From contig NZ_CP045687.1 in assembly GCF_009601705.1 (NCBI RefSeq), positions 2,268,001-2,332,000 on the forward strand: a stretch of 64,000 nucleotides of DNA, given 5' to 3'. Shown here in pieces: positions 1 through 64,000 of the stretch. The DNA comes from Sulfolobus sp. E5-1-F. GTDB taxonomy: Archaea; Thermoproteota; Thermoprotei_A; Sulfolobales; Sulfolobaceae. The first letter of the stretch is position 1. Each line of letters begins with the position of its first letter. Position numbers and translations under genes: made by a program. The notes under the pieces were generated by a model, which did no database searches, was not told the origin of the DNA, and saw nothing but the letters and a program-made list of their open reading frames with translations.

Positions 1-99
1 TATCAGATGATCAATTAGTGGTTCTCTTGTAATTATACTCACTAAACTAGCTATTAGGGCAATAATACCACCTATACCACTTAGTATTCTTCCTATCAT
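1..99 (-). CDS. N-terminal fragment of a small membrane protein (runs off the window)
   Basis: An open frame of 33 codons begins at an ATG (97-99, minus strand) and is still open at base 1, so only the start is visible. A GGTGA ribosome site lies five bases upstream of the ATG. The peptide begins MIGRILSGIG and has one hydrophobic stretch (about residues 8-23) followed by TREPL. No family can be assigned from 33 residues. It is probably a membrane protein or has a signal anchor. Confidence 0.5.
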   Translation of the reverse strand, partial: MIGRILSGIGGIIALIASLVSIITREPLIDHLI

Positions 100-560
100 T
101 TTTTATCACCTAGATTTCTATAACACCGTTAATGGATAAAAATTTTACTCCATTCACCTATGTAATAACAGATCTTGTCCAGCAACTGTTAAATATTAAA
201 AAATAATATCTCCACTTTTAGAAATATAAAGTTTACCCTAGAGAATAAGAAAGCTAAGTCCTTTAGTGCATTTAGAATGTAGAAGTCAGATTTCAGATAA
301 TTTAACATTTTAGTTAAAAAGTTCTACAAATAAACGTTATATCTAAATGTACATTTGTACACATAACATTTATAAGCCAGATAGATTATTCACTTTTAAT
401 TAGTTGAACTAGGCGAATAAATCCAAAAGATTTAATAAAATAATTATATTCTAAATAGTATAAATTCTATCCAATTATATCTTATCGTACTACAAAAGTA
501 TATACTTTAACACATATTGCTTATAGTTTACTTCATCTATAATTATATTTGGTGATTAAA
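100..560. other. Intergenic region between divergent genes, 461 bp
   Basis: No credible reading frame is seen on either strand. The region is very AT-rich and must hold the promoters of the leftward partial gene and the rightward DUF981 gene. It contains a 12-bp perfect palindrome (345-356), listed separately. The rest shows no repeat or RNA-like structure that I can support. Confidence 0.4.
345..356. promoter_or_regulatory. 12-bp perfect palindrome, possible operator
   Basis: AAATGTACATTT is a perfect palindrome, and the overlapping TGTACA follows immediately (356-361). It lies about 205 bases before the DUF981 gene and 245 bases from the leftward partial gene, so its target promoter is unclear. 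A 12-bp palindrome can arise by chance in AT-rich DNA. Confidence 0.25.
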
Positions 561-1169
561 ATGGCTTTATTCGTAGACATGTTAACAAGTCAACTTATAG
601 CTATGGCAGTCAGCTTCCTAGTATTAGCTTATGCATTAGTTAAGACTTATAGAGTTCACAGTACTGTAGTTGACTATAGGAATGCGATGAAGAGTGCCTA
701 TGTACCTCTCCTCGCATTAGGAAGCTTTATCGCAATTACCGGAATTTACGGCCTATTAGTATGGCCATTGATAGGTAGTTATAACATATTATTCTACGAC
801 TTATATCCAATCCTAGGAATAGGATTAATTAGCATTGCAGTGAGTGTAAAGAATGATTACAAGCTCGAAGTTTTAGGTTTCATGGGATTATTATATGGAT
901 TAGTTACAATATATTATGGAGTGATTGGCTATTTGAACAATATGACTCTGGAGCCAATCGCATTATTAGCGCTTTATGCCTTAACAGGGTTGTCCTCTAT
1001 ATTCTTTTATCCAGTTGCTGTATTTCTTGATAACGCTAAACTCAGTAAGGCATTCTTAATAATTGACGCAGTACTACTGATACTTGCTGCGCTTATAGCA
1101 GGATATATAGCTTTAGAGGCAGTACCTAGTCATCTGGTTGGATTCGCTAAATGGACTCCTTTTTTATAA
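561..1169 (+). CDS. DUF981-family multi-spanning membrane protein
   Basis: This 202-residue hydrophobic protein has about six predicted membrane helices and charged loops such as KTYRVHS and VKNDYKLE. Its sequence and length fit the archaeal DUF981 family, which has no known function. I chose the ATG at 561 because a GGTGAT ribosome site (551-556) sits just in front of it; an in-frame TTG at 549 would bury that site in the gene. It is a single-gene unit, and its stop codon lies inside a T-rich tandem repeat that probably ends transcription. The family call is from memory of similar proteins. Confidence 0.7.
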   Translation: MALFVDMLTSQLIAMAVSFLVLAYALVKTYRVHSTVVDYRNAMKSAYVPLLALGSFIAITGIYGLLVWPLIGSYNILFYDLYPILGIGLISIAVSVKNDYKLEVLGFMGLLYGLVTIYYGVIGYLNNMTLEPIALLALYALTGLSSIFFYPVAVFLDNAKLSKAFLIIDAVLLILAALIAGYIALEAVPSHLVGFAKWTPFL

Positions 1170-1207
1170 ATATATTTTCCTTTTTTATAAATATATTTTC
1201 CTTTTTT
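1158..1207 (+). repeat. 21-bp tandem repeat with T-runs across a stop codon, likely terminator
   Basis: The unit CCTTTTTTATAAATATATTTT occurs twice in full (1158-1178 and 1179-1199), and a third copy starts (CCTTTTTT, 1200-1207). The first unit contains the TAA of the DUF981 gene. Repeated T-runs are the usual termination signal in Sulfolobales, so this is probably a terminator duplicated by slippage. Confidence 0.6.
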
Positions 1208-1236
1208 AAAGTAATCATCTTTTATTATTACGATTT

Positions 1237-2331
1237 TTATATTTTTACATCCTTAAAGAAGCTGTAGAAGAGAACAGTCGCAATGAGATATAGTGACCCT
1301 GTTATGAAAAACGGTATATTCAAGTTTCCAATGTAAAATAAATAACCTGTCAGATTAGGTCCTAAAGATCGGGGAATTGCATCAAGAAGCTGGAGCATAC
1401 TATTTGCTCTACTTCTTTCCTCTTCTTTGACAACTTTGAAAACTAGGGTATTCATTAATGGGCCAGTTGAATTCATTAATACGTTTCTCATTACGTAGAT
1501 TACTCCAGCCATAAGTAAGGAAGTGGAAAAGGGTATCATAAATAGGAGTGCTATTGCGGCTAAATGCGTTATTACTATCGCTCTTATCCTCCCTAATGCT
1601 TTCGCTAAAAAAGGGGAGGTTAAAGTACCAAATGCTAAAGTTATCTCGGATATCGCATATATTGGAGAAAGCGATGAGGCTGTAGCGTGAAATTTTAAGT
1701 TAAACCATAAAGATAGCATAGGTAACAAAACCCCTGCTCCTAATCCTATTATTGCCTCGGTAGAAAGTTTTCCCAACATCTTAAAGGAAGAAATCTTAAG
1801 TGTCACTCTTTTTGTTCCTTTATAGTTTTCCTTAACAGGAATTAGTAGTAATACCGATAAGAATGTCAATATTGCATCGACTATTATAATACTTCTATAA
1901 TTTAGTGCTATTGGCATTAAGGAACCAATTACTGAAAATATTGTATTTAAGGATGATCTGTAAGCCATTTCCTTATCTAAATCTTCACTTTTCTCAGCTA
2001 GTATTGAGGAGATTAGACCATAACCTTGATTTGTAAAAAGATATGCATAAGGTGTTATTAGGAGTAGAAGGAAGGAAACTCCTTCAATACCTCTAGATAG
2101 GTAGACGAATCTCTTCCTACCGTAAGCGTCTCCCAATACTGCCCAGAATAAGGACAATAACGTATTAACTATTATAGCACTTCCCAATATTGCTCCTATT
2201 GTTAAAGCATTTAGACCAAGCGATTTCAGATATAATGCAATTATTACAGTGTTTGCTCCCCAAACTATTCCTCCTACGGAAGAAGCTAATACCAATAAAA
2301 AATTCTCTATCTTCACACTTATGATAGACAC
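1237..2331 (-). CDS. MFS transporter
   Basis: This 364-residue protein has about 11-12 hydrophobic segments. A motif A-like loop (GDAYGRKR) near residue 67, between helices 2 and 3, marks it as a major facilitator. The substrate cannot be told from sequence. It is a little shorter than the usual 400 residues, with a compact central loop. Translation starts at GTG (2329-2331). It is transcribed away from the FAD oxidoreductase at 2460, with a 128-bp shared promoter region. Secondary transport is secure; the substrate is unknown. Confidence 0.75.
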   Translation of the reverse strand: MSIISVKIENFLLVLASSVGGIVWGANTVIIALYLKSLGLNALTIGAILGSAIIVNTLLSLFWAVLGDAYGRKRFVYLSRGIEGVSFLLLLITPYAYLFTNQGYGLISSILAEKSEDLDKEMAYRSSLNTIFSVIGSLMPIALNYRSIIIVDAILTFLSVLLLIPVKENYKGTKRVTLKISSFKMLGKLSTEAIIGLGAGVLLPMLSLWFNLKFHATASSLSPIYAISEITLAFGTLTSPFLAKALGRIRAIVITHLAAIALLFMIPFSTSLLMAGVIYVMRNVLMNSTGPLMNTLVFKVVKEEERSRANSMLQLLDAIPRSLGPNLTGYLFYIGNLNIPFFITGSLYLIATVLFYSFFKDVKI

Positions 2332-2429
2332 TTATGTTCTTAAAAAGTTGTTAGAAATATAAGTATCATCATCTATCAAAACAAAATATATTAAAGAATG
2401 ACTTATTAGTTAAGAGATTAGCTGTAATA

Positions 2430-2437
2430 TTTAAATA
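2430..2437 (+). promoter_or_regulatory. TATA box of the FAD oxidoreductase gene
   Basis: TTTAAATA is centred about 27 bases before the ATG at 2460, the spacing expected if transcription begins at or next to the start codon (a leaderless mRNA). No ribosome site is present. Confidence 0.5.
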
Positions 2438-2459
2438 GACACTTATAAAGTATAAATAT

Positions 2460-3482
2460 ATGCAAGGAGAAAGAGTTGTAATTTTAGGAGGAGGATTTGC
2501 TGGAATTTCAGCTAAGTTGACATATCCAAGTGCGATACTCGTTGACGAGAAGGACTTCATGGTTGTTACTCCAAGGTTAGTAGAAGTTGTAGAGAATAAC
2601 CTTCCTCTATCTCACGCCTTAATTCCTAGGAAAGTTGACATTAAGGCTAAGGTTTTAAGTATCGATTTTAAGGAGAAGAAAGTAGTAACGACTGAAGGTG
2701 AAATCAAGTTCGATAAGCTAATAATTGCGTTGGGTTATGAGCAAGATTTAAGCAGGATAAAGGGGGCTGAAAAGTACGGTATAGGTTTCACTGTAGAAAA
2801 TGTGGAAAAGATTAAATCATTTAAAGAAGGTTCAATAGTTACAATTCTTGGAGGAGGAGCACTTGGCGTTGAGTTAGCTGGAGCGTTAAGGAAAAGGGGT
2901 TTTACTGTAAACTTAGTAGAGGCAGAGAACAGATTAGTACCTTATCTGATTCCAGATCTCTCTAATGAGATTCAAAAAATTTTAGAAAGGCTAGACGTTA
3001 ATGTAATTTTAAGAGCTAAGGTAGAGGAAGTTAAGGAAAATGTGGTAATTACTACGCAAGGAAGAATAAGGAGTGATTATATAATCTTTTCTGCTGGTTT
3101 TTCTGGCCCCAAAATAATAAAGGAAATTGGATTATCAAATAAAAACAACAGGATGTTAGTTGACAAATTCCTCAGATCAGTGGATTACGATTTCGTTTAT
3201 GGCGCTGGTGATTGTGCCAACTTCAAGGACGGGTTTATTCCACAATCTGCACAAGTTTCCTTACAAGCTGGTGAGATTGCTATGAATAATGCAATAAAGG
3301 ATGAGAAAGTCGAGTTTAAACCAGTACAGAGGGCTATAGTATTTAAGATTGGTGAAGATTACATCGGTTTGGTAAAGAATACCATAATAAGCGGTCCAAT
3401 TGCTGCACTCATTAAATCCTTCGCTATTGGTTCCTTAGAGAGTAAAGTTAAGAAAGTGAACAGATTCGTTCTAGCTATGTGA
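2460..3482 (+). CDS. FAD-dependent NAD(P)H dehydrogenase-like oxidoreductase (NDH-2/SQR-type fold)
   Basis: This 340-residue flavoprotein carries two dinucleotide-binding motifs. GGGFAG at residues 10-15 is for FAD, and GGGALGVELAG at 131-141 is for NAD(P)H. The FAD-closing motif GAGDC is at 248-252. The layout fits the pyridine nucleotide-disulfide oxidoreductase family, closest to type II NADH dehydrogenases. It lacks the C-x4-C redox pair of disulfide reductases. The C-terminal part is short (family members are often 380-420 residues), so a membrane-binding tail may be reduced. It is a single leaderless gene. Electron donor and acceptor are inferred, not seen. Confidence 0.7.
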   Translation: MQGERVVILGGGFAGISAKLTYPSAILVDEKDFMVVTPRLVEVVENNLPLSHALIPRKVDIKAKVLSIDFKEKKVVTTEGEIKFDKLIIALGYEQDLSRIKGAEKYGIGFTVENVEKIKSFKEGSIVTILGGGALGVELAGALRKRGFTVNLVEAENRLVPYLIPDLSNEIQKILERLDVNVILRAKVEEVKENVVITTQGRIRSDYIIFSAGFSGPKIIKEIGLSNKNNRMLVDKFLRSVDYDFVYGAGDCANFKDGFIPQSAQVSLQAGEIAMNNAIKDEKVEFKPVQRAIVFKIGEDYIGLVKNTIISGPIAALIKSFAIGSLESKVKKVNRFVLAM

Positions 3483-3913
3483 ATTAGCTTATCCTTTAAC
3501 TTTATAGGAGTTAAGGGGACTTTCGCCCCATAACGTTAAACTTCCTAATTCTTATTCAAGATATTCTCCTCACCACAAACGACAAATCTGAACCTCACTT
3601 CTTCTCCCTCTTTGTGCCTCTTACTATTTGTTGCATAGCCCCCGTCAAACTTCTCGTCTTAAATCTTTTTCACAATTTATTAAATTCTTTATACTATAAT
3701 TAGCTATATTTCCTCTATAGATTCAATATTGGATAAATAGTATTATTTTTTATGGAATAATTTCGAGTGCATCAGTAAGAACAAAGTAGTTCAGTCTATC
3801 TAGTTCTCTATTTCAACGTGACCTTAAAGCATTTTCCAAATAAAAAATATGAAGGGACAATGCTATATATCATTTATAGGAGAGGTATAATTTGAGGAGA
3901 ATTGAAAGAAGAG
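3483..3913. other. Intergenic region with decayed coding remnant, 431 bp
   Basis: Between the flavoprotein and the leftward MFS gene there is no intact gene. A GGGG/CCCC short hairpin lies near 3515-3530, and a protein-like remnant occupies 3545-3658 (listed separately). The rest is AT-rich and holds no recognised feature. Confidence 0.4.
3545..3658 (-). pseudogene. Short protein-like remnant without a start codon
   Basis: Read on the minus strand, 37 codons without a start lie between two stops. They spell a charged peptide containing KFDGGYATNSKRHKEGEE and then VRFRFVVCGEE. It looks more protein-like than the surrounding AT-rich DNA and could be the tail of a lost gene or transposase. I cannot name its parent family. 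Confidence 0.25.
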
Positions 3914-5155
3914 CTACTCCCTCTCTATATTGCCCCTAGTTTCATGTGAGATAATGCTTACTGAGATTATCACTGCACTAAGAATGAGCATAGCTATCAT
4001 TTCTACAAGTGGGAATAACGTTATTGAAGTAAAATAAAGGATAGTTGTGAGAAGTAAAGGGATGAAATTTCCAACCAAGAACCCTATATTCCAGCTTAAA
4101 GATACCCCAGTGCTTCTGATCTTAGTAGGGAAGTTCTCATTTACGTAAGTCATTATTCCCCCACCTCCAAATACAGAGACGAAGCCCAGAATTGAAACAA
4201 AAATTGGAATTAACGATCTTGAAGATAGAGGCATTAGTATGAAAACGGGTGAAAGCAATATTCCCAAAATCCCACCTATGATTGATATTTTCTTTCTGCC
4301 AATTCTTTCACTTAACTCACCTCCTATAAATGCCGAGATGATCGCTATTACACTATATATCAAGGACATGTATCCTATTTCAACCTTTGATAAGTGATTA
4401 ACGGCATAAAGAAAGTTAGGTAACATGACGTTAACTAATGCGTTCATTGAAGCCCAAAGGGCAGTTAATGTTGATGCCAAAATAAATTGTCTCTTGTACG
4501 AGGAGATTAGCACTTTAGCTGGTGATTTCACTCTCTCCTTATTCCTCCTAAACCTTAAGGATTCAGGCATCAAGAAGCCAAAGGGTAATATAAGAAGAGA
4601 GGTTAAGAACATTATTCTCCATCCTATTTCAGTATAGTTAGAACTACCTATTACGGTAATTATTATGAAAAATATTACCGATGCCAAGAGGTAAGCTGAA
4701 CCGCCAACTGCAAATCCAGATCCTCCAAACCAACCTCTATGCTTTTCTGGTAAATCCTCAACACCTACTACAGTAATTCCAGCTGATAGTCCTCCCGTAA
4801 AGAAACCTTGTATCATATATAATACTATTAACAATAAGGGGGAGGGATCTGGTATTAGTGCTATTGCAACTAAAGGCAAGGCTGAACCTAAACTGGATAT
4901 TCTAGTAACTAATTTCCTGCCGTATTTATCGCTTATTGGTCCCAATACGTAAGCTCCTGGTACTCTCATTATTACATCAACTAGTAGTAAGCCGTAAACC
5001 CCTAATAGTGAGAGTACGTATGAACCTTTAAATAACGTTTGAGAGATGTATGGTGAGTTAAATACTAACAATATTGAGTAATTATATACCAGAAACGTAT
5101 AACTCATGAAATTTAGGAATATTAACTTAATTTCCCTGCTTGATAGTGAGCTCAT
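3914..5155 (-). CDS. MFS transporter (metabolite:proton symporter type)
   Basis: This 413-residue protein has about 12 membrane helices. Motif A (GPISDKYGRKL, near residues 72-82) follows helix 2, and a second copy-like loop (GGELSERIGRKK) lies at the start of the C-terminal half, as in sugar and organic-acid symporters. A central basic loop (RRNKERVKSP) separates the halves. The length is normal for the family. It starts at ATG 5155, head to head with the membrane gene at 5219. The substrate is unknown; the nearby acyl-CoA genes might suggest a carboxylic acid, but that is only a guess. Confidence 0.75.
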   Translation of the reverse strand: MSSLSSREIKLIFLNFMSYTFLVYNYSILLVFNSPYISQTLFKGSYVLSLLGVYGLLLVDVIMRVPGAYVLGPISDKYGRKLVTRISSLGSALPLVAIALIPDPSPLLLIVLYMIQGFFTGGLSAGITVVGVEDLPEKHRGWFGGSGFAVGGSAYLLASVIFFIIITVIGSSNYTEIGWRIMFLTSLLILPFGFLMPESLRFRRNKERVKSPAKVLISSYKRQFILASTLTALWASMNALVNVMLPNFLYAVNHLSKVEIGYMSLIYSVIAIISAFIGGELSERIGRKKISIIGGILGILLSPVFILMPLSSRSLIPIFVSILGFVSVFGGGGIMTYVNENFPTKIRSTGVSLSWNIGFLVGNFIPLLLTTILYFTSITLFPLVEMIAMLILSAVIISVSIISHETRGNIERE

Positions 5156-5218
5156 CTCGTTTAAAATTTAACATTTAGATAAAAATAATATCGGTCTTCC
5201 CTCAGACAATATAATCTC

Positions 5219-6019
5219 TTGAGAATACTCGTGTACTCGCCATTTGAAATACTATATTTAGCAATTGTAATAGACTCCCTCTCCTACACAATAGGTGCAC
5301 TACTTTACGGCTCACCAATTCCAGTTAGAGGAGTCAAAGAGATGGGTCATAAAATGATCGTTAACTCGATTTACGTAGCAGTATTAGCTAACGGTTTTGG
5401 TCTAATCCTTTCCATACTATCCCAACTACAAAACATATTAGGAGTAAATTGGAATATCTTTTACTTAGACATAGGTCTCCTCCAAATCCAAACCGGAGTA
5501 GCAATTAATATGGGAAAATTTCTATACAGTATTATTGTGATAATACTCAATTATTTTAAGGTACCTAGCCAATTCTACTCTTTAGTAACTCCACTTTTAC
5601 AATATATTTCATTTCTAACAGATATACTCATTTTACTAAACTTTTACATGGACATAGGTCTTTTCATTCAATCATCATATATGGTGCTAATTGCAATTGG
5701 AATACTATTGATGGCTCTCCCATTTCAGATGGGGAGGGGAATTGGAAGCATGATAATAGCCTTTACCATAGTGTTTTACATCGGACTCCCCCTTTTACCA
5801 ATACTGATATCCAATAGTTCCCCTCTCCAAAACCAAAACTTTGTCTTACAAGACATAGCGTTACAAACTGAGGAGTTCTACGCACAAATTCCAGCTCTAT
5901 TTTACTCCTTCATCTTAATTCCATTAACGTACATGGGAGTATTGGTGGGATTTTCATTCATTTTACAGAGTTTCCTAGGCGGTTATATTGGAAAATTACC
6001 TATCCCAGTTGAAATTTGA
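5219..6019 (+). CDS. Polytopic membrane protein, possibly VirB6/CedA-like
   Basis: This 266-residue protein has six to seven hydrophobic segments and a conserved-looking loop PFQMGRGIGSMIIAF (near residues 168-182) before a helix containing several prolines. The arrangement recalls the archaeal CedA/VirB6/TrbL-type channel proteins of DNA transfer systems, which share a P-x-R/G-R-x-IG-x-x-IA pattern. That is a memory-based resemblance, not a proven hit. It starts at TTG 5219; the first in-frame ATG (5342) would cut off the first helix. No CedB ATPase or small CedA1/A2 partner lies beside it. It could equally be an uncharacterised crenarchaeal membrane protein. Confidence 0.4.
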   Translation: MRILVYSPFEILYLAIVIDSLSYTIGALLYGSPIPVRGVKEMGHKMIVNSIYVAVLANGFGLILSILSQLQNILGVNWNIFYLDIGLLQIQTGVAINMGKFLYSIIVIILNYFKVPSQFYSLVTPLLQYISFLTDILILLNFYMDIGLFIQSSYMVLIAIGILLMALPFQMGRGIGSMIIAFTIVFYIGLPLLPILISNSSPLQNQNFVLQDIALQTEEFYAQIPALFYSFILIPLTYMGVLVGFSFILQSFLGGYIGKLPIPVEI

Positions 6020-6059
6020 TGAAAAATCTATATAAACAAGTTAATTACCTTTTATTTGT

Positions 6060-7229
6060 ATGTTATTACAACCAAAAGACGAAGAAGAGAAATTAATCCT
6101 TTCAACAGTTGACCAATTAATGGTAAAGTACGACGAGAGGTATTGGTTAGATAAAGATCAAAAGAGGGAATTCCCACTAGACTTTCTCAACGACTTCATG
6201 AAATTGGGATTAGGGTCAATTTTGATACCAGAAGAGTACGGCGGTATAGGGAAAGGAGTTAGACTAGCTTCCTTAATCCTTTATAACATCAACTTGAAGG
6301 GTGGCAATTCATATTTTGTACATGGACATTATTATAACACTGCCTTACTATCAAAACATAGTGGTAAGAGGATAAGAGAAAAGTACTTCAAGGATCTTGC
6401 AAATGGTGCTAAAGTACTATCATTAGCTTTAACTGAGCCAGAAGTTGGGTCGGATACGACGAAAATTAAGACAGTTGCTGAAAAAGTTGGGAATAGTTTC
6501 TTCATAAAGGGTCACAAGATATTCATTTCTAGGTTAAAGTACACTGACTTTATGATAGTAGTAGCAAGAACGACACCCTATGAAAAAGTTGAAAAGAAGA
6601 CAGATGGGATAACCTTGTTTTTAGTTGATCTAAGAGAGGGAAGGGATGGAATTGAGATGAGGGAAATAAAGACCATGTCAAACACCAATGCTTATGAAGT
6701 GTTTATAGATGGTCTCAAAGTGCCAGAGGATAACGTTATAGGAGAGGTCGGAAAGGGTTTCTACTATTTACTTGACCTATTAAATGCGGAAAGGTTTATG
6801 ATAGCAGCTGAAATGATCGGCAATGCGGAGTGGTTCATAAACAAAGCAGTTGAATACGCCAAGAACAGAGTCGTCTTCGACAAACAAATAGGTAGTTTTC
6901 AAGGTGTTCAATTTCCAATAGCTGAGGTATATGCTAAGTTGGTATCCCTCTCATCTTATTTTAATGAAGGTTTAAGAGTAATAGAAGAGGGGAAAGATAC
7001 AAAAACTATTGGAAGTTACGCAAATATATCCAAATACTTAGCTACTGAGATAGCTTGGGAAGCTGGAAATGTCGCAATGGACGTTTACGGAGGTTATGGG
7101 TATGCTGTGGAAACTGGAATAGAGAGAAAACTTAGAGAGACTAGGTTATATAAGGTAGCCCCGATATCGCAAAACTTAATCCTAGCTTACATTGCTCATC
7201 ACATTTTAGGACTTCCTAAATCATATTAA
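6060..7229 (+). CDS. Acyl-CoA dehydrogenase
   Basis: This 389-residue flavoenzyme oxidises acyl-CoA to enoyl-CoA, passing electrons to an electron-transfer flavoprotein. The family signatures are present: LALTEPEVGSDTTKIKT near residues 121-137 (FAD/substrate binding), the middle beta domain, and YGGYGYAVETGIERKLRETR near 342-361 in the C-terminal helical domain. The length is typical. A TATA-like ATCTATATAAAC about 25-30 bases upstream suggests a leaderless transcript starting at ATG 6060. Its last nine bases overlap the end of the convergent CoA-transferase gene, so the two probably serve one acyl-CoA pathway while being transcribed separately. Chain-length preference is not predictable. 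Confidence 0.88.
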   Translation: MLLQPKDEEEKLILSTVDQLMVKYDERYWLDKDQKREFPLDFLNDFMKLGLGSILIPEEYGGIGKGVRLASLILYNINLKGGNSYFVHGHYYNTALLSKHSGKRIREKYFKDLANGAKVLSLALTEPEVGSDTTKIKTVAEKVGNSFFIKGHKIFISRLKYTDFMIVVARTTPYEKVEKKTDGITLFLVDLREGRDGIEMREIKTMSNTNAYEVFIDGLKVPEDNVIGEVGKGFYYLLDLLNAERFMIAAEMIGNAEWFINKAVEYAKNRVVFDKQIGSFQGVQFPIAEVYAKLVSLSSYFNEGLRVIEEGKDTKTIGSYANISKYLATEIAWEAGNVAMDVYGGYGYAVETGIERKLRETRLYKVAPISQNLILAYIAHHILGLPKSY

Positions 7230-8339
7230 CATTATTATCCCTTTTTCAGCTAACCTATTTACGTCCTCTTCTGAGTACCCTAATTCTAGCAAAACCTCTT
7301 TAGTATGTTCGCCAAGTTTAGGCGCTTTACTCCTATTTGACGTTATGTTTACTGGAAAGTTAACATACTTTACACCATCACTCTCATAAACTAACCTATT
7401 TCCATATCTTTTAAACGCCTCTTCAAGGTTTAATATTGGGGCAACTGGTACATCAGCCTTACCTAACAACTCAACCCAATACTCTCTAGTATTTTTCTCG
7501 AAAACTCCTTCCAATTCATTTATTATATAATCTCTATTTTCAATTCTCTTCTGCAAAGTGTCGAATTTACATAAGTCCTCTCTATTTAACGCCTTGCAAA
7601 GTCTTAAATACTGCTCATCATTAAACACTGCAACGTAAATATAACCATCAACAACCTTAAACGCTTGATATGGTACTAGATACCTATGTGCAGAACCCAT
7701 CCTTTTAGGCACTTTCCCAGTATTCAAATACATGTAAGCGTCCTCTAGGGTTAAATAAAACTGAGTATAAATCATTGGAACGTCAATAAAGGCCGGTCCT
7801 CCTTTATTTAAAGCCCATAATACCATTACAGTGGCAAGTAACCCAGTAGTAATATCTGAAATTGAAGTTGCGAATTTTACCGGATTTTCCTCACCAGTCA
7901 TGTCCATTAAACCACTTAGTGCTAGTATTATAGTATCGTAAGCTGGCCTATCTGCCTCTTCAGTGAAATTACCGAATCCCGTTATTGAACAGTAAATTAT
8001 TTTAGAGTTAATCCTCTTCACACTCTCGTAGTCTACGCCAAGCTTCCTTAGTGCTGAAGGTCTATAATTAGTCACTATAACGTCTGCAGTTTTAACCAAT
8101 TTCTTAAAGATCTCATAACCCTCCTCACTCTTCAAGTTAATTACAACACTCTTTTTACCTCTATTCGTACTCGCAAAATAGATACTAATTCCATTAATCT
8201 CAGGCTTAACTCTTCTCCTATCATCACCGAAAGGTGGTGGTTCAACCTTAATAACTTCCATACCTAAATCAGCTAGGATCTCACCTACTAATGGTGCTGA
8301 TATGTTACTTCCCAGTTCGATAACCCTAACTTTTTCCAT
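7221..8339 (-). CDS. CaiB/BaiF family (class III) CoA-transferase
   Basis: This 372-residue protein begins with the family's ELGSNISAPLVGEILADLGMEVIKVEPP and carries SVVINLKSEEG and DVIVTNYRPSALRKLGVDYE, all typical of class III CoA-transferases. RPAYDTIILALSGLMDMTGE contains the aspartate position used as catalytic nucleophile in this family. Such enzymes move CoA between carboxylic acids, or act as racemases in the AMACR branch. It faces the acyl-CoA dehydrogenase and overlaps it by nine bases at the 3' ends. The exact acids are unknown. Confidence 0.85.
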   Translation of the reverse strand: MEKVRVIELGSNISAPLVGEILADLGMEVIKVEPPPFGDDRRRVKPEINGISIYFASTNRGKKSVVINLKSEEGYEIFKKLVKTADVIVTNYRPSALRKLGVDYESVKRINSKIIYCSITGFGNFTEEADRPAYDTIILALSGLMDMTGEENPVKFATSISDITTGLLATVMVLWALNKGGPAFIDVPMIYTQFYLTLEDAYMYLNTGKVPKRMGSAHRYLVPYQAFKVVDGYIYVAVFNDEQYLRLCKALNREDLCKFDTLQKRIENRDYIINELEGVFEKNTREYWVELLGKADVPVAPILNLEEAFKRYGNRLVYESDGVKYVNFPVNITSNRSKAPKLGEHTKEVLLELGYSEEDVNRLAEKGIIMLI

Positions 8340-8440
8340 ATTTTACGTTAGAAAGTAGAAGATAAATAAGATTATTTGCATGAAATTTCGAACATCTACC
8401 CTTTGGAAAGTTTATTAGTTTATTTAATTTATAATCACTT

Positions 8441-9788
8441 ATGAGCATAGCTGGAAGAATAGAAAGACTACCCTGGACGTCTTTTCATACGAAACTCTTA
8501 GGATTGTTAACGCTAGGAGAGTTCTTCGAACTCTACGATCTATTCACTGGTGGTTTCGTAGCATCACAAGTTGCATCGTTTTTTAAAGTTCCATCAGCAA
8601 CTGGAATTTACTACACTGTCGCAATCTTCTTTCTAGGAGCATTTGTAGGTGCAATAATATTCAATTATATAGGAGATTCAATAGGTAGACGAACAGCTCT
8701 GATTATTAATATGGCAATTACTTCAGTGGCGTTTGCTGTTGATACCATTTTCCCCCAATATTTTGACCTATGGATTGCTGAGATTCATAGCGGGAATGGG
8801 TGTTGGACCAGAGGCAATATTAGTTTTAGATGTTTTAATAACGGAGTTCTTTCCGTCAGCCATAAGAGGTAGGGCTTTAGCTATAGGTTACACTGCAGCG
8901 TGGACAGCACCTATAGTTGTCGCAGTTTTAGCTTACTTTTTATTACCTCATAAATACCTTCTATACGGTTGGCAATGGTTATTCATAATAGGAGGCTTAG
9001 GGATACTTACAATACTTCCATTTAGGTTCCTAATACCGGAATCCCCTAGATGGCTAGAAAGTAAGGGAAGAGTGGAAGAAGCTGATAAAATAGTTAAAAG
9101 GATAGAGGAGATTGCGATTAAGGAAAAGGGCCAATTAGGAGAACCATTACAAGTTCAAGTTATAACTTCGCAAAGGGTTAAGATATCTGAACTATTCTCG
9201 CCTTTGTATAGGAGGAGGACGGTGATGCTCTGGATATTTGAGTTCTTACAAGCTGGGGTATATTACGGTTTCGCATCACTGGCTCCATCAGTGCTATTTG
9301 CGAAGGGTTTCACATTAGTACATACTCTACAATACACTATGATAATCTATACTTCATATTTTATTAGTTCTTTAGCATCAATATTTATCATAGATAGTCA
9401 AAAGTTTGACAGAAAATGGCAGGTAAGTATAGTAATGCTATTAATGGGATTGGTAGGGTTAGCTTTCGGATTCTCCTCCTCTCCTCTGGAGGCAGTAGTA
9501 TCTGGTTTCGCGTTCGGTTTTTTATCGAACATATTCTCCAACGCTTTCCATCAATACGGGGCTGAACTTTATCCAACCAGAGTAAGAGCTTTTGCAGATG
9601 GTGTACAATACTCCTTAAGTAGGTTAGGAAATTACATTTGGTTAACTATATTACCAATAGTACTATATAGTAATGGACCAGTTGCAATGTACACTATAGT
9701 GTTCATTATGGCTCTTATAGTGACCCTAGATGTAGCAATCTTAGGGCCTAAAGCGTCAAAGATTGAACTTGAAGAGTTATCAAAATAA
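8441..9788 (+). pseudogene. MFS transporter split by a +1 frameshift
   Basis: The first frame (from ATG 8441) encodes an MFS N-terminus with motif A-like GDSIGRRTA. Near 8733 the transporter reading moves to the next frame and continues with LLLIPFSPNILTYGLLRFIAGMG to the stop at 9788. Joining them at about 8730-8735 gives a normal MFS of roughly 448 residues; the first frame alone runs into non-MFS sequence and stops at 8872. The change equals one extra base within GCGTTTGCTG, or a +1 shift. A TTTTCCCCC run follows at 8749-8757. It may be a true pseudogene, a sequencing error, or programmed frameshifting; the sequence cannot decide. Confidence 0.75.
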
Positions 9789-9810
9789 CAAGATGTAGGT
9801 TTTTAAAAAA

Positions 9811-11193
9811 TTATATTAGAACATAAGTGTTGTAACCTTGTTCTGGTATATAGTAGATTGATGGATATTCACTACTTCCACTAGGCCAATACCATAGTAT
9901 CCCTGGAATTGTTGAGGGTGGTGGATAGCTTGGATACACAAAATACCAGTAACCTATTGCATATAGTTCATTATTCGAATGAGCTATTGTCCAATTATAA
10001 TTAAGCGTATTATTATATAATGGCCCGTTTTTATACATTGTAGTTGAAACGTTATAAAAACATTGCTGAGCAGTAGGATTATTACTCTGCAGTGTTACAA
10101 GATAAGCTTGAGACATAGTAATGGCTGTGATTGTAGATCCAAACTTCACTATTGCTACGTATCCATTAGTTTCCGTCATAGTTGATAATATTGTAGTATT
10201 AAGCCATTTTTGAGTACTTAAGTTATAAATTGTAAAATTAACACTATTGGGAGATTGCGGTTCGCTTCCTAAGCTAAAGTTAAGGAAATACCAATTACCT
10301 TGATAAAGCGTTAACAGATAAGTTTTGCCTGTAAACAAATTACTGGACAAATCGTAGATTCCGACATATAGTTTATTCCCTACAATCCAGGCTAAAATAG
10401 AGAGATTCTTATTGTTGTTACCATTACTACTACCAGTAGGTGTAATGGTAACATTCATAAGGTAAGCTTTAGCAGACGCATTAGAAATAAGTCTAAACCA
10501 TAATCCAAAACTTAACCCAGTCTGGCTCGTTAATACGTGGGGAGCTGGATTATTAGCATTTTTAGAATTACCAACATAGTTACCACTTCCCGTCAGTACA
10601 TATACTCCGATCCCTGCATTTGACGGGTTTAGGTAAGTGTAATCTAGTCTATACCACTTTCCTTGATAATAATACAGTATCCACAATATAATTATTTGCC
10701 CACTCTTAACATTGGCTGACAATATATAACTTCGATTTGAAGTCAAATTATACGCATAAACACCACTAACGTTGCCAATTAACTGACTCTGTTGAGGTAA
10801 ATACACATTACCGCTAAATGGAAACTTAGTATTTAATGGAATATATCCCTTAGTACTAGAAAACAGTATAGTTGCGTTTTGACTACTACTAGGAAGAGTG
10901 TAAAATGAGTTTAATTGGGGTGAAGCAACGAAAGGTATAACAGTTACATACTTAGTAGGTGAATTAACCCAGACTAGGTAACTAACATTGAAGTAAGTAT
11001 AGTTAGGTGGTAGTCCCTTAAACGTAACCTGTGAAACAACTACTTGAACTAGTTTAGAAATACCTATTACGTTTTCCTCTTGTAAGAAAGCAAGACCTTG
11101 AACTGAAAAGAATGCTGAGTAAATTGCAAAAGCAGAAAGTGCAATCAGCACTGTAGCGATTATTAACAACAAATTCGTGATAACATTAGGCAT
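9811..11193 (-). CDS. Secreted/anchored surface protein with pilin-like N-terminus and LamG-like C-terminal domain
   Basis: This 460-residue protein has one N-terminal hydrophobic helix (about residues 7-27) and then an entirely beta-like, Asn/Ser/Thr/Tyr-rich exterior with many N-x-S/T glycosylation sites. Residues about 50-185 resemble the whole ectodomain of the divergent gene at 11249; both end in an 'ILWILYY..GKWYRLDYTY' type block. Residues about 225-370 look like a concanavalin/LamG-type sandwich (FGLWFRL, LAWIVGNKLYVGIYD, GNWYFLNFSLG). A Tyr/Pro-rich tail follows. The helix lacks the usual K/R-G/A/S class III cleavage site. Likely an adhesin or minor surface-fibre subunit; the role is inferred. 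Confidence 0.6.
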   Translation of the reverse strand: MPNVITNLLLIIATVLIALSAFAIYSAFFSVQGLAFLQEENVIGISKLVQVVVSQVTFKGLPPNYTYFNVSYLVWVNSPTKYVTVIPFVASPQLNSFYTLPSSSQNATILFSSTKGYIPLNTKFPFSGNVYLPQQSQLIGNVSGVYAYNLTSNRSYILSANVKSGQIIILWILYYYQGKWYRLDYTYLNPSNAGIGVYVLTGSGNYVGNSKNANNPAPHVLTSQTGLSFGLWFRLISNASAKAYLMNVTITPTGSSNGNNNKNLSILAWIVGNKLYVGIYDLSSNLFTGKTYLLTLYQGNWYFLNFSLGSEPQSPNSVNFTIYNLSTQKWLNTTILSTMTETNGYVAIVKFGSTITAITMSQAYLVTLQSNNPTAQQCFYNVSTTMYKNGPLYNNTLNYNWTIAHSNNELYAIGYWYFVYPSYPPPSTIPGILWYWPSGSSEYPSIYYIPEQGYNTYVLI

Positions 11194-11248
11194 ATATAGA
11201 ATACTTAGCGAGGATTTATATATAACTTTTTCTTAATACAGAATAGAG

Positions 11249-11812
11249 ATGCCTTCAGAGGTAACAGAAGAGTTCATTATAATTGTTGCAGTTGTGCTAA
11301 TAGGATTAGTCTTATTCGGTTTTACAATGACGTATTTTCTCCCTCACGAAATATTTAGCCTAGCCCAACAACAAGCTAGCTCAATTTCCTCGTCAACAAC
11401 AATATCCGTTGGACCATTAATATCTAATTCAGTTAATGCGAGCACTGTAATTGAGGTTTATAACCCAGCATTATCTGGAAACGTTACGCTAATAGTATTC
11501 CCAGAACCTTCATATTTACAGCAAGACGTAGGGCTAGTAACCCCACAGTCATCTCCACAGTTTTTTGTATATTCATCAAACGGCAAATTAGCTAAAAGTC
11601 TTTCAATAAATATACCAATATACGATGTAAGTGGTAAAATAGTTTACGGCTCTCAAATAACTGCTTATACTGTACCCTTCAATACCCCAGTCACGGTAGT
11701 AGTAAATGGAGTAAATGGGAATAACTATATATTAATAGTTTGGGTATTATATAATTCAAACGGTTATTGGTTTAGAATAGGATATACTTTCACGGGGGCG
11801 CCTTCAACATGA
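11249..11812 (+). CDS. Pilin-like surface protein, paralogue of the N-terminal domain at 9811-11193
   Basis: This 187-residue protein has an N-terminal hydrophobic helix (residues about 9-30) preceded by acidic MPSEVTEE, then a beta-rich ectodomain that closes with ILIVWVLYNSNGYWFRIGYT. The same closing block occurs inside the divergent 460-residue protein, so the two are paralogous. The acidic start does not match the class III consensus, so processing by PibD is doubtful. Its stop overlaps the next ATG (ATGA, 11809-11812), placing it first in a three-gene operon with two larger prepilin-like proteins. Confidence 0.55.
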   Translation: MPSEVTEEFIIIVAVVLIGLVLFGFTMTYFLPHEIFSLAQQQASSISSSTTISVGPLISNSVNASTVIEVYNPALSGNVTLIVFPEPSYLQQDVGLVTPQSSPQFFVYSSNGKLAKSLSINIPIYDVSGKIVYGSQITAYTVPFNTPVTVVVNGVNGNNYILIVWVLYNSNGYWFRIGYTFTGAPST

Positions 11813-13494
11813 GGAAAGCCTTATCTTCTGCAATTTTCTTGATAATAACACTTATAATTCTTCTCTCCGTGTTAATACCAGCACTCCTAATATTTAACTC
11901 AACTCCTATCTATTCGAGTCAAGGGCAAATTGCAAGTACTGGTTATCAACAACTTCAGAAGAATGAACAAAACCAAGTATTTAGAGGAAATCCCAACATA
12001 TACTACAATTCCTCCTTAACACCTTATATTGAATTTCTATATGGTTCGATTCCATATCCTCTTAACATAACTCAAATTTATTACTTCAACGGTACTACCT
12101 GGGTTCCCACTCTTAAACAACCGATTGTAGTAGCTGGGAATCAGAATATTTACTTACCATCATCAGCGTTTAACAATCCTATCTTAATAGTGTCTTCTCA
12201 AGCTAATTTCTACTTCCTAAACCCAAATACCTCAGTGACTACAGTAACAATCAGTGGCCCAGCAGGGAAAGTACCAGTATATGTTACTGCATTTGTTATT
12301 AATGGAAGTAAGATAATACCAGTAAGTATCCAAGTAGTTTTAGGAGCTAATCCGCCTTTACTAACCCCGCAAGTCTATTACCTTAATCCAGGTACGTATT
12401 CGATTAGTGATAAAAATGGTTCTACCATATTCTTGCAAGGTTATGGTTTGACCGCTACATTCCAAAACTGGACATTGGTAGGGTATGGGAACTTAAATTC
12501 ACCCTCTAAACTTTCTACCACTTTTACCGTAACTGGACCTCTAGTTTTAACTGCAATATATAAAGCACAGTTACAGAAATTCAACGTATTAATAAATACT
12601 AATGGTTTACCACTAGGAAGCACTATAACTCTGAATAATAACCAAGTTACCCTAACCTCACTTAATAAGACAATACCAGTGTTAATAGATAACAAACAAT
12701 ACTATATAGGTTCTAACGGATTACAATTACAATTGACTTATGGATACCACGTAATACAATTTCCGTCTTACTATAATATAACATTCAACTATACCTCGAC
12801 CTCAAGCAACTATATATCTGCTTATAACGCAATGCCAATTAAGAATGGTGTATCCATGCAGAATAATCAAGTAGTAACAATACAAGGTGGTCAAATAAAT
12901 TGCTATCAGCTTACTGGATTATCATCATCTACTAGTAAGATAAGTGTAATAAACTCCTATACAGTATTTGTTAATGGGAGTGGAGAAATAACAGCCAGCT
13001 ATAGAAGCTATTCGACATACTATTTAGTTATCGCAATGAATTATTTCGAATTTCCATCAGGAGTATGGGCTACATACAACAATACTCCAGTTAATGGAAG
13101 TATAGCAGGCCAGTTATTACAAGTTCAAATAGGGGGAACTAATCAGCAAATAGTATTAGGTAATCCTCAGAATTACATTCCAGAGAAAATTTACTTCAAA
13201 GCCGGTACAGAGTTAACTATTACATTAGATTATTTAATTGACATGAGTGGTAGTTTTACACTTACTATTCAATATTACCAGAATTACCAGATTGTTCACG
13301 CAAGCTATCTTCATTCTTATTATCCAATATATGTAACACTATACAATTTAACTACTAAATATGTTTATTTTCCTGAAGCTTCTCAAGGTAATTATGGGAC
13401 AATAGGTATTAATTCACCAACTATATTGATAAACTATCAAGAGTGGAAATATTATGGAGAACCTTATACTGGAGGGGGTAATAGCAATGGATAA
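11809..13494 (+). CDS. Large prepilin-like surface protein (class III signal peptide)
   Basis: The 561-residue product begins MRKA|LSSAIFLIITLIILL. This is a basic residue, a small residue at the cleavage point and a long hydrophobic helix, as cut by the archaeal prepilin peptidase PibD. The rest is a beta-rich, Asn/Tyr/Thr-rich ectodomain with many glycosylation sequons. It is aligned in general order with the next gene: a YYN..., FNGTTWVP, IYLPSSAFNNPILIVSS, then a PLVLTAIY block. At 561 residues it is far larger than a normal pilin (100-200), so it may be a tip adhesin or a sugar-binding pseudopilin. Translationally coupled to the genes on both sides. Confidence 0.6.
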   Translation: MRKALSSAIFLIITLIILLSVLIPALLIFNSTPIYSSQGQIASTGYQQLQKNEQNQVFRGNPNIYYNSSLTPYIEFLYGSIPYPLNITQIYYFNGTTWVPTLKQPIVVAGNQNIYLPSSAFNNPILIVSSQANFYFLNPNTSVTTVTISGPAGKVPVYVTAFVINGSKIIPVSIQVVLGANPPLLTPQVYYLNPGTYSISDKNGSTIFLQGYGLTATFQNWTLVGYGNLNSPSKLSTTFTVTGPLVLTAIYKAQLQKFNVLINTNGLPLGSTITLNNNQVTLTSLNKTIPVLIDNKQYYIGSNGLQLQLTYGYHVIQFPSYYNITFNYTSTSSNYISAYNAMPIKNGVSMQNNQVVTIQGGQINCYQLTGLSSSTSKISVINSYTVFVNGSGEITASYRSYSTYYLVIAMNYFEFPSGVWATYNNTPVNGSIAGQLLQVQIGGTNQQIVLGNPQNYIPEKIYFKAGTELTITLDYLIDMSGSFTLTIQYYQNYQIVHASYLHSYYPIYVTLYNLTTKYVYFPEASQGNYGTIGINSPTILINYQEWKYYGEPYTGGGNSNG

Positions 13495-14884
13495 GAAGGG
13501 ATTATCGAATGTCATTTCAATAATTATTTTAATTTTTATAGTATTGGTGGTTCTAGTTCCCATACTATATTATGTGCAATATTCGTCACAATATAACACT
13601 GTAACCCAGTCAATTGTAAACAACTACGTCTATTTGAAGAATCTTCAAATTTCACAAGTAACTACCGGTCACCCATCCCTTTATTATAATGGTAGTTCTA
13701 TTTTCGTAACCTATTCGAATGGTACTTTTGTACCTCCTTCAAATTTAACCATAGTCTCCATCCTTTATCTTAATTCTAATGGAATATGGGTGAACGTGAC
13801 ATCAATTAAATATCCTTTAGTAATATCTCAAGGTCAACTCATAAATTTACCAAGTTATACTTCCGGTAAGCCTATAATTATAGTAACTTCTTTAGGTAAC
13901 ATATTCTTTCTACAACCTGGATCATCGATTGGACCATTTGCTACAGCAGGTAAAGGCGGAACTGAAATATTAGCGCAAATTTATACTAATAACGGTCCGT
14001 TATCAGTTTCAGCCAACGTTACATCTAATATTTATGGCTCATTTAAGAATTACACTACTCCAGTCGCTTTTGGTAACCAAACTGGTACTTTTATTGTGAA
14101 AGCCCCACAATACGTTTACTACCAAAACAGTAAGGGTCAAATAATTACTGGAGTATTTTATAATTGGATAAAATTGGGTCAAGCTACCCTTAATTCCACA
14201 ACAAGCCAAGGAGTTAAAGTAACCTTGCAAGGTCAACCTCTTGTATTAATAGCCAATTACAGTATATTGACTACCACGGTTAACCTTCAAGTTAATACTA
14301 ATGACCCTAACGTTCCGATTATCGTAAATATTGATGGTAGTAACTACACTGTTAAAGGAAGTAGCACTATCCAAGTTACTGCAGGATATATAAACATTAC
14401 TATATACACCTTACAATTTAACGATACAACTCAGCAAAACATAGGTATAATTAAGTATTATATTTATTCAAACTCTACTTATAACAAAAACACTTATATT
14501 GCAAGATCGTTTATAATATTTGTACCTCCTTCTACGTCACAAACTCCTACAGTTTATATAAACTATAATAACATTTATAATTATTATCATGTATATATTA
14601 ATGGATATAATTTACCTGGGAGCGTGTGTTTAATTTTAAATAATACAGTTTATAACTATAACTATAACCAAGGTTACTGGATTATTGGAGGAAAGTATAG
14701 TTTTGGTCCAACTGAAATATTTAATGGAGAATATACTTTTGGTGCTCAAACTGTAAAATTCAAATATTCTAATGGATCTACCTTTACTTATACATTTCCT
14801 AATATTCCGTCTTACGTTTTAATTAATCAGCCTATGACTATTAGTGTTTATTATGGCGAGACGATACAATGGTATCTTCTTTAA
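13487..14884 (+). CDS. Large prepilin-like surface protein, paralogue of the preceding gene
   Basis: I start this gene at ATG 13487, giving 465 residues. A strong GGAGGGG ribosome site (13471-13477) precedes it, and the peptide then begins MDKKG|LSNVISIIILIF, a good class III prepilin signal. An upstream in-frame ATG at 13454 would put this motif 11 residues in. The start overlaps the previous stop by eight bases. The ectodomain repeats the previous protein's order (GIWVNVTSIKYPLVIS, LINLPSYTSGKPIIIVTS, GQPLVLIANYS), so the pair arose by tandem duplication. A small hairpin (14944-14959) follows the gene. Confidence 0.6.
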   Translation: MDKKGLSNVISIIILIFIVLVVLVPILYYVQYSSQYNTVTQSIVNNYVYLKNLQISQVTTGHPSLYYNGSSIFVTYSNGTFVPPSNLTIVSILYLNSNGIWVNVTSIKYPLVISQGQLINLPSYTSGKPIIIVTSLGNIFFLQPGSSIGPFATAGKGGTEILAQIYTNNGPLSVSANVTSNIYGSFKNYTTPVAFGNQTGTFIVKAPQYVYYQNSKGQIITGVFYNWIKLGQATLNSTTSQGVKVTLQGQPLVLIANYSILTTTVNLQVNTNDPNVPIIVNIDGSNYTVKGSSTIQVTAGYINITIYTLQFNDTTQQNIGIIKYYIYSNSTYNKNTYIARSFIIFVPPSTSQTPTVYINYNNIYNYYHVYINGYNLPGSVCLILNNTVYNYNYNQGYWIIGGKYSFGPTEIFNGEYTFGAQTVKFKYSNGSTFTYTFPNIPSYVLINQPMTISVYYGETIQWYLL

Positions 14885-15244
14885 ATTATAGAAAAAATTG
14901 AAAAACTGTTTGATTTTTTATATCTTAGTAAATTTAATCCAATACCATTAGCAAATGGTTTGTACTTATATGGTTATCTATCCGATCTACTTTGTAATAT
15001 ATTATCTGAAAATGGATAATTCAATCAAAAATTATGCAACATATATCTATTTAGTGATGGGCCTTTATGAAATATATTAGGTATGGACATAATGGTTTAT
15101 TCACTTAATTCTATTAACACGATACGTCTTCAAGCTCATCCTCTCCTAGCCTTACTGTTGAAATGCAGAAGCAATCATTCTAATCTCGATCTACAGAAAC
15201 AAATTGAAATTGTATAGGAGAGCTGAATTGCGTTATGTTTAAAA
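14885..15244. other. Intergenic region downstream of the prepilin-like operon
   Basis: No convincing gene is present. ACCATT (14944-14949) pairs with AATGGT (14954-14959) around a four-base loop and may help end the upstream operon's transcript. The segment 15100-15235 has fragmentary open frames on the minus strand (for example a 12-codon ATG frame near 15100), all too short to support. Confidence 0.35.
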
Positions 15245-15421
15245 TAGTAGCTGCTTGAAAATTACGTATGGTATATACGTTTAATTTTTCCAGTGTGAAA
15301 TCTAAGGCACGTTTATATTATACACGCTGGGTGTATTTACGATTATTTAAATCTTTTTGAGGAGCATCTATGTAAGTATTTAAGGTTTAAGGGATTTGAG
15401 GTAAACTTACGTAAAGTACTA
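15245..15421 (-). mobile_element. MITE-like element, copy A (177 bp)
   Basis: Read on the minus strand, the element starts TAGTACTTTACGTAA and ends GCTACTA, so its ends are short inverted repeats (TAGTA/TACTA). It is flanked by a perfect 7-bp target duplication, TTTAAAA at 15238-15244 and 15422-15428. The interior (CCTCAAATCCCTTAAA, AAGATTTAAATAATCG, AAATTAAACG) matches copies at 36115 and 52807. It encodes no protein, so it would need a transposase supplied in trans. Confidence 0.75.
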
Positions 15422-15502
15422 TTTAAAAATATTCTTCTCATCATACGACAAGGTAATAAAATTGGTGTGAATACTGATTAAATACTGGGAACATTTTTAT
15501 AT

Positions 15503-15540
15503 CTCGTCACTAATATTATTTAGTGATGTTAATAGTGACG
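15503..15540. promoter_or_regulatory. Nested inverted repeats, possible operator or hairpin
   Basis: CGTCACTA (15503-15510) pairs with TAGTGACG (15533-15540), and TCACTAA also pairs with TTAGTGA just inside (about 15505-15526). The structure overlaps the start of a 52-codon frame at 15526 and lies about 160 bases before the prepilin-like gene at 15697. It could be a regulator site or an RNA hairpin. No specific factor is recognised. Confidence 0.3.
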
Positions 15541-15684
15541 AATTTGATGAAGGATAGCTTAAGAGAGGAAGACAAATACAATTTATGGAATTTATCGGCT
15601 ATGTCGTTTAATGGAGCTAATGTTTTATCTTCTCTCATTGTTTCACGTTTTCGTTTTAATTGGAACTACTATATTTCAGAATAA
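15526..15684 (+). pseudogene. 52-codon open frame resembling an MFS N-terminus, probable fragment
   Basis: The frame runs ATG 15526 to TAA 15684. The peptide contains MKDSLREEDKYNLWNLSAMS and FNGANVLSSLIVSRF, which looks like the first helix region of a transporter that then stops early. It is too short to be a working MFS protein. It may be a truncated gene or a chance frame just before the prepilin-like gene. Confidence 0.25.
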
Positions 15685-15696
15685 TGGTGTTAACTT

Positions 15697-16200
15697 ATGA
15701 GAAAAGCTCAGTCAGAATATATCGGTTTTATAATTGCTATAATAATAATAGTATTAATTTTGGTCCCCTTGTTTTATATACTTAGTAACTACTCTGTGCC
15801 TTCGGCTAAACAACTAGATTACGTTCAAGTTCTTAAGAATCAAATAAATGGGGGTGGAATTCTAATATTCTTCAATTCTACTTATCCAAAAAGTTCCTCA
15901 GGTTCGGTTTGGGCTAATTCTACTCTCATTGTACTAAAGGGTGGTGCTAATTTTACGCTAACTGGCGTCTATTACATGAAGGGTAGTGTTATCTATAATG
16001 TCACCTCTAAAGTAATACCCTTCATAATATCTAATGGACAAGCACAGCCCCTTAATAACGAGCATCTTCCACAGCCCTTAATTTACAATTTCTCATTACC
16101 GGGCTACGTATGGAACTACTCTATTGTTCTTCAAATCAGTGGTTATAATGTTACAGTGTTTGCTCAAGTTTACCCCAATGAGACTGCTTTCACTAGCTAG
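15697..16200 (+). CDS. Prepilin-like surface protein (class III signal peptide)
   Basis: The 167-residue product begins MRKA|QSEYIGFIIAIIIIVLILVPLF, a clear class III prepilin signal with a helix ending near residue 30. The ectodomain has the same features as the larger neighbours (LTGVYYMKGSVIYNVTSKVIPFI, repeated N-x-S/T) and is of normal pilin size, so it could be the main subunit of the structure formed by this cluster. GGTG at 15686-15689 serves as a ribosome site. Its last eight bases overlap the convergent MaoC gene. No pilus ATPase or membrane platform gene is nearby; these would have to be supplied from elsewhere. Confidence 0.6.
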   Translation: MRKAQSEYIGFIIAIIIIVLILVPLFYILSNYSVPSAKQLDYVQVLKNQINGGGILIFFNSTYPKSSSGSVWANSTLIVLKGGANFTLTGVYYMKGSVIYNVTSKVIPFIISNGQAQPLNNEHLPQPLIYNFSLPGYVWNYSIVLQISGYNVTVFAQVYPNETAFTS

Positions 16201-16678
16201 ACCATTTTGTCCCTCTTTTCCTTACCATAAATACTCTATCAAACTCTATGAGTTTCTCTCCTTTTTGATTATATCCATAAGTCCTTATCTTGACTATTCC
16301 GAAATCCGGTCTACTTTTAGATTCCCTAACTTCAATGACCTCAGCCTCAGCGTAAATAGTGTCACCGGAAAATACTGGGTGTAAAAACTTTACGTTCTCT
16401 ATTCCCAGCATAAATCCATTTTGGCTTGTTTGCTCAACTAATAGTCCAGCTACGATTGAGAGTGTTAGGAAGCCATTCACAACTAGTCTACCGTTAAAAG
16501 GTTCACCAGGGAAGTACTTTTCTGTATAGTCCTTGTTAAAGTGAATTTGGTTAGAATTATTTGTTAAAAGTGTAAACCAAATATTATCAACGTCTGTTAT
16601 TGTTCTCCCAACTTTGCTTTTGAACTTTTGACCAACTTTGAAATCCTCAAAGAATGGTCCACTCTCTTCTTGGCTCAT
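16193..16678 (-). CDS. MaoC-like enoyl-CoA hydratase
   Basis: This 161-residue single-hotdog protein carries the hydratase motif GRTITDVDNIWFTLLTNNSNQIHFN (about residues 24-48), with the catalytic Asp and His, and GRLVVNGFLTLSIVAGLL further on. Family members add water to 2-enoyl-CoA or hydrate mesaconyl/methacrylyl-type substrates. With an acyl-CoA dehydrogenase and CoA-transferase 9 kb away it may serve short- or branched-chain acyl-CoA breakdown, but it is a lone gene here. Its 3' end overlaps the prepilin-like gene by eight bases. Confidence 0.85.
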   Translation of the reverse strand: MSQEESGPFFEDFKVGQKFKSKVGRTITDVDNIWFTLLTNNSNQIHFNKDYTEKYFPGEPFNGRLVVNGFLTLSIVAGLLVEQTSQNGFMLGIENVKFLHPVFSGDTIYAEAEVIEVRESKSRPDFGIVKIRTYGYNQKGEKLIEFDRVFMVRKRGTKWSS

Positions 16679-17041
16679 AATTATAAGAATCGGTTTAAGC
16701 TTTTAAGTATTTTAGGGAAGAGATGATCTTACATAGAGAATTCCTAGCTGTGAATGCAATGGAGGCATAATATATGAATTTATAACTCTTTCTCTCCTTA
16801 CATTTAGTTAATTTCTTGAGTATTTTTTACGTTTAACTACTATATTTTCAATTAATGGGAAGATATACAGTTTCTGTTTGTGAAGCCTTTTAGCCTTTTG
16901 CAAAAATTCATGAAGTCCACAAAGTAACGTTCATAACAACTCTCTTAAATATCAGCGAAAATTTAACAACTCCACAAAGCACGGCTTCTTAGCATATCTT
17001 ACTAATAAATGGTTATATAACAGCTCATAATATATAGAGTT
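16679..17041. other. Intergenic region with weak coding remnant, 363 bp
   Basis: The region holds the promoters of the leftward MaoC gene and the rightward small Cys protein, with a TATA-like GGTTATATAAC close to 17020. A protein-like remnant (16808-16930, minus) is listed separately. A short direct repeat, TCCACAAAG, occurs near 16914 and again near 16970. Confidence 0.35.
16808..16930 (-). pseudogene. Possible decayed coding remnant
   Basis: On the minus strand, 40 codons without a start (following a stop) spell a basic helical-looking peptide with LLCGLHEFLQKAKRLHKQ and IENIVVKRKKYSRN. It may be the tail of a lost transposase or plasmid gene. The evidence is only that it looks protein-like. 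Confidence 0.2.
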
Positions 17042-17260
17042 ATGGAAAGTGAGGTTAGAAAACTACTAGATAAGGCAGAAAAGCTAGTTGAGGAGTGTGT
17101 TAATTGTTCATCTGAGGATTGTGATGAGTGTGAAGAAGCGGAAAGGCTTCTTGACGAAATAAGGGAGAAGGTTCAATCAATACAAGATAAAAAGGTTGCT
17201 AGGAGGCTAACAGTAGTTTTAGACGATCTGGAGAATAAGTTAGAGAACAAGTTGGGTTGA
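17042..17260 (+). CDS. Small coiled-coil protein with C-x2-C-x4-C-x2-C motif
   Basis: The 72-residue product has two charged helices (residues about 1-17 and 30-70) joined by a cysteine cluster, CVNCSSEDCDEC. The four cysteines in C-x2-C-x4-C-x2-C spacing could hold one zinc or an iron centre at the tip of a helical hairpin. A TATA box (TTATATAA near 17020) gives a leaderless ATG at 17042. It ends one base before the convergent MBL hydrolase. No function can be assigned. The helical-hairpin-with-metal-tip shape suggests a small adaptor or nucleic-acid-associated protein, but this is inference. Confidence 0.55.
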   Translation: MESEVRKLLDKAEKLVEECVNCSSEDCDECEEAERLLDEIREKVQSIQDKKVARRLTVVLDDLENKLENKLG

Positions 17261-17261
17261 T

Positions 17262-17891
17262 TTACGGTAATATATCCATAGTGAGGAACGGGTTTTTTAT
17301 TTTCTCATATCCCAACACTGTAAATGGACCGTGACCGGGATAGACTATTATTTCATCTTGTAATTTCTTTAATCTCTCTAAACTTTCTCTCAATAATTTC
17401 TCAGATCCACCTAAGTCTGTTCTACCAACTGTTCCGTAAAATAGCGTATCACCCGTAAAGATATATCCATTAGCTATGATACAAATACTCCCCATTGTGT
17501 GTCCTGGGGTTTCAATAATTTTTAACTTTTCTCCTCCTAGTTCTATTTCATCTCCCTCCTTTACGTAACCATCTGGTTTTACCACATCTGAAATTGATAG
17601 GTTAAGGAATGATTGGGCCATACTGCTTGCTCTCTTTAACAAGCCTAGGTCCTTTTCGTTAATTAGAAAAACTGAGGAAGGGAACTCGCTTTTCATTTGG
17701 TTTACTCCCATGACGTGGTCGAAGTGGCCATGTGTTGCTATAACATACTTTATGTTAATCTTCTCTTTTCTTACAGTTTGTATTAGTTCACTCATATCTC
17801 CTCCAGGATCTATTACTACCCCTTCCTTTTCGGCTATTATTAGGTAAGAGTTTGTTGCAAGTGGTCCAGTAATGAAATTTTTAACAATCAT
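17262..17891 (-). CDS. Metallo-beta-lactamase fold hydrolase (glyoxalase II-like)
   Basis: This 209-residue enzyme contains the metal motif THGHFDH (53-59), PGHTMGSI with the next metal histidine, [12 protein letters not shown] with the bridging aspartate, and PGHGPFT with the last histidine. These complete the two-metal site of the MBL fold. The size and motif spacing fit short glyoxalase II/persulfide dioxygenase-like hydrolases common in archaea. Hydrolysis of a thioester is the family's usual chemistry; the substrate here is unknown. The start is ATG 17891, and the gene is transcribed away from the LutA-like gene. Confidence 0.8.
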
Positions 17892-17955
17892 TATATATAA
17901 TCTTACACACGTTAGGATAAAAACTTATTATATGAGGAGTTGATAATTCAATTTA

Positions 17956-18858
17956 ATGATAGACGAAGATCAGCTCAATTTCATTAAAAAGAACTTAATG
18001 AAGTATTTAATGGAAGATTACCTCCCATTTCCAGTGAATAAAAGTGTTTGCCACGAATGGGCTAATGGTTTAAATATAAGGAAAGGAGGTGCTACAATAA
18101 TTTACACTGGCTGTTCTTATCAATTAGCTGAGTTAGGAAAGAAATTTGACGAAGTTTTGCCTACTTTATCTAAGTTTAAAGGTGTGGAAAAGTTTTCGTC
18201 ATTTCTAAAGGTCTTCTATAAGCCTAAGGATACGCGTTCGTATAAGATATTGAGGAATATCGCTTCAATCCTAAAGTCCAGCAATGTTGATTTCGGTTAT
18301 TTATATGAGGATGAGCCCTATAGTGGAACAATCCTATTGGAAATGGGCATGATGGATGAATTCAAGGAATATGCTAAGAAATTAGTTCAACTTTTTGATT
18401 CTTACGGCGTGAAGAGAATAATAACTGTAGATCCTCATACTCACTATACGCTCTATAGGATAAAGGAAATGAACTCTTCATCATGGAATGTGGAAATTGT
18501 AAACTACTTCGAACTCATTAAAAACGTCAAGGTAAAGGGGGAGGGGACTTTTGTATTTCACGATTCATGTCTTTATTCGAGGTTTCTAGGGATGAGGAAT
18601 TCCATTAGAGAAGTGATTAAAAACAGTGGAATAGTATTGAAGGAGGATGAGATGGTGACTGGTAAGGAGACATCAATGTGTTGTGGAGGTCCTTTGGCTC
18701 CAATAAATAAGGAGATTAGTGATAAGATAGCGAGGAATAGGGCTGAGGCTTTAAAAAGTGTTCACAACAAGGTTCTCTTAGCTTGTCCATTCTGTTACGC
18801 TAATCTTTCTCCTTATGTGGAAGCTTATGATTTCGCAGAGGTGGTAAGTGGTGAGTGA
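17956..18858 (+). CDS. LutA/GlpC-like iron-sulfur subunit with CCG domain
   Basis: This 300-residue protein has a C-terminal cysteine-rich CCG domain (HDSCLYSR, then MCCGGPLAP, then [11 protein letters not shown]), which binds an unusual Fe-S cluster in heterodisulfide reductase- and LutA-type proteins. The N-terminal half has only TGCSYQ, so the first CCG copy is degenerate. Its stop overlaps the next gene, a LutB-like protein, so the two form an operon. By analogy with LutABC they may oxidise L-lactate or another 2-hydroxyacid, but no LutC-like partner is adjacent. Confidence 0.7.
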
Positions 18859-20002
18859 TTGGGATATTGCAATAAAGAGGGGTGTAGAGCATAACGTTCC
18901 TAGGGTATTTAAGGTATTGAGAGAACATCCATATTTAGAGGATCTAGCTAGGAAGGTTAGAGAGGGAAAATTAGAGGTTCTTAGTAATCTAGATTATTAC
19001 ATAGAGATGACCATGAAGTCAGTGGAGAGGATTGGGGGTAAGGCGTATTTTGCGGAAAACGCTGAACAGGCTAGGGAAATTGTCGGTAAAATTGTAGGTA
19101 GTGGCAAGAGGGTGGTTATGGGAAAGTCAATGGTTGCGTATGAGACGGGAATTAGGAAGTATTTACAGTCAATAGGAAATGAGGTTTGGGAGACTGACTT
19201 AGGTGAATTGCTTATACAATTAGCTGACGAGCCTCCATCACATATAATTGCCCCCGCTGTACATATGACTAGGGAGAGAATAAGGGAGTTACTAAAGGAG
19301 AAATTGGGAGTAGATCCAGGGGATAAACATGAGGATATTGTTAAAGTTGCTAGGGAATTCTTGAGACAAAAGTTCTTGACAGCTGATATAGGAATTACTG
19401 GGGCTAATGCAGTAGCTGCAGATGCAGGGTCTATTGTTTTAGTGGAGAATGAGGGTAATATAAGGATGAGTAGTGTAGTTCCTCCAGTCCACATATCAAT
19501 TACTGGCGTGGAGAAGATTTTACCAAATTTAGAGTATGCAATTTACGAAGCCTTAGTTCAGGCAGCTTATGCTGGTCTATATCCTCCAACTTACATAAAC
19601 GTTACTTCTGGACCTTCATCAACTGGTGATGTTGAGCAAAAGAGGGTATCTCCAGCTCATGGCCCAAAGGAGTTTCACTTAATTTTAGTTGATAATGGTA
19701 GAAGAAAGGCTAATGAGGATCCAGTATTGAGGGAAGCGTTACTTTGTATAAGATGTGGCAGATGTCATTTTCATTGTCCAGTTTATAGGGCTTTAGATGG
19801 TAAATGGGGCGATCCTCCCTATTCTGGCCCAATGGGTGCAATGTGGAGTGGTGTAGTTTATAACGATTATAAGCCGGCTTTGCTTTGCTCTCATGCTGGT
19901 AACTGTAGGGAAGTATGTCCTATGAAAATAAATATTCCTAAGGTATTAGAATATTTGAAAAGTAAGTACTTTATGATGAAGGCTGGGACAAGGGAAAGGT
20001 GA
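18851..20002 (+). CDS. LutB-like LUD-domain protein with 2x[4Fe-4S] ferredoxin region
   Basis: The 383-residue product has an N-terminal LUD domain ([31 protein letters not shown]) and a C-terminal ferredoxin-like part with [17 protein letters not shown] and [15 protein letters not shown]. This is the LutB/YkgF order. I start at GTG 18851 because GAGGTGG (18838-18844) is six bases upstream; GTG 18848 is possible. It overlaps the LutA-like gene by eight bases. The pair is probably a cytoplasmic oxidoreductase module for lactate-like acids, passing electrons to the quinone pool. Typical LutB is about 470 residues, so this one is short. Confidence 0.72.
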
Positions 20003-20026
20003 CGAGGTAAAAAGTTATCTTGCTGA

Positions 20027-21490
20027 TTATTCTTGTGACACTATAGTTCCTCTTATTTTTATATCCCTTGTCATGCTCCCTATTATAACCATCATTAAAC
20101 CGGCTACTGATGCTATAAAGAACGTGAGTTGGAATGCGTAATCGGATGGAAGTTGAACTGGTAAAAACGTTTCTTGTCCATTTATCGTCATTGGATATAC
20201 TAAATATTGATAGTAAGTTGATAATAGAGATCCAGCAATTGATGGTCCAAAAGCTCCCCCGATTAGTCTAAATACCGTATTCATTCCAGTCGCAATTCCT
20301 AATACTCTTCTTTCAACTGAAAATGTTAGGATGTTTATTAATACAACGTTAAGCATTGCAGCTCCTAACGTGGCTAAGGAGGAAAGTATTATTATTGTTG
20401 CAAGACTATTTGAGGATCCTCCTATTGCTAGTAAACCTAAAATGAAATAGAAGAACGATAAAATTATGGATGAAATTACTACTATGAATTTAGTACCAGT
20501 TCTCAGTATAAGTCTAGAGGATAATAGGGCTCCTATCATTTGCATTAATGATACGGGCCACATTAGTAGTCCAGTGGTGAGAATATCTAGGTTGAATCCT
20601 ACTGGATTCGGAAGTTCAAGGAGATAAGTTATTGCTTGATATGCCATGAAGATACCAAACCCTGCTACAAACGCGGCTATATTCGCAGCTAATACGTTCT
20701 TTTCCCTTAACAAGTTTATTGAAATTAATGGAAATGGAGCCCTAATTTCGTATAATATAAATCCAAAGAAGAAGAATATTCCTATAAGTACTGTTGTTAA
20801 AAAGTCAAGGGATAACCAACCCCAAGTAGGAGCCTCTGAAAGTGCTATTGTCATTAATGCCAAAGAGAGTCCTAATATTAAAGCGCCTATGTAATCGATT
20901 TTAGTGTTTGGATTAGTGTACTTGCTTTCTCTAATTTCCCTAGATGTTAAATAAGTTAGTAATATTACAAACGGTATTATAAAGTGGTAATTATATTGCC
21001 ATCCTAAATCTTGAGCTACTGTTGCAGCTATTGGCAAACTTATTGCTGAGCCTATACCGAACATTGCGCTTACAATACCTTGGGCTCTTGGGACTAAATG
21101 TGGAGGAAATTCTTCCCTTATTAGGCTAAACGCTAGTGGAAACATTCCTAATCCAATTCCTTGAATTGTTCTGAAAATTATAAACAATGTAAAGTTTGGT
21201 GCGAATCCATCGAATGTAACAGCAATTGTGTAGATTATCATTACGTAAACTAATATACGTTTCTTCCCGTAAATGTCACCTAGTTTTCCTACAATTGGAT
21301 TTGAAATAACTCCACTAACTAGATATGCAGTTAAAACCCAACTTACAGTTGCCGTATTTACGTTGAAGTCGTTCGCAATTGTGGGTAAAGATGGTATTAG
21401 CATTGCTTCAGTGTACATTACTGCAATCGCTATTGGAGCTAGGATAAACAGTGCTCTGTAAGCGTATCTCAGATCGTAATTATCGGACAT
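20027..21490 (-). CDS. DHA2-family MFS exporter (14 helices)
   Basis: The 487-residue product has about 14 membrane helices and the DHA2 signatures AMLIPSLPTIANDF near the start and GKLGDIYGKKRILVYV as motif A. This suits multidrug or metabolite efflux by proton antiport. I start at ATG 21490: the TATA-like TTTATAAA lies near 21513-21520, about 26 bases upstream, giving a leaderless message. The open frame continues 35 codons further upstream to a point beyond this promoter, and that stretch looks non-coding. It is convergent with the LutB-like gene. The substrate is unknown. Confidence 0.8.
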   Translation of the reverse strand: MSDNYDLRYAYRALFILAPIAIAVMYTEAMLIPSLPTIANDFNVNTATVSWVLTAYLVSGVISNPIVGKLGDIYGKKRILVYVMIIYTIAVTFDGFAPNFTLFIIFRTIQGIGLGMFPLAFSLIREEFPPHLVPRAQGIVSAMFGIGSAISLPIAATVAQDLGWQYNYHFIIPFVILLTYLTSREIRESKYTNPNTKIDYIGALILGLSLALMTIALSEAPTWGWLSLDFLTTVLIGIFFFFGFILYEIRAPFPLISINLLREKNVLAANIAAFVAGFGIFMAYQAITYLLELPNPVGFNLDILTTGLLMWPVSLMQMIGALLSSRLILRTGTKFIVVISSIILSFFYFILGLLAIGGSSNSLATIIILSSLATLGAAMLNVVLINILTFSVERRVLGIATGMNTVFRLIGGAFGPSIAGSLLSTYYQYLVYPMTINGQETFLPVQLPSDYAFQLTFFIASVAGLMMVIIGSMTRDIKIRGTIVSQE

Positions 21491-21964
21491 TAAGATATAT
21501 CTTTTTGAGTAATTTATAAACTTTATTTCATTGGCTTTTAACTTTATGGAGTTAGAGTGGAAAGTCCTCTTCCATAACGGTAGACCCAAGATCACCCCCT
21601 TAAAAATAAATCTACAGTATTACTAAGCGTTTTCTCTAATTTAACTAAAAATACTCTATATTGAATATATTATTAGTAAGTGAGAGAATGGATAAAAGCC
21701 TGAAATCCTCCTTCTTCACGTTACTCTTGAACAAGGTGAAGAGGGAATAGAGGAGCATTGCCAATAAGAAGGTCAACGTGCGAAACGCGAACTTTGTCGA
21801 ACTGGTGTACAGAGAGGACTTTTCAACTTTGTGAGGATGCCTTTCTCACACTAATAACTCTTAAACGAAATTGCATAAATTATAAGGGTCAAAAGATAAG
21901 AATGAGTTAAACTTTTAACTAGCGCTAAGTTAAACATTTATACTTACAATTTAACATTTACTCC
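21491..21964. other. Intergenic region with transposase remnant, 474 bp
   Basis: Between the DHA2 gene and vapB there is no intact gene. It includes a minus-strand transposase-like tail (21645-21845, separate entry) and the vapB promoter: two TTTAACA/TTAAACATTTAT stretches lie at 21909-21960 just before GTG 21965. Confidence 0.45.
21645..21845 (-). pseudogene. Decayed transposase C-terminus (IS4/ISH3-like)
   Basis: On the minus strand, 66 codons without a start are open between stops. They contain TKFAFRTLTFLLAMLLYSLF and FKSNVKKEDFRLLSIL. A hydrophobic helix after a basic segment is typical of the C-terminal end of DDE transposases of the IS4/ISH3 group found in Sulfolobus. No inverted ends or catalytic residues remain here. 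The family assignment is from memory of the pattern. Confidence 0.4.
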
Positions 21965-22210
21965 GTGGAAAGACATAAAGTGAAGGTTTATAAAAAAGGA
22001 ATAATAGTTATTCCTAAGGAAATAAGGGAAAAGCTTGGAATAAAAGAGGGAGATATAATAGAATTAGTCGTTAATGGAGATAAGATAAGTATAGAAAAGC
22101 CTTTGACACTTTTGGACCTTTTTGGAATAGACGGAGATGATGCTTTAGAAATTGCTAAGGAGATAGTTAAGGAAAGGAGGAAAGAAGTTGAGAGAGAAAT
22201 ACGTTCTTGA
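21965..22210 (+). CDS. vapB: VapB antitoxin (AbrB/SpoVT fold)
   Basis: This 81-residue protein starts with the swapped-hairpin DNA-binding domain KVKVYKKGIIVIPKEIREKLGIKEGDIIELVV, typical of AbrB-type antitoxins, and ends in a charged helix (IAKEIVKERRKEVEREI) that would bind the toxin. It starts at GTG 21965 directly after an AT-rich promoter, so it is probably leaderless. It overlaps vapC by 23 bases. Antitoxins of this type usually repress their own promoter together with the toxin; that autoregulation is inferred. Confidence 0.85.
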   Translation: MERHKVKVYKKGIIVIPKEIREKLGIKEGDIIELVVNGDKISIEKPLTLLDLFGIDGDDALEIAKEIVKERRKEVEREIRS

Positions 22211-22589
22211 TGCAGGACCTCTATCTTTATTATTTGCCGGAAGAAAAGAAATTAAAAAGTATTTTGAAGAAATTTATACTGGCAATGCGATAATCTATAT
22301 GAGTGAAGTAAATTTAGCTGAATTTCTATATATTTATATTTTAAAGAAGGGAAAAGATGTTGCGTTAGCTAGACATAGATACATTAGAAATTCTCCAATT
22401 AAAGTAATATATCCCAATGAAAGAATAACTGAAAATGCTGCTTTATTGAAGAGTAAATATTCTTATTTATCACTAGCTGATGCATTTCTAATAGCTACAG
22501 CAAAGGAAGTCAAAGGGAAAGTTATTACTACTGACGAAGACATAGAAAAGACTAAAGAAGTTGAAACAATAAAAATTCCTTTAGATTAA
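22188..22589 (+). CDS. vapC: VapC toxin (PIN-domain RNase)
   Basis: This 133-residue PIN-domain protein has the acidic metal-binding residues in order: D8 (VLDAGPL), E40/E45 (SEVNLAEF), D98 (LADAFLIATA) and D116/D118 (TTDEDI). All catalytic positions look intact. It starts at TTG 22188, supported by GGAGG at 22176-22180 inside the end of vapB. Toxins of this family cut RNA when released from VapB. Which RNA is targeted cannot be told. Confidence 0.88.
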   Translation: MREKYVLDAGPLSLLFAGRKEIKKYFEEIYTGNAIIYMSEVNLAEFLYIYILKKGKDVALARHRYIRNSPIKVIYPNERITENAALLKSKYSYLSLADAFLIATAKEVKGKVITTDEDIEKTKEVETIKIPLD

Positions 22590-22818
22590 AGTTGACTAAT
22601 TGAATGTATTTGAGAGTATAACCATTAAACTACGAACTATATTTCTGCTTTAAACTACACTAAAATTATCTAAAATTGTATATGTATCTTTCCTTGTAAT
22701 TGAATTTAGTGCACATCATATCGCATGAAATATTATAGTGGTGATAATTTTCTATTTCTTGTCAACTTCGACAACGTTATGAGCGTTATAGTGTAAAGTA
22801 CTTTTATACATAAGATGA

Positions 22819-24777
<1,959 letters not shown>

Positions 24778-24854
24778 GGAAGATTTTCTTTCCTTAATAT
24801 AATTTCTATTCTAACTGAATAGATTATCTCTAACGCTTATGAGGGAGTTGACCC

Positions 24855-26078
24855 TTAAGGAGAGCATTCTCGTAAAATATCAAGGATTTTTTTCATTCTA
24901 TCTTCTGCGCTTTCGTGATACCCTACTATACCCTTTTTAATAATACTTAAAGATGAGACAATTTTAGATTCGTTACTCAATGGTCTTATTTCATCGTCAT
25001 CGTAAACGAATATTTCATCTTCACTATATGGTACATCGTAGAAATCGTGATATAATATTAATCCATTATTCTCTCTCATTATCTCGTTTATCTCACTTCT
25101 CTTCTTCTCTAGCGTTTCATAACATTTACCCGTTATATCCTTTTTGTATCTCTTAAAGCCCTTTCTGTAAACTATTGCGTCGAAGAATTCCTTCCCAGCC
25201 TCATTCAATTTAGAAATAATTAGAACGTCATTCAGCTTTAAGTAATTTTCAGGTATGATATTAGGTATAAGATTTTTTTGTATCAATTTAGCTATCGCGT
25301 GAGATAACACAGCGTTATATAATCCTACCACACTATGAAAATAAATTGTCTCATACATGTACATCCTAGCCAAGAGGAATTGTTCAACAACTGGTATAGC
25401 TTTTTTCAATACTGCTAACTTTCCATTAACGTAAATTAATGATCTCTTAATCCTTTCGATATCGAAGTTTCCGTATCCCACACCAGCGAAATAAGAATCC
25501 CTCAGCAAGTAATCTCCCCTATCTGCATCTAATGGACTTGAAATTATTTGTGAGGCTAAGCTTTCCTCTTTAGTCTTTGGAGTAGACGATATCACCCTTT
25601 GTACGAAATTCACAACATCATAATTCTTAGACAGTTTATCAAGATAATTACCCAAGTGATAGTCTATAACTCTATTCCCAAATATCACATGAGTTTTCTT
25701 TCCATAATATTCTACATCAATCCCATACACTTCCTTAGTTAAGGATAATGCGTTTTCAAAAGTGTGAGAAAAGGGTAGATGTCCTATGTCATGAAGTAAA
25801 CCAGCTAAACCTACTAATTTCAAATACTCATCATTAACAAAATCTAAATCAGTGTATTGTTCAGAATTTATCTTAATGTACTTGGTAAGTTCCTTGGCTA
25901 AGTGCATTACTCCTAAACTATGTTCAAACCTAGTATGTCTCATTCCCGGATACACTAAGTAGGCTAATCCAGTTTGTGTAACGTATCTTAACCTCTGAAA
26001 TATTTCAGTAGAAATAATTGATAATACAAAATCCTCAACCTCAATATAACCATGAATTGGATCTCTTATAATCTTCAT
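24855..26078 (-). CDS. HD-domain phosphohydrolase (dGTPase/SAMHD1-like)
   Basis: This 407-residue protein begins KIIRDPIHGYIEVEDF, the N-terminal motif of the archaeal/bacterial SAMHD1-like HD family. It carries the metal residues H53 (RHTRFEHSLGV), H96-D97 (LLHDIGH) and a later Asp in the SPLDADRGDYLLRDS block. Family members remove triphosphate from dNTPs. I start at ATG 26078, since the motif follows at once; the frame runs 12 more codons into the divergent araD promoter. The link with sugar genes is probably only position. Function is inferred from the fold. Confidence 0.8.
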   Translation of the reverse strand: MKIIRDPIHGYIEVEDFVLSIISTEIFQRLRYVTQTGLAYLVYPGMRHTRFEHSLGVMHLAKELTKYIKINSEQYTDLDFVNDEYLKLVGLAGLLHDIGHLPFSHTFENALSLTKEVYGIDVEYYGKKTHVIFGNRVIDYHLGNYLDKLSKNYDVVNFVQRVISSTPKTKEESLASQIISSPLDADRGDYLLRDSYFAGVGYGNFDIERIKRSLIYVNGKLAVLKKAIPVVEQFLLARMYMYETIYFHSVVGLYNAVLSHAIAKLIQKNLIPNIIPENYLKLNDVLIISKLNEAGKEFFDAIVYRKGFKRYKKDITGKCYETLEKKRSEINEIMRENNGLILYHDFYDVPYSEDEIFVYDDDEIRPLSNESKIVSSLSIIKKGIVGYHESAEDRMKKILDILRECSP

Positions 26079-26141
26079 TAAAAATAAATTCGCAAAAGTA
26101 CTTATTAACTTCACTTAAACTTTACCTTGTTAGGATTCATG

Positions 26142-26149
26142 TTTATAAG
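26142..26149 (+). promoter_or_regulatory. araD TATA box with adjacent CATGTT half-site
   Basis: TTTATAAG is centred about 26 bases before ATG 26172. CATGTT (26138-26143), half of the AACATGTT ARA-box palindrome, overlaps its upstream edge. This fits an arabinose-responsive leaderless promoter, although the full palindrome is not present. Confidence 0.45.
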
Positions 26150-26171
26150 TATAAAATGGCCTCTTACTATT

Positions 26172-27293
26172 ATGATAAAAAATATCAGAACGTATAAGTT
26201 ATGTTACGAAGGAATAAACGATGAAAAGGATGCTTTAGCAATTAAAGGTTTAGCAGAGCATCCCATGGAGATTGTAGTAACTGAAATCGAGACTTCCGAT
26301 GGTTACGTAGGTTATGGTGAGTCATTAGCATATGGCTGTTCTGATGTAGTTCAAGTCATGATAGAGAAAGTATTGAAACCGTTGCTTCTTAAAGAAGATG
26401 AGGAACTCATAGAATACTTATGGGATAAAATGTATAAAGCTACTCTAAGGTTCGGAAGAAGAGGAATAGCCATAGCTGGAATTAGTGGAGTAGATACCGC
26501 CCTATGGGACATAATGGGAAAGAAGGCAAAGAAACCAATTTATAAGTTACTTGGGGGAAGTAAAACGAAAGTAAGGGCTTACATAACTGGCGGTTACTAT
26601 TCGGAAAAGAAAGATCTTGAAAAACTTAAGGATGAGGAAGCGTACTACGTTAAAATGGGATTTAAGGGAATTAAGGTAAAAATCGGTGCGAAAAGTATGG
26701 AGGAAGATATCGAGAGGCTTAAGGTAATTAGGGAAGTAGTTGGAGAAGAAGTCAAAATAGCCGTTGACGCTAACAACGTTTATACATTTGAAGAAGCCTT
26801 AGAGATGGGAAGAAAATTAGAGAAGTTGGGTATCTGGTTCTTTGAAGAACCAATTCAAACTGATTATCTTGATTTAAGTGCAAGACTTGCAGAGGAGTTG
26901 GAAGTTCCAATTGCTGGTTACGAAACTGCTTATACCAGATGGGAATTTTACGAAATAATGAGAAAGAGAGCAGTCGATATTGTACAAACTGATGTAATGT
27001 GGACGGGTGGAATATCTGAAATGATGAAAATAGGTAATATGGCAAAGGTAATGGGATATCCGTTAATTCCACATTATTCAGCGGGAGGTATATCGCTTAT
27101 TGGTAATTTGCATGTTGCAGCGGCATTAAATTCACCTTGGATAGAGATGCACCTAAGGAAAAATGACTTAAGAGACAAAATATTCAAGGAAAGCATAGAA
27201 ATTGACAATGGCCACCTTGTCGTTCCCGATAGACCGGGATTAGGTTATACGATTAGAGAGGGAGTTTTGGAAGAGTACAAATGCAAGTCATGA
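26172..27293 (+). CDS. araD: D-arabinonate dehydratase (enolase superfamily)
   Basis: This 373-residue enzyme of the mandelate racemase branch removes water from D-arabinonate to give 2-keto-3-deoxy-D-arabinonate, the second step of D-arabinose oxidation in Sulfolobus. It shows the catalytic lysine block (GIKVKIG), the metal ligands (VDANNVYTFEEA, WFFEEPI, then AGYET) and PHYSAGG. The start is ATG 26172. An upstream in-frame TTG exists but lies in the promoter, and the TATA box spacing fits 26172 exactly. It matches my memory of SSO3124. The same enzyme class may also act on related aldonates such as L-fuconate. Confidence 0.88.
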   Translation: MIKNIRTYKLCYEGINDEKDALAIKGLAEHPMEIVVTEIETSDGYVGYGESLAYGCSDVVQVMIEKVLKPLLLKEDEELIEYLWDKMYKATLRFGRRGIAIAGISGVDTALWDIMGKKAKKPIYKLLGGSKTKVRAYITGGYYSEKKDLEKLKDEEAYYVKMGFKGIKVKIGAKSMEEDIERLKVIREVVGEEVKIAVDANNVYTFEEALEMGRKLEKLGIWFFEEPIQTDYLDLSARLAEELEVPIAGYETAYTRWEFYEIMRKRAVDIVQTDVMWTGGISEMMKIGNMAKVMGYPLIPHYSAGGISLIGNLHVAAALNSPWIEMHLRKNDLRDKIFKESIEIDNGHLVVPDRPGLGYTIREGVLEEYKCKS

Positions 27294-27328
27294 ATTATTT
27301 TTTATCCCAATAATTAGAACTTTCTATC

Positions 27329-28663
27329 ATGGAGAGAATAGGAGATTTACTTTCTAACCTTCCTACGGATTATGCTAAGGCATTAATTCAAATACTAACT
27401 GCTGATAATTGGAATAGACTAGATAGAGACGTTAACTTCTATCAGTTAGGTTTGGGTATAGGAAAAGTTGCAAATAGAATTAATAAGGAGACACTAAAGG
27501 TGCTCGTTAAGTCCTGTGAATATTATCAAAGCTTATGTAGAGGAATAGCGAGAGGAATGGATGGAATCGAATTAGACAAGGATTTAGTACTATATTTAGG
27601 AAATTTGAGCCCAATTATGGCAATGGAATTATTAGCGAATCTAGAACTTTACAAATATCCAGACATTATGAAGATGTTAGCTGTCAACGTCGCTCAATTA
27701 AAGCATATTCCAAATGTGGGGAGTAATATTGCAAGGCAATTCGATAAATTACCTTTTGAGATAAGGAAGCAGATATTAGATATATTTAAGGATAATTCAA
27801 TGTTCCTCTATGAGTTTTTGCAATCAGTCAACCTAAACAAGGTAGATAACATTGAAAACTTCTTGAACAAAATTAAGGAAGTTGACGAGATAATAGGTTA
27901 TAGATTTTATGAAGTTAACGATAAAATAAAGGAAAAATTACTCAATTTTCCAAGTATTAGCGTAGGAGTAGGGAAAGGCTTTCAAAACTTGTCATATCAC
28001 TGGAAGATGAAGGTTATGGAAAAAGTTAAAAGGGATAAGGAATTCGCTAAAGGCTTTCTATCATCGATTGATTTGTCTTTATTAGAAGATGAATTCTTGG
28101 ACATAATAATTAAGATAGGTGAAAATGATTTGGAATTATCCAGAGTTTTAGGTAGAAATTTTGGAAATTCTCTGCCATCTTTGACTGAGGATTTAAAAAG
28201 TCTTGCTTTTAACATGGCTCAACGAAATCCCGATTTCGCACGCGGGTTCGGGGAAGGTATAAGTGAATCTTTAGGGAGTTTCATTGGTTTCATCAGAGGT
28301 AAGGTTTATGAATTAAAGAAGGAAGATCAAGAAAAGGTTCTGGATTTAGCCTTATCTAACGATAACTTCGCTAATGGGCTTCTAACTACATTCAATGCAA
28401 TATTCTTTTTTGACAATAAAGATAAGGTATTAGAGTTGATGATTAAGCATCAAGAATATTTACAATCATTTATAGAACAAATTGGAAGAAGAATAAATGA
28501 TTTTGATCTATTCAAACTTCTCTCTTTAAATAGTAAGTTAACATTAGAACTAGGTAAAATATTATGCAGAAACTTCATTTACTTAAGCAAGAAAAATAAG
28601 GAACTTGTATTGGAGTGGCTATCAAAAAATATTGAACTGAGAGAGGGATTCTTACAATGTTGA
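27329..28663 (+). CDS. All-helical repeat protein of unknown function
   Basis: The 444-residue product has no recognised domain. It is strongly helical, and a motif with the pattern 'aromatic/Leu-A-x-G-F/I-G-x-x-hydrophobic' recurs every 30-45 residues: QLGLGIGKVANRI, SLCRGIARGM, VGVGKGFQNL, EFAKGFLSSI, FARGFGEGIS, FANGLLTTF. This suggests a solenoid of paired helices, a likely protein-binding scaffold. It has no signal peptide or membrane helix. It follows araD by 35 bases on the same strand and may be cotranscribed, and it ends four bases before a convergent transporter. Confidence 0.6.
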   Translation: MERIGDLLSNLPTDYAKALIQILTADNWNRLDRDVNFYQLGLGIGKVANRINKETLKVLVKSCEYYQSLCRGIARGMDGIELDKDLVLYLGNLSPIMAMELLANLELYKYPDIMKMLAVNVAQLKHIPNVGSNIARQFDKLPFEIRKQILDIFKDNSMFLYEFLQSVNLNKVDNIENFLNKIKEVDEIIGYRFYEVNDKIKEKLLNFPSISVGVGKGFQNLSYHWKMKVMEKVKRDKEFAKGFLSSIDLSLLEDEFLDIIIKIGENDLELSRVLGRNFGNSLPSLTEDLKSLAFNMAQRNPDFARGFGEGISESLGSFIGFIRGKVYELKKEDQEKVLDLALSNDNFANGLLTTFNAIFFFDNKDKVLELMIKHQEYLQSFIEQIGRRINDFDLFKLLSLNSKLTLELGKILCRNFIYLSKKNKELVLEWLSKNIELREGFLQC

Positions 28664-28667
28664 ACTT

Positions 28668-29969
28668 CTACTCCATTTCCTTCCCTTTAGTCTCTTTGAG
28701 TACAGCTATCGCAATTAGCGATATAGTGAAGTAAGCCGCGAATACCGCACCAAATGCCCACCAATTCCCTAAATAGTTCTCTCCTACTAGATCGGCAACA
28801 ATTATCGGTGCTAGCCCGCCAGAAAATGGTGCTGCCATGTGATAAGATAATCCAGTTCCAGAATACCTATATTTCGTAGGGAAATTCTCAGCAAAGAAAG
28901 CTGGAATAATAGCGTAAGATCCTAGTATTGCTATTACCATCAGTACTTGTGATAGAAGTACTAGTGGAAATGATTTTGAAAATAGCAGTAGAACATACGG
29001 AAAACTAAAGGCTAAACCAAATCCAAAGGCTATCATCATTCCTAGTCTTCTCCCTATCTTATCGCCTAAAATTCCAAATAATATCGTTACGAATATACCT
29101 ATCACCGCAGAGATCGTCACACTTAAGAGGCCGAGAGTCTTTGGGAAACCTATTCCAGAGAGAAAGGTTACTGAATACACCGAATATAAATAGAAGCCAG
29201 CATTTTGAGCCGCCCATGAAGCTGCTAATAAGAGTATTTTACTCCAGTATTTCCTCCAAACTTCTATGGATGGTACTTTCGACACCTCTCCTTTTTCTAT
29301 TACTCTTTCAAATAATGGACTCTCCAGTAATGCTAACCTTATAACTATACCTATTACCGCCGCTATGCCTCCTATCCAAAAAGCTATTCTCCATCCGTAA
29401 TTCGACAAAGCTAGAGGTGAACTACTAGGAAATAGTGCGAAAAGACCTAATATTCCTGTAGCCCATAATAAGCCTATGGGAACACCTTGTTGAACCCAAC
29501 TTCCCCAAAATGCTCTCCATCTTGATTTAGAAGCGTATTCAGTTAACCAAGTAGTAGCTCCTCCCCATTCACCCCCAACTCCAATACCTTGCAGAATTCT
29601 ACTGATTGTAGCTATCGTTAAGGCCAGAAAACCTATTTGCGAATACCCCGGTAGTAAACCTATAATCCCAGTTCCTATACCCATTAGTATTAAATCCCAC
29701 AGCAGTCCCGTTCTCCTACCTAACTTATCTCCTAAATGTCCAAATATCATCGCACCTATTGGTCTTGCTACAAATCCCACAGCGTATGTGGAAAGGGATA
29801 CTAGCAGAGCAGTTAGTGGAGAGTAGGACGGTGGAAAAAACAGTTTAGGGAATATTAGTGAGGCCGCATATCCGTACAAGAAGAAATCGTACCACTCTAT
29901 AGTAGTACCTAGGAAAGTACCTACAGCTACCTTAATTATTTGTCCAGTACTTATTTCCTTTCCTCCCAT
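28668..29969 (-). CDS. MFS transporter, metabolite:H+ symporter (MHS) family
   Basis: This 433-residue protein has 12 helices and the MHS hallmarks GTTIEWYDFFLYGYAASL near the start, GFVARPIGAMIFGHLGDKLGRR as motif A, and GIGVGGEWGGA in helix 4. MHS carriers import organic acids, shikimate, proline/betaine or aromatic acids with protons. A pentose-derived acid would fit the neighbourhood, but this is a guess. ATG 29969 lies 326 bases from the divergent MFS gene at 30296. The fold and family are secure. Confidence 0.85.
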   Translation of the reverse strand: MGGKEISTGQIIKVAVGTFLGTTIEWYDFFLYGYAASLIFPKLFFPPSYSPLTALLVSLSTYAVGFVARPIGAMIFGHLGDKLGRRTGLLWDLILMGIGTGIIGLLPGYSQIGFLALTIATISRILQGIGVGGEWGGATTWLTEYASKSRWRAFWGSWVQQGVPIGLLWATGILGLFALFPSSSPLALSNYGWRIAFWIGGIAAVIGIVIRLALLESPLFERVIEKGEVSKVPSIEVWRKYWSKILLLAASWAAQNAGFYLYSVYSVTFLSGIGFPKTLGLLSVTISAVIGIFVTILFGILGDKIGRRLGMMIAFGFGLAFSFPYVLLLFSKSFPLVLLSQVLMVIAILGSYAIIPAFFAENFPTKYRYSGTGLSYHMAAPFSGGLAPIIVADLVGENYLGNWWAFGAVFAAYFTISLIAIAVLKETKGKEME

Positions 29970-30295
29970 AAGAGTTTTTTTCCTTCCCTTATTAATAAAG
30001 TTTACTATTAACTATAAATATGTAATTATACAATATATATTTAAATCAATCCATTCAAAATATAGTCAAAAATAGTAAGATATAAGTCTAATCAAGTTTA
30101 TTTATGATAGATAACTCTAAATTTGAGTAAGTTTAAGTAGCAAGTTTATCTCATTAGACAAGAAGTTAATGAACAGATCTACTCCCTTATAAAAACCATG
30201 CTAGGTCTCTGTAAAAATAAAGTATATTAAGAATCTTTACCAGTAAAGCTATCTATTTAAATATTTCCTTAATGATAATTTACTTTGAGGAGGGT
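29970..30295. other. Divergent promoter region between two transporters, 326 bp
   Basis: The region is AT-rich with no gene. CTATTTAAAT (about 30252-30261) is a TATA box for the rightward gene, and GAGG (30287-30290) is its ribosome site. I see no ARA-box palindrome here, so these carriers are not obviously under the arabinose control seen at 32660. Confidence 0.4.
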
Positions 30296-31714
30296 ATGTC
30301 ACAGTACTCCAAAGAGGAGATAGATAGGGGTATCAAAAAAATATATGACACAGTCTTGAATACAAAAAATATAACCGCAAGGTATATAGTAATTTTAGCA
30401 TTAGCTAGTCTCTGGCTAGATGCCTATGATTTCGCGAGTATGACATTCGGTACTGCATCCCTCAAAAACACTTTCCCTTCTGTATCCCCTATTCTAATTT
30501 CACTAGCAATAGGTGCAGTACAGTTAGGAGCGATTATAGGTGCTGTTGTTGGCGGTTGGCTGAACGATCGTATCGGTAGGAGAAATATGTTCATACTTAA
30601 TATGATACTATTTACAGGAATGGCTATTCTGGGAGGATTATCTACTGACATTACTGAGTTAACGATCTTCAGAGGACTTTTAGGTTTCGCGTTAGGGGCT
30701 GATACTGCAACAGGTTTTGCATACATTTTTGAGTATTTAGAGAAAAAACAAAGACTATTTTGGTCGAATCTGTGGCAACTACAATGGTATATCATGTACG
30801 AGGTTACCATAGGTTTAATAGTGGTCCCATTCTTCTTTACAGTTCATTCATTAACATCTCCCTTATTATGGAGGATCATTATGATAGTTGGAGGTGTTTT
30901 AGCTTTAGTAATATTACTACTGAGAAGCAGGATACCAGAGTCAGTATTGTGGATAGCTTACCAGGGTAAATTAGCTACCGCTAAGAAAATATTAAAAGAG
31001 ACCTACGGAATCGATTTGCCAGATGTCCCAGACGTGGATGTGCAATTAAGGGCACCAGCTAGAGGATTCAAAAGTGCATTTAGTATATTTAGAGCGAGTA
31101 AATGGAGAGAGTTGGTTTATTCCTTTAATGGTAACTTTGAGCAATCATTCATATTCTATACATTTGGCTTTTATGTACCTTATATATTATTGGCGCTAAA
31201 ATTGGTAGGACCACTTGCCTCAATAGCGGCTTCAGCTTTTCTATATGCTGGAGGCGTAATAGGTGGTTATTTAACAGCATGGTTAACACCTAGAATTGGA
31301 ACCAAATCACAATATGTAATAGGAGCAGTAGGTGAAGGAATTTCAGTAGGGTTGATCGCGCTCACGTATATTTATCACTTACCATTAATATACTTCGTTG
31401 TGTTCTCTTTCCTATTTTACTTCTTCCATGTCATAGGTCCAGCAAGTCAAGGTATGACATCCATAAACGCGTTCTATGGAGCAAAAGAAAGGGGTACCGC
31501 TGCTGGATGGGGATATTTCTGGGTTAAGCTGGCCGCGTTTATAGGTTTGCTAATAGGAATACTTGGAATAACTTACAATCCAGTAAATCTAACATTAGGA
31601 TTAGCTGTTTACGGTATCTTAACTGGCATAATAGGTCTAATTATAGGCTATGATGCTAGGAGTTATAAGCTAGCAGACGTGGAGGAATTAGAAGAAGAAA
31701 AAACAGTTAAATAA
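30296..31714 (+). CDS. MFS transporter (sugar-porter-like)
   Basis: This 472-residue protein has about 12 helices. A long hydrophilic N-terminus (SQYSKEEIDRGIKK) precedes helix 1 (LWLDAYDFA), motif A is GGWLNDRIGRRN, and the post-helix-6 motif is RIPESVLWIAYQGK, as in sugar porters. I start at ATG 30296 because GAGG at 30287-30290 is placed five bases upstream and the TATA box would start transcription near 30283, after the alternative ATG at 30272. It ends 25 bases from the convergent kdaD gene. It may bring in a pentose or its acid; this rests on position only. Confidence 0.78.
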   Translation: MSQYSKEEIDRGIKKIYDTVLNTKNITARYIVILALASLWLDAYDFASMTFGTASLKNTFPSVSPILISLAIGAVQLGAIIGAVVGGWLNDRIGRRNMFILNMILFTGMAILGGLSTDITELTIFRGLLGFALGADTATGFAYIFEYLEKKQRLFWSNLWQLQWYIMYEVTIGLIVVPFFFTVHSLTSPLLWRIIMIVGGVLALVILLLRSRIPESVLWIAYQGKLATAKKILKETYGIDLPDVPDVDVQLRAPARGFKSAFSIFRASKWRELVYSFNGNFEQSFIFYTFGFYVPYILLALKLVGPLASIAASAFLYAGGVIGGYLTAWLTPRIGTKSQYVIGAVGEGISVGLIALTYIYHLPLIYFVVFSFLFYFFHVIGPASQGMTSINAFYGAKERGTAAGWGYFWVKLAAFIGLLIGILGITYNPVNLTLGLAVYGILTGIIGLIIGYDARSYKLADVEELEEEKTVK

Positions 31715-31739
31715 ATAAAAGGAATGTTTTTTCAAAAAC

Positions 31740-32618
31740 CTATCTTTTTCCTCTCTTTATAACTGGAGTTATTAAGGTTCCTATATTGCTTATACTTATC
31801 TCAACTACGTCTCCATCTTTAAGTCCTTTATCTCTTCCCGGAACGATTGCTGTCCCTGTAGTTAGAATTGTCCCATCTGGTATAGGGTTATCCCTAATTA
31901 AATATTGGATTTGCTCCTCAATTTTCCTCCTCATTTTGCTTGTATTTACTGAACCTTCAAAAAATACTTTACCTCCTCTCATAATTTTCAAGGTGATATC
32001 AAGGCTATATGGATTCTTAATCTCATCTGGGGTAACTATCACTGGCCCAAAGGCACAACAACCTGCATATATTTTAGATTGCGGTAAGTATAAGGGATTT
32101 TCAGCCTCTAAATCTCTAGCAGAAACGTCATCCATTATGGTGTACCCTAAAATTGTACCGTTGGAGTTAAGTACTACGGCCAATTCAGGTTCGGGTAGTG
32201 TCCACTCAGAATCGCTCCTTACTGCTATGGCCTCGCCATGTCCTACGCATCTATTTGGAGTAGCCTTAAAGAATATTTCTGGTCTAATAGCATCATACAC
32301 TGTTTCATATATTGTCTTACCTAATATTTTGGCTACGTTCTCTTCGGAGTATCTCTCCCTAGCCATTTCGTACGATATTCCAGATCCCCAAACTTCAGGA
32401 GGCTCAATTGGTTTAGTTATTCTAATATCGTTAACTTGGAAGTTCTTTAGCAACGACTGATAATCTATTCCAGTAACCTTATCTCCCAATATCTCCTTAT
32501 TTTCAGCATATCTCATTAGAGCCTTGATCGGATCCTCATCTAACCTTATTATTGTATTATTATCTAATATTGCGTAACTTATATAATACCCTCTTTTTAC
32601 AACTCTAAATAATTTCAT
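31740..32618 (-). CDS. kdaD: 2-keto-3-deoxy-D-arabinonate dehydratase (FAH superfamily)
   Basis: This 292-residue enzyme converts 2-keto-3-deoxy-D-arabinonate to 2,5-dioxopentanoate. It has the FAH-fold metal-site blocks WTLPEPELAVVL and MDDVSARDLEAENPLYLPQSK and the substrate loop GSGISYEMARERY. The sequence is close to what I remember of SSO3118. I start at ATG 32618 (32621 is also possible). A TATA-like TTTATTATA lies about 26 bases upstream, and the ARA box follows at 32660. The open frame continues further upstream through this promoter, which argues against a longer protein. Divergent from its pathway partner DopDH. Confidence 0.92.
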   Translation of the reverse strand: MKLFRVVKRGYYISYAILDNNTIIRLDEDPIKALMRYAENKEILGDKVTGIDYQSLLKNFQVNDIRITKPIEPPEVWGSGISYEMARERYSEENVAKILGKTIYETVYDAIRPEIFFKATPNRCVGHGEAIAVRSDSEWTLPEPELAVVLNSNGTILGYTIMDDVSARDLEAENPLYLPQSKIYAGCCAFGPVIVTPDEIKNPYSLDITLKIMRGGKVFFEGSVNTSKMRRKIEEQIQYLIRDNPIPDGTILTTGTAIVPGRDKGLKDGDVVEISISNIGTLITPVIKRGKR

Positions 32619-32659
32619 CATGATAAAAATGCATTTAGCATATAATAAAGTTGGTAGTA

Positions 32660-32667
32660 AACATGTT
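32660..32667. promoter_or_regulatory. ARA-box palindrome between kdaD and dopDH
   Basis: AACATGTT is a perfect 8-bp palindrome in the 89-bp gap between the two divergent pathway genes. It is 42 bases before kdaD and 41 before dopDH, just upstream of both presumed TATA boxes. This motif has been reported at D-arabinose-induced promoters of Sulfolobus, so one site probably serves both genes. The regulator that binds it is not identified from this sequence. Confidence 0.75.
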
Positions 32668-32707
32668 AGCATACCAAAATAAAAACCATTAAGGTGATAT
32701 AGCTAAT

Positions 32708-34144
32708 ATGAAATCTTATCAAGAATTAGCTGACAAGTGGATTAAAGGGAGTGGGGAAGAATACCTTGATATTAATCCGGCTGACAAGGACCACGTACTA
32801 GCTAAAATTAGAACATACACAAAAGATGACGTCAAGGAGGCAATAAACAAAGCTGTAGCTAAATTTGACGAATGGTCGAAAACCCCAGCACCCAAGAGAG
32901 GTGCAATATTACTTAAGGCAGGAGAATTAATGGAACAAGAAGCTCAAGAATTCGCATTATTGATGACGTTAGAGGAGGGTAAGACCCTAAAGGATAGTAT
33001 GTTCGAAGTAGTTAGGAGTTATAATTTGCTGAAATTTTATGGAGCGTTAGCATTTAAAATATCTGGAAAAACGCTTCCTTCAGCAGATCCTAATACTAGA
33101 ATATTCACGGTAAAGGAACCCTTAGGTGTAGTTGCCTTAATTACTCCGTGGAATTTCCCATTATCAATACCAGTATGGAAATTAGCCCCAGCTCTAGCAG
33201 CAGGTAACACTGCAATAATAAAACCAGCGTCAAAAACGCCATTAATGGTAGCCAAATTGATAGACGTATTATCTAAAGCCGGATTACCTGAGGGTGTTGT
33301 AAATCTAGTAGTTGGTAAAGGAAGTGAGGTCGGAGATACTATAGTAAGTGATGAAAATATAGCCGCAGTCTCATTTACTGGATCGACTGAGGTAGGTAAG
33401 AGAATTTACAAACTTGTAGGAAACAAAAACAGAATGACAAGAATTCAACTAGAACTAGGAGGTAAAAACGCGCTATATGTGGATAAGAGTGCAGATTTAG
33501 CGTTAGCCGCTGAATTAGCCGTAAGAGGAGGATTTGGACTAACAGGTCAATCATGTACTGCAACTAGTAGGTTAATAGTTCACAAGGATGTGTATGGCCA
33601 ATTTAAACAAAGACTAATTGAAAGAGTTAAAAGGTGGAGAGTAGGGCCGGGTACTGAAGACGTTGATATGGGTCCAGTTGTGGATGAGAGCCAATTTAAG
33701 AAAGACTTAGAGTATATAGAATATGGAAAGAATGCCGGAGCAAAATTAGTTTATGGTGGAAATACAATACCGGGAAAGGGATATTTCCTAGAGCCTACGA
33801 TTTTCGAAGGAGTCACACCAGATATGAGATTATTCAAGGAGGAGATATTCGGTCCAGTATTAAGTGTAACTGAAGCTAAGGATTTAGATGAGGCCATAAG
33901 GCTAGTTAATGCTGTAGATTACGGACACACAGCTGGAATAGTTGCAAGCGATATTAAGGCGATTAACGAGTTTATCAGCAGAGTAGAGGCAGGAGTTATA
34001 AAGGTTAATAAACCTACAGTTGGATTAGAATTACAAGCACCATTTGGTGGTTTTAAGAATTCTGGAGCTACTACTTGGAAAGAGATGGGAGAAGAGGCTC
34101 TAGAGTTTTACCTTAAGGAGAAGACGGTATACGAAGGTTGGTAA
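32708..34144 (+). CDS. 2,5-dioxopentanoate (alpha-ketoglutarate semialdehyde) dehydrogenase
   Basis: This 478-residue aldehyde dehydrogenase oxidises 2,5-dioxopentanoate to 2-oxoglutarate with NAD(P), the last step of oxidative pentose breakdown. It has the substrate/cofactor signature TPWNFPLSIPVWK (147-159), FTGSTEVGKRI (233-243), the general base E249 (QLELGGKN) and the nucleophile C283 (GQSCTATSR). Length is typical. GGTGAT (32693-32698) is the ribosome site before ATG 32708. Divergent from kdaD with a shared ARA box, which strengthens the assignment. Confidence 0.92.
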   Translation: MKSYQELADKWIKGSGEEYLDINPADKDHVLAKIRTYTKDDVKEAINKAVAKFDEWSKTPAPKRGAILLKAGELMEQEAQEFALLMTLEEGKTLKDSMFEVVRSYNLLKFYGALAFKISGKTLPSADPNTRIFTVKEPLGVVALITPWNFPLSIPVWKLAPALAAGNTAIIKPASKTPLMVAKLIDVLSKAGLPEGVVNLVVGKGSEVGDTIVSDENIAAVSFTGSTEVGKRIYKLVGNKNRMTRIQLELGGKNALYVDKSADLALAAELAVRGGFGLTGQSCTATSRLIVHKDVYGQFKQRLIERVKRWRVGPGTEDVDMGPVVDESQFKKDLEYIEYGKNAGAKLVYGGNTIPGKGYFLEPTIFEGVTPDMRLFKEEIFGPVLSVTEAKDLDEAIRLVNAVDYGHTAGIVASDIKAINEFISRVEAGVIKVNKPTVGLELQAPFGGFKNSGATTWKEMGEEALEFYLKEKTVYEGW

Positions 34145-34172
34145 TCAATTCTTTTGCTCATTTACTCTTTAA

Positions 34173-35138
<966 letters not shown>

Positions 35139-35280
35139 TCCTTCTTTTTAATAATAATGAAATTTTTCATTAAAATCAGTAGCGAGTTAATGTAGTTGAT
35201 ATGGCTATCTTCTTCTCCAGAACAATACTACAATAATAAAAATATAAGTATATTAAGCTCTGTAGACATATCAAGATTTG

Positions 35281-35961
35281 ATGCAAGTTTATAAAGTCAA
35301 GCTTGACCTTAAACACGATTCGTGTTGGACTTATAAAACGTCTGATTTCAAAGTAAAGGCTGAGGTAAAATATCTCTTCCCACTTATAACTAAGAATTCA
35401 ATTTTCGAAATAGCTGAGATTTACTCAGATTATAAAAATGAACTTTCAGATTTCATATCTACAATTAGTAGGAGATATGGTAATAATATAAAAGTAGCCA
35501 ACATAGATAGGCCAAGATCTAGCAAAGTGGCCTTATTGTATTATTTTAAAAACTTTGATAACTCAGTTACAAGGGTAATGATAGAAAACAATGCAGTAAT
35601 AACGAATTTATCAATAAGTAATGGAATAGAAGAATGGTATGCGTATTTCTTCGGAGAGGAAGAGGAGATTCTTTCAAATATCTCACATGATCTGAAAAGA
35701 ATAGACGTTAAAGTAGAAAATATTGATATGGAAAAAACTAAAGTAAATGATATAAAGAATGATCTAGTTATAATTAACTCCCTAACTCCTACAGAAAGGG
35801 AAATACTTGCGACTGCAATTAGGCTAGGATTCTTCGAATACCCTAAAAGAGTCAGATTAGAAGAATTGGCTGAGATGTTCGGAGTAACTAAGGTAACTTT
35901 AGATAGGCATATAAGAAATGGATTAAGGAAAATTTTAAGTCAATTGTTTATAAACTCCTAA
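35281..35961 (+). CDS. HTH_10 (bacterioopsin activator-like) transcription regulator
   Basis: The 226-residue protein ends in an HTH_10 domain (about residues 163-225): LTPTEREILATAIRLGFFEY, then PKRVRLEELAEMFGVTKVTL and RHIRNGLRKIL. The N-terminal 150 residues look like a ligand- or stress-sensing domain of mixed alpha/beta type with no named family. ATG 35281 follows a TATA box (AATATAAGTATATT near 35243-35255), so the transcript is leaderless. It lies close to the arabinose genes and could be their regulator, but nothing in the sequence proves this. Confidence 0.78.
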   Translation: MQVYKVKLDLKHDSCWTYKTSDFKVKAEVKYLFPLITKNSIFEIAEIYSDYKNELSDFISTISRRYGNNIKVANIDRPRSSKVALLYYFKNFDNSVTRVMIENNAVITNLSISNGIEEWYAYFFGEEEEILSNISHDLKRIDVKVENIDMEKTKVNDIKNDLVIINSLTPTEREILATAIRLGFFEYPKRVRLEELAEMFGVTKVTLDRHIRNGLRKILSQLFINS

Positions 35962-36551
35962 TAATTTGTTCTAAAATTTAAAGACGTTTTTTATATAATC
36001 TTTAGTGAGGTATACTCTTCTTATACTTTCCTAATAATCTTTAATCCTAATTACAAATGTTTAAACGTAAGTAGTAATCCTGGTCGCTCAAGGAAAACTG
36101 CGTCTAGCTTATTATAGTACTTTACGTAAATTTGCCTCAAATCCTTAAATACTAACATAGATTCTCTTCAAGAAGATTTAAGTAATCGTAAATACACCAA
36201 GCGTAAATAGTATAAATACATCCTTACTTATATTGTAAAAATTAAACGTTATATACTATACTTTATTTTCAGGAAATCGTTACTTATTATATCAAAATTA
36301 GAAATTAGCAAAGATGAAGTCGGAGTGATTACTGTGTATGCAGATAGTACCTTAAATGTTTATAAGTTCTCAAGTTTAGTGAGTTACGCTGACTTTCTTC
36401 TTGTCTAAAAGAGTGAGATTTCGGTTTTATTGTAACCTTGTCTCTACATTATATTTGCGTAAATTTTTGACTTTCTCTCAATCTTAATGATTTCTTACCT
36501 CACTATTTGTAAAGTCTAAGGCTTTAATACCTTTCTCACCTTTTTTCTTAT
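35962..36551. other. Intergenic region with MITE-like copy B, 590 bp
   Basis: It contains a 168-bp MITE-like element (36115-36282, separate entry). The remainder, 36290-36551, holds no gene; CTTTAATAC near 36520-36528 is the probable TATA box of the SDR gene, about 26 bases before its ATG. A GATGAAG stretch near 36313 was checked as a C-box and not supported. Confidence 0.4.
36115..36282 (+). mobile_element. MITE-like element, copy B (168 bp)
   Basis: The element starts TAGTACTTTACGTAA and ends AAATCGTTA. It is flanked by a perfect 7-bp target duplication, CTTATTA at 36108-36114 and 36283-36289. Shared interior blocks with copies A and C include CCTCAAATCC, AAGATTTAAGTAATCGTAAA, GTATAAATA and AAATTAAACGTTATATA. 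The right end is more changed than in the other copies. Non-coding. Confidence 0.72.
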
Positions 36552-37310
36552 ATGCGTAAATTCTGCGATTTAAGCGGAAGGATAGCCATTATAACTGGAG
36601 GTGCTAGTGGAATAGGGAGAGCTATAGCCTTCAAGATGGCGAGTCTGGGAGCTACTATAATTTTAGGTGATGTAAAATTGGAGGAACTTAAAAACGTCGC
36701 AAGCGAAATTACTCAGCAGACTGGTTCTAAAGTAGTTCCCCTTTATGTAAACGTTGGGGATTTCAATTCAGCTAAGGAATTCTATCAGAAAGCCATAGAG
36801 ATCCTAGGAGTAGATTATGTAGATATCTTAGTAAACAACGCTGGTATAAATAGGGACGCTTTATTTGTTAAGATGACTTTTGAGCAGTGGGATGAGGTAA
36901 TGAAGGTTGATCTATATAGTATGTTCAATATGACTAAACAAGTTGTTGATGGAATGATAAAGAGAAACTACGGAAGAATAATAAACATGTCGTCAATGAG
37001 TTGGTTGGGAAATATTGGACAGGCAAATTATTCAGCAGCTAAAGCTGGCGTTCTAGGCTTTACGAAAACTCTAGCAAGGGAGTTGGCTAAATATAACATA
37101 ACCGTAAACGCCATAACTCCAGGTTTCATTGATACTCCAATGACGAGGGCAGTTCCAGAGAAGGTTAGGCAGAAGATAATAGAAAGGATACCAATGGGTA
37201 GAGTTGGTAGTCCAGAAGAGGTTGCTAATCTAATAGCTTTCCTATCCTCTGAAGAAGCATCCTACATAACAGGAGAGGTAATAGGTGTTACCGGGGGTTT
37301 AGTGTTATGA
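36552..37310 (+). CDS. Short-chain dehydrogenase/reductase (FabG-like)
   Basis: This 252-residue SDR has the cofactor loop TGGASGIG (15-22), the fold motif NNAG (95-98) and the catalytic Ser, Tyr160 and Lys164 (YSAAK). It resembles 3-oxoacyl-ACP/CoA reductases and 3-hydroxyacyl-CoA dehydrogenases. It is first in a tight three-gene operon: its stop overlaps the next start (ATGA, 37307-37310). With a thiolase-fold protein and a DUF35 protein it likely oxidises or reduces a 3-hydroxyacyl-CoA intermediate. Cofactor choice between NAD and NADP is not clear from the sequence alone. Confidence 0.85.
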   Translation: MRKFCDLSGRIAIITGGASGIGRAIAFKMASLGATIILGDVKLEELKNVASEITQQTGSKVVPLYVNVGDFNSAKEFYQKAIEILGVDYVDILVNNAGINRDALFVKMTFEQWDEVMKVDLYSMFNMTKQVVDGMIKRNYGRIINMSSMSWLGNIGQANYSAAKAGVLGFTKTLARELAKYNITVNAITPGFIDTPMTRAVPEKVRQKIIERIPMGRVGSPEEVANLIAFLSSEEASYITGEVIGVTGGLVL

Positions 37311-38464
37311 TTGCTGGTTTTGCCAGTAGTCTTTATAAAAAGTATGAAGGATCAACCTTTGAATTATTAGCTGATACAGTATTTTCAGCATTAGAAATTG
37401 CAGGTTTGGATAAGAATTACGTAGATGGGATTTATCTCACATATCTGCCAGGTACCTTTGATGGTTATGTTAATTCCCATTTTTTCACAAACCAAGTAGC
37501 TCAATATCTTGGAATAAGACCTAAATTTGCCCAGATCTTTGACTATGGAGGAGCCTCTGCCTTAAGTATGATATATAGGGCATATAAGACGATTAAGAGT
37601 GGAGAAGGTGAAACAATATTATGCATCGTAGGTGGAAAGGGTTCAGAGTTAAGAAGTAAAGGAGTTACTGTGGATGCAATAGACAAAGCATACCCTGACG
37701 TATCTCTAACACCATTTGATAGACTTTTCAGAGGACTCAATGATCTAAACCCAGTATCAGATTACGCATTAGTAGCTACCAGACATAAGTATCTCTTTAA
37801 GAGTACGGATGAACAAAGGGCCTTAATAGCTGTTAGGCAAAGGTTTAACGCGATGCAAAATAGTAAAGCTATGTTTAGAGATCCGTTAACTATAGAACAA
37901 GTGTTGAAGTCTCCCCTAATATCTTATCCTTTACATCTTCTAGAGATAGTTTACCCTATAGATGGTTTTCACGTTTTTGTGGTAAGTAAAAGAAATAGTA
38001 AGTCAGCCCTAAGAAACATAGATATTTTAGGATACGGAGAAGCTCACTGGCCTTTTATGCCTACAGAGTTAGATGAGATAGTATATACTCCAGCTATTGA
38101 GAGTTCTAAGGGATTATTGAACGGAAAGATAGATGCTTTTGAACTTTACGATTCTTTTACCATAACTGTTATGCTACAAGTTGAGGATATTGGTTTAGCA
38201 GAGAAAGGTAAGGGAGGCTTGTTCTTTGAAAATCACGATACTACTTTCAAGGGTGATGTTCCTATCAATACTGGGGGAGGTAGTTTGAATACTGGTCAAC
38301 CGGCTTACATGAGTGGTGGAGTTATTTTAGAAGAAGCATTGCTTCAATTAAACGATATGGCTGATGGTCATCAAGTTAAGGGAGCTGACGTTATATTCCT
38401 AAATGGAATTGGAGGGTGGAATAGGTCTCATTCGGTATCTATAGTATTAGGTGAGAAGGAATGA
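37307..38464 (+). CDS. Thiolase-fold protein lacking the usual Cys and His (possible Ltp2-like aldolase)
   Basis: The 385-residue protein has the SCP2-thiolase fold. Where thiolases carry the nucleophilic Cys, it reads FDYGGASALSMIYRA, with Gly in place of Cys. The usual C-terminal GHP motif is replaced by GGSLNTGQPAYMSGG (Gln for His). It is translationally coupled to a DUF35 protein. Thiolase-fold/DUF35 pairs without the Cys are known as retro-aldolases (the Ltp2 type) that cleave side-chain acyl-CoAs. I therefore infer an aldol-type C-C cleavage or condensation rather than thiolysis. A simple acetyl-CoA acetyltransferase label would probably be wrong. Confidence 0.65.
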   Translation: MIAGFASSLYKKYEGSTFELLADTVFSALEIAGLDKNYVDGIYLTYLPGTFDGYVNSHFFTNQVAQYLGIRPKFAQIFDYGGASALSMIYRAYKTIKSGEGETILCIVGGKGSELRSKGVTVDAIDKAYPDVSLTPFDRLFRGLNDLNPVSDYALVATRHKYLFKSTDEQRALIAVRQRFNAMQNSKAMFRDPLTIEQVLKSPLISYPLHLLEIVYPIDGFHVFVVSKRNSKSALRNIDILGYGEAHWPFMPTELDEIVYTPAIESSKGLLNGKIDAFELYDSFTITVMLQVEDIGLAEKGKGGLFFENHDTTFKGDVPINTGGGSLNTGQPAYMSGGVILEEALLQLNDMADGHQVKGADVIFLNGIGGWNRSHSVSIVLGEKE

Positions 38465-38811
38465 GGCTAGAAGAAATATATTCCGCTTATGATAAGATAG
38501 TACAGAGCGGATATTTACCATATATTAGATGTAAGAAATGTACACATACTTTCTTCTACGTTAGGCATTGCTGTCCTAAATGTGGTTCAAGAGATTTAGA
38601 GGTTCTAAGAAGTGAGGGAATAGGTAAAGTTTTCTCTTGGACTAAGATATTTAGGAAGAATGATACTTCTATATACGGTATCGTGGAATTAGAGGAAGGA
38701 TTTAAGGTATATTGTAATTTTACAAGTGACGTGGAGATAGGTGATAATGTAAGAGTTAAAATTGACTCCTTAGGAGATGGTAAGTATAAACTATTAGCAT
38801 ATAAGCTTTAG
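38461..38811 (+). CDS. DUF35 OB-fold/zinc-ribbon acyl-CoA-associated protein
   Basis: This 116-residue protein has an N-terminal rubredoxin-like zinc ribbon (CKKCTHTFFYVRHCCPKCGS) followed by an OB fold (GKVFSWTKIFRK, YGIVELEEGFKVYCNF). DUF35 proteins bind the neighbouring thiolase-fold enzyme and shape its acyl-CoA site. Its start overlaps the thiolase-fold gene by four bases (ATGA), as expected for subunits made together. It ends directly before a convergent small gene. The partner relation is well supported; the substrate is unknown. Confidence 0.82.
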   Translation: MRLEEIYSAYDKIVQSGYLPYIRCKKCTHTFFYVRHCCPKCGSRDLEVLRSEGIGKVFSWTKIFRKNDTSIYGIVELEEGFKVYCNFTSDVEIGDNVRVKIDSLGDGKYKLLAYKL

Positions 38812-39081
38812 CTAAATATATTCAAGTTTTATTATCATTTTATCTTTAAAATTAATTATGTATAGATCTCCTTTTTCTGTTACCACGTCGCATTCTGATC
38901 TTTCCTTAATACACTTAATCCACATACCTTCAAAGTTAGTTCCCTCCTTCACTGTTGTTTTAGAAATTGATTGGAAAGTATTGCTTTCAGAAAAATTTGC
39001 TGCTTTCCTCACACTAACTTTAAATCCCCTAATTGAAGGATTTTGCAATATGCTTTTTATATCCTCAAGTTTGAAACTCAT
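38812..39081 (-). CDS. Small conserved-looking protein of unknown function
   Basis: The 89-residue product starts MSFKLEDIKSILQNPSIRGF and contains SECDVVTEKGDLYIINFKDKMIIKLEY. It looks like a small alpha/beta cytoplasmic protein with two cysteines. CTTATAAG about 20 bases upstream serves as TATA box, so the ATG at 39081 is leaderless. The opposite strand also has a frame here, but its peptide is Leu/Ser/Pro-rich without protein character. It abuts the DUF35 gene tail to tail with no gap. No family is recognised. Confidence 0.5.
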   Translation of the reverse strand: MSFKLEDIKSILQNPSIRGFKVSVRKAANFSESNTFQSISKTTVKEGTNFEGMWIKCIKERSECDVVTEKGDLYIINFKDKMIIKLEYI

Positions 39082-39184
39082 TTCAAATCTAAATTTCTTA
39101 TAAGAGAATATAAAGCTTATCTTGTTAACATTTTTACTTTAAAATAGTTAATAGTATTCTAAATAATAATTTCTATATCTACAA

Positions 39185-39709
39185 TTAACGTGTTAAATAG
39201 GTCGCGAAGCTTATCCCCCATATTATTTCTGGATAGACTATCATTCTCTCCAAACCGCCTGGTCCTAAAGGTCCATAATCTTTGAGAATATATAGGATCA
39301 GTGAAGCTAATGTTACTAAACCCAATATAGTCCAAAAATAATTCCTCTTAATGGAAGTAACTATGGCCCCTATCCCTCCGAAAAGAAAAGTTATTAATGC
39401 CGCAATCAAATGTGGTAGTCCAGTATTCTCCGGGAATATACCTACTAATGTTGCCCCTATCCCTACTAAAAAGATTATTGGGGAATAATTTGCCCTTAGC
39501 AATATTGATGCTATGATAACTAATAGTCCCATTACGATTATTGATGTGTTGAATATTACTGCAGTTCTTCCAACTCCTAAGTCACTAATATAATTATATT
39601 TGACCGAGTAATTTTGATATAAGATTTCTGATATTATAAAAAATAGCAAAAATTGCGATACACCTACTAATATGAGATAACCAGATGCTTTAGTTCTATT
39701 AAGAATCAT
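39185..39709 (-). CDS. DUF998-family membrane protein
   Basis: This 174-residue protein has six hydrophobic helices with the DUF998-type loop NYISDLGVGRTAVIFN after helix 1 and GIFPENTGLPHLIAALITF in the middle. Helices 1-2 are joined by YNYISDLG, the conserved family block. No biochemical role is known for the family. It is transcribed leftward after the methyltransferase gene, with a 37-bp gap, and might be cotranscribed with it. Confidence 0.75.
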   Translation of the reverse strand: MILNRTKASGYLILVGVSQFLLFFIISEILYQNYSVKYNYISDLGVGRTAVIFNTSIIVMGLLVIIASILLRANYSPIIFLVGIGATLVGIFPENTGLPHLIAALITFLFGGIGAIVTSIKRNYFWTILGLVTLASLILYILKDYGPLGPGGLERMIVYPEIIWGISFATYLTR

Positions 39710-39746
39710 CAGTATTTTTTGTACATTATTAAACTTAAATATTTAT

Positions 39747-40370
39747 CTATTTCCAACTCTTAATTATAATCCCAAGACCTCCAGCCTCGTTTGTTAACTT
39801 ATATAATTTTACGCCTTTCTGTTTAGCGAAGTAATAAGGAGCTTTAGTGAAATCTAGGTTATCTATAAGCAACACTCCACCATTTCTCAAGTAGTCCCAC
39901 ACGATATTTAGTTCAAATGTTACGTTCTCAAACGTATGCTCGCTATCGTGAAGGAAAATATCAACCTTACCTAACCTCTTTAATAGATCAGGCAAGATAT
40001 CTCTGCTCCTTCCGATATATAACTTCCATTTACTCCTTAACTGTTCTTGTACTAGAAATCCTACTTGCTTTCCATTCTCCAAAGTCTCCCTTACATCAAT
40101 GGAGTATAGCGTACCCTTCTCTAAAGCAGAGAGGATTATTGTACTTGATACACCTGGAGCAACACCAGTTTCAATTACTATGTCTGGATTGTAGTATTTT
40201 ATTATAGAATATAGAATATACCTCTTGGTTTCGCTTAGTGCGTATCTAAAATCGTTCCCTAGAGCCCTCTTAATCTCATTGTTTATTTCTTCAGCTTCAT
40301 CCCAGTACTTGTTGAGATCCACATTAAATATTTCCTTTAGAGCTTTGGATATCGATTCCGAGTTCCTCAT
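39747..40370 (-). CDS. SAM-dependent methyltransferase (class I, Methyltransf_24-like)
   Basis: The 207-residue protein has the SAM-binding motif I VIETGVAPGVSSTIIL (about 60-75), motif II LYSIDVRE, an IFLHDSEHTFENVTFEL acidic block and GGVLLIDNLDF. The pattern fits small class I methyltransferases related to cephalosporin-hydroxylase/FkbM-like groups. The acceptor is unknown. The HDSEHT block suggests a metal-assisted O-methyltransfer, but this is only inference. It is a cytoplasmic protein. Its ATG (40370) lies 50 bases downstream of the end of tatC. Confidence 0.7.
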   Translation of the reverse strand: MRNSESISKALKEIFNVDLNKYWDEAEEINNEIKRALGNDFRYALSETKRYILYSIIKYYNPDIVIETGVAPGVSSTIILSALEKGTLYSIDVRETLENGKQVGFLVQEQLRSKWKLYIGRSRDILPDLLKRLGKVDIFLHDSEHTFENVTFELNIVWDYLRNGGVLLIDNLDFTKAPYYFAKQKGVKLYKLTNEAGGLGIIIKSWK

Positions 40371-40420
40371 ACTGATATTTATCTTTAATGATGATTATAA
40401 AGATAACTACTATTTGTAAC

Positions 40421-41290
40421 TTAAGATTTCCTTTTCTTCTCTATAAAGAACGAAATTCCCATTCCTAAAAAGTATAGGCTCGATAGCGATAATCCTATTA
40501 TTGTTTCCATTACTCCTCCAGTTGTTCCCGGTGAAATTATCCACGCAATAATAAATGAGACTAAAACTCCCCATCTCCAATAATTCCTCCATGTCTTAGC
40601 CTTAATTATTCTTAGGTAAGTTAAACCAATCATTATCAATGGCATCTCAAATGCTAATCCCAATGATCCCATTAATAAGAAAGTTGTAGATATGAACGAA
40701 CTTAAACTTATGGTAGGTTCTACCGCTGGACCTAAGGACTTTGTATAAAATGATATCATGTCAAACATTAAGGGGATTAATATGAAAAATGCAAACATAG
40801 ACCCAGAGAAGAAAAGCAGAAATGCAGGAATTATGGTTAGCTTAAATATTCTCTTTTCATGCTCATACAACCCCGGAGCTAAAAACGCCCAAGTTTCTCT
40901 AATTATTATGGGAAGCGTAGTCAATAACGCAAGATAGAGTGAAACATAAAGCGACGCATATAGCGGATCAAATAAGTTTATTATTATTATCTTAGTATTA
41001 GCCGGTAATTCATGATAAATAAAGAATTTGGTTACTTCTACTGCTATACTATCGTAAAATGACGGATAAGGAATTGGAATTTTTGAGATATTTATCCCAA
41101 GAAATGGTATTTGTAATGGATCTATATTAATCCACTCAATACCCATCATGAAGTAAAAGAAGAACGAGATAGCTAATGCTATTATAATTCTCCTTAGTCT
41201 TATTGCTAACTCTCTTAAATGATCTAATAATGACTTCTCTTCAAAAAAACTCTTATCTTCTTTTCCCTCCTGCTTTACTTTCTCTTCCAC
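40421..41290 (-). CDS. tatC: Twin-arginine translocase subunit TatC
   Basis: The 289-residue protein has six helices and the TatC signatures LLDHLRELAIRLRRIIIA at the N-terminus and FLAPGLYEHEKRIFKL between helices 2 and 3. TatC recognises the twin-arginine signal of folded proteins to be exported. Compared with bacterial TatC (about 250 residues) it has a longer first extracytoplasmic loop (NIDPLQIPFLGINISKIPIP). It starts at GTG 41290, ten bases after tatA, and so is in one operon with it. Confidence 0.93.
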   Translation of the reverse strand: MEEKVKQEGKEDKSFFEEKSLLDHLRELAIRLRRIIIALAISFFFYFMMGIEWINIDPLQIPFLGINISKIPIPYPSFYDSIAVEVTKFFIYHELPANTKIIIINLFDPLYASLYVSLYLALLTTLPIIIRETWAFLAPGLYEHEKRIFKLTIIPAFLLFFSGSMFAFFILIPLMFDMISFYTKSLGPAVEPTISLSSFISTTFLLMGSLGLAFEMPLIMIGLTYLRIIKAKTWRNYWRWGVLVSFIIAWIISPGTTGGVMETIIGLSLSSLYFLGMGISFFIEKKRKS

Positions 41291-41300
41291 GTTGAATACC

Positions 41301-41576
41301 TCAAGTCTTCTTACTTTGCTTCAAGGCTTCTAATTGTTTTTGTAATTCTGCTATTTTCTTCTCAAGCTCTTCTACACTTTCATTACTCCCCCTCTTTTCG
41401 ACTACGTTATTAGACATCATTTGTTGCATTTCCATCTCTGCTTCTAGTTGGCCCTTCTTGAACTCTCCCATTGACCTTCCTAAAGCCCTGAAAAGCTCTG
41501 GTATTTTAGATGATCCAAAGAAGAGTATAGCAATAACTACTAAGATTATAATTATATCTGTTGGGCTATCTATCAT
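41301..41576 (-). CDS. tatA: Twin-arginine translocase subunit TatA
   Basis: The 91-residue protein has a short N-terminal helix (IIIILVVIAILFFGSSKIPE), the FG hinge and an amphipathic helix (LFRALGRSMGEFKKGQ), then a charged coiled-coil tail (ESVEELEKKIAELQKQLEALK). This is the TatA/E layout forming the translocation pore. It is first gene of the tatA-tatC operon and starts at ATG 41576. Confidence 0.92.
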   Translation of the reverse strand: MIDSPTDIIIILVVIAILFFGSSKIPELFRALGRSMGEFKKGQLEAEMEMQQMMSNNVVEKRGSNESVEELEKKIAELQKQLEALKQSKKT

Positions 41577-41891
41577 AATTTACCCTCCCACCCTCCCTTG
41601 TATTTATATTTTATCATTTATGATTAATAAATTTTGCTACGAACCACTCTCAAACTGCTATCTGACTTCCTTCTCTTTCTTATGTTTAAGTTATTACCCT
41701 CATCCCCGCCCTAATTTTGTGATTTAAAAGTATGTTTCATTCATCTTGCCGTGAAGGGCAGGGTTTTCTACCAGTAGCGTCGTAAAATAAGGTGAAATGG
41801 TTCTACTGGGATGAAAGATACGTGAAAATCCTCTAATTAAACCTAACTTGTAAACATGATTACTTATTAGCCTCCGTTCGGATTTCTCTAT
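41577..41891. other. Divergent region between tatA and ilvD, 315 bp
   Basis: Apart from the two promoters it holds a stem-loop-rich segment at about 41700-41820 that looks like the end of an IS200/IS605-type element (separate entry). No gene is seen. Confidence 0.4.
41700..41820. mobile_element. Possible IS200/IS605-type end remnant
   Basis: Hairpins are prominent: GCC-GTGAA-GGGC (41748-41759) and a 7-bp inverted repeat CCAGTAG (41771-41777) with CTACTGG (41813-41819). The sequence CCCCGCCCT...GGGCAGGGTTTT resembles the hairpin-bearing ends of IS605-group elements in Sulfolobus. No transposase or TnpB gene is present. The assignment is by pattern only. Confidence 0.35.
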
Positions 41892-43568
41892 ATGCCAACA
41901 AAATTGAATAGTCCCTCAAGATATCATGGAGTATATAATGCTCCACATAGGGCATTTTTAAGATCTGTTGGTTTAACAGATGAAGAGATAGGTAAACCAT
42001 TAGTTGCCATAGCTACAGCATGGAGTGAAGCGGGGCCTTGTAACTTCCACACACTAACGTTAGCGAGAGTAGCTAAAGAGGGTGCAAAAGAAGCTGGTTT
42101 ATCTCCATTAGCATTTCCAACAATGGTAATTAACGATAACATTGGAATGGGATCTGAGGGAATGAGGTATAGTTTAGTTAGCAGGGACTTAATAGCAGAC
42201 ATGATAGAGGCACAATTTAATGCTCATGCATTCGATGGATTAGTGGGTATTGGAGGTTGTGATAAGACAGAGCCCGGTATATTAATGGCAATGGCTAGGT
42301 TAAATGTTCCTTCAATTTACATTTATGGCGGATCAGCTGAGCCAGGATACTTTATGGGTAAAAGGTTAACAATAGAAGACGTGCATGAGGCAATAGGTGC
42401 TTATTTAGCAAAGAGAATAACGGAAGATGAGTTATACGAAATAGAGAAAAGGGCTCATCCTACATTAGGAACTTGTTCTGGGTTATTTACAGCTAACACT
42501 ATGGCCTCAATGTCAGAGGCATTAGGAATGGCATTACCAGGGAGCGCATCACCAACTGCTACCTCATCAAGAAGGGTAATGTATGTAAGAGAAACGGGAA
42601 AAGCTTTAGGTAGTTTAATTGAAAACGGAATAAAGGCTAGGGATATATTGACTTTTGAGGCCTTTGAGAATGCGATAACAACGCTAATGGCAATGGGTGG
42701 TTCAACAAATGCAGTACTACACCTATTGGCAATAGCTTATGAGGCAGGAGTGAAATTAACCTTAGATGATTTTAATAGAATTTCCAGAAGAACACCCTAT
42801 ATTGCAAGTATGAAACCTGGTGGAGATTATGTGATGGCTGATTTAGATGAAGTTGGAGGCGTTCCAGTAGTTTTAAAGAAGCTATTAGATGCTGGACTTC
42901 TTCATGGTGATGTTTTAACAGTTACTGGAAAGACTATGAAGAAAAACCTTGAAGAATACAAGTATCCCAACGTACCCCACAGTCATATAGTTAGAGATGT
43001 CAATAATCCGATTAAGCCCAGAGGAGGTATAGTTATATTAAAGGGATCATTGGCTCCAGAAGGTGCTGTTATAAAAGTAGCTGCAACCAGCCTTGTTAAA
43101 TTTGAAGGAAAGGCTAAGGTTTACAATTCCGAGGATGACGCTTTTAAGGGTGTTCAAAGTGGGGAAGTTAGGGAAGGTGAAGTAGTAATTATAAGATATG
43201 AAGGTCCTAAGGGTGCTCCTGGGATGCCAGAAATGTTAAGAGTTACAGCAGCAATCATGGGAGCAAGTTTGAATAACGTTGCCTTAGTTACTGATGGTAG
43301 ATTTTCAGGGGCAACTAGGGGGCCAATGGTAGGTCATGTAGCACCAGAGGCAATGGTAGGCGGGCCGATTGCAATAGTTGAAGATGGGGATACTGTAATA
43401 ATTGATGTTGAAAACGAAAGGTTGGACTTAAAGTTACCTGAGGAGGAGATAAAGAATAGACTAAAGAAATGGTCTCCCCCACAGCCTAGGTATAAATCTG
43501 GACTATTGGCGAAATATGCTTCTCTAGTCTCGCAAGCTTCTATGGGTGCTGTAACTAAACCTGTATAA
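41892..43568 (+). CDS. ilvD: Dihydroxy-acid dehydratase
   Basis: This 558-residue enzyme dehydrates 2,3-dihydroxy acids in valine/isoleucine synthesis. The Sulfolobus protein is also known to act on gluconate-type sugar acids. It has the Fe-S ligand motifs GGCDKTEPG and [27 protein letters not shown]-type context, and the C-terminal [11 protein letters not shown] and [21 protein letters not shown]. Full length with no gaps. It starts at ATG 41892 and is followed 30 bases later by the carboxypeptidase gene, so the two may share a transcript. Confidence 0.94.
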
Positions 43569-43598
43569 TTTTTTATTTGTTTTCCTATATCCTAATTT

Positions 43599-45002
43599 AT
43601 GTATGAAGATATTTGGGCAATTGAGCACGCAATAAGTTTACTGGATTGGGATATTCAAACTTACATGCCCCAATCTGGAATTGAGGCAAGAGGAGAGGCT
43701 TTAGCAAGGTTAAGTAACTTGAGAAGGAAACTATTATTAAGTATTAGAAGTAATGTGGAGAAGTTAGAGCCTAAAAATGACGTTGAAAGAGGCTTAAAAC
43801 GAGTATTAGATAGGGAATATAAGTATTATGATGCTGTACCAGAAGAATTAGAAATGAAACTTCGCAGAATAACATCAGAAGCTACAGTAGTTTGGAGAAA
43901 TGCTAAAGCTAAGGGAGATTTTAACACTTTTAGACCTTATTTAGAGCAAATAGTTGAAATCGAGAGAGAGATAGCGAATAGATTAGGCTATAAAGATCAT
44001 CCATATAGCGCTCTCTTGGATATGTATGAGGAAGGATTTACTGTTTCCGATGCAGATAGCGTATTTAATCAATTACTACCCAATTTGTCAAAGATTCTTG
44101 ACAAAGTCGATGATAAGTTTACTAGAAAGTATCATTTTGAAGATGATAGATACGATGTTTTTCAAATGAGTAAAATTATAGAGAAGATAGCTTATGACGT
44201 ACTAAAGATGCCTAGGGATAGATTTAGGATTGACGTTTCTCCTCATCCCTTCACTACCTCAATGAGTAGAAACGATGTTAGAATAACAGTTAGGTATGAA
44301 GGGTATGATTTTAAGAGAGTCTTATATTCTCTAATACATGAAAGTGGTCATGCAATATATGAGTTACAAATAGACCCAAGCTTAGAATACTCTCCTCTAT
44401 CCAGAGCTCCTTCCATGGGTCTTCATGAATCGCAGTCCAGATTTTGGGAGAACATAGTGGGAAGAAGCTATGAGTTCGTTAAGACTATTTATCCCTTGCT
44501 TAGCGTTAAAGACAGTGTTGATGATGTATATTACTACGTTAATGGGGTAAAAAGGCAACCAATAAGGGTTGATGCAGACGAAGTCACATATAACTTTCAT
44601 ATAGCAATCAGATATGAAATTGAAAAGAAGGCAATAGAGGGTAGTTTAGAGGTTAACGAGTTCCCCTCACTATTTAATGACTTGATGGATAAATATCTGA
44701 ATATAAGACCTAAAAATGATGGAGAGGGAGTTTTACAAGACGTTCATTGGAGTCAAGGCTCTTTCGGATATTTTCCAACTTACACATTAGGGAATGTTAT
44801 AGCTGGTATGGTTTACTATCACATGAAGAGGGAGGTTGGTTTTGATATTAGTAATGTGGAGAAGATGAAGGAATGGCTAAGGGAGAAAATTCATAAATAT
44901 GGAGCTATATATTCAGTAAAGGAGTTGCAAATGAGGTCATTTGGTGAGACGTATAACCCATCTAGACTATTAGATTATTTGAAAGAAAAATATAATGCAT
45001 GA
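43599..45002 (+). CDS. M32 (Taq-type) metallocarboxypeptidase
   Basis: The 467-residue protein has the zinc motif HESGH (247-251) and downstream [11 protein letters not shown] with the third ligand region. [19 protein letters not shown] and [23 protein letters not shown] are family signatures. It removes C-terminal amino acids from peptides in the cytoplasm. Typical M32 enzymes are about 500 residues; here the first helix is shorter, starting almost at [13 protein letters not shown]. No earlier in-frame start is apparent within the 30-bp gap after ilvD. Catalytic residues look complete. Confidence 0.9.
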
Positions 45003-45099
45003 TGTGAAATCTCTCCCTGAACGATGAAGAACTGGGTCCTTACTGAAAAAATCTTAACTTAGATATATTATTTTTTCCCATTTATGTTTAATTTGGTTT

Positions 45100-45660
45100 T
45101 TAGTCATCTTGCTCATTATCATCTTCATGATGATCCTTTCCATTATCTTCATGATTTTTCTTTCCATGTTCTGTAGCTTGTGTCTGTACTTCTTGTTGCT
45201 CTCCTCCATATTTTACTATTAAGAATGGAACATTACTAACTGACTTTGCCTCGGGGTTTTGTGATACTAGATAAGATATTTTAATGTTTACCGTATAAGT
45301 GCCCTTGTTGAGGTATAATGTGTAGTGATCTGTTCCGTGTAGAGATAATGTAAAGGTGTTATTGGCAATGCGAATTGTAACGTTAAATTGAGAGAACACG
45401 TCTTCTAGTATATCCTCTTTTAATTTTATGGTATAAGTGCCATTAGCGGAAACAGTAAGAGTAGCGTTTTCTGTCAATGTACCCTTTTGCCCAGCACTTA
45501 AATTTGCTAAATTGAAGGAGGCTAGAGTAGTTTGTATAGTTGGTGAGGTAACGTTATAGCTTATAGTTCCTAAACTTCCGCTTATTTCTTGTCCAATTAC
45601 TACTCCACCTATTAATATTGTGCCTAATAATAGACCGAGCAAGAGTAGTTTGTTCACCAT
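45100..45660 (-). CDS. Secreted protein with beta-rich domain and His/Asp-rich tail
   Basis: The 186-residue product has an N-terminal hydrophobic signal (KLLLLGLLLGTILIGGVVIG), a beta-rich domain with repeated N-x-S/T sites, and a strongly charged tail from about residue 160 (HGKKNHEDNGKDHHEDD). The tail could bind metal ions outside the cell. There is no second membrane helix, so it is either released or held by the uncleaved signal. GGTGA before ATG 45660 is the ribosome site. It lies just downstream of a membrane-bound regulator gene on the same strand, which may control it. Confidence 0.5.
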   Translation of the reverse strand: MVNKLLLLGLLLGTILIGGVVIGQEISGSLGTISYNVTSPTIQTTLASFNLANLSAGQKGTLTENATLTVSANGTYTIKLKEDILEDVFSQFNVTIRIANNTFTLSLHGTDHYTLYLNKGTYTVNIKISYLVSQNPEAKSVSNVPFLIVKYGGEQQEVQTQATEHGKKNHEDNGKDHHEDDNEQDD

Positions 45661-45723
45661 TTCACCTAACGTTATATCGTAAGTTCATCCTTTTAAGGAA
45701 AACGTGCCGAAACAATGAAACAG

Positions 45724-46515
45724 TTATTTTTTATCACTTTTTACGACATATCTAATCTTACCTTCCTCTCTTATCTCCTCTATATATCCTAGCTTAACTA
45801 ACTTCTTAACTCTCCTATATGCGGTAGATTTAGGTAAACCGGTCTGTCTCACTATTTCAGCTAACGTATTGGTACCCATTTTTATCGCCTCTAACACGAT
45901 AGTATCCCTTTCATCCAACACCTCTGGGACGAAATCTACACTTTCCTCTTCCTCCTTAATTTCTACGCTTTTTCTCCTTAACAGGAATAGAATTAGTGTT
46001 ATCAAGGCTGCATCGCTACCTATCAAGCCCCCTATTATTATAGGAAGTTCTATTTCATTTTGGGTTGTAGATATATGGGAAGAAAAGGTATAGAGCAAAA
46101 TCACGTTATTCGTGTTAATAAAAGTAATATTATAATTATTGCCTATAATATTAAAACTATAGGGTTGCGGAGAAATATAACTGATTGATGAGTTAAGAGG
46201 CAGATAAACATTGATTGTAGCATTATAGTGCTCATTAATTTGGATAACCCCCTTAGGTAATATGGCATTGTAGTAAATGAAGACAGTAGTATTAGTAGTA
46301 GTAGGAGTAAGATACAATATATTTCCAGACAAGTTGTATTTAGCTCCAATGACCTTAAGATTCGTTATATTATGCCCTATTAGGACAAATTGATTGACGT
46401 TTCCACTAAGTTCAGCCTCCACAGTACCGTTATAGTAGATGTTCAAGACTGAGGAGTGTGAAATGATTACTGGAACTGTTATCAATGGTAAGAGTAATAA
46501 TAGCAAAATCTTCAT
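45724..46515 (-). CDS. Membrane-spanning one-component regulator: extracellular sensor, TM helix, cytoplasmic winged HTH
   Basis: This 263-residue protein has a signal/first helix (residues about 2-18), a glycosylation-rich beta domain outside the cell (about 20-160), one membrane helix (IIIGGLIGSDAALITLILFLL) and a cytoplasmic winged helix at the C-terminus (RDTIVLEAIKMGTNTLAEIV, QTGLPKSTAYRRVKKLVKLG). This places DNA-binding and sensing on opposite sides of the membrane. I start at ATG 46515; the in-frame TTG one codon earlier is less likely. The neighbour at 45660 is a plausible target. Family naming beyond MarR/TrmB-like HTH is not possible. Confidence 0.65.
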   Translation of the reverse strand: MKILLLLLLPLITVPVIISHSSVLNIYYNGTVEAELSGNVNQFVLIGHNITNLKVIGAKYNLSGNILYLTPTTTNTTVFIYYNAILPKGVIQINEHYNATINVYLPLNSSISYISPQPYSFNIIGNNYNITFINTNNVILLYTFSSHISTTQNEIELPIIIGGLIGSDAALITLILFLLRRKSVEIKEEEESVDFVPEVLDERDTIVLEAIKMGTNTLAEIVRQTGLPKSTAYRRVKKLVKLGYIEEIREEGKIRYVVKSDKK

Positions 46516-46696
46516 CAAACTTAACTAAATATTAACAAGTTTATTAGCTTAGCGATTGCTATATATGGTGTTAATTTACTCCTTGTCGTTTAGAGTTTAA
46601 AGTCTTTACCTTATTTTTTACTCCGGAAGATATATTCCAAAAAATCTTTCCTCATGGTTCAATTCACATAAAGACCTTAAAGATTTTTAATATTAG

Positions 46697-46770
46697 TCCT
46701 CAGCCCTAGGGTTTCGCCAAAATCGTGGGCAAAACCCGTATGATCATGCCCTGCCTCATTAGCGGGTGAC
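46697..46770. mobile_element. Possible IS200/IS605-type end remnant with two hairpins
   Basis: GGGTTTcGCC (46709-46718) pairs with GGCaAAACCC (46728-46737) through one mismatch. A second stem is CCTGC (46750-46754) with GCGGG (46762-46766). Such paired hairpins and the GC-rich sequence stand out from the AT-rich surroundings and resemble ends of IS200/IS605 elements. No transposase gene is present. It shares a GGCAGGG/CCCTGCC core with the segment at 41756. Confidence 0.35.
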
Positions 46771-46831
46771 CTATATTTCATTCGATCTCTGTAATATAGT
46801 ATTTTGCCTTTTATATTTATTTGATTAATTT

Positions 46832-46849
46832 TGTATGATACTTCATACA
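46832..46849. promoter_or_regulatory. 7-bp inverted repeat, possible operator
   Basis: TGTATGA (46832-46838) and TCATACA (46843-46849) are perfect inverted arms around TACT. It is about 130 bases before GTG 46976 and 317 before the leftward regulator gene. It could be a binding site for the HTH regulator encoded next door or a small hairpin. Confidence 0.3.
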
Positions 46850-46975
46850 GCTAATATATCTCGTTTTGGTTACTTGATTTATTACACTTTGACGTAAATG
46901 CGTTACTCCAAATTACATGGTTTCACAGTTTCATGGAACCAAGGTTTATATGGAATGCTTAACTAATTATTAATC

Positions 46976-47611
46976 GTGGATAGACAAACACTCTTGGTAG
47001 GCTTAGTAATAGTTACGTTAATTGTAAATGTAATCTTAGGTATAGAACTTTATTATACACTACACAATAAGCCTATCCAGCCAGTAGGTGGGATTCCAAT
47101 AAATGTTTCCACAGTTCAAATAATTTCTCAATCTAGCTCAACTGTAACTAACAAAACATCTGAGACTACGGGTTCAACTGCAACCTCTACTAACTCTGCA
47201 TCTTCAACTATCACCAAACAACCTCAGACCTATTCATTTTCTTTTAAGGCTAAATTTGAGATACACGTTAAAGACCATGGAATATATGTGGTTGGTATCA
47301 AACCTAACACAACGTTTGCTCAACTGTATGTTATCCTCTATTTCGAAGATGGCCAAGTCGTTACGTTAAATCTTAACCAAACCTACGCAAATGTAACGAT
47401 GAAGGAGGATGATGTGAAGATAACCGCTTACATTTATGGTAAGAGTTATGAGAATTTAACTCCACAACAAATACTTAATGATATAGGTCTTTATTTTAAA
47501 TTTATAGCTAAATCAACAAATAATAGTAATAATGAAGGTTCAGACGAATTTATATTATTTTATGATAAAAGTTTTATTCAGAAATTTTTTAAGATTCAAC
47601 TCGTTTCATGA
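46976..47611 (+). CDS. Membrane-anchored extracellular protein with Ser/Thr stalk
   Basis: The 211-residue product has an N-terminal membrane anchor (TLLVGLVIVTLIVNVILGIEL), a Ser/Thr-rich stretch of about 45 residues likely to be glycosylated, and a beta-rich domain (YSFSFKAKFEIHVKDHGIYVV). It starts at GTG 46976 behind a TATA-like TTTATAT. The next gene, 49 bases on, also encodes a Ser/Thr-stalk surface protein, so they may act together. No family is recognised. Confidence 0.5.
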   Translation: MDRQTLLVGLVIVTLIVNVILGIELYYTLHNKPIQPVGGIPINVSTVQIISQSSSTVTNKTSETTGSTATSTNSASSTITKQPQTYSFSFKAKFEIHVKDHGIYVVGIKPNTTFAQLYVILYFEDGQVVTLNLNQTYANVTMKEDDVKITAYIYGKSYENLTPQQILNDIGLYFKFIAKSTNNSNNEGSDEFILFYDKSFIQKFFKIQLVS

Positions 47612-47660
47612 AAGCGGAACAACATAACCCTTATAAAGGGGAAACTTCATACTACCTCAC

Positions 47661-49292
47661 ATGAAGTGGCTAATACTCCTACCTCTCCTCTTAACGGTTT
47701 TTGCAACTATTCCAATTTCAGCCAGTTCAAGTCCTACAATCCATGTATATTACCAAAGATATGATAGTGTGTATAGAGCTTCCAGTATTAATGGACCACT
47801 AAGTGCAAATACAGTAACTTATACCGTAACTTCAGCTATATATAATGCAACCTTAAGTGATAGTAAAGCGTTTAAAGTAACGTATAACAGAAGTGTCTAC
47901 ACTCTTTTATTTGCTCCCTCTCCAAAAGAATTTGAAGGTTATGTTAACATATCAGCTTATCCTAACAGCAATATCGTGATAAAAACTAACTTACCTAATT
48001 TAATAAGAATAATGATAAACAGTGTAAATGAGACTGAATTAATATGGGCTGGTTTTAATGCTACTGTTATTAACACTTACGCGTACATTAATGAAACAGG
48101 TAAAGTAATTCTTCAATTCGCAAACGGTTCCACAATAGCTAATGCAACGTTAACAATTAATAGCGAAAATAGTAGTATAAGTAATAAAATAAGTCTATAC
48201 TTACTCCCTGTAACCTCTATAGAAGCTAAAGTATCAGACAGTGGAGAGCTAACTGCAACAGCACAGATACCGAGGAGATATTCTCCATTACTAGTTAGTA
48301 TTAATTATAATGGGACAGAAAGTAACTCAACTATTAATGGATATAAGGTTACTACAGCGTATTTTAATGGTACACTAAACCCTGCCTTAGTTTGGAAAGG
48401 TGAAGGATTAGTCCCAGTAATGTCCGGTAAGGGAAACATACGCGCAGACTTTGAAACAATAGAATTTTATGGAGCAAATGGTACAATTCTAGGATATGTG
48501 CATATTTCGAGTATAATTGGAAATTCAGAGATGATGTTAGCCAAGGTGGGACTTAATTATAACATAGCATTTACTGAACTTAAGATAGTTACAGTTAGTG
48601 GAGTAAAACAAATACATGTGAACTTTATGGGTTACGTTTACATTAATGGAGTCCCAACAATAGTAGCAAGTAACGATGAAGGCAATATAACGTCAACTGC
48701 AGTGGTTAATATTTCTCATTTAGTCATAGTGCATGATCACAAAGGCGTACTAGTGGAAATAACGTTGAACTCTACATCAAAATTTATATTATTAACAGAA
48801 GATAATACTACCTATAACGTTACTGCAACACATCCACTAATGGTGAACATTACTAACATACACATAAATGGTAACGTTCATTTGGCACAAGTAGTTGTTG
48901 TCAATGTGACTTCACAATATATCTTTTTCAACATTACAACACTTAATAATGGTTCCATAATTGGAGTCTATAAAATTGAGAACGGTACATTAGTTAAATT
49001 AAACTCTTCCAATTACTTCATCGTAAATGGAAGACTGGAAATATTCGATGATCCGTCCTCAACATATTATATAGTTTACTCTGCACAGCCAAGTACTTCA
49101 ACGTCCATAAGTACCTCTACTACTTTAACATCATCGAGTACTTTATCATCCTTATCTTCATCATCTCCTTCAGCCACATCTAATATAATAACTTCTTCAT
49201 CACCAAATAATATGACATATACAATAATTGGAATAATTGCACTAATAATTGCAATAATAGTAATAGCCGTGGTGTTAATTAGAAGAAGATAA
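47661..49292 (+). CDS. Large surface protein with signal peptide, Ser/Thr stalk and C-terminal membrane anchor
   Basis: The 543-residue protein has a signal peptide (residues 1-21, ending ISASS), a long beta-rich, sequon-rich ectodomain (about 22-475), a Ser/Thr-only stalk (about 477-510) and a C-terminal helix followed by RRR. This topology is that of archaeal S-layer-associated or adhesin proteins: the ectodomain outside, held by the tail. Resemblance to SlaB is only in layout. It probably forms a unit with the anchored protein upstream. Confidence 0.55.
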   Translation: MKWLILLPLLLTVFATIPISASSSPTIHVYYQRYDSVYRASSINGPLSANTVTYTVTSAIYNATLSDSKAFKVTYNRSVYTLLFAPSPKEFEGYVNISAYPNSNIVIKTNLPNLIRIMINSVNETELIWAGFNATVINTYAYINETGKVILQFANGSTIANATLTINSENSSISNKISLYLLPVTSIEAKVSDSGELTATAQIPRRYSPLLVSINYNGTESNSTINGYKVTTAYFNGTLNPALVWKGEGLVPVMSGKGNIRADFETIEFYGANGTILGYVHISSIIGNSEMMLAKVGLNYNIAFTELKIVTVSGVKQIHVNFMGYVYINGVPTIVASNDEGNITSTAVVNISHLVIVHDHKGVLVEITLNSTSKFILLTEDNTTYNVTATHPLMVNITNIHINGNVHLAQVVVVNVTSQYIFFNITTLNNGSIIGVYKIENGTLVKLNSSNYFIVNGRLEIFDDPSSTYYIVYSAQPSTSTSISTSTTLTSSSTLSSLSSSSPSATSNIITSSSPNNMTYTIIGIIALIIAIIVIAVVLIRRR

Positions 49293-49572
49293 TTTTAAAA
49301 AACTTTTTTCTTCTAATTTATCGAACGTGGGTTAGAATATTAAAGATTTGGAGAAATTTGATATTAGTATTACCTTTTAAGGCTAAAATAATTTTATTTA
49401 GAATTAAGAGATGAACAAATTATATCTCCCAGCAGGGAATTCGATTAAAGATATGTAATTCCAAAAATGCCCTCATAAAAGTGATATACGTTAGATGAAA
49501 TAACTAAAAATAATAATAATTTATACCAGATTAATAAAATCGTTATCTCAACTTAGTATATCAGTAGAAAAA

Positions 49573-49580
49573 TTTATATA
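49573..49580 (+). promoter_or_regulatory. TATA box of the NicO-like transporter gene
   Basis: TTTATATA is centred about 27 bases before ATG 49604, the spacing of a leaderless promoter. The palindrome at 49584-49596 falls between it and the start. Confidence 0.6.
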
Positions 49581-49583
49581 CTT

Positions 49584-49596
49584 TAGGGTCACCCTA
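49584..49596. promoter_or_regulatory. Perfect palindrome TAGGGT-C-ACCCTA, probable repressor operator
   Basis: Two perfect 6-bp arms flank one base, centred about 14 bases upstream of the presumed transcription start, directly after the TATA box. A protein bound here would block RNA polymerase. GC-rich arms in AT-rich DNA make chance unlikely. Because the gene looks like a metal transporter, a metal-sensing repressor is a natural candidate; this last step is inference. Confidence 0.6.
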
Positions 49597-49603
49597 ATAC
49601 TGT

Positions 49604-50344
49604 ATGAGTAGGAAAGAACTCATAATCGCACTTTCAATATCTCTTGGGATTGCAATTGCCATACTTTCATTGCCCGATATATTAGAGCCTATAGCACGTA
49701 AAATATTATTAGTTTTAGGCATTTATTGGCCTTTAGCAATTTTCATAATAGGTGTAGTTCATGGACTAAAACCTGATGAACATACATGGCCAATTACCGT
49801 ATCCTATGGAATAATGCAAAAGAATATTAAAGGTGCCATAATTTCTACAAGCGTTTTCGCAGGAGCATTAACACTCGTTTGGGCTAGTTTGAGCGCATTG
49901 ACTGGACAACTCTTCACGTTCTTCCAAAATTACAACTTAGACCCAATAGTAGATGTTATAGTAGGATTGACGATGATAGGTGTTGCCTTAATTTTCATTA
50001 TAAGAGGCAAGGATAAAGTTGTGGATAAAGATAGTAATCCAGATTACAAGTTAATCTGGGTTCACGGGATAGCTGCAGCTTTTGGAGGAGACTTCATAGT
50101 AGTACTACTATTAACTATCGCCCTTAGTGCACTTATTAGTGTCAATGCCACTTTCTTAATCGGACTATTGTTTGGGGCAGGTTCATGGATAGCTCAGTCG
50201 ATGGTGGTGTTATTAATATACAAAGGTTTAGTAAAGGGAGTAAAAGGAAATTTCCAAATTTTAGCTAGGGCAGGAAGACTATCATTACTATTCTTAGGAA
50301 TTTTCATGATAGGATTAGGTGTTTTAAGCTCTCTAGGAAGTTAA
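49604..50344 (+). CDS. NicO/RcnA-like membrane transporter (nickel/cobalt family candidate)
   Basis: The 246-residue protein has about six helices and, near residues 53-65, the motif VVHGLKPDEHTWPITV. This recalls the His/Asp-rich HALDADH motif in helix 2 of nickel/cobalt transporters (NicO/RcnA/NiCoT). A second block, WVHGIAAAFGGDFIVVLLLT, suggests an internal repeat as in this family. It could import or export a metal. It starts at ATG 49604 behind a leaderless promoter with a palindromic operator. It overlaps the end of a convergent HTH_10 gene by four bases. Confidence 0.55.
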   Translation: MSRKELIIALSISLGIAIAILSLPDILEPIARKILLVLGIYWPLAIFIIGVVHGLKPDEHTWPITVSYGIMQKNIKGAIISTSVFAGALTLVWASLSALTGQLFTFFQNYNLDPIVDVIVGLTMIGVALIFIIRGKDKVVDKDSNPDYKLIWVHGIAAAFGGDFIVVLLLTIALSALISVNATFLIGLLFGAGSWIAQSMVVLLIYKGLVKGVKGNFQILARAGRLSLLFLGIFMIGLGVLSSLGS

Positions 50345-51003
50345 AAATCTCTTATACTTTTTTCGACTAACTTCGAAATGGCTTTTCTTAAAACTTGCAT
50401 TATAGCTGGTTTAGAAACACCCAACTCATTTGCTAATTCCTCTAATCCTATTCTTTTAGGGGTTTCGAAGTATCCCTTATCAAGGGCTAACTTCAGAATT
50501 GATAATTCTCTAGGTGTCAGTTCTTCCTTAACTGAAAGGAAAGGATTTGATGATTCCTCAATAATTTTAAACTCGTAAGTTAGCTCTTTCACTTCTGGTA
50601 TAATCTTGATGAAATTTTCAGAGTCAGCAATTATACTCCATCTTTCCATTCCTTCATATATAGTTTCAGACATGCTAAAAATTCTACAATCCCTTAACAA
50701 CCTTTCAGCTATTCTGCCTCTAAGACTCTCTATTGACGCATATATTGCTCTGATACCAGATTTGTTTTTGTACTCGTTTACTATTCTAAAATCAATTGTA
50801 GTTGCATTTCTACCAAGCATTTTAATTATTTGCTTATATAATTCCTTATCCTTAGCGTAAATTACGCCCATAACGTTTTCAGTGAGTCCATCTAATGAAG
50901 GAATTCTCCTTATAACCTTTACATATAATTCCTCTTCGTTAAATTTCTCAGTATAACGGCTCCAATCATTGTGCGAGAGCATTATGGTGTAACTTTTTAT
51001 CAT
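50341..51003 (-). CDS. HTH_10 (bacterioopsin activator-like) transcription regulator
   Basis: The 220-residue protein ends in an HTH_10 domain (about 160-218) with LTPRELSILKLALDKGYFET, PKRIGLEELANELGVSKPAI and QVLRKAISKLVEK. The first 150 residues form an unassigned sensing domain (MLSHNDWSRYTEKF, IYASIESLRGRIAERLL). It is convergent with the NicO-like gene. It is one of three HTH_10 genes in the window; their sensing domains are not clearly alike. The target is unknown. Confidence 0.75.
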   Translation of the reverse strand: MIKSYTIMLSHNDWSRYTEKFNEEELYVKVIRRIPSLDGLTENVMGVIYAKDKELYKQIIKMLGRNATTIDFRIVNEYKNKSGIRAIYASIESLRGRIAERLLRDCRIFSMSETIYEGMERWSIIADSENFIKIIPEVKELTYEFKIIEESSNPFLSVKEELTPRELSILKLALDKGYFETPKRIGLEELANELGVSKPAIMQVLRKAISKLVEKSIRDF

Positions 51004-51053
51004 TACAGAATATAGTTAGGTTTGAATTTAAAAGGATTAGATGTTGCATCTTC

Positions 51054-52745
51054 CTACGAAATTCTATCTTTTTCACGAATTATAACATATATTCCAATTG
51101 ATACTAGTAATACGATAACGCACACGATAATATAATTTGTAAAGTTATTGCTATCGCGCTGAATGCTGAAATTTAATTCATGAAGTTTATCTCCCGGTGA
51201 TAAGTAGAATTTGCCCTTATGGTATAACACTATAGTATTATTGTACACCCCTACAACGAAATATTCTCTAGGTATATAAATGGTTGAGTTTGGTAAGCCT
51301 ACGACTAGTTCATACGTGCCATTATTATATCTTAAGATTATAGGAGAGCCTTGAATTAAAGGAAAATTCTGAGACAAGAATGAGGAATTATGGTAATATT
51401 GCACAGAGTTGTTCTCTACAACAAGCCCAGTTGAAATTATTGTATTCGGGGGAAGTCTATTTAAAAAGGTTTTGCCAATTTCATAGTATGATAAAGATGA
51501 ATTATAAAAAGATATCAAGAGAATTGATTTGTTGTAGATATAAAAATTGGACATGTTATAAATATTTAGGCCGTAAGTAGTATTAAATAGAACTAAGTTT
51601 GTATCGAGATAGGATCTGGCTATCAAATAATAATCCGAAATATGAATCGTAAGTGATGGTACAGTAGCAATTGAAATACTGATTATATTGATAGTAGGCC
51701 CTATTTCTAGAATTGGATAAACAAACAGTAGGCCATTTAGTGGCCCAAAAAATACGGGGGGAAGTGAGGGTTCATATATTGCATAAGGCCTCTCTAGTTG
51801 TTTAGTGAAATTGTTTATCTCTAAGCTTTCTATATAACTTCCATTAATAGAGTAAACCGAGATGTTACTCTCGTTGTAGAATACTAGGAACTGCAAGCCA
51901 TCTGGGTTAGAAGGAATACACTCACTCATATATCCCTTAAACTTAATTGCTGTAGAACTTACCGACCCTGTATTTAAATTCACAGTCTCAACTTCGTATC
52001 CTTCTATCGTGGAATTAGAATAAACGGGATTGACTATGTAAATCCAATTTTCATATGAAAAAATTGGTAATACTCCATTCAATGGAAAGAAAGGGTCACC
52101 TATAGTATTATTCTCAGTTGGTGTAAAATTCAATGGAAATCCAATAGCATCAGTTATGCTAATATTCTTTTCATAATTATTAATGAAATTAATGGCAAAT
52201 ATAGAAATGTTATAAATGGGGATATTTTCCTTAAAAAGTGAACTATTATTTAAATTAAAAACTATATAATTAATTAAAAGTGAATAATTAATGGCTACAT
52301 TTCTGCTTATTACTCCCACTAGCTTCTTGCTAATAAGAACTAAATAACTTCCGGTTAGGAGTGGATATTGTACAGAATAGTTGTAATTTAGCTTTATGTG
52401 ATTAATTGAAGCTAACGAGGAGTCTATAACATATACTGTTAAACTTCCTCGTTCTTGAATTCCAATTACTAGATATTTATCGTAGACGTATGCTTGAACG
52501 TTAGATGTATTGAGAGAAATTAGGGGTAGAGTTATTCTATTTCCATTAACCCCTTCTAGAGTTATATTTAGAAAATCACCTTCATAAGTTTGTATTGCTA
52601 TTATTGGCTTTCCATCTAATACAACTAAACTCATGAATACGTTTTTCACACTGCCCGATGTGACTAATACGCCACTCAAAGATTCTGATAAAATTAGTGT
52701 TATTAATACTATAGTTAATATTCTTAGTGCTATCCTCACATTCAC
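51054..52745 (-). CDS. Large extracellular protein with C-terminal membrane anchor
   Basis: The 563-residue protein has a signal peptide (LTIVLITLILSESLSGVL), a long beta-rich ectodomain with repeated short strands and many N-x-S/T sites, and a C-terminal helix (YIIVCVIVLLVSIGIYVII) followed by REKDR. Repeats such as 'D-K-Y-L-V-I-G' and 'G-S-Y-L-V-L-I' hint at a beta-propeller. It starts at GTG 52745. It belongs to the same surface-protein type as the gene at 47661 but shows no clear sequence match. No function is assigned. Confidence 0.5.
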   Translation of the reverse strand: MNVRIALRILTIVLITLILSESLSGVLVTSGSVKNVFMSLVVLDGKPIIAIQTYEGDFLNITLEGVNGNRITLPLISLNTSNVQAYVYDKYLVIGIQERGSLTVYVIDSSLASINHIKLNYNYSVQYPLLTGSYLVLISKKLVGVISRNVAINYSLLINYIVFNLNNSSLFKENIPIYNISIFAINFINNYEKNISITDAIGFPLNFTPTENNTIGDPFFPLNGVLPIFSYENWIYIVNPVYSNSTIEGYEVETVNLNTGSVSSTAIKFKGYMSECIPSNPDGLQFLVFYNESNISVYSINGSYIESLEINNFTKQLERPYAIYEPSLPPVFFGPLNGLLFVYPILEIGPTINIISISIATVPSLTIHISDYYLIARSYLDTNLVLFNTTYGLNIYNMSNFYIYNKSILLISFYNSSLSYYEIGKTFLNRLPPNTIISTGLVVENNSVQYYHNSSFLSQNFPLIQGSPIILRYNNGTYELVVGLPNSTIYIPREYFVVGVYNNTIVLYHKGKFYLSPGDKLHELNFSIQRDSNNFTNYIIVCVIVLLVSIGIYVIIREKDRIS

Positions 52746-52806
52746 ATTTAAACATTTTTTCTGTCATATTTATGTATGAAGTTTAGACTCGTGACATTTA
52801 TTATTG

Positions 52807-52979
52807 TAGTATTTTGCGTGAATTTACCTCAAATCCCTTAAACATTAACATAGATTCTATTCAAAAAGATTTAAATTATTATAAAATGGTTCAAGCGTGT
52901 ATAGTATAAATATACCTTAGAACTTTCATTGTAAAAAATTAAACGTTATATATTATACGTCATTTTCAAGAAGCTACTA
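52807..52979 (+). mobile_element. MITE-like element, copy C (173 bp)
   Basis: Begins TAGTATTTTGCGTGAA and ends AAGAAGCTACTA, with inverted TAGTA/TACTA ends. Flanked by a perfect 6-bp duplication TTATTG (52801-52806 and 52980-52985); the site could also be read as 7 bp (ATTATTG). It matches copies A and B throughout (CCTCAAATCCCTTAAAC, CATAGATTCTATTCAA, TTAAACGTTATATA). Non-coding. Confidence 0.75.
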
Positions 52980-53075
52980 TTATTGATGTCTTTTATTACA
53001 ATTGGTTAAGCAATTATTGAAATAAATAGAACTAACAAGCTGTAGTTAACGCTTTTATACGATGCGAAGTTTCTA

Positions 53076-53186
53076 TTAATTTACTAAAACTTTTACATAG
53101 ATTCTGCTATAAATATGAGCTTTTACTCCTAAGATACTCAGTACCGAAGTCACGGAAAAACCAATCCCTTTAGCGATATAAACCAT
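53076..53186 (-). pseudogene. Short remnant resembling a transposase HTH segment
   Basis: A 36-codon minus-strand frame (ATG 53186 to TAA 53076) encodes MVYIAKGIGFSVTSVLSILG then VKAHIYSRIYVKVLVN. The first part looks like a helix-turn-helix of a transposase N-terminus. It ends abruptly and has no inverted ends. It lies close to MITE-like copy C but not adjacent. Uncertain. Confidence 0.25.
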
Positions 53187-53352
53187 ATAGGTTTATTACT
53201 GAACTGCCCTAGTGACTATCTATGGAATATCATGGATTGTAGAAAAACGTATATAGAGCGTCCAAACCTAAATTGAGTGGTTGATAGATTGTAAAATTTA
53301 GTTACCGAATTACGAGAAAGTATATTAGGTTTTAAGAATACTAAACTTTGAC

Positions 53353-54066
53353 GTGATAAGAGCAGTAAACGTAAGTAAAATTTTTCATGGAAGTTTCGTA
53401 GTAGTTGATGTTAATCTAGATATTTACGATAACGATAGAATAGGAATTATAGGCGTTCATAACTCGGGGAAGACTGTGTTACTTCAAATGTTAGCTGGGG
53501 ATATGAAACCGACTAAAGGTAAAGTGTATTTAGAAGACAAGAGAAAGATTGCCTATATACCTCAAGTACCCAAATTTATACCAACTCTCAGTGTAAAAGA
53601 TGTAATTGGTTATGTTAATAAGGAGTATCGGTATTTAGACCTTGTTGGCTTAGATGGGAGCAAAAAAGTTAAGAATTTATCCCTAGATGAGAAAAAGAGA
53701 TTATCCTTAGCTCTTTCATTACCTTTTTCTCCTAACCATCTCATAGTTGATGACTTATCTCAAATTTCTTTTCTGACTAGAGATTTAATAAGGAGATTTA
53801 AAGGGTGTGTGGTAATTGCTCATCATAACCTTAAAGATATATGGGATCTAATAGATAGGGTTGTAATTCTGTCTAAAGGTAGGGTCGTTTTTGATGGTCC
53901 TAAGGATAAATTACTGTACAAGGTTATAAGATTTGAGAATAATGAGGTATGGGAAAGTAAAGACGATAATAGTATCGAGAGTGAATTGGATAAACGAGGA
54001 ACTAAGTATGAGATTGTTGAAGTGACACCAGATGAGACTTTCTTACATTTTTACGCAGGAATTTAA
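53353..54066 (+). CDS. ABC transporter ATPase with degenerate signature motif
   Basis: This 237-residue ATPase has the Walker A GVHNSGKT (34-41), a Q-loop (IAYIPQVPK), Walker B HLIVDD and an H-loop (VIAHH). The signature LSGGQ is altered to LSLDE, and the residue after Walker B is Asp where Glu is usual, so hydrolysis may be slow. It starts at GTG 53353. Its end overlaps the permease gene by 35 bases, so the two act together. Direction and substrate are unknown. Confidence 0.75.
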   Translation: MIRAVNVSKIFHGSFVVVDVNLDIYDNDRIGIIGVHNSGKTVLLQMLAGDMKPTKGKVYLEDKRKIAYIPQVPKFIPTLSVKDVIGYVNKEYRYLDLVGLDGSKKVKNLSLDEKKRLSLALSLPFSPNHLIVDDLSQISFLTRDLIRRFKGCVVIAHHNLKDIWDLIDRVVILSKGRVVFDGPKDKLLYKVIRFENNEVWESKDDNSIESELDKRGTKYEIVEVTPDETFLHFYAGI

Positions 54067-55036
54067 AAGAACAACTGTGTTCATCTTCCTAGTTCTCATA
54101 GCCTTAGGCTTGTCACTAGTAATCGCACAAATTCTTTTCATGTCAATAAGTGTTATAGGAATTGTTGAGGGCTCCTCTCATGGGATAAAAGTATCGGGCT
54201 ATGTATTCAACTTCCAAGGAAATGGTGTAAGTTCAGAAGTAAAGGTTTCATATTACGATTTCCAAGAAAGCGTTAGGACTAATAATGGATCGTTCTGCAT
54301 ATATCTGCCAGTTGCGTATATTCAGAATAGTACTAAGGTTGATGTGATAGTGAGCTCATTTCCAAAAGACTTAAATCTAACACTATCTATACCAAATTCT
54401 TCAACTACTTTCGTTTTTTCACGTCTCTTTTTAAAATATTATTCTAGCCAAAATCTTTCAATTATAAGCGTTAATGGTAAAACTTTTATCGCAGTAGATC
54501 CTAAACGAGAAAATTTAAACTATACAATTGTCGAGATTAATTCAGATAATGTCAATCTTCCTATGAACATCAATTTCACCTATAATAATTTTTCAAATAC
54601 ATTAAAGATACCACTTATTATTCTTTTATTGTTCATCTTTTCCTTTATTGATTTAATGAGCTACTATTTGTTATCATCTTTTCCTAGAGGCGAATTAAGG
54701 CAAATCATGAGGTTAGTAGGAATAAGCAAAGTATATGTCGGAAAGTTAATAGCTGAGATACCTTTGATAATTACGTTATCTAGTTTACCGTTTTATTTGT
54801 TTGAAGTCATTTTAATAGGTAATAACTTTGCCTTGATTTTACCTTATATAATAGCTTCAATCTCTTTCTCCTTAGGCGTTTATGGACTAGCACCATTCGG
54901 AAGCAAGAACATGATATATTATTCTGTAGTACTTGGATTTTATATTGTAAATTTAGTAATTTATGATAGATACTTATATTCTGTATTGGCATCTCTTCTA
55001 CTACTAGTTGGATATCTAAAACTGACAAGATCCTAG
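54032..55036 (+). CDS. ABC transporter permease with extracytoplasmic domain
   Basis: The 334-residue product has one N-terminal helix ([21 protein letters not shown]), an external beta-like domain of about 140 residues with N-x-S/T sites, and then four to five helices. [20 protein letters not shown] lies between the later helices, typical of ABC-2/FtsX-like permeases. It begins at ATG 54032 inside the ATPase gene. The external domain may bind a ligand or cell-wall component. It is followed by a convergent DoxD-like gene with a four-base overlap. Confidence 0.65.
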
Positions 55037-55569
55037 ACAACCATTAAATATACAATGACCGCAATGTATATCATAGTGCCCACTATTATCCATAGTACGT
55101 TGTTATTTATAGCGTTAAATTTTCGTGATATTAAGGAGTCTATTGAGAAATTACCAGAACCATAAGCTATTATGTACGCGTTTATTATCATCATTAGAAG
55201 ATTTAACCCATATTCCTCAGCTCCAGTCCAGCTAGCTGATAAGAAGTAAATTAAGTTAGTGTAAAATGCTACTACACTACATAATCTACTCATTAATCCT
55301 ATAAGAGTTAGAATCCCAAAGCAAATCTCTCCTATCATCACTAATGTTCCCACTAGAACTGGATGTGGCATTGCGACTATATATAGAAACTGTCTTATAA
55401 TAGATCCTTGGGCTAAGTATTGTATCGTAAAACCTACATATTGTTCGGATGATGGATTCAGAAATCCTGGATTGAGAAGTTTCCCTATAATACCGGCGTA
55501 GAGCCATATGGAAGCCATTGATATTCTTAAAATTAATGTAAAATTATCGGAGATCATTGTTTTTGCCAT
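55033..55569 (-). CDS. DoxD/DoxX-like membrane protein (possible thiosulfate:quinone oxidoreductase part)
   Basis: The 178-residue protein has four to five helices and the DoxD-type N-terminus [23 protein letters not shown]. Also seen are [19 protein letters not shown] and [23 protein letters not shown], close to the DoxD subunit of thiosulfate:quinone oxidoreductase. I start at ATG 55569, with GAGAGGGA just upstream; the open frame extends further but through the preceding gene's end. It overlaps that gene by 16 bases. No DoxA subunit is seen. The link with sulfur genes upstream strengthens the idea; the enzyme role is inferred. Confidence 0.65.
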
Positions 55570-56465
55570 AATAATCCCTCTCTTAATTTCTTGCCAACTT
55601 GCATGAGAGAGTATAATGATAAAGAGAGAATTGCTACTCCAGCAAATACGGGGGAGGATAGTATTATTAATTGGGAGATAGTAGAGAGTAGAGGCACTCC
55701 CATATAGAGTGTGTATTTCCACACTAGGTTTTTACTTATTAATGGGAACGAGGAAGATGCGAGATACAATAATGAATTTATTGCAGTAGGGGTTAAACAA
55801 CAAATTCCAGCAATTGTTCCAATTGATGGGACTGAGGCCGTCAAGAATCCCCCTACCATGTTTGTCGTAGCTATCCTAAAAGTCCTTGGTACTTTCCATT
55901 TCATTAAATTGTATGACACGTACATTAGTGATATAGTATAGTAGCTTAGCATGAACGCAAATGATAATATTAACGTGTTTAATAAACCAAAGACGATCAT
56001 TGGTATGTTAAGCACGAAAAAATTGAAGTACGTTTGAATTCCATATGCGTCGTATGTTATTATTGTTAATTTTATAAAATATGGGCTAATGTTGATGTTT
56101 GGGATCAATATAACTCCTCCAACTATTAAGAAAGATAAAGAATAGGCGATTGAATATAAAGTTAATATTTTTCTAAACGTTTTATCTCTGAGAAGACTCT
56201 TTATAATATTTAGTACATTGAAGTCCCCTTTCACTAATATGAATTTATTCTCCTTATATCTATAAAGGAAGTACCCAACTATACTAGAACAAGCGAGATA
56301 TATAATAGTGAATATTAAAAAGGGAAATATGAACGTTTGTTGTCCAGTATCAGATAAGGGAGAATACCACAAACTAATTATCCTAACCCCGTTTATTAAA
56401 ATTGGGAGAAATACAGTAAAATTAAAAAACAAAAAAGTATAGAAATATGGATGTATAACTTTCAT
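55554..56465 (-). CDS. Polytopic membrane protein with Cys pair, unknown family
   Basis: The 303-residue protein (from ATG 56465) has about eight helices. Its most marked block, [20 protein letters not shown], holds a Cys pair in a membrane segment and might bind metal or carry redox equivalents. AGGGGAATAAGG before ATG 56465 contains the ribosome site. It sits between the beta-propeller gene and the DoxD-like gene with a 10-bp gap upstream and 16-bp overlap downstream. So it is an integral part of a three-gene operon. The function is unknown. Confidence 0.55.
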
Positions 56466-56475
56466 CCTTATTCCC

Positions 56476-57693
56476 CTAACAATGAAGTCCACTAACTGGA
56501 GGCAGTAGGACGTTATCAACTAGGTAAGTAGCCATCTGATTTTGAACTGGAATTATAACTGCCGGAGCAGTAGACAAGGGTACATAACTACTCACCGTTA
56601 AACTACTTAAGGATATTAGAGCTATTATACCACCTGATTGTACATTACCGTGAATCACAACGTATGCATATTGTCCTCCTGGCATGAGTTCTATATCTGC
56701 TAAGCCCTTAACACTAAATGTGGGCAAGTCTATAGTTTTTACTATTTGAAAAGTCGATGTGGATATTACAAACACTTGATTTGCATTTGAAGGTGCCTCA
56801 AGATAGTACTCTCCATTTGGTGTGAATACACCCCTTTGAGGTATTGTACCATTTGGCATTTGTAAGATGCCTAACAATTTCAATGATGGTAGAGAGTAAA
56901 ACCCAACTGAGTTATTTCCAACGTACTCTACCGCTACCATTGTCCCTTGAATGTTAGGGCTTACCATATAGGGTTGTGAGCCAGCAGCTGCTGGTAAAAC
57001 CTTAATTACACTACCGTTTAAGGCTATAAGATCAACACTATTGTTAAATCTCATTGGAACTATTAAGTAGCTCCCATCTGGACTCCATCTAACGTCGCAA
57101 GGGTAATACGTTCTACCGTTAACTGAGGATACGAAATGCTGTTCCCATATTATGTTAAGCGATGAAACGTTGATTAGAGCTAAGATACCGCTTGGTCCAT
57201 CTGCAACTGCAACCAATTGTTGATTTGGTGAGTACGCAACTCCTATAAACCCTATACTATTTCCAAAATTGAACTCCTTTACGATCTTTAAACTATTAGG
57301 ATCGATTACGTAAACCGTGCCATTATTTACCGGTATGAAGAAGTATCGAGATTGTGCTGTATTTTCAAAAGGATATTCAACCCACCAATATACTTGTTGG
57401 GGTACGTTCGTAGAGATGTTAATGGAATGTATATATCCTTGGAAAGGTGTGGTGGATGATGGGTTTATTATTTCTGCAATTCCTTTCTGTGTGAATACTA
57501 GGAAGCTGTATTGAGGCAATGTGGTAGAAACTGAACTACTGGTAGTTTGGGTTGAACTGGGTATTGACGATGATGGAGATTGCTTTAACATAATGTATGC
57601 AGCACCTACTCCTATCAATATAATTACTATGAGTCCTACTATTAACCATAATTGATAACTGGACAACGCTTTGATTAACTGCTTTTTATTCAC
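56476..57693 (-). CDS. Membrane-anchored extracellular beta-propeller protein (YVTN/YncE-like)
   Basis: The 405-residue product has an N-terminal membrane anchor ([21 protein letters not shown]), a Ser/Thr linker (about 39-58) and repeated blades with patterns like [29 protein letters not shown] and [12 protein letters not shown], as in seven-blade YVTN propellers. The final residues are HC. It starts at GTG 57693 and is first gene of the propeller-membrane protein-DoxD-like operon. Its promoter lies in the 120-bp inverted repeat that is also present before tusA at 59781, so both are probably controlled alike. Confidence 0.7.
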
Positions 57694-57703
57694 TCGATTT
57701 CCC

Positions 57704-57823
57704 CAAAATATTACGTATTTTTAGGTAATTATAAAAGTTGTGATATTATAAACCCTTATTAAAGTTCTTATAATTAAATTGTAATTATCATATCTACAAT
57801 ATCTAATATTTTTGCATAAAAGT
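57704..57823 (-). repeat. 120-bp inverted repeat, left copy (DsrE tail plus promoter)
   Basis: Identical to the reverse complement of 59650-59769 at 117 of 120 bases; the three mismatches are adjacent (57787-57789). It includes the last 16 codons of the DsrE gene and the whole promoter of the propeller gene (two TTTATAAT-like boxes). See the finding on possible inversion. Confidence 0.92.
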
Positions 57824-58109
57824 CTGGAAAACAACCGATCTTTGCTTCCTCTATCAATTTATCAGCTAAATTTCTCATGTATACGCATTGATCACAAGCT
57901 TGCAAATATATGCCCTTTTCTCTACTAAGTTTACTTAATCTTTCGGCTAAAGGATTCTCTTTCATTAAAATATACACATTATCATGTATAAAGAACATTC
58001 CAATAACCTCTGCGTTGTGTCTGTTTTCCTCTAACTGTGGTATTATCATCTGCCCTAAAATGTAAGAACCCAAATTGGATTCGACTATGTAAGCAATTCT
58101 CTTAACCAT
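57774..58109 (-). CDS. DsrE-family sulfur-carrier protein
   Basis: The 111-residue product has the DsrE fold pattern: an N-terminal strand (KRIAYIVESNLGSY), then GMFFIHDNVYILMK, and the conserved cysteine pair in LQACDQCVYMRN (C72, C75). Such proteins pass persulfide sulfur to or from TusA. I start at ATG 58109, preceded by GGTGTC; the open frame begins four codons earlier. It overlaps the upstream gene by eight bases. Its last 16 codons lie in the inverted repeat, and the same tail (FYAKILDIVD) is found again as a remnant before tusA at 59781. Confidence 0.72.
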   Translation of the reverse strand: MVKRIAYIVESNLGSYILGQMIIPQLEENRHNAEVIGMFFIHDNVYILMKENPLAERLSKLSREKGIYLQACDQCVYMRNLADKLIEEAKIGCFPDFYAKILDIVDMIITI

Positions 58110-58464
58110 TGTTGACACCATTTATAAATTTATCAACAACATCGTTCACTATTTGATTAATTGTAAATCCCTTAATTTTACTTAATTTTTCCATGAAGGT
58201 ATGTCTATCTATTTTCCCATCATTTTCCATATATCCCTCACAGAGTGCTTCTAAGGTAATTATAAGTAGTGGACATTCAGAACTTTCATAATATATTTTT
58301 CCATCTTTAGCTCTATAAAGTGCGAACCATCTAGAATTATCTATCCTAAAATAGCCCAATTTTTCCGCATTTACCTTCTTCCTATAACTAAATAACCTTT
58401 TCATTAGAAAATCTGAAGCGTATCTCCTATTAATTATACAGCCACATTCATCCTTAAGCTCCAT
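58102..58464 (-). CDS. Small cytoplasmic protein of unknown function in sulfur-relay operon
   Basis: The 120-residue product contains four Cys (MELKDECGCIINRRY, ESSECPLL, EALCEGY) and otherwise an alpha/beta-like sequence with SRWFALYRAKDGKIYYES. I start at ATG 58464, with ATTTATTT about 25 bases upstream as a TATA box; a TTG three codons earlier is possible. It may be leaderless and overlaps the DsrE gene by eight bases. No family is recognised. The CGC near the N-terminus could take part in sulfur or metal handling, which is speculation. Confidence 0.5.
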   Translation of the reverse strand: MELKDECGCIINRRYASDFLMKRLFSYRKKVNAEKLGYFRIDNSRWFALYRAKDGKIYYESSECPLLIITLEALCEGYMENDGKIDRHTFMEKLSKIKGFTINQIVNDVVDKFINGVNNG

Positions 58465-58508
58465 AATTGGCAATATGCACTTAGTCTAAATAAATTTTTT
58501 TAAAATAA

Positions 58509-59141
58509 TTAATCTAACGATAAATACATAACGTTTGTTTCTCCAGACAACTTCTTTAAATATTCTAAGGCTTCATAATCTAATAAGGTTCCGTCTTCAG
58601 TGTCAATCCTAGCACATATTATTTTGTTATTCTTAACCAGTCCAGTAAATAGCCAACCTCTACCTAGAGGTGCAGAGGAGACTAGGCAAATGTCTTTTTC
58701 ACAGTTGAATATATAATTCCTAAAATCATTAACTTTTTCAATTTTATGAAATTTCATAAAATATGTATATAGAAATGACATAAATTTCTTATCCCTAATT
58801 AGTTCTTTAATTCTAGTCTCATTAAATTCCTTTATAGCCTTAACGTATTCATCAGTGTTAATTATATTACTTAAAACTAAAATCCTAAAAGATACGTAGT
58901 CTTCGTATTTCAAGACTTCATATCTACAGTTGAATAACTTAATTATTTCCGGAATAGTATGAGCTACTGCGGCATGATTATCAGTCAAAACTTCTACTAT
59001 TTCTCCTCTATTAGCCTTCATCAATTCTCTCTTTAACGTTATTTCCGGAACTGGGCATTCTTCCCCTCTAAGATCTACTACCTTATCTGGCTTAAGAGTA
59101 GAAATTCTAAAATTATTTTCAACTTTTTGTTTCCTTAACAA
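58509..59141 (-). CDS. TusA-like domain fused to an unknown C-terminal domain
   Basis: Residues about 15-92 form a TusA/SirA domain: [20 protein letters not shown] with the sulfur-carrying C29 in a C-P-x-P motif, then GEIVEVLTDNHAAVAHTIPE. The other 115 residues (FKILVL..., YFMKFHKIEKVNDFRNYIF, CEKDICLVSSAPLGRGWLF) are not of a known family and contain further Cys. TusA is usually 75-85 residues, so this is a fusion. It starts at TTG 59141, overlapping the small gene upstream by seven bases. The fusion may bring an acceptor directly to the sulfur carrier. Confidence 0.7.
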   Translation of the reverse strand: MLRKQKVENNFRISTLKPDKVVDLRGEECPVPEITLKRELMKANRGEIVEVLTDNHAAVAHTIPEIIKLFNCRYEVLKYEDYVSFRILVLSNIINTDEYVKAIKEFNETRIKELIRDKKFMSFLYTYFMKFHKIEKVNDFRNYIFNCEKDICLVSSAPLGRGWLFTGLVKNNKIICARIDTEDGTLLDYEALEYLKKLSGETNVMYLSLD

Positions 59142-59338
59142 ATACCTCGAATACCTTCTAAATTTTTCCTTATGGAGTTTGTTATGCTACTTAGGAGTTT
59201 TTCGAGAATTCCTCTGTAACTTATTTTAACATTTATTCTCTGTTCGCTCTCCTTATGGAATGTTATACTTATTATGAACCTTCCATTCTTTTCTATTATA
59301 TCTAGACCATCTCTTTTCGGTTTGCAAATACATTGCAC
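59135..59338 (-). CDS. Small protein with N-terminal C-x-C, head of the minus-strand sulfur operon
   Basis: The 67-residue product starts MQCICKPKRDGLDIIEKNGR and contains RFIISITFHKESEQRINVKISY, with a basic C-terminal helix (LLSSITNSIRKNLEGI) ending in Cys. It begins at GTG 59338 and overlaps the TusA-fusion gene by seven bases, so it is the first gene of a unit that runs on to the TusA fusion. No family is recognised. The C-x-C near the N-terminus is notable in this setting. Confidence 0.45.
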   Translation of the reverse strand: MQCICKPKRDGLDIIEKNGRFIISITFHKESEQRINVKISYRGILEKLLSSITNSIRKNLEGIRGIC

Positions 59339-59780
59339 TTTTAGTCTGGAAATGTTAAGATAACAAATATAACCAAAATCTAGTTTTTTATATTTGATAG
59401 TTTATATAATTTATATGAGTTTTCTAAGTCTAATAACGGCTTGAAATCATCAGCGTAAATCAGTGTAGTTTCCTCTATCATTGTTTAAAATGATGTTAAT
59501 TCTATTTAAAAACTTATCTTTAGTCATTTAATGAATAACTGAATTTAATCTTAAGAATAAAAAGTCCATTCTTAGCATTAAGCAATCATAAAAATGTGAA
59601 GTAAAAAATCTTTTGGATTAGCTAGCTTCGCTAGATAAGGTATTTTATAACTTTTATGCAAAAATATTAGATATTGTAGATATACGAATTACAATTTAAT
59701 TATAAGAACTTTAATAAGGGTTTATAATATCACAACTTTTATAATTACCTAAAAATACGTAATATTTTGAGGGAGTCAAA
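59339..59780. other. Divergent promoter region between the two sulfur operons, 442 bp
   Basis: The right part is the inverted-repeat copy (59650-59769). A small perfect hairpin CTAGC-TTC-GCTAG lies at 59622-59634 just before it. The left half is AT-rich and carries the promoter for the leftward operon, with no gene. Confidence 0.45.
59650..59769 (+). repeat. 120-bp inverted repeat, right copy (DsrE-tail remnant plus promoter)
   Basis: This copy begins in the middle of a codon series reading FYAKILDIVDIRITI-stop, the end of a DsrE gene whose body is absent here. It continues through the same TATA boxes and leader as the left copy to the tusA start. The matching DsrE tail at 57774 differs by two residues. 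It provides the promoter of the tusA operon. Confidence 0.92.
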
Positions 59781-60029
59781 GTGGAAGATCTTACTTTAAG
59801 ACAGCCAGACGAGGTTCTTGATGTTAGAGGAGAGGAATGTCCTGTTCCAGAAATGAGCGCAAGCAAAAAATTGAAGAAAATGAAAGTTGGACAAATGCTA
59901 GAAGTATTAACAGATCACGAACCCGCAGTACATGTTACTTTACCTTCTTTATGCAAATCCTTAGGATACCCGTTTGTAGTGATAAAAGATAACGGACTTT
60001 ATAGGGTGAGGATCCTAAAGGTGAAATAA
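59781..60029 (+). CDS. tusA: TusA-family sulfur carrier protein
   Basis: This 82-residue TusA protein has the motif [20 protein letters not shown] with C20 in C-P-V-P, the site that holds a persulfide, and [20 protein letters not shown]. It is the normal size. It starts at GTG 59781 with GAGGGA (59769-59774) upstream. It leads an operon with a YeeE/YedE transporter three bases downstream. It shares a promoter copy with the propeller operon at 57693, and its N-terminal half is like the fused TusA domain at 58509-59141, so they may be duplicates. Confidence 0.88.
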
Positions 60030-60032
60030 TCA

Positions 60033-61262
60033 ATGCCAAGTATGGTACTACAGCCAGTACTTCAAGAAAGTTGGGCATTGATTTATGGATTGTTCGCTCT
60101 TTCTGGATTTATTTTAGGTTGGGCAGCCCAAAGAGGTAATTATTGTTTTGTAAACGCCATGACATCAATATTTACAGCTAAAAGCTATGAGAGATTTGGA
60201 GCTCTTCTAATACTATTCGGATTATCTGCTTTGGGATGTGGATTACTGGTTGCATTTGGTTTTATTCCCGCAGTTGACCAGTATTATTATAACTATTTTG
60301 CAGGATGGTACATTCTTGTTGGCTCTATAATATTTGGCTTTGGTGCAGCATTAGCAGGTGGTTGTAATTTATCTATGTTGTATAGGGCTGCTAGTGGCTA
60401 TGTTCAAAATTGGGTGGAACTATTTGGAATGATGATAGGCACTTACGTATTTGCCATAGGTATATGGCCTTTTCAGCTGTACACGATGACAAATGGGATT
60501 TTATCGACTACGAATGGAGGGTACATTGAATACTTACCTTACTTGATATTTCACTCAATTTCAAATATGTCAGTCTATATAACTACGTTAGTACTTAGCC
60601 TACCACTAATATTTATTGGAATATACTTGCAACAGTATACCAAGAGAAAATGGGCAATCTCATCAAGTCTACGTGTTAATTTGCCTACAGCGAGAATGTA
60701 TTATAATCAAAACTTAGGTGTGTCTGGAGAAGAAAAGGTATCGTTAACCAAGGAAATTAAAGATCTGATACTGTTAAGAAAACCATATGGAACTAATTTG
60801 ACAACGATAATACTGGCATTAGATTTGATTTTAGTTTTCATAGTTGGTGCAGGATATACATTCAATTACTTAGTCATAACTTCATCTGACGGCGGTAGGT
60901 TCTTTGAGTACCTGTTAATGTTAGGAAATGTCAAGTTATTTCTGAATACGCCTTGGTTTAACGATTCACTATCAATCGTAGACCCGAGTACGCTAATGGT
61001 AATAATGTTGTGTATTGGAGCTTTCTCGGCATCATATTTAAGTGGCGACTTCAAAATACGAATACCTAGGAATAAGAGAAGATTACTGATAGGGTTTGGA
61101 GGAGGAATGTTAGTTGGTATAGGCGTTAGGATGGCTCTCGGATGCAATGTAGGATTGATGTGGACCAATTTCGCTCAATTAGGTTATGACGGTATCATAT
61201 TCCTCTTTGGAATGTTGTTAGGAGTTTATTTAGCGGTTAAAGTCCAGGAGAGGTGGTTATGA
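60033..61262 (+). CDS. YeeE/YedE-family sulfur compound transporter
   Basis: The 409-residue protein has about nine to ten helices and the YeeE/YedE family blocks GFILGWAAQRGNYCFVNAM, GGCNLSMLYRAASG and, in the second half, GIGVRMALGCNVGLMWTNFA, each holding a membrane Cys. YeeE (TsuA) proteins carry thiosulfate, moving it along conserved cysteines, and cooperate with TusA-like partners (TsuB). Here TusA is encoded three bases upstream. This strongly suggests import of thiosulfate or a related sulfur donor. The position of the Cys residues agrees with that role. The next gene overlaps its stop (ATGA). Confidence 0.85.
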   Translation: MPSMVLQPVLQESWALIYGLFALSGFILGWAAQRGNYCFVNAMTSIFTAKSYERFGALLILFGLSALGCGLLVAFGFIPAVDQYYYNYFAGWYILVGSIIFGFGAALAGGCNLSMLYRAASGYVQNWVELFGMMIGTYVFAIGIWPFQLYTMTNGILSTTNGGYIEYLPYLIFHSISNMSVYITTLVLSLPLIFIGIYLQQYTKRKWAISSSLRVNLPTARMYYNQNLGVSGEEKVSLTKEIKDLILLRKPYGTNLTTIILALDLILVFIVGAGYTFNYLVITSSDGGRFFEYLLMLGNVKLFLNTPWFNDSLSIVDPSTLMVIMLCIGAFSASYLSGDFKIRIPRNKRRLLIGFGGGMLVGIGVRMALGCNVGLMWTNFAQLGYDGIIFLFGMLLGVYLAVKVQERWL

Positions 61263-61543
61263 TGATTTCCTTGCCAATTATTAGGAGACTATTGTCACCC
61301 TTAATAGTAAGTTTATTTGCAATAGGTTGGTATGAATTCTCTGTACAATATATAGTTCCTAATAATAATGTAGCATTGGAAAACGGAGTATTTTCAGCTT
61401 ATATATCTCCATCCCAATTGCAAGGATATATAGAGGCAACTAGATATATTTGTTACATAGTTGTTTATTTGGGACTCATATTCTTCTGGTATAATCTAGT
61501 TAAGACGGTTAGGGAATTAGAGGGGCGAATAAACAATGAGTGA
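61259..61543 (+). CDS. Small membrane protein of the tusA operon
   Basis: The 94-residue product has two membrane helices (residues about 10-28 and 60-80) joined by an external loop (VPNNNVALENGVFSAYISPS). I start at ATG 61259: GAGGTG (61250-61255) is the ribosome site, which rules out an in-frame GTG at 61253. It overlaps the YeeE gene by four bases and the next gene by eight. It may be an accessory subunit of the transporter; no family is recognised. Confidence 0.6.
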   Translation: MMISLPIIRRLLSPLIVSLFAIGWYEFSVQYIVPNNNVALENGVFSAYISPSQLQGYIEATRYICYIVVYLGLIFFWYNLVKTVRELEGRINNE

Positions 61544-61898
61544 TTTATATGCAATAATGGTAATATCTGGAGAAGCCGAGAAACTCTATATGGCCTATAT
61601 AACTGCAATAGGTTATGCTTCTTCTGGAAATAAAGTGTATATGTTCTTCACCATGGATGGATTAAGGGGAGTGACAAAGGAAATAGAGAAAATACAGCTA
61701 CCTAACGTTAAGCCATTATCGTATTACTATGAAAATCTAATAGAATTAGGGGGAGATGACATAGAACTTGCAGCATGCGAATTCGGAATGAAAGTAAAAA
61801 ATGTTGATCATGAAAGGCTATTGGATAAGGTTAAGGTAAGTGGTGTTTCGGAATTCGCATTAAAGAGCTCCGAGGCTAAAGCTACGTTAATCTTTTAA
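61536..61898 (+). CDS. DsrE/DsrF-like protein (DsrE2-type)
   Basis: The 120-residue protein has the DsrE-type start YAIMVISGEAEKLYMAYITAI, the YMFFTMDGLRGV strand and helix, and a conserved Cys in LAACEFGMKVKN (C81). It belongs to the peroxiredoxin-like DsrE superfamily, close to DsrE2/DrsEF proteins that pass sulfur from membrane or thiosulfate to TusA. It is last gene of the tusA-yeeE operon. It is a separate lineage from the DsrE protein at 57774 (single Cys, different spacing). Confidence 0.72.
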   Translation: MSDLYAIMVISGEAEKLYMAYITAIGYASSGNKVYMFFTMDGLRGVTKEIEKIQLPNVKPLSYYYENLIELGGDDIELAACEFGMKVKNVDHERLLDKVKVSGVSEFALKSSEAKATLIF

Positions 61899-61932
61899 AA
61901 AGTTTTTTAGTATCAATATCGTATTTCGTAAT

Positions 61933-62808
61933 ATGAGCGTGATTGACGCAATCAATCTAACAAAGAGGTATGGCGATATTGAAGTACTTCATAGTCTTAC
62001 ATTCTCCATAGAGGATAGAAGCATAACCTTAGTAATGGGTCCTAATGGTGCTGGGAAGTCAACGCTACTAAAAATAATTGGCGGATTAATAAACAAGACC
62101 TCTGGCTATATAAGTGTTTTGGGAGAGGATCCTTGGAATAGCAATAAAATACCGAGAAAAGTCGGAATAATTTTGGATAGGCCTTTCTTGCCCCCATATT
62201 TGACCGTAATTGACATAATAAAGGAAGCCTCCAGCGAATTTAACTATCCTCTTAGCGACGCTAAAAGGTTATTAGAAGATTTCAATTTATTACATTTTGT
62301 AAAAAATAAAGTTAGAGAACTTTCAGCTGGTACTAAACAGAAATTACAAATAGTTTTTTCCTTAATGAAAAATCCAGAAATAATTATAGCAGATGAGCCT
62401 ACAGCGAATTTGGACATAACATCACGATATGAGGTATATAACACTTTTGCAGTGTTGAGGGAGAAGATGGGTTTAACTGTACTCATCTCGTCACATATAC
62501 CAGCTGAAATTTTAGCGTTTTCAACTCACGTCTTGGCAATAAACAATGGAATTATAAAGTTCTTCGGTAAAGTAGAAAAATTATTAAGAAACAATTTTCT
62601 AGAAGAGTTTTACATAGTGGTTGATAATATAGGTAAAGCTCTAGAGGCGTTAAAGGATAGGAAGATAGAAGTAATAGGTAATCAGCTAAGGATTTCAGGT
62701 AACTTAGCTGAAATTTCCAAAATCCTATCCAATGCAGGTGTGAGAATATTTTACGTGAGAAATTCTATAATAGATAAAAGCATCAAAGGGGAAACAGGAT
62801 GGGAGTAG
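61933..62808 (+). CDS. ABC transporter ATPase
   Basis: This 291-residue ATPase has an intact Walker A GPNGAGKST (36-44), signature LSAGTKQKLQ, Walker B IIIADEPTA and H-loop SSHIPAE. The C-terminal 70 residues (VDNIGKALEALKDRKIEVIG) form an accessory domain seen in ABC-2 type exporters. It overlaps the next membrane gene by 10 bases. It is separated from the tusA operon by 34 bases and could be cotranscribed, but the gap carries an AT-rich promoter-like stretch. The substrate is unknown. Confidence 0.85.
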   Translation: MSVIDAINLTKRYGDIEVLHSLTFSIEDRSITLVMGPNGAGKSTLLKIIGGLINKTSGYISVLGEDPWNSNKIPRKVGIILDRPFLPPYLTVIDIIKEASSEFNYPLSDAKRLLEDFNLLHFVKNKVRELSAGTKQKLQIVFSLMKNPEIIIADEPTANLDITSRYEVYNTFAVLREKMGLTVLISSHIPAEILAFSTHVLAINNGIIKFFGKVEKLLRNNFLEEFYIVVDNIGKALEALKDRKIEVIGNQLRISGNLAEISKILSNAGVRIFYVRNSIIDKSIKGETGWE

Positions 62809-63416
62809 TCAATTTCCTAATCAAACATCGATATGGGGAATACGGATTACTCTCGTATATTGACTTAGAGGCAGCCTTGAGCGTTGGCGTAGTGGCCTCA
62901 TTTAATTTCTTTCATCCACAAACTAGGAATGCAAATGTTGATCAACTCTTGTTTAACATAATTACGTCCACAATAGGTATAATATTATCAACACTAGTTA
63001 TAAGGAATATAAGTCTAGGGATGGGTCAAGATCTTTATGACGGAACAATAATATCATTTCTACAAATGAGGGATAGGAGAACAATATTTCTTCTATCATA
63101 TTTCATTGATGTTTTGCTAATAGGTGGACTATTTCTCTTGATTGCAGAATTAATATTTCTTCTATCATCATTTATCCCTCCTATGACATGGATAAGCGTT
63201 TTTGCATCCGAATATCTATTCCTCTGTAATACTTCCTATTTAATTACAATATTAACCAAAAGACCTTTCAGAAGCTTCTTCATAAGTATAAGCCTCATCT
63301 TCCTCGTTCTTGGAATAGAAATAACCGGTTATGCGTCTATATTTAATTACATTTTACCTCTAGATCTAGTTTTGGGTTACTTAGCATACTACGCTTTCAT
63401 GAAGGTGCAAATATGA
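62799..63416 (+). CDS. ABC-2 type transporter permease
   Basis: The 205-residue protein has six hydrophobic segments with a cytoplasmic block GMGQDLYDGTIISFLQMRDRR, typical of ABC-2 permeases next to an ATPase (helix 2 loop). It overlaps the ATPase by 10 bases and its stop overlaps the next start. Hence it is the membrane half of this exporter. It is short for the family (220-260). Confidence 0.7.
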   Translation: MGVVNFLIKHRYGEYGLLSYIDLEAALSVGVVASFNFFHPQTRNANVDQLLFNIITSTIGIILSTLVIRNISLGMGQDLYDGTIISFLQMRDRRTIFLLSYFIDVLLIGGLFLLIAELIFLLSSFIPPMTWISVFASEYLFLCNTSYLITILTKRPFRSFFISISLIFLVLGIEITGYASIFNYILPLDLVLGYLAYYAFMKVQI

Positions 63417-63802
63417 TGAGAGTAGGCTTATATTTGATCTCTTTAGGTATTTTAATACTAGTACTAGGAGAGATAACGTTTCCTATAAACGCTACATTAC
63501 ACGTAAACAATAGCGGTATGTATATAATTCCTCAATGGTATGAGAAGGCAAAAGTAAGCGTGAGTAATGGAAGTTTTCTTATAGTGTTTCATAATTACAC
63601 GTATATATTATTAGTTAAAGGGAATATCACTATTAAACCGGCCTCAATACTTTATGGAGTTGGCAATGCTAGTATTCTATTAGAAGGATACAAGATTTTT
63701 TATAATCAATCCTATATTGCAGTTGGGATCTTCCTCATAATATTAGGAGTTATTATAGAGGTCATTAGACTTATTAAAAGAAGAGTGGGTCAGCAATTTT
63801 AG
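63413..63802 (+). CDS. Membrane protein with external loop, last gene of the ABC operon
   Basis: The 129-residue product has an N-terminal helix (GLYLISLGILILVLGEI), a sequon-bearing external segment (NATLHVNNSGMYIIPQWYEK, NITIKPASILYGVGN) and a C-terminal helix (YIAVGIFLIILGVIIEVI) followed by RLIKRR. It starts by overlapping the permease stop (ATGATG, 63413-63418). It may be an accessory subunit of the exporter; no family is recognised. It meets the HTH_10 gene tail to tail with a four-base overlap. Confidence 0.55.
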   Translation: MMRVGLYLISLGILILVLGEITFPINATLHVNNSGMYIIPQWYEKAKVSVSNGSFLIVFHNYTYILLVKGNITIKPASILYGVGNASILLEGYKIFYNQSYIAVGIFLIILGVIIEVIRLIKRRVGQQF

Positions 63803-64000
63803 CTTACATTATCTATATAGTTTCTAATTAATTTACCCATTGCTCTTCTTAAGGCTTGTAGTGTTGCTGCTTTACTTATTCCTAATTCTTCTGATAATTC
63901 TCTTAAATCTACTTTTTTAGGCCAATCAAAATACCCTAACCTATATGCCTTGTATATTATTTCAAATTCTTTACTAGTGAGCAAATTCCTCACGGATAGA
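63799..64000 (-). CDS. HTH_10 transcription regulator, C-terminal part (runs off the window)
   Basis: The visible 66 residues are an HTH_10 domain: LTSKEFEIIYKAYRLGYFDW, PKKVDLRELSEELGISKAAT and LQALRRAMGKLIRNYI. The frame is still open to base 64000, so the sensing domain lies outside the window. An internal GTG at 63993 would give only the HTH and is unlikely to be the real start. Convergent with the ABC operon, as the HTH_10 gene at 50341 is with its transporter. Confidence 0.8.
   Translation of the reverse strand, partial: LSVRNLLTSKEFEIIYKAYRLGYFDWPKKVDLRELSEELGISKAATLQALRRAMGKLIRNYIDNVS

Follow-up and report, generated by a model that had tools for sequence, protein, structure and literature searches.

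A 1826-bp segment carrying sulfur-relay genes (57824..59649) in the genome of the thermoacidophilic archaeon Sulfolobus sp. E5-1-F is bracketed by two near-identical inverted arms of about 120 bp, and it is found in both orientations among related species, with the ends of the inversion falling inside the arms and the arms themselves evolving in concert. Positions are those of the window, i.e. the whole 64,000-nucleotide stretch of contig NZ_CP045687.1 that was analyzed. The arm pair is present in four of the seven genomes, one per species, that sample the genus: G000, which is the window genome, G001, G002 and G006. The locus combines a self-sealing inversion with the concerted evolution of its candidate promoters, and the known class to which it probably belongs is homology-mediated inversion: repeats flank the segment, both orientations occur and the junctions lie inside the repeats. 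The explanation we favor, with a probability of roughly 0.8, is that a promoter and a gene tail were duplicated together, that gene conversion has homogenized the two copies and that crossovers between them flip the intervening segment.

The inverted repeat and its gene neighborhood

Repeat finding recovered the arms as 57696-57823 and 59650-59777 (128 nt, 95% identity). Their aligned core, 57704..57823 on the minus strand at the left and 59650..59769 on the plus strand at the right, differs at three adjacent bases, GAT versus ACG on the dsrE-sense strand; inverted copies with three adjacent mismatches had been claimed in the initial annotation, and both the repeat finding and the alignment confirm them. 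Beyond the core, the similarity fades over a few further bases toward each start codon. In 77 kb, no other inverted repeat reaches both 60 bp and 80% identity, and this, together with a self-BLAST E-value of 1e-52, indicates that it did not arise by chance. A search of the genome returned no third copy of the arm, the total being two. The window also contains an intergenic direct repeat of about 170 bp and 81% identity (36109-36275 and 52801-52972), whose length is near that of the SM3A MITE (164 bp) of S. islandicus.

Each arm couples the end of a gene to the candidate promoter of an operon. The left arm supplies the 3' end of dsrE (57774..58121, minus strand), i.e. its last 15 codons and the stop codon, followed by the candidate promoter and 5' leader of the propeller-membrane-DoxD operon, which begins at GTG 57693. 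The right arm carries the same dsrE tail with the gene body absent, and runs into the candidate promoter and leader of the tusA-yeeE operon, which begins at GTG 59781. The initial annotation had described just this arrangement, and the right flank indeed lacks a recognizable dsrE, the 310 bp beside the arm having no convincing homology to the dsrE body. A decayed duplication of the whole gene was considered there and rejected: global alignments of this 310-bp spacer to the dsrE body score like shuffled sequences, and the weak local scores in G000 and G002, which 4 and 3 of 500 shuffles reach, are absent in G001 and G006. The reading of the arms as an RNA element was likewise dropped, as they have no Rfam match and no unusual fold (z = -0.36).

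From right to left on the minus strand, the segment encodes a 67-aa protein (59135..59338), the first gene of its operon, a 210-aa TusA-domain protein (58509..59141; TusA 1.9e-15), a 123-aa protein (58102..58473) and DsrE, whose nearest NCBIfam model is SaoD, below the cut-off. The 67-aa and 123-aa proteins have no family match and are conserved in relatives. To the left of the segment, the minus-strand operon codes for a beta-propeller-like protein with weak propeller matches (56476..57693), a membrane-like protein with no family match (55554..56519) and a DoxD-like protein of the thiosulfate:quinone oxidoreductase subunit family (55033..55722; DoxD 2.9e-62). To its right, the plus-strand operon combines tusA (59781..60029; TusA 6.6e-20) with the gene for a YeeE/TsuA-like sulfur (thiosulfate) transporter (60033..61262). 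DsrE, TusA, Sulf_transp (YeeE) and DoxD are all matched in Pfam; the Sulf_transp match of the transporter is strong (3.6e-55), with partial matches to the TsuA and YedE models that fall below cut-off. A thiosulfate transporter of the YeeE type has been reported to be strongly sulfur-induced in other Sulfolobaceae (PMC11323534).

The operon-proximal half of each arm is an exact block across the four species, 63 bp long at the left (57704..57766, minus strand) and 68 bp at the right (59707..59774, plus strand), these being respectively the third and second longest such blocks in the 77 kb compared. Lying 37-61 bases upstream of each start codon is a core that resembles a BRE and a TATA element, GGTTTATAAT followed by TTTTATA, at 57730..57754 on the minus strand and, before tusA-yeeE, at 59719..59743 on the plus strand. 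This sequence and its conservation suggest that both arms have promoter activity. Thus, of the proposal that the two operons share a promoter, the near-identity of a promoter-like sequence in both arms stands, and the promoter role itself is a prediction. A similar motif is found upstream of the propeller operon and of most tusA genes in related genera, which indicates that part of the likeness between the two putative promoters predates the repeat; that of the right arm derives from the propeller promoter, because a dsrE tail came with it. A regulon-wide motif can be set aside, as the genome contains just one further occurrence of the core pattern, within a coding sequence. Among the exact blocks common to the four species, the longest in the region measures 70 bp and is at 17871-17940, between ORFs 17262-17891 on the minus strand and 17956-18858 on the plus strand, an interval that has the appearance of an unusually conserved divergent promoter region.

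Two orientations among related species

The arm pair was not found in any other genome of the set searched, and each genome that carries it has two copies, always at this locus. In G000 and G002, dsrE adjoins the propeller gene. In the sister genomes G001 and G006 the segment is flipped, such that dsrE is placed just upstream of tusA and reads into tusA-yeeE, and the tail remnant now precedes the propeller gene. The dsrE gene is intact, at 115 aa, in all four, and when the whole region is aligned at the nucleotide level, both ends of the inversion fall within the arms. It had been anticipated in the initial annotation that a flip of 57824-59649 would break no gene and would turn dsrE toward tusA, and G001 and G006 have exactly this structure; related genomes had been named there as the place to look for both orientations, which were found in two genomes each.

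The four species are about 8-13% apart in nucleotide sequence: across the region, identity is 91.9% for the pair G001/G006 and 86.5-87.5% from one of the three lineages to another. In a local protein tree, G000 is grouped with G002 (98) and G001 with G006 (99). In the outgroups, dsrE adjoins the propeller gene in 11 of the 11 loci that have dsrE, and hence this adjacency, the state seen in the window, is ancestral. Given this polarity and the pairs in the tree, one inversion in the ancestor of G001 and G006 suffices to explain the distribution.

In a further 13 genomes from the genus and family, this locus had no inverted repeat of like length and identity, but diverged TusA-domain matches and short matches only; a contig search with dsrE as the query returned loci from Metallosphaera and Aramenus alone. 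Several other orders and orientations of the sulfur genes are seen in L078 (G012), L079 (G010), L081 (G003), L077 (G014), L082 (G015) and L085 (G028); across the family, this locus is therefore often rearranged even where the inverted repeat is absent. The dsrE gene is missing here from two genomes of the genus (L080 of G005 and L081 of G003), and in G005 a dsrE-like stretch with internal stops lies elsewhere (778878-779192; L064). The invertible segment of G002 contains a 1.4-kb insertion with a transposase-like ORF (about 6930-8340 of L072), which disrupts the TusA-domain gene at its 3' end and has a second near-identical copy about 62 kb away. Further, among the four genomes G002 alone has a block of about 10 kb (36504-46573 of the window) in reversed orientation. 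No earlier report of the inversion of the sulfur-relay segment was found in the open-access literature searched.

Concerted evolution of the arms

A comparison of 116 aligned bases from both arms in the four genomes reveals that the copies are closer within than between genomes: the two arms differ at three bases in G000 and at none in each of the others, as against 2-8 differences between lineages, and all four arms of G001 and G006 are identical. Moreover, lineage-private variants are shared by the two arms, as is typical of gene conversion. For instance, one dinucleotide is AG in G000, CC in G002 and TT in G001 and G006, with each state present in both arms, and three further lineage differences of the dsrE tail recur in the non-coding remnant. 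Since the remnant codes for nothing and yet carries the changes of the coding tail, selection on the protein is no explanation for this pattern. Under parsimony, a tree that groups the arms by genome takes 10 steps compared to 17 for one that groups them by position, and independent evolution of the arms would require about seven exact parallel changes. The lineage-private states therefore imply that sequence passed between the arms once the species had separated, and did so also after G000 and G002 had diverged.

Taken together, these observations support concerted evolution of the arms by gene conversion. Among the causes that had initially been offered for their high identity, repeated homogenization is upheld by the step counts, whereas a recent duplication is excluded, because the pair predates the split of the four species and the arms have exchanged sequence since. 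At the three mismatched bases of G000, the left-arm state is that of the other genomes, so the right arm carries the derived state, which has not been homogenized.

Mechanism, alternatives and known systems

We propose that the common ancestor of the four species gained an inverted copy of about 120 bp upstream of tusA-yeeE, comprising the 3' end of dsrE and the promoter of the propeller-DoxD operon, and that both operons would have been under one promoter sequence ever since. Homologous recombination between the arms, probably as the short-patch gene conversion described in Sulfolobus (PMC4471258), would hold them alike within a genome: non-crossover events would leave the arms alike, while resolution of such an event as a crossover would invert the 1.8-kb segment, and one such flip would have reached fixation in the lineage ancestral to G001 and G006. 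As each arm has the dsrE tail and a complete candidate promoter, the flip would harm no gene and alter neither operon's promoter. Hence, its sole expected effect in this sulfur-uptake region would be to decide which operon lies downstream of the sulfur-relay genes (u67-tusA-u123-dsrE) on the same strand, and thereby which one receives any read-through from the dsrE operon. The length of the arms, their homogenization over the whole length and the lack of a recombinase nearby (in G000, none of the tyrosine type is encoded within 400 kb, and neither G000 nor G006 yielded one of the serine type) point to homologous recombination as the likely agent. However, one inversion is enough to explain the data, so flipping may be rare, and the arms of G000 are still three bases apart, so homogenization is not instantaneous.

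We see about even odds that gene conversion homogenizes the arms with the inversion being a rare, neutral by-product of no regulatory consequence. This is compatible with the favored explanation, differing only in denying any effect, and it accords with the single inversion, the invariance of the promoter half in four species and the retention of a promoter by each operon in both states; the conserved adjacency of dsrE and the propeller gene in all outgroups hints that adjacency may matter, albeit without being decisive. Alternatively, the locus could be a reversible switch, in which frequent flips within populations set read-through into either the propeller-DoxD or the tusA-yeeE operon. The occurrence of both orientations in nature, the likeness of the arms in every lineage and the absence of gene damage in either state are all in line with this. 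Nevertheless, we consider it improbable because one inversion accounts for the distribution, no dedicated recombinase is encoded nearby and, with the promoter unchanged for both operons in either state, any effect would be via read-through alone. We hold as equally improbable that the arms constitute a recombinase-free, reversible archaeal switch, where their match, upheld by gene conversion, lets the sulfur-relay operon re-join either downstream operon with no gene broken.

The observed pattern could also have other sources. The length of the arms is close to that of a short read, and an ambiguity of repeat length in assembly might have misoriented the segment or made the arms falsely identical; yet the orientation tracks phylogeny in two genome pairs, the arms of G000 differ at three bases and the arm edges have lineage-specific bases, which renders an artefact very unlikely. 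A site-specific recombinase with a short target site within the arms would be consistent with the inversion ends being there, but the arms are much longer than typical recombinase sites, their homogenization along the entire length points to homology and recombinase genes are missing as noted above; this reading is highly improbable. An origin of the arms as a mobile non-autonomous element is scarcely credible: S. islandicus genomes do have MITEs of similar length (PMC3718332), but here there are two copies per genome only, confined to this locus rather than dispersed, and their sequence is that of a gene tail and a promoter.

The locus gives a natural, species-level instance of gene-preserving ('self-sealing') inversion in archaea, with concerted evolution seen in the putative promoters of separate operons. 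It further offers a short and tractable locus for the rates of ectopic gene conversion and inversion in Sulfolobales.

Several known systems bear a resemblance to this locus. The human Y-chromosome palindrome P6 (PMC3723533) likewise has inverted arms kept near-identical by gene conversion and rare inversions of the spacer; here, the arms are archaeal, of about 120 bp, and each consists of a gene tail and a promoter. Bacterial invertons and invertible promoters, such as the fim switch and those of Bacteroidales, are similar (PMC9993118, PMC8748976, PMC11892184) in that a short segment between inverted repeats beside operons inverts. In contrast to them, the present element has long arms with the candidate promoters inside and no recombinase encoded in it or nearby, and neither operon loses its promoter; since inversion does not connect or disconnect a promoter, whose sequence is the same in either orientation, the flip does not act as an on/off switch for a promoter. 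The short-patch gene conversion of Sulfolobus (PMC4471258) is the likely homogenizing process in this family of organisms, although it is known for transforming or mating DNA and not for chromosomal inverted repeats. Finally, archaeal inversions mediated by IS elements or integrases (PMC5495485, PMC3718332) are also chromosomal inversions between repeated sequences, but they invert large segments by way of IS copies or tRNA attachment sites, whereas here the repeated sequence is a host promoter and the end of a host gene.
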